From a virus: DNA of 26,385 nucleotides. The stretch covers positions 1 to 26,385 of the IMG/VR virus record IMGVR_UViG_3300034190_000720; one strand, given 5' to 3'. Below, in pieces: positions 1 through 26,385 of this stretch; positions within the stretch are counted from its first letter, which is position 1; every line of letters starts with the position of its first letter. The notes beneath the pieces were generated by a model. That model was not told the origin of the DNA, ran no database searches, and saw only the letters and a program-made list of their open reading frames with translations. Made by a program: the position numbers and the translations under genes.

Positions 1-310
1 TAAAAGTTTTTCCTAAAATATTTATTTGTCTATCGCCTTTATTCTCTATAATTAAATCAGCTAACCTATCTCTTCCGAGATATTCTGAGGGTGCAGCACC
101 TTCATTAACCTTATTAGGTTCTGAAGATACAACATGTGAGTCAGCAGCCTGGATTTGCCAGAAGGTAGATTGTAAAACCTTACCTCCATTTAATCCGCCT
201 GTTGCAGATAAGAAAGGAGTTCTTTGACCACCTACACGGAATAGCTCTCCCGAAAAGTTGTTAATCTTTTGGGAGTAAAGTGTGTCACCTGTCAGCGTAA
301 TTGCTGCCAT
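1..310 (-). CDS. Major capsid protein, N-terminal part (cut by window edge)
   Basis: About 103 codons are visible, starting MAAITLTGDTLYSQK. The ATG at 310 has an excellent GGAGG ribosome binding site (317-321), seven bases away. The pattern near residues 30-55 (RTPFLSATGG, then a Trp-Gln in STFWQIQAADSH) resembles the N-terminal segment of HK97-fold major capsid proteins of the DUF5309/SU10-like group, where an invariant TPFL-type motif precedes a W-Q/T element. That family match is from memory of the motif, not from a search. The gene follows a scaffold-like gene by 41 bases, the usual scaffold-capsid order, and is last in the visible minus-strand operon. The identification rests on motif and position. 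A different head protein is possible but less likely. Confidence 0.7.
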   Translation of the reverse strand, partial: MAAITLTGDTLYSQKINNFSGELFRVGGQRTPFLSATGGLNGGKVLQSTFWQIQAADSHVVSSEPNKVNEGAAPSEYLGRDRLADLIIENKGDRQINILGKTF

Positions 311-351
311 AATAAACCTCCGTATTAGTTTGTCGTATTAAATTCGTTTAC

Positions 352-819
352 TTATTTTTGTTGTTGTTTTTGTTGCTCCATGAAGTTTAATTTAGCTTTA
401 ATTGAGTCTTGTGTAGAAGCTGTTTTTAAAGCATTAACTAATTCTTCATTAGCATCAAGAGGAACATCTGAACGTGAATTTGCATCAAGTGCAGCTACTC
501 TAGCACGAGCATCATCTTGAACTACTGTTTCAGGTGCAGGTTGTGTTATTTCCTGTACTTGTCCACTAGATTCATAACCATACTCATCTTTAGCAAACTG
601 TGCGATAGATTCTGTATCAACAGGCCCATCATACACTTGTTTTAACGCCTTACCAAAACCATTGTTAGTTGATAATCCTAACTGACCAAAGACATTATCT
701 ATTTCCTTATCTTTATAAGAAGCTAGTTCTGCCTCAAGTTTTTTGATAGATTCATCTTTTCTATCAATAGTCTCTCTCATTTGTTTTACACCGTTCTCTG
801 GTGCATCAAATTCTTCCAT
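352..819 (-). CDS. Scaffold-like head assembly protein
   Basis: A 155-residue acidic protein with no membrane segment. Residues about 12-42 form a charged heptad-like stretch (QMRETIDRKDESIKKLEAEL) predicted to be a coiled coil. The rest is rich in Asp, Glu, Gln and Ala, and the C-terminus is MEQQKQQQK. Small, acidic, coiled-coil proteins immediately upstream of the major capsid gene are typically scaffolding proteins that guide procapsid assembly. The start is fixed by a GGAGG site at 826-830 in front of ATG 819. It is the first gene after a roughly 200-base structured leader, and with the capsid gene may form a separately transcribed unit. Function is inferred from position and composition only. 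Confidence 0.65.
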   Translation of the reverse strand: MEEFDAPENGVKQMRETIDRKDESIKKLEAELASYKDKEIDNVFGQLGLSTNNGFGKALKQVYDGPVDTESIAQFAKDEYGYESSGQVQEITQPAPETVVQDDARARVAALDANSRSDVPLDANEELVNALKTASTQDSIKAKLNFMEQQKQQQK

Positions 820-1024
820 TTTGTACCTCCACTATGTGTTAACCTGTCAGACAAGACCATAGGCATCTTGCCGGGGTGCTACCTTAAACACTTGACTTAT
901 TTCTCTGGTAGCTTAAAGCTATAAGTCCATTACTCTACGGTTTTAATACGAGCTTTCTACGTAGGCTCTGAAAGCTGATTGCAGGTCTATTAGCGGACCA
1001 CGCAACGCATACATCTATTATACA
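820..1024 (-). ncRNA. Structured 5' leader of the scaffold/capsid unit
   Basis: No reading frame fits this gap, but read on the minus strand it folds into a string of hairpins. At 979-1005, TTGC and GGTC pair with GACC and GCAA around an 8-base loop. At 951-976, AGCTTTC pairs with GAAAGCT. At 894-927, GACTTAT pairs with ATAAGTC and encloses the near-palindrome 909-921. At 850-872 there is a 7-bp stem with one wobble. Local G+C is higher than in the flanking genes. A TATAAT box at 1017-1022 would start transcription just ahead of it, and the scaffold ribosome binding site lies at its downstream end. It could set capsid expression level, bind a protein, or be processed into a stable RNA. Folding was done by eye. 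Confidence 0.55.
1017..1022 (-). promoter_or_regulatory. -10 box of an internal late promoter (capsid unit)
   Basis: A perfect TATAAT on the minus strand lies just outside the stop codon of the 343-residue gene and right before the structured leader. The sequence 16-18 bases upstream (CTGGAC/ACTGGA) matches the TTGACA consensus poorly, so this would be a weak or activator-dependent promoter. A separate promoter for scaffold and capsid would fit the high demand for these proteins. Confidence 0.4.
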
Positions 1025-2056
1025 CTATTCTTCAATAAGTCCAGTAAATTGTTTACCTTTTTTAGCAGCTCCTGTTGTCACTCCTTGTGTAGATGCGTAT
1101 TCAGCAAGATATCTGTTGACTCTTTCTGTAAGATTAACGTCACCTAAAGCTGCTTCTTCTAATGTATTTATATCTAAATCTCTACCTATACTTGTAGCTT
1201 GACTTATTGTAGAACTTGCATTTGAATACAAACTTCTAGCTGTTTTAAAATCTAATCCTCTAAGTCTTAATTCTTTAGCTCTAGCAAATGAAGTACTAAA
1301 TCCTGCTGTAGTTCCTTGAGCTTGTATTTTTAAAGTATTAATTTGATTTTCTAAAACACCATCTTCAATATCTTTATTAATTAAAGCACCAAATATAGCA
1401 TCATCAGTAGCTTCTATACCATATAAATCAGCAAATAATTTTTTAACTTCTGGTATATCATCAACAACTTCGTTATAAACTAAAGCAAGTCGTTCTTCAA
1501 ATTCAATTGGAGCTGTACCATTAGTAATCATTTGTTCAAACTGTTTTGTAAACATTGAAGTATCTTCTATTCCATATTCAGATAAAGTAGATTTATAAGA
1601 CGCTATATTACTTAAAGCTTCTGCTTCTGTTTTAATTAATGTACCGTCTTTTCTTTTTAAAAATCCAAATTGTTTTTCCCAAGCTTTAGATGTATTACGT
1701 ACAACTCCTAATGCTATATCTGCTTTTCCGTGTTTAGCCCATGCTCTTGCAAAGTCTTCAAGTATTTCATCATCCATATATTGATATAAAGCTTCAGCAG
1801 TAGCTAATCCTTTTTCTAAACTAAATTGTGTTCCAGATACTGGTGAAGTAGTATCTTCATTTTGAGGATTCCATACAGCTGTTGTTCCATCTGATAAAAC
1901 TACAGTACCATCTTCATTATATTTAACTACATCTGTTCCTTGAAATTCATTTAATTGACTTGTTTCTACCCAATTTTGTGATTTATAATCTTCTACTAAT
2001 GCAGAATCTACCATTGCATATGACCCAGTGGGTGTTCTCATTTGTACTAATGCCAT
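1025..2056 (-). CDS. Virion-associated protein of unknown function (343 aa)
   Basis: The N-terminal ~75 residues (MALVQMRTPTGSYAMVDSAL..., then VVLSDGTTAVWNP) look beta-rich. The remainder is largely helical and acidic. The C-terminal third (VVDDIPEVKKLFADLYGIEATDDAIFGALIN..., then RAKELRLRGLDFKTARSLYSN) resembles a helical segment seen in large tail/virion proteins of marine and actinobacterial phages, but I cannot name a family. The start overlaps the stop of the upstream gene as TAATG, so translation is probably coupled. It ends in TAG at 1025, directly against a promoter-like sequence. Position between internal-virion-type genes and the scaffold gene suggests a head or connector role. Confidence 0.6.
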   Translation of the reverse strand: MALVQMRTPTGSYAMVDSALVEDYKSQNWVETSQLNEFQGTDVVKYNEDGTVVLSDGTTAVWNPQNEDTTSPVSGTQFSLEKGLATAEALYQYMDDEILEDFARAWAKHGKADIALGVVRNTSKAWEKQFGFLKRKDGTLIKTEAEALSNIASYKSTLSEYGIEDTSMFTKQFEQMITNGTAPIEFEERLALVYNEVVDDIPEVKKLFADLYGIEATDDAIFGALINKDIEDGVLENQINTLKIQAQGTTAGFSTSFARAKELRLRGLDFKTARSLYSNASSTISQATSIGRDLDINTLEEAALGDVNLTERVNRYLAEYASTQGVTTGAAKKGKQFTGLIEE

Positions 2057-3252
2057 TAACTTCTCCTTCCTGTAGTGTATTCATCTGTTCTAATTACATT
2101 TGTCATACCAGCAGTACTTAAAGCTGATGCTAATTCTGTAGCAGGGTCCATATATCCACGTTCTAATCCTGCAAGTTTAAGTATTTCTTTACGTTTAGCT
2201 ACATCAGGTTCTACTAATATTTGGTCTATAATACCATCACCTTTTTCTGGTGCTATACCCCATTCATTTTCAGCTAAAGCTACAGCATTACCATAAATAT
2301 TTTGCCAAGGAATTTCTTTGTCCCAATTATTGTTAAATGCAAATCTTTCATTTTTTAATTTTTCAATAAAATTATCATACCATTTTGGGTCTGTTAAGAA
2401 TTTACCAGCTAAATTATCAATATCAGCTAGATAAGGAGCATGTAATTCTTCAGGTAACCATGTATCTAATGCACTTTCAACTTCATCATGACCTGCAATA
2501 GACATTGTTACAACACCATTTTCTAATACATTTTTAAAATCATCATCTACTTCAAAGAGAGAATTTTTTTGAGTTGCTCCAGTTAATTGTTGTAAAGTAT
2601 AATTAGAACTCCAAGCTGTACTAGCCATTTTATTAGCTACCCATTCAATTGTATCGTCATCTAAAGATGCTTCTAATCCTAATAACATATTTTTAACTGA
2701 ATTAATATTTTCTTTAACCAGTTGTTGTTTACCTAATTTGTCACCTTTATATGAACGATATTGATTGTACATAGATTTTGTATATCCTTCTTCATTCAAA
2801 ATAGTTAAAAATCTATCATCTATTTCAAGATTAGATATAAAGTTATCAGAGTCTTCAATTATTAATTCTGTTAGTAAAGATTGAAAATCACTTCTTTTAG
2901 CCCATGGGTCCTCATCATAATGTTTACTGACGGCATCAATTGTATCTTGAATAATAAAAGAATTGTCATTTATATCGGAAATAGAACCTGCGTTCCATAC
3001 TTGTCCACTATCTTCTAAAGCTTTCCATTCTTCTTCAGTGTAAGTAATAAAACCTTCTATTATTGTTTTTAAAGTACCATCTGAGTTAAATTCAAGTTCA
3101 GGTGCATTAGTAATATTTTCTAAAGCATCCATAGTTAAATCCCAATAATATACCATACTTGTGTTTGGGTCTGTGTAAGCTAAGAAATATTCTCCTCCAA
3201 CTTGTATTAAAGTTGTACCTTGTGGTCCAAAATCTATTTTATAATCACTCAT
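2056..3252 (-). CDS. Virion-associated protein of unknown function (398 aa)
   Basis: The first ~45 residues repeat short hydrophobic/aromatic strands (KIDFGPQGTTLIQVGG, EYFLAYTD, MVYYWDL). This resembles the small beta N-terminal module of the next gene in the operon. The remainder is helical, acidic and rich in Trp and Asn, with no catalytic motif I recognise. The C-terminus reads RTDEYTTGRRS. The start (ATGAGTGA) overlaps the stop of the 799-residue gene by eight bases, and its own stop overlaps the next start (TAATG). It is probably made in step with its neighbours as part of one virion assembly. No function can be assigned from sequence. Confidence 0.6.
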   Translation of the reverse strand: MSDYKIDFGPQGTTLIQVGGEYFLAYTDPNTSMVYYWDLTMDALENITNAPELEFNSDGTLKTIIEGFITYTEEEWKALEDSGQVWNAGSISDINDNSFIIQDTIDAVSKHYDEDPWAKRSDFQSLLTELIIEDSDNFISNLEIDDRFLTILNEEGYTKSMYNQYRSYKGDKLGKQQLVKENINSVKNMLLGLEASLDDDTIEWVANKMASTAWSSNYTLQQLTGATQKNSLFEVDDDFKNVLENGVVTMSIAGHDEVESALDTWLPEELHAPYLADIDNLAGKFLTDPKWYDNFIEKLKNERFAFNNNWDKEIPWQNIYGNAVALAENEWGIAPEKGDGIIDQILVEPDVAKRKEILKLAGLERGYMDPATELASALSTAGMTNVIRTDEYTTGRRS

Positions 3253-5644
3253 TATCTTTATCCTTTGGGAACATATTGTTCCATCCTTTAGCTATTGTAT
3301 CACCTACATGTCTAAATCCAGGTGTAACTCCCATTTGTGGAAATGTTTCTTTCCAGGTATTTTTAAATTCTGGGTTTCTTTTTAAAAACCACTCATCTAG
3401 CCAATAGCTAGGCATAAGTCGTACAATCATACCCATCATTATACCACCATTAATCTTAGCATTTTCCATCATATCTTCTTCTAAAGTATCAACTCTTTTA
3501 TTAAATTCATCATAGTTACCAGTTAAAAGCATTGCCTGTGCTGTTTCAGGAACTGTTAAAGCAGAAGTACCAGCAGCTATACCACCTGATGCAATTGCAG
3601 TAGCAAATGTTTGTAATTCATATTTAATTAATTTAGAAGCTAACGAAGCTGCACCTGCTATACCAATTCTTCTTAATACAGTTTCTGCTGCTTGTTCTAT
3701 AGGAACTATAAACCATCCTGGTAAATTTTTAAGAACATCTTGAACAATAGAATCATCAATTTTTATATCATTTATTTTAGTTTCTACGTCTGCTGCCATA
3801 GCACCTACTGAACTACCAGGAATATATTTTTGTGTTTTACTCAACCATTCGTTTCTTAATCTATCTAATTTTTCTTGTTGTTCAGGATTAATAGGAACTG
3901 TATCTGGTGGCATTGGTTCACCTTTTAACCAAGCTTCGTACATAAGCATTGTTTCATCAAAGAATCTTGTTTTAACAATAACTTCTTTATGTTTTGATTC
4001 ATGTGAAAAAGGGTTACCCATACCTTGTCCACGACCAAATACCATATCTGCTTGTGATTTATTATTTACTATTTCTACAGTTAAATTAGGATATTTTTCT
4101 TCCATAATTTTTTTATAGGAATTTGCATGATTAGTTATTGAATTTTTATCTGAATAAGGATAAAATATTTTAACTACAGAATTTTCTACAGCTTTTGTTC
4201 CACTAGCACTATTACCTTGAACTGAATCTATTATTAATTGTTGTGCTTCTTTACCTAACTCTTCTGTACCATAAGACCTATTACCAGCAACATTCAAAGT
4301 TTCTATATTATTTTCTATCATCCAATTTCTTAACTGTTCAGGAGTTTCTGGATTTTCTATCCAAGGTTTATCTCCAGATGCTTTTTTAGTTGCACCATAG
4401 CCTGTACTATTTCCTTCTCCAAACCATACTGTACCATCAGCATTTTGTGCATTAGCTTTAGTTCTATCAGGATAGTATTGAGATTCTATTTGTTCCCATT
4501 TACCACTGTCTACAAACTCTTGAAAATTAGGACTATTACTTCCTTCAGGAACTACTTTAAAACCTTTATTAACTGTACCACCATAATCTAAACCTAATAC
4601 CTTTGCAGCTTCAATACCATATTGGTCTACATTTTTTTGCATACCAGATATTATTTTAGTTAGCTTTAACTCAGTAGGTTTTGAAGGTACACTACCAATC
4701 ATGTTTATAGCATTATTTAAATAATCTTTAAATCTTTGTGGTAATCCTACACCTGCACCAGTAGCAAAACCACCTGCAGAAACTTTAATAGGTTTTCCTA
4801 TATCTAAAGCTTTTTGTATCTGTTCATCTACATGTTGTTGAAATCTAGCAAAGTTATCATCAGTATCTGCAAAATCTTGTGTTCTAGAATATCTAGTATC
4901 TATACCAATAGCATTAGGTAATCCTCTAATTACTGCTTGTGTTTTAGTAGGTGTATGTTGTGTATTAAGTCTATCATTTGTATTATCACCAAATAAATAG
5001 GTATATTCAGTATCAGCTGCAACTTCTGCTCTATCCCAAAATTTATCCACTTTAATTACATTTTCAACCTCATCAGTTACTTTTACAAAAGCATCTAATC
5101 CATTATCTCTTAACGCAGTTAATATACGTGGCATTTCTTTAGTCCATATATCTGCTTGTCTATTAGGTATGTTATGTTCTATTGTCATATTTTCAGTGTC
5201 TAGTAATTTTTGATATGCTTCTGGATTTTGTTTGTACATAGAAGTTACTATCTGTTCCATTAACTCAATGCTAATTTCTTTATCTACTTTTTGACCAGCT
5301 ATTTTATATTGAACATCTGAAACTCTTACATATTTGTTGTATACATTTTCATCAAATGTACCTGACTTGTTAGTTTGATATGCATGTTCTACATTTCTAT
5401 AAGGTTTATCTTCAAATACAAAATCTCTAGGTGCAAAATTACTTAAATGACTAAATTTAGCATCACCACTATACGCATTAGCTATCTTAGGTTCATTTAA
5501 AGGCATCTGTTTTTTTTCGGCTAATTTAGCTTGTACACGTTTTTTTCTAGCTTCACGTTTTAAAAGCTCATCAGGGTCATATAATTCCCCATCTGGTCTT
5601 TCTGTAAATTTACTTATTAAAGTATTATTAACATCCTGTAGCAT
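3245..5644 (-). CDS. Four-domain polyvalent virion protein: NADAR, FGDN/PNAIG, molybdenum-carrier-like, DUF4326-like
   Basis: Seen in the sequence: residues 1-50 are a charged linker. Residues ~57-180 match NADAR (HLSNFAPRDFVFEDKPYRNVE-type segment ending in EHAYQ at 86-90, later D165-I-W167). Residues ~212-318 match a phage domain with LFGDN (217-221), VIRGLPNAIGI (238-248) and GAGVGLPQRF. Residues ~328-475 match the putative molybdenum carrier family (IISGMQKNVDQ, LGLDYGGTVNKGF, DGTVWFG, then ETLNVAGNRSY at 448-458). Residues ~488-575 resemble DUF4326 (FGRGQGMGNPF at 536-546, MYEAWLKG at 568-575). Residues ~640-745 are Ala/Gly-rich with amphipathic or membrane-like stretches. NADAR enzymes hydrolyse ADP-ribose linkages, including ADP-ribosyl-guanosine. 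The other three domains have no firm activity. The late-operon location implies a virion protein injected with DNA; that is inference. The start overlaps the preceding stop (TAATG). Confidence 0.8.
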   Translation of the reverse strand: MLQDVNNTLISKFTERPDGELYDPDELLKREARKKRVQAKLAEKKQMPLNEPKIANAYSGDAKFSHLSNFAPRDFVFEDKPYRNVEHAYQTNKSGTFDENVYNKYVRVSDVQYKIAGQKVDKEISIELMEQIVTSMYKQNPEAYQKLLDTENMTIEHNIPNRQADIWTKEMPRILTALRDNGLDAFVKVTDEVENVIKVDKFWDRAEVAADTEYTYLFGDNTNDRLNTQHTPTKTQAVIRGLPNAIGIDTRYSRTQDFADTDDNFARFQQHVDEQIQKALDIGKPIKVSAGGFATGAGVGLPQRFKDYLNNAINMIGSVPSKPTELKLTKIISGMQKNVDQYGIEAAKVLGLDYGGTVNKGFKVVPEGSNSPNFQEFVDSGKWEQIESQYYPDRTKANAQNADGTVWFGEGNSTGYGATKKASGDKPWIENPETPEQLRNWMIENNIETLNVAGNRSYGTEELGKEAQQLIIDSVQGNSASGTKAVENSVVKIFYPYSDKNSITNHANSYKKIMEEKYPNLTVEIVNNKSQADMVFGRGQGMGNPFSHESKHKEVIVKTRFFDETMLMYEAWLKGEPMPPDTVPINPEQQEKLDRLRNEWLSKTQKYIPGSSVGAMAADVETKINDIKIDDSIVQDVLKNLPGWFIVPIEQAAETVLRRIGIAGAASLASKLIKYELQTFATAIASGGIAAGTSALTVPETAQAMLLTGNYDEFNKRVDTLEEDMMENAKINGGIMMGMIVRLMPSYWLDEWFLKRNPEFKNTWKETFPQMGVTPGFRHVGDTIAKGWNNMFPKDKDNE

Positions 5645-6834
5645 TAACCTCTACCCATCATGTATTGAGTATATGTTTTTTGAACGTCACGTATTGTTTT
5701 TTGATTTTGTAACCATTCTTGTTCTTGATTAAAATCATCTTTTATTTTATCTGTAGCAGCATCTATAGGATTAACTGCATTAAATGCTTCTTTTATTTCA
5801 GGTACTTCAAGTTCAACATATTTAGTTGATGGTTTTTCAGTAACTGGGTCTACAGTAGGTACTGATTTATGTGTATTGTAAACTTCATCAGCTCTTAAAT
5901 ATTTATCTTGTGCTACTAAAGCTGATACCCATGGTGACCAGTCTTCAGCTATATCTTTAATAATGTTATCTTTATATGTATCACTCATTTGTTCACCATA
6001 TAAAGAATAATATAAATCTTCTATATCTCCTATAAAATCTGAAGGAACAGGTTGTTTATTTTCATTTTTAATTTCTATAGCACGTTCAACATCAAAATTT
6101 CTTTTACCTAATTGATTTAACTGTCCTAATTCCATAAAAGCTAATTGAAACATTTCTCTACTTAAAATTTGATTGTCACTTAATTTATCAGTAGCTCCAC
6201 CAAAAATACTATTAACTTGACCTCTACCTCCAGATTTCCAAGATTTTAAATTATCTATTGCTTTTGTTCTAGCAATACTACCTTCTTCAAAATCTTCATA
6301 TTCTTGCATAACGTATTGAAGAATACCATCTATTAATCCTTGAGTAATAGGACCTTTTACACCGTTAACTTCTCCACCAAGTTGTTCATAATCAATTAAT
6401 CCATAACTCACAGCCATGTCTTGTATTCTTTGTATTTGTTCTCTATTTAAAGTATCGTAAAAAGATGTAGCAAAATTTTCAGATGGAAATATCTTTGTCA
6501 TATCTACAGTAGCTATTTCAGGTTCACCATTAGTTATTATTGGATTACCAGCACTATCTTTTTTAGTATAAGTTCTTGTATCTGGATTAGAAACACCACC
6601 ATAACCATCATAATTAAAACTTTCATCATTATTATCCATGTTTGCCTTAACAAAACTGTTATACAAAGTTAAAAATGCTTGAACAGAACCTTCACTCAAA
6701 GAAGACATTTGTTCTTTTAGAATGTCTACATTACTTGTAGTCAAAGAATAATTTCCTGGATTAGCAAATTGCTCAGTTAAAGAAGCCGATAATGACTCAT
6801 TTATTAATTCTATATCTTCTGGACTTAACGGCAT
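5644..6834 (-). CDS. Virion-associated protein of unknown function (396 aa)
   Basis: A mostly helical, acidic protein (starts MPLSPEDIELINESLSASL, ends YTQYMMGRG). No transmembrane segment or catalytic motif is visible. Its size, composition and place between the giant protein and the four-domain protein suggest an internal virion or ejection-complex component. The ATG at 6834 directly follows a TAA (6835-6837) closing an open frame that continues from the giant gene, and its own TAA overlaps the next ATG. The Y..Y/GR ending recalls the ends of two neighbours (YNKYLGQRREMGY and EYTTGRRS). Function unknown. Confidence 0.6.
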   Translation of the reverse strand: MPLSPEDIELINESLSASLTEQFANPGNYSLTTSNVDILKEQMSSLSEGSVQAFLTLYNSFVKANMDNNDESFNYDGYGGVSNPDTRTYTKKDSAGNPIITNGEPEIATVDMTKIFPSENFATSFYDTLNREQIQRIQDMAVSYGLIDYEQLGGEVNGVKGPITQGLIDGILQYVMQEYEDFEEGSIARTKAIDNLKSWKSGGRGQVNSIFGGATDKLSDNQILSREMFQLAFMELGQLNQLGKRNFDVERAIEIKNENKQPVPSDFIGDIEDLYYSLYGEQMSDTYKDNIIKDIAEDWSPWVSALVAQDKYLRADEVYNTHKSVPTVDPVTEKPSTKYVELEVPEIKEAFNAVNPIDAATDKIKDDFNQEQEWLQNQKTIRDVQKTYTQYMMGRG

Positions 6835-6984
6835 TTAGTACCCCATTTCTCTTCTTTGTCCTAAATATTTATTATACTCTAAAATATTTCTGTCACTAGA
6901 AAACATTCTAATAATTACATTCTGATAAATAGGCATAAAGTCAGGGTATTTTGATATAACATAATAAGCTTGTTCTGAAATCAT
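6835..6984 (-). CDS. Possible 49-residue gene, or detached C-terminus of the giant protein
   Basis: Starting at ATG 6984 the frame encodes 49 residues (MISEQAYYVISKYPDF... ending LGQRREMGY). It closes with TAA exactly abutting the next ATG, the spacing used throughout this operon. No clear ribosome binding site precedes ATG 6984. The coding-like frame extends upstream past it (STWWLTSNKEEAYIIRK) to a TAA at 7036-7038. This is the same frame as the 1895-residue gene, which ends in TAA at 7060-7062. It could be a small independent gene or a tail cut off by two stop codons. No NTG start codon exists between 7035 and 6984. Confidence 0.4.
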   Translation of the reverse strand: MISEQAYYVISKYPDFMPIYQNVIIRMFSSDRNILEYNKYLGQRREMGY

Positions 6985-7059
6985 TTTTCTTATAATATAA
7001 GCTTCTTCTTTGTTAGATGTTAACCACCAAGTAGATTAACCAGTACCACTTTGATTTCT

Positions 7060-10000
7060 TTATAATTCTTCAGCTTCTTCCCAATATTCCATAAATTCAT
7101 TAAAACCTTGACCTGATTCATATTCTTTAGCAAAATCTAAAGTAGTCCATTTATCACGCATTTCTTTAAATCGTTCTTTAACACTAGCTTGTTCAGTCTG
7201 ACCATAAGAAGCTTGAAATCCAGGATGTGTTTCAATTAAAGCAAGTCTAAAAGCTTTAATGTGATACTCAGCTTCTGCGGGACTCATTTGTCTATTCTTT
7301 ACTAATTGTTGTGTTTGTGTTTTAAACTTGTCATATTTAAACCAAGCTACAGTATCGTTAGCAGCTCTTAAAAAAACTTCTGGATTAACAGTAGCTTGAG
7401 CTATCATATCAGAATATGTTCTTTCATTTTCAGGATTTTCTGTATTTAAATAATGATATGTTATAGGTAATTGATTTATTTCATCTATATGTTTATCTTT
7501 CCAAACTTTTAATTCTTGGTCAAAAACTATAGCAAATGGTGCTTTATTTTTACTACTTGTAAGAATATATCCATGGTCTAAACCAATTGTGTTTGCAAAT
7601 TCTTCAGCTGCAGCTCTATGGTCTCCATAATGTTCTTGAACTAAATCATCGTAATGTTGTGCTAATACTGCAGTAGCCCACCATTTACCAGATTTATCTT
7701 GTACAGCACTTCTTATTACAGGTCCTGTTGGTACTGGTGTTCCTGTAAATTGAAATAAACTTCTTACTAAACTAAACCATCTAGCTTCGTGTGCAGAATA
7801 CATCATTAAAGCTCTATCTAATACTTCGTTAGATAATTCACCTTCTTCATACTTATAAGGCATATTTCCATTTTTTTGATGCCATTCAAGCATTTCTTTT
7901 TGAGATGCTACTTTTCTTACGCCATCCCAATTAGGTAGAAGTTTTTTTATGTACTTATCTAATTTACCGTTTTCTAAATAGATAATATCACTATTAGATA
8001 TTTTTGCATCTTCCCAAAATTTAATAGTAGTTTCAGCTCTTAATGAGTTCATCTTGTTACTCATATCCCATTCTATAAAATTGTTATCTGAATCAACATA
8101 CGTATCACTAAATTTTTCAACAAATATTTGTGCTATATCTAAAGGAGTACCTGCAACTCTTGCCCATTTAAGCCAAGGTATATTTCCTATAGTATTTAAT
8201 GCTTCAGCCATTGAATCTGGTGGAGGGAAAGCTCCAAAAAATTCATCTTGAAACTCTTGGTCAAAACCAACCATTTGTCCAAACTTACTGTCAAATAACA
8301 TATTTTGTGCATATTGAACTAAAGGACTACCAGATGGAAATCCCTGTGTACTTACCATGTTTACACCACCAGCAAAACCTACTAAATTTTGTCTCATTCT
8401 ACCGTCTGTTCCAAAAGCCATATCCATATGCATTGGTTGAGCAGGATAAACAAATACAGTTTCACCTGTTAATGGGTCTTCTTGCCATCTACCTTGACCG
8501 TAATAAGTATTATTACCACCCCATGATTGCAAAGCATTTTGTGCAGCGTCTGCTCCTCTAATAGTATATGGATTAGCTGCAACAGCTTTAGACCACCTTT
8601 TACCCATTTCAATAAATACTTCTGGGAAAGGAATTATATTTCTAGTAACTTCTGATATTCTGTGTTTATTTTTTGTATCATACAAAACAGCTTTCATTTG
8701 TTGTACAGCATAAGAGTTAGCTAGATTACTCCAACTTTCATAATTATTTATACTTCCAGATTTACCTAGACCTATTGTTCCATTTAATTCATCTATAATA
8801 TAACTAGGTACTTTTGCTTTAATTGCTTCATCTAAAAATTTCTTTTGTAACTTAGGTGTAAATTTATCAAAGTGTGCTCCTATTTTTATCCATCTATATT
8901 GTTTGAAAATAGGACTACGGTTTAATCTTCCAGTTGGTGACTGTAATAAAAACTCAAACCAATTACCATGAACATCACTCATTGTATCAACTAATTTTTG
9001 TATTTTTTCTTGAGCAGGTGCTGATGGAACTACTACATCTCCAAAATTATAAACGAACTCATTAGCATCATCTTTTTTATTTACATAAGTTAAAATAGAT
9101 TCTTTTAATTCTTTTTGGTTTTTAACAGTATATTTTTCATACGGATTATCTGAATCCCATTTAGCAGCTAATTTAATATCTTTTCCATTAGCATCTTTAT
9201 ATTTACCATAAGCTATACCTTCTCTTAATTCTTTTGAACCCGTAAAAGTATGAGATACGTCATGTGAATATTCTGCACCATTAACACCTGCTTCTATTCT
9301 TGAATAATGTATACCTTCTGTCATTTTCATTCCAGTACGCATACGTATTTCATTTTCACGAGCAAACAAATAACGTAACCAATTTTCTTGAAGACGAATA
9401 CTATTGTCTTTATTTGATACATATTTAGGTCCTGTAAGGTTTATTAATCTTTCACGTAATTTAATAGCTTCAGCAGTTTTTGACCATTTAATTATGTCAT
9501 CAGGATTACCATTTTCCATTTTTGCTAATGCTCTTGAAATAGGGTCATTATGTAATTTTAAAAATTGAAATAAATATCCATCTACAGCCCAAGGATTATC
9601 TGCAGTTACTGTTTTATAATCAATCATTTTTTTATTAATAGATGCTTGTTTAAAACCAGAGTATGCAAGTTGTGCATTTATAGCTTCATGAAAATACTGT
9701 GACTGTGTTACTTCATTTATATCTTCACCAGAGTCAATAAGTTTTTTAGCTAACAATGATATTGGATTGTATTTAGCACCTTTAGGAACATAACCATAAG
9801 AAAACAACCAAGCAAAATATTTATCTGGTCTATCAAACATTCCAAACAATTGAGGAAATACTGAAAAGAATAACTGTTCTTCTAAGATAACACGTAATGT
9901 AAGTGCTGGTTTAGCTATTAACCAAGGTTTTAACAAATCATTCATATAAAAATTTGCTACTGTATCTATTGTTCCACCTTTAGGATTAGCAGTAGGTATT

Positions 10001-12747
10001 TTTAATCCTTTATTTTTAGCTAAACTTTTAGCAAATGCTGCTGTTTTATCCCAAAATGCTGCATCTTCTAAGTCTGGGATAACATCAAACATATCAGACA
10101 ATACTCTGTTTAAAGCTCTATTGTTTGTTAAAGGAGCTCCTTGTTGAGCAGTCTCTGATATTTTTGTAACTGATGGAATAAAAGTAGTATCACCAGTAAG
10201 TTCATCTACAAAACGTGGTGTCCATTGGTCATGCATCATATTACCTTCAGGACTTGTTAAGTAATTAGTCATTTGTAAACTTGAATTTCTTTCTTTTCTA
10301 ATATAATCTCTTAACCATTTAGCTTTACCCAATCCTTTTCTTTGAGCTACCATAAGAATATCTGTATCAAATAATTCATGTGCAAATTCATCAATGTTAG
10401 TAACAGTATGTTTCATTTCTGTAAATTTAGTTAACATATGGTCAGCCATTTTGGTACTGTAACCAGTGTTTAATAAATGATTTACTAAAGTTCTATAAGC
10501 ATCTTTTCTATTACTATATGACAATGTACTTTGTGGTTGTATAGAAAAAGCTTTTTTAAATCTTGGACTCATACCTGCAGTTAACTCAGAATAAAATCCA
10601 AGTCCTCTTTGAGTACTTAATTCTCCTGTTGCTTCAAACAATTCAAAATCTGCTTTAGATACATATTCCATATCAGTTTTAGGTTTTAATCTAACGTTAT
10701 TAATCATATCTGCAGAAAATCTTTTACCTGCTCTATATGTTTCATCTATTGCACGAATTGTTTTATTAATACCTCTTCCTGCTATTGAGCCTAAAGTAGC
10801 TTGAGCAGTTTTATTTCTTAAATTAGCACTTAACCAACGTCTTCCTTTAGGCAAACTATCTAATTGAAATGCCATATCCATTCCAGGCATTTGAACTCCA
10901 TCACCATACATTCTTTTAAACACTTTTAACATAGATTCTTTATTGTCAATATTGGCCATCATTACTTGTATTTGTTCTGGAAAATCTCTAGTCCAAGGGT
11001 TTTGATTTAATTCGATTAAAGATTTATTTTTAACAAGAGCATCTATCTGCCCAGCATCATCTAACATAGTTGTAATATCATCTGCTGTTTTTGAAAATGC
11101 TCTAGGTACCCATCCACCTATTAATCCCCACTCTTTTTTTAATCTACCAGTTTGTTTACGTGCGTCTTTTAAACTTTTAGCTAAAGGTTTTAAAAGTTTA
11201 GTGCTACCATAATCATCAAAAGTTTCTATAAATTCATCTGCGTTTTTTAATTTTTGTCCTGTTATAGGATTTTGTTTATTAGTTTTAATCCAATCGTTAA
11301 TCATTTGTTTCTTTTTAATTGGACTCCATAATTCATTATCTGCATATTGTGCAAGTCTATTAGGAGATTTACTAAGTTTTTGTAGTTTTTGTATACCTTT
11401 AATTGTTTTAAAGAATCCAACTTCAGTCATAAGTCTTAAAGTACCGTCAATCATTCCTGAAGTATTTTTGTAAGCTTGTGAACCTACTTCAAACTTAAGA
11501 CCTGCAGAATATCTTCCATGTGAATATGGCACTTTAGTACCCATTTGTTCATTAATATTCCATACTCTATTTTTTGTATATTCCTCTGCAAGTTCAGGTG
11601 TTTGTATAAATCTTCTACCTGCAAACAATTCTATTTCATTTGGTTTTTGTATTGATTGGTAATTAATATCTCCATTTAAATTAGGTTTAATTATTTGTTT
11701 ACCTTTTTTATTATAAAACCATTCAACATATTCAGCTTTAGTCATTTCACCAGATGTAACTAAATCATGAAACAAAGGGTCATCTTCAGCTTTTACTGAC
11801 ACTACAGAAATATAATTTTTAGTATTTATGTTTACAGGTTTTCCTCTTCTAACTTGATTTATCATTTCTAATACATAAGGTGAACCACCTCTTTCTGCAC
11901 CTTCTTGCCAAGCTTTAATCCAACCTTTTGTTTCTTCTAGCCAATTTTCTTTTTGTCCAAAATCAGATTGATTAACTATATAGCTACCTTCAAAATCAAT
12001 AGGAACAAATTCTTTTGCATAATCTAAAGTTTTACCTTCTTCAATAAATCTATCTAATGCATTCATTTGTTGAGCATATGCAAATACACGTCCAGCAAAT
12101 TGTGGTTTATTATCAGGCAATAAAAACTGTCCACCTGGTACCGCAAGTAATCCTTTTTGCATCCAGTTTAAATCTTGAGTATTTCCTTCGTTTAGAAGTT
12201 CAAACTTATTTGTTTCTTTATTATATTTAATTGTGTCGTTTTCATATTTACCAATAAAATGTGGAGAGTATTTAACTAATGTGTCACCTAAACCTTCAAA
12301 CAAAGCCATTGTCCATAACGAAGCAGTTCTAATAGGAGTAAGAATAGTTCTAACATCTCTCCTTCTTTCTTTCCACATTTGCTCTGGGTCATTTTCTTTA
12401 CCACCTACAGTATTAAAATAATTTTGTCCCCAATCAATATCTGGACCATGTCCATAAAGACGTCTATTTTCTTGTACATTAATATAATTATTTGCTTGAA
12501 CAGCCATCATTGTATTTTGATATCTCTCAGCCATATCTTGAAATGCTTTAGAATCTATAGGTATATTAGTTTGTTGAGCCATAGGAATTATTACTTCAGG
12601 AGGAAGAATTGCATATCTTTCTGATATTGCAGTAAACCTAGTTTCAAATTGTGGATTAATGTCTAAAAAATGTATAGCTTGTTGTTGTCTTTGACGTTCT
12701 CTAACGCCTTGAACAGCTACATCTTTGGCAGCAAATGCTTCAAACAT
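7060..12747 (-). CDS. Giant (1895 aa) internal virion / ejection-type protein
   Basis: One uninterrupted frame with no recognisable enzyme motif: no lysozyme/transglycosylase signature, Walker box or RNA-polymerase motif was found by eye. It is rich in helices and Trp/Tyr/Phe. Notable segments are RTILTPIRTASLWTMALFEG near residue 140, a hydrophobic stretch near 930-980 (LLKPWLIAKPALTLRVILEE, then LFFSVFPQLFGMF), and IIPFPEVFIEMGKRWSKAV near 1380. An F-P-F/E...RW-type segment of this kind occurs in large internal proteins of other phages. The size and the place after portal and small head genes fit a protein stored in the capsid and ejected with DNA. It starts at ATG 12747, overlapping the preceding TAA (TAATG). 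Confidence 0.65.
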   Translation of the reverse strand: MFEAFAAKDVAVQGVRERQRQQQAIHFLDINPQFETRFTAISERYAILPPEVIIPMAQQTNIPIDSKAFQDMAERYQNTMMAVQANNYINVQENRRLYGHGPDIDWGQNYFNTVGGKENDPEQMWKERRRDVRTILTPIRTASLWTMALFEGLGDTLVKYSPHFIGKYENDTIKYNKETNKFELLNEGNTQDLNWMQKGLLAVPGGQFLLPDNKPQFAGRVFAYAQQMNALDRFIEEGKTLDYAKEFVPIDFEGSYIVNQSDFGQKENWLEETKGWIKAWQEGAERGGSPYVLEMINQVRRGKPVNINTKNYISVVSVKAEDDPLFHDLVTSGEMTKAEYVEWFYNKKGKQIIKPNLNGDINYQSIQKPNEIELFAGRRFIQTPELAEEYTKNRVWNINEQMGTKVPYSHGRYSAGLKFEVGSQAYKNTSGMIDGTLRLMTEVGFFKTIKGIQKLQKLSKSPNRLAQYADNELWSPIKKKQMINDWIKTNKQNPITGQKLKNADEFIETFDDYGSTKLLKPLAKSLKDARKQTGRLKKEWGLIGGWVPRAFSKTADDITTMLDDAGQIDALVKNKSLIELNQNPWTRDFPEQIQVMMANIDNKESMLKVFKRMYGDGVQMPGMDMAFQLDSLPKGRRWLSANLRNKTAQATLGSIAGRGINKTIRAIDETYRAGKRFSADMINNVRLKPKTDMEYVSKADFELFEATGELSTQRGLGFYSELTAGMSPRFKKAFSIQPQSTLSYSNRKDAYRTLVNHLLNTGYSTKMADHMLTKFTEMKHTVTNIDEFAHELFDTDILMVAQRKGLGKAKWLRDYIRKERNSSLQMTNYLTSPEGNMMHDQWTPRFVDELTGDTTFIPSVTKISETAQQGAPLTNNRALNRVLSDMFDVIPDLEDAAFWDKTAAFAKSLAKNKGLKIPTANPKGGTIDTVANFYMNDLLKPWLIAKPALTLRVILEEQLFFSVFPQLFGMFDRPDKYFAWLFSYGYVPKGAKYNPISLLAKKLIDSGEDINEVTQSQYFHEAINAQLAYSGFKQASINKKMIDYKTVTADNPWAVDGYLFQFLKLHNDPISRALAKMENGNPDDIIKWSKTAEAIKLRERLINLTGPKYVSNKDNSIRLQENWLRYLFARENEIRMRTGMKMTEGIHYSRIEAGVNGAEYSHDVSHTFTGSKELREGIAYGKYKDANGKDIKLAAKWDSDNPYEKYTVKNQKELKESILTYVNKKDDANEFVYNFGDVVVPSAPAQEKIQKLVDTMSDVHGNWFEFLLQSPTGRLNRSPIFKQYRWIKIGAHFDKFTPKLQKKFLDEAIKAKVPSYIIDELNGTIGLGKSGSINNYESWSNLANSYAVQQMKAVLYDTKNKHRISEVTRNIIPFPEVFIEMGKRWSKAVAANPYTIRGADAAQNALQSWGGNNTYYGQGRWQEDPLTGETVFVYPAQPMHMDMAFGTDGRMRQNLVGFAGGVNMVSTQGFPSGSPLVQYAQNMLFDSKFGQMVGFDQEFQDEFFGAFPPPDSMAEALNTIGNIPWLKWARVAGTPLDIAQIFVEKFSDTYVDSDNNFIEWDMSNKMNSLRAETTIKFWEDAKISNSDIIYLENGKLDKYIKKLLPNWDGVRKVASQKEMLEWHQKNGNMPYKYEEGELSNEVLDRALMMYSAHEARWFSLVRSLFQFTGTPVPTGPVIRSAVQDKSGKWWATAVLAQHYDDLVQEHYGDHRAAAEEFANTIGLDHGYILTSSKNKAPFAIVFDQELKVWKDKHIDEINQLPITYHYLNTENPENERTYSDMIAQATVNPEVFLRAANDTVAWFKYDKFKTQTQQLVKNRQMSPAEAEYHIKAFRLALIETHPGFQASYGQTEQASVKERFKEMRDKWTTLDFAKEYESGQGFNEFMEYWEEAEEL

Positions 12748-13190
12748 TATCTTGGATAATATTTCTGAGTTTCTCTAGTACTCTTTAATTGTTGTAATAT
12801 TAAGTTATTAGGATTTCTTAAAGACATTTCATCTAATAAAACATCTACATCATCTTGAACCATTTCATCTACAAGTCCATCACTATTAAAATCTAAAATT
12901 CCACCAGCTGTATCTGATTGCATTGGTCTTTCTGTAGGACCGAATAATGTATTTTGTATTGAATTAGTATTACTATTTACAGGAATAGGTTTTACAGCAG
13001 GTAAACCTCCTACTGATTGCTGTGCTTCCATAAATGCTTTATTTTCACCGTAAGCGGCATTAGGAAGCCTTCTAAGAGGTTGTTTCTTATTTCCTGGTCC
13101 TCCGTCCGTTCTGTTTCTATTTGGTGTAGCTACAGGTGCAGGATTAGCAGGTTGTCTATATCCACCTCTTCCTGGTCTATTTTTACTCAT
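12747..13190 (-). CDS. Small Pro/Arg/Asn-rich virion protein (147 aa)
   Basis: The first ~45 residues are basic and low-complexity (SKNRPGRGGYRQPANPAPV, then NRNRTDGGPGNKK), likely disordered and able to bind nucleic acid. The C-terminal ~50 residues are acidic and contain DFNSDGLVDEMV, a dockerin/EF-hand-like D-x-N-x-D-G-x-V-D loop that could bind calcium. It begins inside the end of the previous gene (ATGAGTAA) without its own ribosome binding site and ends overlapping the start of the giant gene. Coupled translation with both is likely. A head-completion or internal-protein role is a guess. Family not recognised. Confidence 0.6.
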   Translation of the reverse strand: MSKNRPGRGGYRQPANPAPVATPNRNRTDGGPGNKKQPLRRLPNAAYGENKAFMEAQQSVGGLPAVKPIPVNSNTNSIQNTLFGPTERPMQSDTAGGILDFNSDGLVDEMVQDDVDVLLDEMSLRNPNNLILQQLKSTRETQKYYPR

Positions 13191-13377
13191 TATAAAAATC
13201 TCTTGTAACTACAATAAATATTCCTGGTATTGGTTGTACAATATCCATAACATCTTTGTCTGTTAATTCCATTTCTTTTATTTCACCATATTCTTGATGT
13301 ACTAAATCCCAAAATTCAATATCAAAATAATCTTGCATATTTCTATATCCCGAACGCTTGAGCCATTCCTGGTACAT
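13183..13377 (-). CDS. Small protein (64 aa) after the portal gene
   Basis: Start chosen at ATG 13377 because GGAGG lies five bases before it (13383-13387). A longer GTG start at 13389 would put this site inside the coding region. The 64-residue product (MYQEWLKRSGYRNMQDYF..., ending TRDFYNE) is acidic with a hydrophobic IPGIFIVV segment near the C-terminus. It overlaps the portal gene by 35 bases and the next gene by eight. It could be a head-tail connector accessory protein, but no family is recognised. Confidence 0.6.
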   Translation of the reverse strand: MYQEWLKRSGYRNMQDYFDIEFWDLVHQEYGEIKEMELTDKDVMDIVQPIPGIFIVVTRDFYNE

Positions 13378-15130
13378 TTTGTCCTCCACCCATTAGTTGT
13401 TGTTGTTGCATTTGTTGCTGAATCATCATTTCTTCTTCAGGTGACATCTGCGGTTCTTGAGGAGTATAAAACTGCTTCATAATATCTGTAATAGCAGAAG
13501 GATACTCATAAATAGCTATAGCAGCCATTGTAGCTGCAGGGTCACCTTGTGCAGACCTAGCTAAAATACTATCAAACAATACTTGTTCAGCTTTGTTTTT
13601 ACGTATACGTTCTTGTACTTTAGCTATATTTTCTAAACCATCAATGTTATCTTGTAATGTTTCTACATCTATAACACCTGCTTGTAACAATTGCAAACCA
13701 GTCACAATTTTTTGTGGTTCATCAAATCCAGCCATAACACCATAGATACGTCTAGTTCTAAAGTCTCCACCTATATCTTGTAATGCATGGTAGTTTTCAC
13801 TAAAAGCAGCACCGTTAATAAAACCTGCCATAGGTTTTTTAATTACTCCAGTAGTGTAAGATAATACAACATCCATTTCTAGACGTTTTTCATCCATTTG
13901 AACTATTGCATGTTTAATAACATCCCTGTATTCAGATATCATTAATGACATTGTGCTATTTAATTCTGATAACCCAGCACCAGTAACAAAAGAGTTAGGT
14001 GACTGTGAGTCATCAGTAACTGGATAACCACCTACCATACGTAATTGTCTTTCCAATCTATCGATTTGTTGGAACAATTGATACGGCATATTGTTCATTG
14101 GTTTAGAAACTTGTGTACCAGGAGCGAGATAGTTTACCGCAAATCTACCTTTTCTGTATTGTCCGGATTCTATCTCTCCTGATATGTTTGTTTCTGTAAA
14201 CACAGAATCTTCCATCGCAATTGCAGACATTATGTTAATTTTTGCCATCATTGCCATTAGTCCTATTACGTGGTCATATTGACCTTTAAGTTGGTCAAAA
14301 GAAACTTTCTTCATAAATACAAATGGAGGTGTAGATAATACGTTTGGTATAAAATCTAAAATCATATTTCGTTCTGGGAACACTACATAAGTACCACCTT
14401 GGTCATAGTATTCAACAATCCTTACACCAGAGTATGTATTATCTTCCCACGCTTGTTCTCTATTGTTTTCATATGATAAGAAAGGTGAAGCATTATCAGT
14501 TTGTGCATCTTCAGCATCTTCGTCTTGTTTTAATATTTCTTTTGCAAATTCAGGATATATCTGTGCAAGTTTATATCTAGGTACACGTCTAACTACAGCC
14601 ATTTCTCTTGGTTGTTGGTCAGGACCAAAGTTTCCTGGGAATGTATCATAAGGGTCTCTTAGTTCAGCACTAGGATACAAATGACCATTTTTATCTAACT
14701 TGCTAGTAATTACCCAAGCACAGAAACCATAACCAGGTAACCACCTAGCAGCTTGTTGTAATTGGTTAAGTAAATTTTGTTTTTCGTCATAGCTAGTAAC
14801 AATACGTTCTAGCTTATCTGCTCTTGCTTTACTACGCATAGAGTCATTATCATTAGGTACATCTACTCTAACTTGAGGTATTCCTGAAATTTTTTGTGCT
14901 AGTCGGTCAATACCAGACTGAAGCATATTAGGAGCTGGTAATAAATCAGCATCAGATGTTTCCATTGTATCGCCTAATAAAGCTTTGATACCATCTGCAC
15001 CACCATTAAGAATAGATTTAATTCTAGCTTTTTGAATTTGTCTTTCTTGTACTAATTTACCCGAAGTTAATTCAGCAGCATTTTTAATAATTTCTTGATA
15101 GGTTTTTGCTCCAATGTTCTCTATCCCCAT
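13343..15130 (-). CDS. Portal protein
   Basis: A 595-residue protein directly after the large terminase, overlapping it by ten bases, with the length and organisation of phage portal proteins. These form the dodecameric DNA gate at one capsid vertex. The N-terminal half contains the usual mixed region with PNMLQSGIDRLAQKISG, QLQQAARWLPGYGFCAWVI and the AELRDPYDTFPG segment. A long helical middle follows (FQQIDRLERQLRMVGGYPV; SELNSTMSLMISEYRDV). The last ~40 residues are a Gln/Met-rich tail (QQQMQQQQLMGGG). Gene order terminase-portal and these segments support the call. No structure-level confirmation is possible here. Confidence 0.85.
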   Translation of the reverse strand: MGIENIGAKTYQEIIKNAAELTSGKLVQERQIQKARIKSILNGGADGIKALLGDTMETSDADLLPAPNMLQSGIDRLAQKISGIPQVRVDVPNDNDSMRSKARADKLERIVTSYDEKQNLLNQLQQAARWLPGYGFCAWVITSKLDKNGHLYPSAELRDPYDTFPGNFGPDQQPREMAVVRRVPRYKLAQIYPEFAKEILKQDEDAEDAQTDNASPFLSYENNREQAWEDNTYSGVRIVEYYDQGGTYVVFPERNMILDFIPNVLSTPPFVFMKKVSFDQLKGQYDHVIGLMAMMAKINIMSAIAMEDSVFTETNISGEIESGQYRKGRFAVNYLAPGTQVSKPMNNMPYQLFQQIDRLERQLRMVGGYPVTDDSQSPNSFVTGAGLSELNSTMSLMISEYRDVIKHAIVQMDEKRLEMDVVLSYTTGVIKKPMAGFINGAAFSENYHALQDIGGDFRTRRIYGVMAGFDEPQKIVTGLQLLQAGVIDVETLQDNIDGLENIAKVQERIRKNKAEQVLFDSILARSAQGDPAATMAAIAIYEYPSAITDIMKQFYTPQEPQMSPEEEMMIQQQMQQQQLMGGGQNVPGMAQAFGI

Positions 15131-17049
15131 GGTGCTTCGTTTGCCTCCGTCATTTTGTAATCTCCATAACTAGGTTTATAATCTAAACCAATATCAGCCG
15201 AATGCTCTTTTTGCATACGCCTATATACTTTCATTGGAAACCAACTTGCCATAACTATATCAGTTTTTTCCTTGTTTCGTTTAGAAACGGGTTTCCCATC
15301 AAAGTATAACAGTTGTTGCCTGTATTGCTGTATCTTTGCATTAGATTCTCCATCACCTGTAGGTAGATGTATTTTCTTATTTTCAAACAAATCAGCCATG
15401 GCTCCAACACCATACAAAGGGTCATGTTTATTTTTACCTGTCATATGTCCTTGTACTTGTATACCTGTACGTAATGTAAATTCTTTTATTTGTGAATCTT
15501 GTCTAATAGCAGTTTGAAAACCATTCTCTTCTACTATCCAATGTCTACAATCAAATCTATGTAACCAATCAGACATTTGGTCTAACGCAGCTCTAATACC
15601 ACCACCACGTCTATTTTCTAAATCAACTAAATACAACTCACCTCTGTATAAATCTATACCCCACAATACACTTGCTTGATAACCACTTGATGCAGGGTCT
15701 AACCCAGCTACAAGATGTAAGTTTTTATATACTTGACCTAAAACTAAATCTGGTCTAAAACATTGGTCAATCATATTCATAGTAAAGATTTGTGTACCTT
15801 CTACATATGCTTGGTTGTAGTAAACCATTTCAAATGTTTGTCTACCACCTGTTGATTCAGCAGAGTGTAACCTAGACATTAACCATTTGAATGTTCTTTT
15901 ATTTGGCCATAACATACAACTAATATGTTCGTCTTCTAAATGTTCTGGTTTATCACAATCTATAGCATGTGCTGTTTCAACTATACTTGTAAAGTTATCT
16001 GATTCAAGTAAGTGATTATATAAATCATCAGGGTGCTGTCTTGAACCAATAACAACTACAGCAGTATGTTCCTCTTTACGACTTGATAATGTTGTAGTCC
16101 ACCATTGTCTTGTGCTTTCTCTTGCACCAGGTTGCATTGTAGTTTGATGGTCCTCAATGTCATCAGCAATAATAATATCACAGTCACGTGATAAAATTTT
16201 TCCACCTTTACCTACAGCAACCATTGTAGGTGATTTAATACCTGCTACTGTTCTTGTCCCTACAGTAAATTGATTCTGTGACCAGTTTTTACCTGACCTA
16301 TTATCTGGTTTAAAATTTGTACCAGGCATACAAAAATCTTCTCTTAACTCTTCATTAGTATCTAATACATCAAGTACAGCAGATAATGCGTTCTTAGCAA
16401 TGTCTTCGTTCCCACCTACCCACATAATACGTACGTTGGGGTTTTTGCATATTTGATATACAGCAAAGTGTATTAATAATTCAGTCTTTCCATGTCGTGG
16501 GGGTGACAGTATTAATAGTTCCTTACCGTTTTTTATACTATCAATAATGTTATTAATCCAGTTAGTGTGAAAAGGAGCGGTTTCGTATTTCTTTCCTAGC
16601 TCTGTTCTAAAATAGCGTTGTCGGAAGTCAGAAAAATTTTCTAGTGCAGCTTTCGCTTCTTTAGATAGTTCCCAATCTTCTGCAGCTATTTCGTTTTTAG
16701 TATCAATCTTGAAGGCAGCAAGCATGCGACTGACAGTAGCAGAAGTGCAACCAAGGAGGGAAGCTGCTTTAGCTACCGTCATGTCGCCCGTTGCAACTGT
16801 TTCAGCTATACCTTCGCTTACGAAAGCTCGGTAATACTGTCCTCTTCTAACTGAGGCGTAGTCGCCCTCGTCAGACTTACGTTCTATATTAATAGGTTTT
16901 ACGTCATCCTGCTTGTTATATATATTATCTCTAGCAAATTGTCTTTTTTGGCATGTAGGAGAACAAAACTTACGTTGTTTGCCTTTGAGTTTCTTTCTAC
17001 AGCCCTCTGCAATACAGATTACATTATTGGTAGTATCTACCATATTCAC
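15121..17049 (-). CDS. terL: Terminase large subunit with N-terminal zinc finger and helix-turn-helix
   Basis: This is the DNA-packaging motor. The ATPase domain shows Walker A SPPRHGKT (182-189) and Walker B DIIIADD (291-297). The RNase H-like nuclease domain shows AGLDPASSG (Asp 451), VEENG (Glu 507/508) and TDIVMASW (Asp 597). Ahead of these are a Cys4 motif (Cys12, 17, 29, 33) and a helix-turn-helix-like stretch (~89-113, DMTVAKAASLLG then SATVSRML). Such N-terminal DNA-binding modules are unusual in length and may cover part of the small subunit's job. The start is GTG 17049; ATG 17043, two codons on, is equally plausible since neither has a strong ribosome binding site. A good promoter lies 30-60 bases upstream. 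Confidence 0.93.
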   Translation of the reverse strand: MNMVDTTNNVICIAEGCRKKLKGKQRKFCSPTCQKRQFARDNIYNKQDDVKPINIERKSDEGDYASVRRGQYYRAFVSEGIAETVATGDMTVAKAASLLGCTSATVSRMLAAFKIDTKNEIAAEDWELSKEAKAALENFSDFRQRYFRTELGKKYETAPFHTNWINNIIDSIKNGKELLILSPPRHGKTELLIHFAVYQICKNPNVRIMWVGGNEDIAKNALSAVLDVLDTNEELREDFCMPGTNFKPDNRSGKNWSQNQFTVGTRTVAGIKSPTMVAVGKGGKILSRDCDIIIADDIEDHQTTMQPGARESTRQWWTTTLSSRKEEHTAVVVIGSRQHPDDLYNHLLESDNFTSIVETAHAIDCDKPEHLEDEHISCMLWPNKRTFKWLMSRLHSAESTGGRQTFEMVYYNQAYVEGTQIFTMNMIDQCFRPDLVLGQVYKNLHLVAGLDPASSGYQASVLWGIDLYRGELYLVDLENRRGGGIRAALDQMSDWLHRFDCRHWIVEENGFQTAIRQDSQIKEFTLRTGIQVQGHMTGKNKHDPLYGVGAMADLFENKKIHLPTGDGESNAKIQQYRQQLLYFDGKPVSKRNKEKTDIVMASWFPMKVYRRMQKEHSADIGLDYKPSYGDYKMTEANEAPWG

Positions 17050-17079
17050 TATCTTTCGTTAGATGTTTGTATAGTGAGA

Positions 17080-17108
17080 ATTATATGCTATAGTCAAGTT
17101 AATTACAA
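17080..17108 (-). promoter_or_regulatory. Late operon promoter
   Basis: On the minus strand there is TTGTAA (17103-17108), a 17-base spacer and a perfect TATAAT (17080-17085). Transcription would start near 17073, giving a leader of about 24-30 bases before the terminase start. The same TTGTAA/TATAAT pair recurs at 24383-24410. Confidence 0.7.
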
Positions 17109-17345
17109 ACACTAAACACAAGTAATTTGTTACAGGTGAAGGTGCAATCGGGATGCAGAAAGCTTCTGACTGGCAAGACAGTAACGTAGAAACGCAAAAG
17201 AAGTACCCAAGGACACATAAAAAGGTTTAGTCAGCTTCAATAAAGACTATGCCCGCTAGTGCTCAAAAAGGCAATTCCATACTGACTCTTTAAAGATTAC
17301 CAACATATATTTCTAGACATACATATATAAATATAAAAGGCTAGG

Positions 17346-17376
17346 TTGACATATGGTAGTCATAGGTTTAGATAAT
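17346..17376 (+). promoter_or_regulatory. Early promoter
   Basis: A perfect -35 TTGACA (17346-17351) is followed by TAGATA (17-base gap) or GATAAT (19-base gap) as the -10 box. Transcription would run rightward through the hairpins at 17400-17493 and 17557-17595 into the first early gene. Confidence 0.55.
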
Positions 17377-17399
17377 AGATGAAACTTGGAGAACAGTAC

Positions 17400-17493
17400 A
17401 CTATATATAGTATTAGTACAGTATCTTTCTTCCTGAATATGAAATTCAGAAAGATACTGAACTAGATACTATAAATTTAATACCATATATAGT
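17400..17493 (+). ncRNA. Long two-tier hairpin with AATATG loop and alternative pairing
   Basis: An outer stem pairs 17400-17415 with 17478-17493 (15 of 16 positions). An inner hairpin pairs 17419-17428 with 17450-17459 (10 bp), leaves a 4-base CTTC bulge, then pairs CTGAAT with ATTCAG (17433-17438 with 17444-17449) around loop ATGAA. The outer 5' arm can instead pair eight bases with 17466-17473, so two folds compete. The inner part has the same layout as 17557-17595. Confidence 0.6.
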
Positions 17494-17556
17494 GTTTTAA
17501 TGTTCCCTTGTAGTGTAATGTTATCCATACATTATATTACCTTTGTATATAATCAA

Positions 17557-17595
17557 GACTTTCTTTCTCCCGAATATGACATTCGAAAGAAAGTC
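17557..17595 (+). ncRNA. Hairpin upstream of the first early gene, AATATG loop
   Basis: GACTTTCTTT (17557-17566) pairs with AAAGAAAGTC (17586-17595). A 4-base bulge CTCC is followed by CGAAT/ATTCG around loop ATGAC. Stem, bulge, inner stem and loop copy the plan of the 17419-17459 hairpin with different bases, which suggests selection on structure. It lies 58 bases before the start of the first early gene. Confidence 0.6.
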
Positions 17596-17653
17596 CTGAG
17601 TATATAGAAAGTCTATATGCTATAAAGTCAAATATAACTGAGAGGAGTTAATT

Positions 17654-17962
17654 ATGGCTAAATTACTAAAATTCGGTGATACTATATGTGGTGTTTCCGG
17701 TAAAACATTAAGCACATATTCCGACTGTACTGCTGTTAATTGGTACTCAACTAAAGCTAAAAAGGTAGTTACTACTTTTCTATCTTTGGACAATGAGAAT
17801 CCTGAAGTTAAAGCACTTACTGATACTATTGGAAATGCTATATCAACATTGTTTGAGTTGCATAACCAAAGTCCAACAGTAAAAGCGTACAAAGCAGGTA
17901 ACACTGCAGAAGTTACATCAGCACCAAAAGTTGATGTAATGGCAGGTAGTGAACCAAGTTAG
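17654..17962 (+). CDS. Small early protein of unknown function (102 aa)
   Basis: First gene of the rightward unit, with a strong GAGAGGAG site ahead of ATG 17654 and a terminator 15 bases after its stop. The protein starts MAKLLKFGDTICGVSG and has a Ser/Thr-rich, probably beta N-terminal half and a helical region (ENPEVKALTDTIGNAISTLFELH). It ends in a flexible Ala/Val/Ser tail. No family is recognised. Being alone between a long structured leader and its own terminator suggests strong, separately controlled expression, as for host-takeover or single-strand-binding-like proteins; this is inference. Confidence 0.75.
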   Translation: MAKLLKFGDTICGVSGKTLSTYSDCTAVNWYSTKAKKVVTTFLSLDNENPEVKALTDTIGNAISTLFELHNQSPTVKAYKAGNTAEVTSAPKVDVMAGSEPS

Positions 17963-17976
17963 TTCAAAGGAACATT

Positions 17977-18007
17977 GGGGGATGAAAGTCCCCCTTTGTT
18001 TTTTTTT
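17977..18007 (+). terminator. Rho-independent terminator
   Basis: GGGGGA pairs with TCCCCC around loop TGAAAG (17977-17994), followed by a U-rich run with nine consecutive T (17999-18007). It ends the transcript of the 102-residue gene. Confidence 0.9.
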
Positions 18008-18032
18008 ATATTTCTACTAAGGAAAGGAAATT

Positions 18033-18257
18033 ATGAACGATAAATTCAAAAGCAAAAAAACATGTCGTGTATGTTTTCTACCAATAGTCTTTAAAAAAGA
18101 TGCACATTGGGAACCAGCCCCAGGAAAACCATACGACTATCCATTAAATATACATAGCGATATGTGTATTGATGTTGTTAGACACAATGGTTGGAATGTA
18201 TTCAAAGTGTCATCTAGAGAAGTTAATAATATTGCTAAACAAAAAAGTTTATTCTAA
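18033..18257 (+). CDS. Small zinc-finger-like protein (74 aa)
   Basis: ATG 18033 has a GGAAAGGAAA site upstream. The product begins basic (MNDKFKSKKTCRVCFLPI) with Cys-x2-Cys at residues 11 and 14. His and Cys follow in NIHSDMCIDVVRHNGW, giving a plausible CCHC-type zinc site. Small one-zinc proteins of this kind are common in early phage regions and may bind nucleic acid or host proteins. It is followed by an 8-bp hairpin at 18268-18294. No specific family recognised. Confidence 0.7.
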   Translation: MNDKFKSKKTCRVCFLPIVFKKDAHWEPAPGKPYDYPLNIHSDMCIDVVRHNGWNVFKVSSREVNNIAKQKSLF

Positions 18258-18267
18258 TTGTATAGCT

Positions 18268-18294
18268 AGAGTGTATATAAATTATGTACACTCT
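18268..18294 (+). repeat. 8-bp inverted repeat after the zinc-finger-like gene
   Basis: AGAGTGTA (18268-18275) pairs with TACACTCT (18287-18294) around an 11-base A+T loop. No T-run follows, so it is more likely an mRNA end stabiliser or binding site than an intrinsic terminator. Confidence 0.5.
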
Positions 18295-18313
18295 ATGGTA
18301 TATAATATATACT

Positions 18314-18402
18314 ATTAAAAGTAAGTGAATATTCCCAGGTAGATGGGACGAAAGACTTAGTTATTATTAATAACGAAGATAGTTTATTCATTTACTTTTA
18401 AT
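18314..18402 (+). ncRNA. Three-way-junction RNA element
   Basis: An 18-bp outer stem (18314-18331 with 18385-18402, one G-U pair) encloses two hairpins. One is TCCCA/TGGGA (18333-18348, loop GGTAGA). The other is GTTATT/AATAAC (18360-18374, loop ATT), extended by CTT/AAG across a mismatch. No reading frame explains it. It sits between two small genes, directly before a second paired segment (18405-18458). Confidence 0.65.
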
Positions 18403-18404
18403 TA

Positions 18405-18458
18405 TGGTAGGTTTCAAAGCGATATAAAGTAAGAGCATATTAAGAACGCCACCTACCA
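18405..18458 (+). ncRNA. Hairpin before the 65-residue gene
   Basis: TGGTAGGT (18405-18412) pairs with ACCTACCA (18451-18458). A GCG/CGC inner helix is possible. The interior contains GCATATT (18436-18442 region), the exact complement of AATATGC found in the loops at 18692-18704 and 20867-20879. The ribosome binding site of the next gene follows four bases later. Confidence 0.45.
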
Positions 18459-18474
18459 CGATGGAAAGGAAACT

Positions 18475-18672
18475 ATGTTAAATGTAGACAAAGTTGCAAG
18501 TGCATTAACTACGCTTGAGGAAATTCTAAATAAAAATGAAATGGAAAACATCAAGCGTGTTGTTGGACAAGCAATTATAAACACTAGAGAACAAGAAGCT
18601 AACACTAGGTATCTTAATGATTTAAATTATTTAAATATAGATACCAAAGAAATGGAAGACTATCCATTCTAA
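18475..18672 (+). CDS. Small helical early protein (65 aa)
   Basis: ATG 18475 follows a GGAAAGGAAA site. The protein (MLNVDKVASALTTLEEILNKNEM..., ending EMEDYPF) is acidic and almost entirely helical, with a possible short coiled coil in residues 5-40. It lies between a structured RNA segment and a strong terminator, so it is probably its own transcription unit. No family recognised. Confidence 0.65.
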   Translation: MLNVDKVASALTTLEEILNKNEMENIKRVVGQAIINTREQEANTRYLNDLNYLNIDTKEMEDYPF

Positions 18673-18677
18673 TACCG

Positions 18678-18728
18678 TGCCCGCACCTTGCCTAAATATG
18701 CCCTGCAAGGTGCAGGCATTATTTTTTT
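18678..18728 (+). terminator. Strong rho-independent terminator with AAATATGCCC loop
   Basis: A 14-position stem (TGCC plus GCACCTTGC against GCAAGGTGC plus GGCA, with one C-A mismatch) encloses a 13-base loop holding AAATATGCCC. It is followed by TTATTTTTTT. The loop shares AATATGCCC with the switch-like hairpin at 20853-20893. Confidence 0.85.
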
Positions 18729-18748
18729 AAAAGAAAGGACTATGTAAT

Positions 18749-18961
18749 ATGAGTATTAGCGATAAATTAGAACAATTAACATGCAGTAGCTTAAGAACTG
18801 TTATTGAATGGACTGTTAAAGATTTAAATAACGCAGCTAATCATACAAACTATGAAGGTCTTGATGAAAATGTCAAGAATTGGTGTCGTATGTTAAGTGA
18901 AGCTGTTGAATATCAAGTTGATAAAGAGTTAAGAAAATTAAATAGTAGCGAGGAGGAATAA
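18749..18961 (+). CDS. Small early protein (70 aa)
   Basis: AAGAAAGGA (18731-18739) lies nine bases before ATG 18749. An earlier ATG at 18742 is followed at once by TAA, so it cannot be the start, though this start-stop pair could slow initiation. The product (MSISDKLEQLTCSSLRTVIEW..., ending LNSSEEE) is acidic and helical. Its stop is one base from the next ATG, so it leads an operon of overlapping small genes to 20595. No family recognised. Confidence 0.65.
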   Translation: MSISDKLEQLTCSSLRTVIEWTVKDLNNAANHTNYEGLDENVKNWCRMLSEAVEYQVDKELRKLNSSEEE

Positions 18962-19312
18962 ATGGAAAATGAAGTTGGTAAAATTCGTATTCTAGATGAA
19001 AATCAATTTAAAGAAGAATATAATACTCAGTTAGGTGGTAGAAGAAGATGGCAAAATTATGTTAGTCCATATCATGTACCTGAATTTGATGTAGCTTTAG
19101 CATTAGCAAAAGATAATCCTAATAAATTTATTAAATTCTTTGAATTGTCTAACACGGATTTACAAAAGTTAAAAAATCAAACTACTTCTGCACAAAGTTA
19201 TTACAAAGCTTATTTCAAAAGAAATAACTTAACTAATTATTTTGTAACACGCAGAACACAAGGTAATAAAGTAACATTTTTCTTAAGCAATGCTGTATCA
19301 GAGGAAGAATAA
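18962..19312 (+). CDS. Early protein of unknown function (116 aa)
   Basis: The ATG abuts the preceding stop and has a GAGGAGG site in the end of the previous gene. The protein has an acidic N-terminus, a basic aromatic middle (QLGGRRRWQNYVSPYHVPEF), a helical segment and a C-terminal half rich in Lys, Arg and Asn (SYYKAYFKRNNLTNYFVTRR). The basic region suggests nucleic-acid contact, but no domain is recognised. The stop overlaps the next start (TAATG). Confidence 0.7.
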   Translation: MENEVGKIRILDENQFKEEYNTQLGGRRRWQNYVSPYHVPEFDVALALAKDNPNKFIKFFELSNTDLQKLKNQTTSAQSYYKAYFKRNNLTNYFVTRRTQGNKVTFFLSNAVSEEE

Positions 19313-19494
19313 TGCTTGAAGTACAAATATGTGATTATTGCAGAAGTTGTAATATTGATACCTTAGAAATAACAAAACATGTTTTTTGTTTTGATTGTGC
19401 AAAGTTGATTACAAACTCTGAAAAAGAAACAGTATTAGTAGAAGAAGAATGCGTTGATTGTGGAGTTAATACAGACTACGCATTCAAACATTAA
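19312..19494 (+). CDS. Small double zinc-ribbon protein (60 aa)
   Basis: Three Cys-x2-Cys pairs are visible: CDYC (7-10), CFDC (26-29) and CVDC (47-50), plus Cys14. A zinc-ribbon built on pairs one and two, with a third knuckle, is likely. Start TAATG overlaps the previous stop. Such proteins are frequent in phage early operons and usually bind nucleic acid or partner proteins. No exact family assigned. Confidence 0.65.
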   Translation: MLEVQICDYCRSCNIDTLEITKHVFCFDCAKLITNSEKETVLVEEECVDCGVNTDYAFKH

Positions 19495-19504
19495 GAAAGG
19501 AATA

Positions 19505-19702
19505 ATGGATATATACAAATATGAATCAACTGACCCAAAACAAAAGCTGAATGAATTAGCAGTTAGTTTTTATTTTAGTCCAGACGTAACGTTGGACGAA
19601 GCTGATAAATATGTAACTTCAATGTTAATGGAAATTGACAATGAAGTTGAGTACTCATTTGATATGTGGACAACACCACAAAAGGAGGATAAATATGAGT
19701 AA
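19505..19702 (+). CDS. Small acidic early protein (65 aa)
   Basis: Start taken at ATG 19505 because AAGAAAGGA lies just upstream (19494-19502). A longer in-frame start would overlap the zinc-ribbon gene without a site. The product (MDIYKYESTDPKQKLNELAVSF..., ending PQKEDKYE) is acidic with one helix and aromatic residues near the C-terminus. It overlaps the next gene by eight bases (ATGAGTAA). Unknown function. Confidence 0.6.
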   Translation: MDIYKYESTDPKQKLNELAVSFYFSPDVTLDEADKYVTSMLMEIDNEVEYSFDMWTTPQKEDKYE

Positions 19703-20000
19703 AGATACAAACCATATGGACTTACATGAAAGTATGGTAAAAGCAATGGAAGCAATTGGAGATAGAATATCTTTAATGGCTACAATTCAATTAACAATAA
19801 TAGAACATTTAGGCGATAAAAGTCCTACATTTCAAAATAAAGTAATCATGAATACACTTGCGGATAAAAAAGTGCGTAACAATTTTACTGAATATATAAA
19901 TGAAATAGATGAGGAACTATCTGTACCTGATAATGTAAAAGCTAGATTAATAGAGCTTAATGAAATGTTCGCAGAATTAGAGGAGGATGACAATGCCTAA
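19695..20000 (+). CDS. Helical acidic early protein (101 aa)
   Basis: ATG 19695 has an AAAGGAGG site (19681-19687). This rules out an upstream in-frame start at 19635 that would lie inside the previous gene. The protein (MSKDTNHMDLHESMVKAMEAIGDRISLM..., ending LEEDDNA) is predicted almost fully helical and negatively charged. Its last codons carry the AGGAGG site of the next gene. No family recognised. Small acidic proteins of this kind can be DNA mimics or host-enzyme inhibitors, but nothing here proves that. Confidence 0.65.
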   Translation: MSKDTNHMDLHESMVKAMEAIGDRISLMATIQLTIIEHLGDKSPTFQNKVIMNTLADKKVRNNFTEYINEIDEELSVPDNVKARLIELNEMFAELEEDDNA

Positions 20001-20595
20001 TTGGACATCTAACAAATGTGAAATTACAGGTGATGCTGACAAAGTAAATCAATTTATGAATGACATAAAAATAACAGATGATAGAGCTGATGATACTTAC
20101 TTTATAGACATGACACAGGTTAATCCAATACCAGATGTATTTAAAAACATGCATACTGGTTCAAGAACTATAGATGAAATTAAATATTCACAATGGTTTG
20201 AAATAGATGGAGAAGTTACACCATTACTTGAACTTAATGCATTAGAAATAACAGAAAAACATGGTACTTGTGACCCAGTTGATTGGCAATACAGAAATTG
20301 GGGAACCAAATGGGGAGATTGTCAAACTGTAATAACTTCTGATATAACAACAGAAGGTATTAGAGAAGTAACACTTGTATTTGATAGTGCATGGGGAGAA
20401 CCATGGATGTTATTAAATGACATTGCAGAAAAATATAACATTAATATCATGAACACTTGGTTAATAGAAACAGACCAAGGAGATGGTGTTAGTCAATATC
20501 CTATTGTTAATGCTGATGAACTTTACAGACAATATGTTCAAGATTTTGAACAAATGAAAATGGATGTAAAAAACATGGGATTTAATAAAAAATAA
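19993..20595 (+). CDS. DUF1281 / Api92-like protein (200 aa)
   Basis: Start taken at ATG 19993, six bases after AGGAGG (19981-19986), giving MPNWTSNKCEITG. The MPNW.SN...ITG opening, GTCDPVDWQYRNWGTKWGDC in the middle and FDSAWGEPWMLLNDIAEKY towards the end are the hallmarks of the DUF1281/Api92-like family. This is a ferredoxin-like fold found in many phages and mobile elements. Its biochemical role is not established in the family. It is the last gene of the overlapping small-gene operon and is followed by a 300-base structured gap. Confidence 0.8.
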   Translation: MPNWTSNKCEITGDADKVNQFMNDIKITDDRADDTYFIDMTQVNPIPDVFKNMHTGSRTIDEIKYSQWFEIDGEVTPLLELNALEITEKHGTCDPVDWQYRNWGTKWGDCQTVITSDITTEGIREVTLVFDSAWGEPWMLLNDIAEKYNINIMNTWLIETDQGDGVSQYPIVNADELYRQYVQDFEQMKMDVKNMGFNKK

Positions 20596-20630
20596 AGTTT
20601 AATTACGCATGTAATTGAAACGCAAGAACG

Positions 20631-20757
20631 CTACTTACATTGCTAGATTCCCTTTTCTAGCCGGTTAGACCAAAATGTAGGTAGCTTGTAGCACATACGC
20701 TTTCTGCAGAAAGTAAAAAACAGTCACTCTATGAGCTAATGTGTGTGTTACAAGCTA
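20631..20757 (+). ncRNA. Tandem three-way-junction RNA elements sharing a competing arm
   Basis: Element 1: 20631-20641 pairs with 20674-20684 (11 bp, one G-U). It encloses GCTAGA/TCTAGC (20642-20661) and GGT/ACC (20663-20671). Element 2: 20684-20698 pairs with 20741-20755 (15 bp, wobbles). It encloses CTTTC/GAAAG (20700-20713) and CTC/GAG (20727-20735). Element 2 can extend outward into 20680-20683, which belongs to the 3' arm of element 1, so the two folds compete. Confidence 0.65.
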
Positions 20758-20807
20758 TCTATAACAATGATACAATAGCGTGCTGTTGTTAGGTGGAAGG
20801 ATAGTAA

Positions 20808-20893
20808 CAAAGAAAGAGGGGAGTAATCATTGCAGCCCAACCTGTTGAACTCCCTTTCTTTCTTTGCCCAATATGCCCACAAAGAAAGAAAGG
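20808..20893 (+). promoter_or_regulatory. Switch-like leader with two mutually exclusive stems sequestering a ribosome binding site
   Basis: The pyrimidine strand at 20853-20866 can pair upstream as part of a 17-pair stem (20808-20824 with 20849-20866, one bulged T), with a 24-base loop. It can instead pair downstream as a perfect 14-bp stem with 20880-20893, loop CCCAATATGCCCA. The downstream arm contains the AGAAAGGA ribosome binding site of the gene starting at 20902. One fold therefore hides and the other frees the site, the topology of a translational riboswitch or protein-controlled switch. Confidence 0.75.
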
Positions 20894-20901
20894 AATAATT
20901 T

Positions 20902-21372
20902 ATGGGGATTAATTATGTACATGAAGATGAAAAAGACCAATTAGATTATATGGTTGTTATTGCTTATGCAGGTTTTGACAGTCATGATGACAAAGCAGGT
21001 GATTCTTTTATGGAACCTGATGTATGGAGATGTCATGTTCATGCCCAGACTGCGTTACAAGCTATAGAACGAGCCATATGGATAGTTCAAATTAGTAGAG
21101 CTGAAACTATGACAGATTATTTTAATGGACATCCATTATATGAATCACAAGAAAGCTATACAAAAGAAGATATTGAATTTATTAGACAAGATGCTGAAAG
21201 CAGAGGTGTATTTAAAGGTTGGCTTGACATGCAACCTACAAGTATTCAAGTACATTTAGTAGAAGACGAAGATACTCTATTAAATATGACAACAAATAAT
21301 ATAATTCAAATGACAGAAGACACCGGTAATGATGCTGAGGAGTTCTTAAAAGGATTAGACGATGATTCCTGA
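20902..21372 (+). CDS. Early protein of unknown function (156 aa), RNA-switch controlled
   Basis: ATG 20902 lies eight bases after an AAAGGA site that is part of the 20880-20893 hairpin arm. The acidic protein (MGINYVHEDEKDQLDYMVVIAYAGFDSHD...) has an aromatic, possibly alpha/beta N-terminal half (MVVIAYAGFD, WRCHVHAQTALQAIERAIWIVQI). Its C-terminus is highly acidic (TEDTGNDAEEFLKGLDDDS). No known domain is recognised. Elaborate leader control and its place at the head of the AAA+/VWA cluster suggest a dosage-sensitive early function. Confidence 0.65.
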   Translation: MGINYVHEDEKDQLDYMVVIAYAGFDSHDDKAGDSFMEPDVWRCHVHAQTALQAIERAIWIVQISRAETMTDYFNGHPLYESQESYTKEDIEFIRQDAESRGVFKGWLDMQPTSIQVHLVEDEDTLLNMTTNNIIQMTEDTGNDAEEFLKGLDDDS

Positions 21373-21667
21373 TGGTATGTATCGTTCTGAACCACCAGAA
21401 CCTAATTTAAATAGAAAAGGTAGACAACCCAGCTTGTTAACCACAGAAAAAGTAAGAGTTTTGCTTGCTAATCCAGATATATGGTATGTGATAGGAGAAT
21501 CAGATAAATGGATTAGTAGCGTTAAAGCAAACATAGAAAATATGACACAACGAAACATTGTACATTTAAATGGCAAAGGTAAGTTTGTTATATCTCAAAG
21601 AAAAGATAACAATAGTAATAAAATTAACATTTATTGTAAATTTGTTACTACTACAGAAGAAGAATAG
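21362..21667 (+). CDS. Winged-helix-like small protein (101 aa)
   Basis: ATG 21362 overlaps the previous stop by 11 bases and has AAAGGA about 11 bases upstream. ATG 21377 is a possible later start. The protein is basic in the middle (NLNRKGRQPSLLTTEKVRVLLANPDIWYVIG) and has a KWISSVKANIENMTQRNIVHLNGKGKFVISQR segment. The arrangement of helices followed by a GKGKF-type hairpin is compatible with a small winged-helix DNA-binding fold. The fold is inference and no family is assigned. Confidence 0.6.
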   Translation: MIPDGMYRSEPPEPNLNRKGRQPSLLTTEKVRVLLANPDIWYVIGESDKWISSVKANIENMTQRNIVHLNGKGKFVISQRKDNNSNKINIYCKFVTTTEEE

Positions 21668-21688
21668 ACAATAGAAAGGAGTTCTACA

Positions 21689-22402
21689 ATGGCTGAACAA
21701 GACTGTTGGGACTTAATTAAACAAGTACTAGGTAAATCAAGGCGTGTATTATTATACGGGCCACCAGGTACAGGTAAAACATATAGTGCTGTAAAGCAAA
21801 CAACACCATTAGATATGAATGGTAACCCTAATGTATATCAAATTACTATGACAGAAGATACTGCTAGTGCAAACTTAGAAGGTTTTTATAAACCATCTAG
21901 CACCGGTACATTTCAATGGCATGATGGTATTGCTATACAAGCATGGCGTAATGGCGGTAGATTGGTTATAAACGAAATAGACCACGCTTCACCAGACGCA
22001 ATGACATTCTTACACGCTATATTGGATGACCAAGACATAGCAATGTTGACACTAAACAATGATACTAAAGAAACTGTAAGACCTGCTGAAGGTTTTCAAG
22101 TAGTAGCAACTACTAACAGTCCACCAGAATCATTACCACTTGCGTTAAAGGATAGATTTCCTGTAAAAATACATGTCGATAGTATTCATCCAATGGCAAT
22201 GGAACAATTTCCAGATGAATGGCATGATGTTATAACAGACACAACAATGGTAGATGACGCTGAAGATAGAATATCTGTACGTGCATGGAAAGAATTTTTT
22301 GACTTACAGTCACAAGGTTTTACAGCACAAACTGCAGGTAAATTAGTATTCGGTGCAAATGCTACTGAATTAATTGACGCAATAGAATTAAGTAAAGCGT
22401 AA
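21689..22402 (+). CDS. MoxR/CobS-like AAA+ ATPase
   Basis: A 237-residue single AAA+ module. Walker A is GPPGTGKT (24-31), Walker B LVINEID (92-98), sensor 1 is the Asn in VVATTN (138-143), and an arginine finger candidate lies in KDRFPV (154-159). The compact size and the WRNGGRLVINEIDHASPD context are typical of MoxR/CobS/GvpN-type ATPases. These remodel or load metal into partner proteins together with a VWA protein. Its stop overlaps the start of exactly such a VWA partner (TAATG), so the two are surely co-translated. A good AGAAAGGAG site precedes ATG 21689. Confidence 0.88.
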   Translation: MAEQDCWDLIKQVLGKSRRVLLYGPPGTGKTYSAVKQTTPLDMNGNPNVYQITMTEDTASANLEGFYKPSSTGTFQWHDGIAIQAWRNGGRLVINEIDHASPDAMTFLHAILDDQDIAMLTLNNDTKETVRPAEGFQVVATTNSPPESLPLALKDRFPVKIHVDSIHPMAMEQFPDEWHDVITDTTMVDDAEDRISVRAWKEFFDLQSQGFTAQTAGKLVFGANATELIDAIELSKA

Positions 22403-23904
22403 TGCATTCAGATAAAGCTTATCCTTATCCCCAGATAGTAACTGGGGATAAGTGGAGCGTATTAGAATTAACTGACGGACAAGAAGCTAGTACTGATAAT
22501 CTTAATAAACAAATGTATGTTCCAATGGACAGAAATTGTGAAAATTGTGGACATAATCACAGTAAAATGATTAGAAGAGTTGAATTAGCACATGCTAAAT
22601 GGTCACCTAAAACTGTAGGTAAGTTAATGAGAGGTACTAGATTAGATGTTCTTAAAGGTATAGAAAACATTCGTGTTAAATATCTATTATCTTTTAAAGG
22701 TAAATTAGGTATTGATGAACATATGTTCTGTAATGATGAATTGTTTATGAATACAAAAAGATTAATAGAAAATGGTTCAATTGCTGATTTAGTTATACAT
22801 GGTATAAATTTAGTTTCTTTTGAACCTACTGATAATAACTATAGAAAAGTATGTGGCAGTGAACAATATGCAAATTATATAAGTACATTAAATTTAGCAT
22901 CAGATGATGATAGTCCATATCATGATTTAAGAAAAGCTGAAATTTATTTTGCACATAATTTAATTGTTAGTCAAGTGTCACAAATGCAAAGTCATAGATG
23001 GAATCAAATACCTAGTTATCGTAAAGTACAAAAGATGGCAGAAAAACTATCTTTAGTTCTTAACAAATTAATGGATAAACCTAAACCCGATGAAGTATTT
23101 AAACCTGAACCTTCTACAAATGAAGGTGAACAAGGTGAACAACAAGAAAATTGTGGTAATAATACAGCATCCGGTTCAGAATGTTCTGAAGATGAGTTAT
23201 GTCAAGAATGTATAGATAAATCTGAATCTCAAAGTGGAGAATTAATAGATTTAGATAGTTTAGAACAACGTATGCGTCAAAACTTGATTGAAAAAATGAC
23301 TTATCAATCATCATATACAGGTGTAGGACATTGGGGAGATATGGAAATACATACACCACCAATGACTGTTAATTTACAAGGTAGATTAAAGAACTCTAGA
23401 GATTATCGTGCTAGTGATTATGGTTACAATCCTAAATACATTAATAGATATTGCGTTGATAAAAAGATATTTAAACAAAAACAAAATGTTAAAGGTGGAA
23501 CCATACTTATAGATGCATCAGGTTCTATGCGATTTAATGGTGAAGACATATTAGAAATAATGAAACTGTTACCTGCTGTAAACATAGCTATGTACAATGG
23601 TTTTAGTAACAGTGGTGATTTACGTGTTATTGCTAAAAATGGTATGCGTGTAGACGAAACTTATTTAGACACACACTCAGGTGGTGGTAATGTTGTTGAT
23701 GGTCCTGCATTGCAGTGGCTAGCAACTATGCCTGCTAGACGTATATGGGTTTCTGATATGTATGTTTTTGGTGCAGGACAACACTCTAGTGCATTTAACT
23801 TACTTAAAGAATGTTATGATTTATGTACTAAACACAGAATTATTAATCTCAAAGATGTAGATGAAGTTAAGGAACATGCACTTAAATTAAATACAGTGCT
23901 ATAG
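22402..23904 (+). CDS. VWA-domain (CobT-like) partner of the AAA+ ATPase
   Basis: A 500-residue protein whose C-terminal ~140 residues form a von Willebrand A domain. GGTILIDASGSM carries the metal-site D371-x-S373-x-S375, GGGNVVDGPAL contributes Asp 433, and RRIWVSDMYVFG holds Asp 452. The N-terminal half is helical with a CENCGHNH motif (46-53) that may bind zinc. A low-complexity acidic linker (~227-285) is Cys/Glu-rich (CSEDELCQEC). The pair AAA+/VWA matches CobS/CobT- or MoxR/VWA-type chaperone complexes, known in several phages but of unclear substrate. A perfect 11-bp hairpin spans codons 8-17. ATG 22402 overlaps the ATPase stop. Confidence 0.82.
   Translation: MHSDKAYPYPQIVTGDKWSVLELTDGQEASTDNLNKQMYVPMDRNCENCGHNHSKMIRRVELAHAKWSPKTVGKLMRGTRLDVLKGIENIRVKYLLSFKGKLGIDEHMFCNDELFMNTKRLIENGSIADLVIHGINLVSFEPTDNNYRKVCGSEQYANYISTLNLASDDDSPYHDLRKAEIYFAHNLIVSQVSQMQSHRWNQIPSYRKVQKMAEKLSLVLNKLMDKPKPDEVFKPEPSTNEGEQGEQQENCGNNTASGSECSEDELCQECIDKSESQSGELIDLDSLEQRMRQNLIEKMTYQSSYTGVGHWGDMEIHTPPMTVNLQGRLKNSRDYRASDYGYNPKYINRYCVDKKIFKQKQNVKGGTILIDASGSMRFNGEDILEIMKLLPAVNIAMYNGFSNSGDLRVIAKNGMRVDETYLDTHSGGGNVVDGPALQWLATMPARRIWVSDMYVFGAGQHSSAFNLLKECYDLCTKHRIINLKDVDEVKEHALKLNTVL
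22424..22452 (+). repeat. Perfect 11-bp hairpin inside the start of the VWA gene
   Basis: CTTATCCCCAG (22424-22434) and CTGGGGATAAG (22442-22452) are exact inverted repeats around loop ATAGTAA. The sequence lies 22 bases after the start codon, within coding sequence. Its G+C-rich core stands out from the A+T-rich surroundings. It could slow initiation or elongation, or be an operator or RNA-binding site. Confidence 0.7.
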
Positions 23905-23970
23905 TGGTATGGAATATAGTAATGTCGCAAGACAGTAGGTGTTCCTTTCCGCTTATAAAAGCTATATTTA

Positions 23971-24055
23971 GTGAGAGAATAGAGTGCAGAGAGAGTCTGC
24001 AACAGGTATATACTTCAAATAATTGTCAACAATATCCCATAGTGAACACTCTCAC
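23971..24055 (+). ncRNA. Three-way-junction RNA element
   Basis: GTGAGAG (23971-23977) pairs with CTCTCAC (24049-24055) and encloses TGCAGA/TCTGCA (23985-24001, loop GAGAG) and ATTG/CAAT (24022-24033, loop TCAA). The plan of outer stem plus two hairpins is the same as at 18314-18402 and 20631-20757, with unrelated sequence. Confidence 0.5.
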
Positions 24056-24059
24056 ACAT

Positions 24060-24087
24060 ACTTTTTTTATGCCCGTACGCAAAAAGT
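24060..24087 (+). ncRNA. Hairpin with ATGCCC loop
   Basis: ACTTTTT (24060-24066) pairs with AAAAAGT (24081-24087) around a 14-base loop containing ATGCCC. It resembles the loops at 18692-18704 and 20867-20879. Read in the other direction the T-run could also act in termination. Confidence 0.45.
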
Positions 24088-24205
24088 GAATAAGCGAAGA
24101 AGCTGGGGCAGTTTCAGCGATGAAGCGTTTCACGTTGCGGGAGGAGCATAAAAGAAGTGAACATATTGAAAGGTATTATGTAATAATATAAATTAGGTAA
24201 ACAAT

Positions 24206-24304
24206 CATTGTCTTTATAAAGACTACGTTTGATAACATAATATCAAACCTATTCGCAATGTACAATAACTCACAAGTTAATAGGGATTAATATCAATCTA
24301 TTAA
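24206..24304 (+). repeat. Cluster of A+T-rich inverted repeats
   Basis: GTCTTTATAAAGAC (24210-24223) is a perfect palindrome. GTTTGATA/TATCAAAC (24227-24248, loop ACATAA) is a perfect 8-bp hairpin, and CATTG/CAATG (24206-24210 with 24256-24260) could enclose both. TTAATA plus GATT pairs with AATC plus TATTAA (24277-24304, GG bulge). Confidence 0.55.
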
Positions 24305-24382
24305 GATACTGAACACGATACGATGTTAGCGGCATATGCGTTGACCTTAGTAACAGGTAAGTAAAATAGTTACAGGCAATGA

Positions 24383-24410
24383 TTGTAATTCCTAACACTA
24401 ATGGTATAAT
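24383..24410 (+). promoter_or_regulatory. Promoter giving a leaderless mRNA
   Basis: TTGTAA (24383-24388), a 16-base spacer and TATAAT (24405-24410) are followed by ATG at 24418. The expected start of transcription is therefore at or within a base or two of the start codon. The -35 and -10 boxes are the same as in the late promoter at 17080-17108. The GGTATAATG context recurs at 25714-25722. Confidence 0.65.
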
Positions 24411-24417
24411 GAATACC

Positions 24418-24654
24418 ATGAATATAGATGAATTACTTAATGAAGCAGAGAATGGTAAAAGAACAGCTATACTTAATAGAATCACTGAAGAAGCTAAACC
24501 TTTTTGGGATGGTTGTGAAGAAAGAGTAATAGCGGGAAGACCAATTAAACCTTATGTTGTTTCAAGACTATTGAAAGAACATTACAATATTAAAATAAGT
24601 GAATCAGCAGTAAGAAATCACTTTGGTAATTTGGCATCTAATGTCGAAGAATAA
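24418..24654 (+). CDS. Small helix-turn-helix-like protein (78 aa)
   Basis: Start taken at ATG 24418 because the promoter at 24383-24410 would begin transcription there. Longer in-frame starts at 24379 and 24409 lie within the promoter. The protein (MNIDELLNEAENGKRTAILNR...) is helical. Residues about 40-70 (AGRPIKPYVVSRLLKEHYNIKISESAVRNHFG) read as a helix-turn-helix, with SESAVRNHFG as recognition helix. It may be a small regulator or a terminase-small-subunit-like DNA-binding protein; the evidence does not decide. It overlaps the next gene by 14 bases. Confidence 0.65.
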   Translation: MNIDELLNEAENGKRTAILNRITEEAKPFWDGCEERVIAGRPIKPYVVSRLLKEHYNIKISESAVRNHFGNLASNVEE

Positions 24655-25699
24655 AATTAATATCGAAAAACTTTTAGCTGAAGCTGAATCAGTTAAAATT
24701 CAAGAACTAAAATCAGATAACTTACGTTTATTAAAACAGCTTGAGAAAGCTAAAAATAAAAAAGCTGACATGATAGACGCAGTATACGATGCAGTATCAA
24801 CTAATTTAAGAACATGGAACAAACCTAAAGTTCCTAAACCAATCTTAAGTAAGCGAACTAAGAGCGAAGAAGTTGCTGTTGCAGTGTTATCTGACATACA
24901 ATTAGCGAAAGTAACTCCTGATTATAACACATTAGTAGCAGAAGAACGTGTAATTGAATACGCAAACAAGATAGTTGAGTTGACAAATGTACAACGTTCT
25001 GCACATCCAGTAAACAAATGCGTAGTGCTAGCTGCTGGTGATATAGTAGAAGGTGAACTTATATTTCCAGGACAAACACATCTTATTGATGCTAGTTTAT
25101 ATAATCAAGTGACAATAGATGGACCTAGAATATTAACAAAGTTCTTTGACATATTACTTGCTAATTTTAATGAAATAGAAGTACATTGGGTTATAGGTAA
25201 TCATGGCAGCCTTGGTGGTAGAGCACGTAAAGACTACCATCCAGATTCTAATGCAGATAGAATGCTAGGAAAGATTATGTCAATGATATATAGAGATGAA
25301 AAAAGAATGTCATGGACTATTCCCGATAGTACAGGTGATAACCATTGGTTTGACATTGCAGACGTAGGTGAAGGATGTAAATTCTTTGTATGGCACGGTG
25401 ACAATGTCAGAGGACACAGTGGATTTCCTTGGTATGGCTTTGGTAAAAAGTTATTAGGATGGAAAGCATTAGCTAGTCGTGGCTTAATGCCTGATTTTGA
25501 CTATGCAATTGCTGGACATTTTCATACACCTACAACAATGTATGTTAATGACGTGAGGTTATGGGTTAATGGTAGTACTGAAAGCTACAACACATACGCT
25601 TTAGAACAACTAGCTAGCATGGGTAGACCATGTCAGTGGTTGTTGTTTGCTAAACCAGAACACGGAGTTACAGCAGAATATTTAGTAAAGCTTACGTAA
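24641..25699 (+). CDS. Calcineurin-like metallophosphoesterase
   Basis: Start taken at ATG 24641 (MSKNKINIEKLL), giving 352 residues; the frame can extend only to a TTG six codons earlier. Residues 1-45 are a coiled-coil-like charged helix. The phosphoesterase motifs follow in order: SDIQ (Asp 85), GDIVEG (Asp 134), GNHG (186-189), WHGD (His 252) and GHFHTP (292-297). Motif I has D-x-Q where the canonical form is D-x-H, a variant I have seen in phage members. Enzymes of this fold act as nucleases or nucleotide phosphatases with two metals. Neighbours with DNA-repair functions favour a DNA or nucleotide substrate, but this is inference. Confidence 0.85.
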   Translation: MSKNKINIEKLLAEAESVKIQELKSDNLRLLKQLEKAKNKKADMIDAVYDAVSTNLRTWNKPKVPKPILSKRTKSEEVAVAVLSDIQLAKVTPDYNTLVAEERVIEYANKIVELTNVQRSAHPVNKCVVLAAGDIVEGELIFPGQTHLIDASLYNQVTIDGPRILTKFFDILLANFNEIEVHWVIGNHGSLGGRARKDYHPDSNADRMLGKIMSMIYRDEKRMSWTIPDSTGDNHWFDIADVGEGCKFFVWHGDNVRGHSGFPWYGFGKKLLGWKALASRGLMPDFDYAIAGHFHTPTTMYVNDVRLWVNGSTESYNTYALEQLASMGRPCQWLLFAKPEHGVTAEYLVKLT

Positions 25700-25715
25700 A
25701 ATAAGTATATATAGG

Positions 25716-25721
25716 TATAAT
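25716..25721 (+). promoter_or_regulatory. -10 box of a second leaderless-type promoter
   Basis: GGTATAATG here matches the context of the 24405-24410 box, and ATG 25729 lies eight bases after it, the distance expected for a leaderless start. The -35 region is weak (TTACGT at 25692-25697, 18-base gap). Confidence 0.45.
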
Positions 25722-25728
25722 GTATAGT

Positions 25729-25902
25729 ATGAATGACAGTGATGTCAAGTCTATATGGCGTTTACAAAGTATAGAGTACAGTGGATTAGGAGATAAACCA
25801 CACTTTATACTTATGAATGACAATGGTGACTTTAAAATGGAACCAATAGAACGTGGTATTCATAACTTAAGGAAATTAATAGGCTTAGAAGAAGAAGAGT
25901 AG
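25729..25902 (+). CDS. Small acidic protein of unknown function (57 aa)
   Basis: Start taken at ATG 25729, three codons inside the longest frame (ATG 25720), because the TATAAT at 25716-25721 overlaps the earlier ATG. The product (MNDSDVKSIWRLQSIEYSGLG..., ending LIGLEEEE) has an aromatic beta-like middle (KPHFILMNDNGDFKMEPI) and an acidic tail. It lies between the phosphoesterase and the Rad52-like gene. Not recognised. Confidence 0.55.
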   Translation: MNDSDVKSIWRLQSIEYSGLGDKPHFILMNDNGDFKMEPIERGIHNLRKLIGLEEEE

Positions 25903-25959
25903 GGTCTTCCTTGCTTCCCACTAGGGACCAAGCAAGGAATCCCATAATATAGAAGGAAG
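25902..25959 (+). promoter_or_regulatory. Long hairpin with alternative pairing to the Rad52-like ribosome binding site
   Basis: TTCCTTGCTT (25907-25916) pairs perfectly with AAGCAAGGAA (25930-25939). CCC/GGG extends it inside (loop ACTA, bulge ACC) and GGG/CCC outside. CTTCCTT (25906-25912) is also exactly complementary to AAGGAAG (25953-25959) in the ribosome binding site of the next gene. Hairpin formation would free that site. No T-run follows, so termination is unlikely. Confidence 0.6.
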
Positions 25960-25966
25960 GAATGGT

Positions 25967-26385
25967 ATGAAAAATACTGTTGATTTGCTATCTCCTTTTC
26001 CACAGGAGTTAGTTAAGAAAGCACCAGCTGGTAAGTTTGGTGATTATGTTCCACACGCACATTACGTTGAACGTTTAAGGGACAGTGGAGTTAAATACAG
26101 TTGGTTCTGCGAACCAGTATATAGTACACACAATGGAGAGAAAAGAATTGTAGGTGCTAAAGGTATTATTACTATACACGATGGCGAACATATGGGAACA
26201 TATGAAGGCTTTGGTGACATAGATACATTTAAAATGAATAATGATAAGTTCAATGATGGTACTAACCTTAAGGACGCAGAGTCTGATGCATTCAAACGTG
26301 CATGTATGAGGTTTGGCCTTGGCGTAGAGCTATGGTCAGGCAGTAAACAATCAGAAGAAGAAGCTACAGCTGCAGCTGCAACATC
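25967..26385 (+). CDS. Rad52-like single-strand annealing protein, N-terminal part (cut by window edge)
   Basis: 139 codons are visible, and the frame is open to the window edge. ATG 25967 follows AGAAGGAAGG. The opening MKNTVDLLSPFPQELVKKAP, then DYVPHAHYVERL, and later NLKDAESDAFKRACMRFGLGVELW, match the Rad52/Rad22-type annealing proteins common in actinobacteriophages. In these the ...SDA.KRA..RFG.G..LW element is diagnostic. Such proteins anneal single strands during phage recombination. The upstream hairpin may control its translation. The C-terminal part and any partner exonuclease lie beyond the window. Confidence 0.85.
   Translation, partial: MKNTVDLLSPFPQELVKKAPAGKFGDYVPHAHYVERLRDSGVKYSWFCEPVYSTHNGEKRIVGAKGIITIHDGEHMGTYEGFGDIDTFKMNNDKFNDGTNLKDAESDAFKRACMRFGLGVELWSGSKQSEEEATAAAAT

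What the first reader, a model, noticed from the sequence alone, without database searches (positions are those of the whole stretch)
3245..5644. A single virion-operon protein stacking four usually separate phage domains (NADAR, FGDN/PNAIG, molybdenum-carrier-like, DUF4326-like)
Seen: motif sets for four small domains occur in order in one 799-residue frame: EHAYQ (86-90), LFGDN and RGLPNAIGI (217-247), ETLNVAGNRSY (448-458), GRG..GNPF (537-546). Known: NADAR proteins remove ADP-ribose from nucleic acid or nucleotides, and the other three families are commonly stand-alone phage or bacterial proteins of uncertain, nucleotide-related function. Inference: fused to a C-terminal virion-type region and placed between structural genes, they may be a package of counter-defence or NAD/nucleotide enzymes injected with the genome. 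I know of no described protein with this exact combination.
Basis: partly seen in the sequence, partly recalled or inferred. Interest (0 to 1): 0.9.

Follow-up and report, generated by a model that had tools for sequence, protein, structure and literature searches.

The report
Phage virion-gene protein with swappable enzymes
A gene placed among the shell-building genes of an uncultured marine virus of bacteria makes one long protein that carries four small enzyme-like domains that handle NAD- and ADP-ribose-type molecules, and relatives of the virus carry a different mix at exactly the same place, as if the virus packs an exchangeable kit for disarming its host's defences.

Summary
Confirmed and extended. 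The 799-aa frame (3245-5644, minus) holds NADAR (Pfam E 7.6e-6, below gathering score), DUF7831 (2e-10; the "FGDN/PNAIG" domain), cpYpsA/SLOG (1.5e-12; the old "molybdenum carrier" family) and a divergent DUF4326-like domain (0.05 forward, supported in reverse). The protein is not a one-off. It fills a fixed slot between portal and capsid genes in an uncultured marine phage lineage. About 57 distinct slot proteins range from 135 to 1518 aa; neighbouring genes barely vary in length, and five records have no slot gene. Most share a homologous helical C-terminal core. Upstream of it, 26 carry NAD/ADP-ribose-type modules (NADAR, SLOG, A1S_2505, DUF7831, DUF4326-like, phrog_9995, Nudix) in 20 orders. 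Modules move singly: 349-463 nt blocks at 85-95% identity cover one domain between otherwise divergent genomes (18 high-identity blocks in slots, 0 in flanks). Best reading: a virion-carried, C-terminally docked cargo protein whose enzymes destroy or sequester host ADP-ribose signals or adducts. Virion location and activity are inferred. Polyvalent proteins, MuF toxins and NADAR/SLOG/DUF4326 fusions are known; the single-site, domain-by-domain exchange is the new part.

The parts
3245..5644 (-). slot (cargo) protein, 799 aa, whole gene
   Evidence: ORF; slot between p396 and p398 genes conserved in the lineage
5507..5644 (-). N-terminal leader, residues 1-46, shared with L001, L003, L052
   Evidence: own profile
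5102..5482 (-). NADAR domain, residues 55-181; E86, K93, H157, W167 at the active-site positions
   Evidence: Pfam 7.6e-6, PHROG 1017 3.4e-10, own profile; residue roles from PMC11543638
4697..5053 (-). DUF7831 domain, residues 198-316 (LFGDN...RGLPNAIGI)
   Evidence: Pfam 2.1e-10, own profile
4220..4666 (-). cpYpsA (SLOG superfamily) domain, residues 327-475
   Evidence: Pfam 1.5e-12; PDB 3imk 6.8e-5
3839..4180 (-). divergent DUF4326-like domain, residues 489-602 (GRGQGMGNPFSH)
   Evidence: Pfam 0.052 on excised domain; reverse profile finds three true DUF4326 proteins; hhalign with GNPF_b 92%, 6.9e-7
3248..3763 (-). conserved all-helical C-terminal core (proposed virion dock), residues 628-799
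   Evidence: profile found in most slot proteins; hhalign links core groups A to E; AlphaFold2 all helix, low confidence
5644..6834 (-). upstream neighbour p396, ATGA overlap with the slot gene
2056..3252 (-). downstream neighbour p398, overlaps the slot gene
1025..2056 (-). p343; homologous to gp13 of Streptomyces phage Immanuel3
   Evidence: PHROG 8424, hhalign 97.8%, 1.2e-12
352..819 (-). scaffold-like 155-aa protein directly before the capsid gene
   Evidence: conserved position, 69-85% identity in relatives; scaffold role inferred from position
2..310 (-). major capsid protein, start of gene (cut by the window end)
   Evidence: SU10_MCP-like 2.9e-4; 80-90% identity to full capsid genes of relatives
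7060..12747 (-). 1895-aa protein between portal and p396, unknown function
13343..15130 (-). portal protein
   Evidence: 84-100% identity in 80 relatives; portal of Streptomyces phages 23%
15121..17049 (-). terminase large subunit
   Evidence: PHROG 38 2.1e-67

Best explanation
The gene occupies a cargo slot in the portal-to-capsid operon of an uncultured marine phage lineage. Its product is a two-part protein. The C-terminal helical core is fixed and probably attaches the protein to the virion or passes through the ejection channel. The N-terminal string is a changing set of small NAD+/ADP-ribose-handling modules. In this phage the set is NADAR (cleaves N-glycosidic bonds of ADP-ribose adducts or derivatives), cpYpsA/SLOG (binds or cleaves adenine-nucleotide derivatives such as cADPR-type signals), DUF7831 (unknown) and a DUF4326-like domain (predicted phosphatase-like). 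Most likely the protein is made late, packaged, and delivered with the DNA so that the enzymes act at once, before phage transcription, to remove ADP-ribose signals, toxic ADP-ribose products or ADP-ribose adducts made by host immunity. The mix is reshuffled module by module by recombination, as expected in an arms race. Shown here: domains, slot, core homology, exchange of single-domain DNA blocks. Inferred: packaging, injection, catalysis, immune targets.
For: Three of four domains by curated profiles, NADAR active-site E86/K93 and the phage-type His kept. Slot gene lies between portal and capsid genes in every relative with a slot gene, overlapping or abutting its neighbours. Slot proteins 135-1518 aa, length CV 0.62 against 0.01-0.14 for flanking genes; five records lack the gene altogether. 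Cores A to E homologous. Cargo census dominated by NAD/ADPr families, incl. Nudix nearest to ADPR/NMN enzymes, A1S_2505, cpYpsA, NADAR. Cargo modules in 1679 non-slot ORFs: one FSALNA instance, plus one WW hit that was itself an unlisted slot gene. Single-domain blocks at 85-95% nt identity between divergent genomes, 18 in slots, 0 in flanks of 4.4 times the compared length; module changes on the p343 tree nearly as many as carriers, e.g. DUF7831 6 changes for 7 carriers. Cultured distant relative Immanuel3 has NlpC/P60 and SLT cell-wall enzymes in the same block and a p343 homologue, the usual company of ejection proteins. crAss-like cr131_1 gp48 has NADAR-DUF7831 in tandem in a large ORF with similarity to phi14:2 gp66, annotated 'structural protein' in one record and RNA polymerase in another; crAss001 RNA-polymerase proteins are in virions by mass spectrometry (PMC10172136).
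Against: No proteomics, so virion location is not shown. The core resembles no solved structure or known ejection protein; the structure model is weak (pLDDT 65). Hydrophobicity of the core is moderate, not clearly transmembrane. No protease for releasing single domains was found. The same modules are stand-alone early genes in N4-like phages, so virion delivery is not needed for their function. The possible host group Ca. Actinomarinales is reported to lack toxin-antitoxin and CRISPR systems (PMC7771536), which would reduce the need for counter-defence. Many slot proteins carry no recognisable NAD-type module.
Confidence: 0.6

Rival explanations
1. The modules do serve NAD/ADPr chemistry, but for metabolism or repair (NAD recycling, repair of RNA ends or NAD-capped RNA, host takeover) rather than for blocking immune signals.
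For: NADAR and Nudix families include riboflavin-intermediate, NAD(+) diphosphatase and NMN/ADPR enzymes; PMC9503650 names RNA repair and NAD salvage as alternative roles; hosts with few known defence systems are possible (PMC7771536).
Against: Housekeeping functions would not be expected to be swapped module by module at one site with little overlap between close relatives.
Confidence: 0.2
2. The protein is a late cytoplasmic protein, not packaged: it blocks superinfecting phages or late-acting host defences, and its place in the operon only sets its timing.
For: Position alone cannot tell virion proteins from late cytoplasmic ones; no proteomics; the core has no known homologue.
Against: Conserved C-terminal core retained even in slot proteins with no cargo (135-286 aa), which suggests a structural role of the core; NADAR-DUF7831 in a crAss-like large ORF of virion-RNAP type.
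Confidence: 0.15
3. The modules are inactive nucleotide-binding decorations used for structure (e.g. filling or binding DNA inside the head).
For: The DUF4326-like domain lacks the family's CHG segment at the usual place; the cpYpsA glycine motif is altered (SGMQKNVDQ for GGQTGVD).
Against: NADAR keeps E86, K93 and the phage-type His; modules stay within recognisable families and are similar to stand-alone early genes of N4-like phages.
Confidence: 0.05

Closest known systems
Polyvalent proteins of phages and conjugative elements (Iyer et al. 2017, PMC5512222)
   Same: Several small domains of different chemistry in one polypeptide, encoded among packaging/virion genes, predicted to be injected with the DNA.
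   Different: NADAR and SLOG do not occur in the main text of that paper and no zincin peptidase or DNA-methylase/helicase dyad was found here; here one homologous C-terminal core sits at one genomic site and single-domain DNA cassettes are seen to move.
NADAR/SLOG/Macro/DUF4326 fusions of DNA viruses (Iyer et al. 2022, PMC9503650; jumbo phages PMC7824862)
   Same: Same domain families, same proposed role: processing of ADP-ribose derivatives of host immunity, with some genes near virion morphogenesis genes.
   Different: There the domains are said to be typically stand-alone, with fusions as distinctive cases; no fixed slot, dock or domain-level exchange was described in the passages read; DUF7831 and the phrog_9995 domain are additions.
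MuF polymorphic toxins of temperate phages (Jamet et al. 2017, PMC5576092)
   Same: A fixed virion-type domain joined to a variable effector, encoded in the packaging region.
   Different: No MuF domain here; the fixed part is C-terminal and the variable part N-terminal; several modules per protein; cargo is ADPr-handling rather than toxic.
crAss-like phage cr131_1 gp48 (NC_055902)
   Same: NADAR followed directly by DUF7831 in a large ORF, 25% identity over 363 columns to this protein.
   Different: Carried by a 1401-aa ORF whose N-terminal part resembles a crassvirus RNA-polymerase/structural protein; no homologous C-terminal core; TAG read as Gln.
Early-gene clusters of Schitoviridae (N4-like phages)
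   Same: A1S_2505, DUF4326, DprA/SLOG-like and phrog_9995 proteins occur there.
   Different: Each is its own small early gene; here they are fused and late-placed.

Membership tests
NADAR (PF08719) | profile match over the curated cut-off | tested here: not met
   26.7 bits against 35.1, E 7.6e-6; PHROG 1017 3.4e-10 over the same stretch
NADAR (PF08719) | active-site Glu and Lys, and third residue Glu/Asp, or His in phage members | tested here: met
   E86, K93 (seven residues apart as in E43/K50 of the solved NADAR), H157; same in L114, L110, L148, L154 (sequences; residues)
DUF7831 (PF25176) | profile match over the curated cut-off | tested here: met
   40.9 bits against 27
cpYpsA, SLOG superfamily (PF12694) | profile match over the curated cut-off, full length | tested here: met
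   48 bits against 26.2, profile 1-141 of 145; PDB 3imk
DUF4326 (PF14216) | profile match over the curated cut-off | tested here: not met
   14.7 bits against 25, E 0.052, profile 8-48 of 82
DUF4326 (PF14216) | GRG...GNPF motif | tested here: met
   GRGQGMGNPFSH in window, invariant MGNPFS in five relatives
DUF4326 (PF14216) | C-terminal CxC..P..CHGD segment | tested here: not met
   absent at the C-terminus; an N-terminal YYP..SHA segment may be its permuted counterpart, inconclusive
Polyvalent protein | two or more domains of disparate activity in one polypeptide | tested here: met
Polyvalent protein | encoded with packaging or virion genes | tested here: met
Polyvalent protein | injected with the DNA at entry | not testable with these tools
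   needs virion proteomics and translocation assay
Polyvalent protein | hallmark domains of the described network (e.g. zincin peptidase) | tested here: not met
   Pfam scan of 57 slot proteins
MuF polymorphic toxin | MuF domain | tested here: not met
   no MuF family among Pfam hits of slot proteins, p396, p398, p343, p1895

The most novel reading that the evidence does not exclude
A dedicated, dispensable cargo slot in a virion operon: a fixed C-terminal dock protein onto which single-domain DNA cassettes for ADP-ribose-processing enzymes are loaded, removed and reordered by recombination between phages, so that the lineage keeps an exchangeable injected counter-defence kit at one locus.
Probability: 0.5. 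Interest if true: 0.9.

Novelty: new variant of a known kind. Interest (0 to 1): 0.78.

Why it matters
If right, one locus read across marine viromes gives a catalogue of NAD/ADP-ribose counter-defence modules, several of unknown chemistry (DUF7831, phrog_9995, A1S_2505), already sorted by evolution as a functional set, and makes their substrates directly testable. It would also give a virion docking module for carrying foreign domains, and a case where exchange units are single protein domains inside a gene rather than whole genes.

Tried and rejected
phrog_9995 ('FSALNA') as a hidden NADAR: hhalign 13%, not supported. DUF7831 as relative of A1S_2505: 3%, not supported. Cores F and I as members of the same core superfamily: not supported. 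Circular permutation of the DUF4326-like domain: best segment pairing only E 0.0045, inconclusive. Full-length fragment alignments for structure prediction failed because of rearranged order. AlphaFold2 of the DUF4326-like domain (pLDDT 67) and of the core (65) were too weak; Foldseek gave no significant match. A p396-based scan found few relatives. Solved-structure searches of the core, p343, p1895, A1S_2505 and DUF7831 gave nothing significant, nor did one of the NADAR segment alone. My iterated cpYpsA profile bled into the end of the phrog_9995 domain in some proteins, so SLOG counts use the SLOG2 profile. The first filter for divergent genome pairs was too lax and was replaced.
Full report
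What was checked. The frame at 3245-5644 (minus) is a single open reading frame of 799 residues. The fourth domain is a divergent relative of DUF4326: the forward Pfam score is 14.7 bits (E 0.052) on the excised domain, but the profile of this domain and its relatives picks out three true DUF4326 proteins of cultured phages at 2e-7 to 6e-7 in a small test set and nothing else. It keeps GRG...GNPFSH but not the C-terminal CHG segment. The NADAR keeps the catalytic Glu and Lys (E86, K93, same spacing as E43 and K50 of the solved enzyme) and has His (H157) where phage NADARs are reported to have His (PMC11543638).

Surroundings. The gene lies in a run of overlapping genes on one strand: terminase, portal, p147, p1895, p396, slot protein, p398, p343, a 155-residue scaffold-like protein, capsid. 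There is no close relative in 50,697 phage records; the portal is at best 23% identical to Streptomyces phages. Scans of IMG/VR with the slot protein, portal and capsid brought in many relatives. In all that reach far enough the gene order is the same, and the place between p396 and p398 holds one open frame whose product runs from 135 to 1518 residues; in five records it is empty. Length variation (CV 0.62, n=54) contrasts with 0.01-0.14 for the neighbours.

Architecture. Profiles built from the modules show that cargo lies N-terminal to a C-terminal core. Core groups A to E are homologous (A-B 4e-39, A-E 1e-17, B-C 3e-8, A-D 1e-8; groups F and I not linked). Some slot proteins are core only. 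Twenty-six of 57 distinct slot proteins carry at least one of NADAR (5), SLOG (14), DUF7831 (7), DUF4326-like (8), A1S_2505 (7), phrog_9995 (13) or Nudix (5), in 20 different orders (counted; family hits). The window order NADAR-DUF7831-cpYpsA-DUF4326-like was seen only here. Examples: L114 NADAR-DUF7831-SLOG; L110 NADAR-A1S_2505-SLOG; L154 NADAR-DUF4326-like-DUF7831-SLOG; L001 cpYpsA-DUF4326-like-phrog_9995; L002 A1S_2505-phrog_9995-cpYpsA; L174 DUF7831-DUF4326-like-phrog_9995-SLOG plus an unknown domain. In 1679 distinct non-slot frames of the same records the modules had two matches: one phrog_9995 domain in L144, and one short unknown 'WW' domain in L073 which proved to be a slot gene I had not listed.

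Exchange. Modules are far more alike than their backgrounds: Nudix 99% between L149 and L142 while p398 is 37%; phrog_9995 97% between L180 and L115 while p398 is 37%; cpYpsA 83% between the window and L002 while p398 is 29%. At DNA level many blocks of high identity coincide with one domain: 371 nt at 95.4% (DUF4326-like, L001/L148), 349 nt at 94% (DUF7831, L003/L148), 381 and 368 nt at 95% (phrog_9995, L160/L162 and L016/L171), 413 nt at 88% (cpYpsA, L002/window); a few are longer, such as 764 nt covering two modules (L002/L115), and one of the 18 is a core block. Over 1302 divergent pairs there are 18 such blocks in slot genes and none in the flanks, although 4.4 times more flank was compared. 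On a tree of the neighbouring p343 protein the modules change state 3 to 8 times each for 5 to 11 carriers. A second SLOG type in the slot is a circular permutant of cpYpsA: swapped halves match (93.5% and 79% probability), unswapped halves do not.

Meaning. What is shown is a modular protein in a fixed, dispensable slot of the structural-gene block with a conserved end and rapidly exchanged, mostly NAD/ADPr-type modules. That it is a virion cargo protein is inferred from the operon; from the cultured distant relative Immanuel3, whose block carries NlpC/P60 and SLT cell-wall enzymes and a p343 homologue; and from crAss-like cr131_1, where NADAR and DUF7831 lie in tandem in a large ORF whose first part resembles phi14:2 gp66, annotated 'structural protein' in one record and catalytic RNA polymerase subunit in the other; proteins of that kind are in crAss001 virions (PMC10172136). 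That the modules remove ADP-ribose signals or adducts rests on the named families and on the analysis in PMC9503650.

Known and new. Polyvalent proteins (PMC5512222), MuF toxins (PMC5576092) and NADAR/SLOG/Macro/DUF4326 fusions (PMC9503650, PMC7824862) are described. I found no description of a single virion-operon site with a conserved C-terminal dock and domain-by-domain DNA exchange of such modules; the literature search was limited to open-licence PMC papers and a handful of queries, and most papers were read only in part. N4-like phages hold several of the same families as separate early genes, which fits a common pool of modules that can be used either as early genes or as virion cargo.

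Host. One capsid relative lies on a contig of a marine Actinomycetota MAG. The window's G+C of about 32% matches Ca. Actinomarinales (32.5%, PMC7771536) and the nearest cultured relatives infect Streptomyces. This is a weak host guess; binning errors are common. That group is reported to lack toxin-antitoxin and CRISPR systems, which is a point against the counter-defence reading if it is the host.

Limits. No experiment; structure models weak; NADAR and DUF4326 assignments of the window copy are below Pfam cut-offs; metagenome records are fragments; E-values of the home-made profiles are inflated because the profiles were trained on the same small set.

Noticed in passing
L114:2323-4746, L052:19516-21210 and others, compared with window residues 327-475: The second SLOG type in the slot is a circular permutant of cpYpsA (GGQSG motif at the C-terminal end instead of the N-terminal end); both permutants occupy the same locus.
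   Followed up: partly
L161, L163, L164, L166, L167: p396 is followed directly by p398: the slot gene is missing, so it is dispensable.
   Followed up: yes
L144:19863-21116: The only phrog_9995 module outside the slot lies at the end of another gene downstream of the capsid gene; perhaps a second cargo site.
   Followed up: no
Slot proteins L001, L002, L016, L115, L124, L162, L180; p343 C-termini: A recurrent linker (G)GSLGAAKLNDPNVF sits between cargo and core, and a similar LGAAKKDG lies near the C-terminus of p343; maybe a processing site or a recombination anchor.
   Followed up: partly
L204 (Streptomyces phage Immanuel3 gp11, gp12): Two adjacent proteins seem to share a C-terminal region but carry different cell-wall enzymes (NlpC/P60, SLT) in front: the same dock-plus-head logic with other heads.
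   Followed up: partly
L205:1574-5779: crAss-like cr131_1 gp48 reads through eleven in-frame TAG codons (as Gln) and holds NADAR-DUF7831 in a virion-RNAP-type ORF.
   Followed up: partly
L152, L159, L160, L172, L174, L178, L186, L189: An unnamed domain of about 220 residues ('FWL') occurs only with core F, always just before it.
   Followed up: no
L031:15673-17100 and L195:5740-7011: Near-identical slot proteins differ by one copy of a 52-residue stretch around a DPxEGYxGPAYDAQTMD repeat (475 vs 423 aa).
   Followed up: no
window 21689-23904 and 25967-26385: A CobS-like AAA_5 ATPase followed by a 500-aa protein (CobT/vWA-like by eye), and a Rad52/Mgm101-type annealing protein; the latter could help module recombination.
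   Followed up: no
L207 (PBPX01000048.1): A capsid relative with a slot protein identical to that of L150 lies in a MAG labelled Actinomycetota, a hint at the host.
   Followed up: partly

What the first reader, a model, noticed from the sequence alone, without database searches (positions are those of the whole stretch)
5090..5480. NADAR domain as a possible injected eraser of DarT-type ADP-ribosylation
The domain keeps the SNFAP, EHAYQ and D-x-W elements of NADAR, but the usual W-G-x-G after the Asp reads WTKEM. Known: NADAR proteins paired with DarT toxins hydrolyse ADP-ribosyl-guanosine in DNA, and DarTG systems block phages. Inference: an eraser carried in the capsid would act before host defence modifies incoming DNA.
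Basis: partly seen in the sequence, partly recalled or inferred. Interest (0 to 1): 0.7.

Follow-up and report, generated by a model that had tools for sequence, protein, structure and literature searches.

The report
Swappable phage-particle arsenal gene carrying NADAR
A gene lying among the particle-building genes of an uncultured phage encodes an ADP-ribose-removing (NADAR) domain as one of several enzyme modules that related phages swap in and out of the same gene, so it is probably a delivered counter-defence arsenal rather than a single eraser of one known bacterial toxin.

Summary
The NADAR domain is real and looks catalytically intact. It matches the solved ADP-ribose-bound NADAR 8bau at Z 11.8 and keeps the catalytic Glu (E86), Lys (K93) and the phage-type His (H157). 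The 'missing' WGxG is a trait of phage NADARs, not a lesion: T4 gp30.3, which hydrolyses ADP-ribosyl-guanine in vitro, lacks it too.

The larger finding is the gene. The NADAR is one module of a 799-aa protein (NADAR, DUF7831, cpYpsA SLOG, weak DUF4326-like part, helical C-terminus) in a fixed slot between the portal-side and scaffold/capsid genes of a phage family. In relatives the slot gene ranges from absent to 959 aa. Domain-length DNA blocks (83-95% identical) are shared between otherwise unlike slot genes. Most recognised cargo belongs to the NAD/ADP-ribose repertoire (NADAR, SLOG, Nudix, DUF4326-like); 28 of 45 slot clusters have no recognised cargo.

The 'eraser carried in the capsid' reading is partly supported: gene position fits packaging, which was not tested. 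DarT1 as target is possible but unproven; soluble ADP-ribose signals are equally open. Virion-packaged phage NADAR effectors were proposed in 2022 (PMC9503650); the swap slot is a new variant.

The parts
3245..5644 (-). slot gene, 799-aa multidomain protein; overlaps the upstream gene (ending at 5644) and the downstream gene (starting at 3252)
   Evidence: ORF list; slot position in relatives
5102..5482 (-). NADAR domain (residues 55-181)
   Evidence: Pfam, PHROG, AlphaFold2, Foldseek, VIA, local profile
5387..5389 (-). E86, equivalent of E43 (P. nicotianae) / E88 (E. coli C7)
   Evidence: alignments; residue roles from PMC11543638
5366..5368 (-). K93, equivalent of K50 / K95
   Evidence: PMC11543638
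5174..5179 (-). E156-H157 dyad at the third catalytic position (Glu in YbiA, His in phage NADARs)
   Evidence: PMC11125620
5303..5305 (-). K114 of KxxG, at the place of P. nicotianae K75 / E. coli C7 K115 (DarT1-rescue lysine); hand alignment
   Evidence: KxxG in 61 of 68 assessable segments; PMC11543638
4703..5056 (-). DUF7831 domain (residues 197-314), unknown function; fold not identified
   Evidence: Pfam PF25176 E 2.1e-10; fold ambiguous
4232..4654 (-). cpYpsA SLOG domain (residues 331-471)
   Evidence: Pfam PF12694 E 1.5e-12; PDB 3imk E 6.8e-5; Foldseek 3imk 1.1e-5
3875..4180 (-). DUF4326-like segment (residues 489-590), weak
   Evidence: PF14216 E 0.0015, under cut-off; swapped as a block
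3245..3763 (-). helical C-terminal 'carrier' region (residues 628-799) shared with slot genes that carry other or no recognised cargo
   Evidence: profile comparison; helical, low confidence; hydropathy
5644..6834 (-). upstream slot neighbour up396 (396 aa), conserved in synteny
2056..3252 (-). downstream slot neighbour dn398 (398 aa), conserved in synteny
1025..2056 (-). dn343, 343-aa protein, PHROG 8424, conserved in synteny
352..819 (-). scaffold-like protein (PHROG 7813), conserved in synteny; name inferred from position and length
2..310 (-). start of the putative major capsid protein gene (cut by the contig end); name inferred from position and length
7060..12747 (-). giant, 1895-aa protein next to the portal, conserved in synteny; function unknown
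13343..15130 (-). portal protein (match to annotated portal proteins of Streptomyces phages)
   Evidence: 152 relatives in viral contigs
15121..17049 (-). terminase large subunit
   Evidence: PHROG 38 E 2.1e-67

Best explanation
The NADAR is one interchangeable cargo module of an accessory protein made with the head and packaging proteins of a tailed-phage family. A helical C-terminal region acts as a carrier that puts the protein into (or onto) the particle. The cargo enters the host with the DNA and takes apart ADP-ribose-based host defences before phage genes are expressed. The NADAR module is an active ADP-ribosyl N-glycosidase; SLOG, DUF4326-like and, in relatives, Nudix modules bind or break down related nucleotide products. 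Phages swap modules by recombination to follow the host's defences. Shown here: NADAR fold, conserved catalytic residues, fixed slot among virion genes, module swapping at DNA level. Inferred: packaging, injection, catalysis, substrate. For the NADAR substrate I put guanine-linked ADP-ribose on incoming DNA at about 0.4 and soluble NAD/ADP-ribose derivatives at about 0.35.
For: NADAR fold. Catalytic residues: Glu and Lys in 71 of 71 distinct NADAR segments; His in 62 of 71, the other 9 being alignment gaps; Glu, Lys, His and Trp columns invariant in the 42-row alignment. Slot: same order portal - giant - up396 - slot - dn398 - dn343 - scaffold - capsid in the relatives; 47 distinct flank/slot pairs with both flanks, slot 0-959 aa, absent in 4 of 47. 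Overlapping start and stop with both neighbours. Swapping: DUF4326-like block 95.4% identical over 371 bp between L002 and L132, DUF7831 94.0% over 349 bp between L004 and L132, cpYpsA 87.9% over 413 bp between L003 and the window, Nudix half 91.8% over 834 bp between L133 and L143, whose carriers are 32% identical. Recognised cargo domains lie in slot genes only: of the 3,083 ORFs in window + L002-L149 the two ORFs with hits that were not counted as slot ORFs (L091, L105) precede dn398 and are slot genes on contigs without the up396 flank. Carrier: profile comparison NADAR-type against Nudix-type 87.7%, against no-cargo type 95.0%, seven control pairs 0.1 to 1.3%. Published precedent for packaging: PMC9503650.
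Against: No proteomics or assay. Gene position does not prove packaging. 28 of 45 slot clusters have no recognised cargo, so the ADP-ribose theme covers at most 17 of 45, and DUF7831, A1S_2505 and PHROG 9995 are of unknown function. Five of the seven carrier types (C to G) could not be tied to the main one by profile comparison (0.2 to 22%). The DUF4326-like call is under threshold, the DUF7831 fold unresolved, the model of the C-terminal part poor (pLDDT 63.5). The maximum hydropathy of the carrier is modest (window 1.35; 6 of 43 clusters reach 1.6), so membrane crossing is not indicated by sequence.
Confidence: 0.6

Rival explanations
1. Dedicated DarT1 eraser: the injected NADAR removes ADP-ribose that host DarT1 puts on guanines of incoming single-stranded DNA.
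For: Catalytic Glu, Lys and His kept. K114 sits where the rescue-essential lysine K115 of E. coli C7 NADAR sits; YbiA, which does not rescue, has Ala there by my hand alignment (sequence). In the order linked to the phage by a MAG contig, DarT1-type NADAR in 2 of 42 genomes, one directly next to a DarT, against 0 of 396 and 0 of 395. Sister slots carry a domain (PHROG 9995) that may be a DarT1-type NADAR, never together with this NADAR (0 of 45 clusters).
Against: T4 gp30.3 is active in vitro but did not rescue from DarT1 (PMC11125620). Adenosine-contact loop shortened. The host link rests on MAG contigs, one of them in a different phylum. DarT found in only 2 of 42 genomes of that order, one beside a Macro protein, i.e. 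not the NADAR kind. PHROG 9995 as NADAR is not statistically established.
Confidence: 0.3
2. Destroyer of soluble NAD/ADP-ribose derivatives: the modules break down signals or toxins made by TIR, RES or similar host defences (the view of Iyer et al. 2022).
For: SLOG, Nudix and DUF4326-like partners act on or bind nucleotides according to PMC9503650. TIR_2 proteins occur in 6 of 42 genomes of the linked order, 5 over cut-off, more often than DarT (2 of 42). The NADAR loop that holds the adenosine end is short, so the substrate pocket may differ.
Against: No activity of any NADAR on cyclic ADP-ribose is in the passages I read. The host link is weak. The SLOG domain may bind rather than cleave.
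Confidence: 0.35
3. Not injected: the slot protein is made late and works inside the infected cell (NAD/nucleotide housekeeping, superinfection exclusion), or is only a structural accessory whose extra domains are decorations.
For: Packaging is inferred from gene position alone. The slot gene is dispensable (absent in 4 of 47).
Against: Catalytic residues are kept across distant relatives, which pure decoration would not need. A late-acting enzyme has no evident reason to be fused to a shared helical C-terminus next to portal and scaffold genes.
Confidence: 0.2
4. Catalytically dead ADP-ribose binder.
For: Pfam score under the curated cut-off; loop shortened; WGxG absent.
Against: E86, K93, H157 and W167 conserved; T4 gp30.3, also without WGxG, is active.
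Confidence: 0.1

Closest known systems
T4 gp30.3 (phage NADAR)
   Same: NADAR; Glu, Lys and His at the three catalytic positions; no WGxG; profile comparison 83.6%
   Different: Stand-alone 152-aa protein next to DNA ligase, not in a virion-gene slot; 22% identity; failed to rescue from DarT1 (PMC11125620)
E. coli YbiA (2b3w) and P. nicotianae NADAR (8bau)
   Same: Fold (Z 11.3 and 11.8); E43/K50-type residues
   Different: Third residue classed as Glu in these; adenosine-contact loop about 7 residues longer (hand alignment); single-domain
DarT1-associated NADAR antitoxins (8bat, PF22397)
   Same: Fold (Z 8.0); Lys at the K115 place by hand alignment
   Different: Third catalytic residue Asp; linked to a DarT; no sequence-profile link to the window NADAR family (0.1%)
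Phage NADAR/SLOG/Macro/DUF4326 fusions of Iyer et al. 2022 (PMC9503650)
   Same: Domain repertoire and the packaging/counter-defence idea
   Different: [quoted passage not shown] here they are interchangeable modules on a common C-terminus in one fixed slot
Polyvalent proteins of Iyer et al. 2017 (PMC5512222)
   Same: Multidomain, virion-gene neighbourhood, predicted injection
   Different: Those combine highly disparate activities (abstract) and the word NADAR does not occur in that main text; here recognised cargo is mostly of one theme and swapped as blocks
crAss-like phage giant proteins (cr130_1, cr131_1, cr272_1)
   Same: NADAR followed by DUF7831 by fold match (Foldseek E 1e-12 to 1e-13; cr130_1 and cr131_1 also tblastn)
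   Different: Much larger proteins (1,278 aa or more in the pieces matched), different phage group

Membership tests
NADAR superfamily | NADAR/YbiA fold | tested here: met
   8bau Z 11.8 rmsd 2.9 over 129; 2b3w Z 11.3; 8bat Z 8.0
NADAR superfamily | Catalytic Glu and Lys | tested here: met
   E86, K93; 71 of 71 segments (the Glu is partly selected by the search pattern)
NADAR superfamily | Score above the curated Pfam cut-off | tested here: not met
   26.7 bits against 35.1; fold and residues nevertheless agree
Phage-type NADAR (gp30.3-like) | His at the third catalytic position | tested here: met
   H157, aligned with T4 gp30.3 His; the window also has E156 as YbiA does
DarT1-associated NADAR antitoxin (PF22397) | Asp at the third position, profile match, DarT next door | tested here: not met
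   Glu-His instead of Asp; no PF22397 match for the window protein; profile comparison 0.1%; no DarT among the 8 window ORFs scanned with Pfam
Guanine-ADP-ribose hydrolase | Removes ADP-ribose from guanine in DNA | not testable with these tools
   needs assay
Virion-packaged, injected effector | Protein present in the particle and delivered | not testable with these tools
   only gene position and overlap
Polyvalent protein | Two or more domains in one phage polypeptide among virion genes | tested here: met
   NADAR, DUF7831, cpYpsA; gene order
Polyvalent protein | Combination of highly disparate activities | tested here: inconclusive
   Recognised domains mostly share one chemistry; DUF7831 and 28 of 45 slot cargos unknown
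DUF4326 | Match over the curated cut-off | tested here: not met
   14.2 bits against 25
cpYpsA SLOG | Pfam match over cut-off and fold | tested here: met
   47.9 bits against 26.2; Foldseek 3imk 1.1e-5

The most novel reading that the evidence does not exclude
The slot is a natural plug-in delivery chassis: one short helical C-terminal carrier (seen nearly alone, 135-154 aa, in some phages) loads into the head and is ejected, and whatever is fused in front of it is delivered. Phages of this family exchange single counter-defence modules in front of it by recombination, choosing among ADP-ribose erasers (two alternative NADAR-like types, never both), SLOG, Nudix and unknown domains, so the slot content is a readable record of which ADP-ribose defences the local hosts use.
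Probability: 0.35. Interest if true: 0.8.

Novelty: new variant of a known kind. Interest (0 to 1): 0.6.

Why it matters
It would tie a large group of uncultured phages to ADP-ribose-based immunity and give a ready list of unknown cargo domains (28 of 45 slot clusters, DUF7831, PHROG 9995) to test as counter-defence proteins. If the carrier alone directs loading, it is also a natural cargo tag for phage particles. It makes the open question 'what do phage NADARs act on' directly testable with swapped natural versions in one protein context.

Tried and rejected
Loss of WGxG as inactivation: rejected, same in relatives and in active T4 gp30.3.

DUF7831 as a Macro domain: fold search gave only Z 4.5 or less, with Macro, phosphatase and unrelated folds mixed; left open. 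DUF7831 and A1S_2505 domains compared by profile: 2.9%, inconclusive, though PHROG 2072 hits both.

PHROG 9995 domain as a DarT1-type NADAR: Pfam PF22397 under cut-off in 4 of 7 fragments (E 0.036 to 0.14) and in the whole L147 protein (0.013); profile comparison 37.8% with one reference but 6.0% with a deeper alignment; no PDB match better than E 0.77. Suggestive, not claimed.

One common carrier for all slot genes: only the main type is supported; types C to G not. In one search several types overlapped, but those profiles were grown on 45 sequences and may drift.

L101 segment as DUF4326: 5.1%, inconclusive, no PF14216 match in that record.

Searches with the two neighbour genes found few loci (4 of 106 and 1 of 277 pattern matches), probably because the peptide patterns were poor; portal and scaffold worked (152 relatives, 80 kept; 59 relatives, all kept).

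A first alignment for the model (A8) put DUF7831 fragments on the NADAR and was dropped for A10.

A paper on phage NADARs countering DarTG1 (name AdfN, recalled) was not found in the held library; I have not seen it here.

Rows dropped: L001 (copy of the window) and loci L008, L009 from slot counts; of the 45 clusters one (L021 13534-13878) is probably the start of the downstream gene and two (L028, L069) are cut. In one search, 87 matches became 71 after identical segments were merged.
Full report
1. The observation. The window is a 26,385-base viral record. Residues 55-181 of an ORF of 799 aa at 3245-5644 on the minus strand form a NADAR domain. Pfam sees it at E 7.6e-6 but under its cut-off (26.7 of 35.1 bits), PHROG 1017 at 3.4e-10. 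A five-sequence profile finds YbiA (2b3w, 1.3e-5) and the P. nicotianae NADAR (8bau, 0.013) in the PDB. An AlphaFold2 model of residues 50-325 has mean pLDDT 86.3; VIA gives 8bau Z 11.8, rmsd 2.9 over 129 residues, YbiA Z 11.3, G. lovleyi NADAR Z 8.0, the next row being 4.5.

2. Catalytic residues. PMC11543638 (section 12 read whole; passages) names E43, K50 and E125 of the P. nicotianae enzyme (E88, K95, D171 in E. coli C7) and says phage NADARs have His for E125. In the window these are E86, K93 and H157, with E156 directly before the His, as in YbiA. Among 71 distinct NADAR segments from the held loci, Glu is present in 71, Lys in 71, His in 62 with 9 gaps, Trp in 54 with 17 gaps. Caution: the loci came from a search with the pattern [SN]VEHAYQ as one of two, so the Glu count is partly by construction; Lys, His and Trp are not in the patterns. 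Of the 53 segments where it could be read, the residue before the His is Thr in 49, Glu in 3, Arg in 1. T4 gp30.3 aligns with Glu, Lys and His and has no WGxG; PMC11125620 (passages read) reports that it hydrolyses guanine-ADP-ribose in vitro but does not rescue from DarT1.

3. Differences in the pocket. By hand alignment on the conserved Gly and on the Met of the next helix (for the phage segments, for 8bau and YbiA), the stretch that holds Y84, D86 and W89 in P. nicotianae NADAR is about 7 residues shorter in the window. K114 lies three before that Gly, where K75 / E. coli C7 K115 lies, which PMC11543638 finds essential for rescue but not for catalysis. KxxG is present in 61 of 68 assessable segments, of 71 examined. 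These two points pull in opposite directions on the DarT question.

4. The protein. It continues with DUF7831 (E 2.1e-10) and cpYpsA SLOG (1.5e-12), the latter confirmed by 3imk in sequence and fold (1.1e-5). Residues 489-590 match DUF4326 only weakly (E 0.0015, 14.2 of 25 bits; also 2 of the 6 other records tested there). The C-terminal part is modelled as helices at low confidence (pLDDT 63.5 for the 474-residue piece).

5. The slot. Portal search gave 152 relatives in viral contigs, 80 kept, 85 to 100% identical; scaffold search 59. The order TerL, portal, giant, up396, slot, dn398, dn343, scaffold, capsid recurs. Of 92 loci with an up396 match, 67 have both flanks, making 47 distinct pairs; slot proteins measure 135-959 aa in 43 of them and are absent in 4. 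The slot gene overlaps both neighbours in the window. Slot ORFs of 90 aa or more number 80, in 45 clusters at 90%. Annotation with local profiles (seeds taken from the hits and from reading the translations) gives: NADAR in 5 clusters (window, L100, L101, L119, L132), PHROG 9995 in 7, SLOG in 9, DUF7831 in 5, A1S_2505 in 3, DUF4326-like in 3, Nudix in 4; 17 of 45 have at least one, 28 of 45 none. NADAR and PHROG 9995 never share a protein (0 of 45). A later locus, L151, has NADAR, DUF7831 and SLOG in the same slot, between up396 and dn398 homologues.

6. Swapping. DNA comparison of slot genes shows blocks that end near domain borders: L002/L132 371 bp at 95.4% (DUF4326-like), L004/L132 349 bp at 94.0% (DUF7831), L003/window 413 bp at 87.9% (cpYpsA), L132/window 327 bp at 83.2% (DUF4326-like), L133/L143 834 bp at 91.8% (Nudix half), L122/L132 469 bp at 84.9% (carrier only). 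In protein terms L133 and L143 share a 99% identical Nudix on carriers 32% identical, with up396 37% and dn398 37%. L143 and L129 share a 91% carrier while only L143 has Nudix. Outside the slot no ORF of window + L002-L149 (3,083 ORFs) carries these domains; two apparent exceptions (L091, L105) precede dn398 and are slot genes.

7. The carrier. The C-terminal parts of NADAR-, Nudix- and no-cargo slot proteins are related by profile comparison (87.7% and 95.0%; seven control pairs 0.1 to 1.3%). Other C-terminal types were not linked (0.2 to 22%). It is more hydrophobic than the cargo (median maximum 1.17 against 0.48), but clear membrane segments are rare (6 of 43 at 1.6 or more).

8. Elsewhere. 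Many of the 80 NADAR relatives kept of 174 lie in very long ORFs (1,000 to 3,400 aa), some with DUF7831 or SLOG. crAss-like phages have NADAR and DUF7831 in large proteins. So the module pair occurs in several phage groups.

9. Host and target. The nearest named phages are Streptomyces phages (TerL 24-28%). In GTDB contigs the portal occurs at 3 places in 2 MAGs, one Actinomycetota, one Flavobacteriaceae; MAG binning of phage contigs is weak evidence, and a marine origin is only inferred from the MAG names (recalled as ocean bins). In the order of the first MAG (42 genomes, sizes 0.6-1.1 Mb): DarT 2, TIR_2 6 with 5 over cut-off, PF08719 NADAR 0, PF22397 DarT1-type NADAR 2. PF22397 is 0 of 396 in a phylum sample and 0 of 395 in the order of the second MAG, though a DarT is present in the second MAG itself. 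One PF22397 hit is a full DarT1-type NADAR next to a DarT (L240, E 2.4e-78; 8bat 1.5e-53); the other is a 59-aa end-of-contig piece; the other DarT sits by a Macro protein (L239). So both DarT1 and TIR proteins are present in small numbers, and neither is excluded as target.

10. Literature. PMC9503650 (abstract, passages and one section read) already proposes that phage NADAR, Macro and Nudix proteins are packaged and that NADAR/SLOG/DUF4326 fusions counter soluble ADP-ribose derivatives. PMC5512222 (abstract and passages) defines polyvalent proteins. PMC11481870 (passages) and PMC12373910 (abstract) show phage counter-defence against DarT and by injected proteins. No held paper names DUF7831, and the listings showed none that describes this slot; most subscription papers and all preprints are not held. 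A study of phage NADARs against DarTG1 is recalled, not seen.

11. Verdict. The domain and its likely competence stand. The capsid-eraser idea is partly supported and broadly anticipated in print. What is new is the fixed, swappable slot with mostly one theme of cargo. Packaging, activity and substrate remain inference.

Noticed in passing
L002, L003, L057, L107, L120, L137, L147 slot genes: PHROG 9995 domain with conserved Glu, Lys and Asp in an order like the DarT1-type NADAR triad; also in 1,000-2,100-aa proteins of other phages. Relationship not established.
   Followed up: partly
L164:132-9899: A 3,255-aa protein with a 2OG-Fe(II) oxygenase (PF13532, E 3.8e-14), DUF7831 and NADAR side by side: domains that could act on modified bases.
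   Followed up: no
L240:1207-2684: DarT directly followed by a DarT1-type NADAR in a small genome of the order linked to the phage family; DarT1-type NADAR not found in a sample of 396 genomes of the phylum.
   Followed up: partly
L036 15673-17100 and L037 10666-11937: Two slot genes 99-100% identical except for an internal stretch of about 50 codons missing in one: a recent deletion or insertion in the cargo part.
   Followed up: no
L231 and L233 (contig PBPX01000048.1): The portal occurs twice on one 54-kb MAG contig: repeated ends, concatemer or two phages.
   Followed up: no
window 21689-23904: P-loop ATPase ORF followed by an ORF with an IDASGSMR stretch (MoxR/VWA-like, read from the translation only).
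   Followed up: no
L136, L138, L139, L141: Phages of the family with no slot gene: up396 ends 0-122 bases before dn398, a natural empty site.
   Followed up: partly
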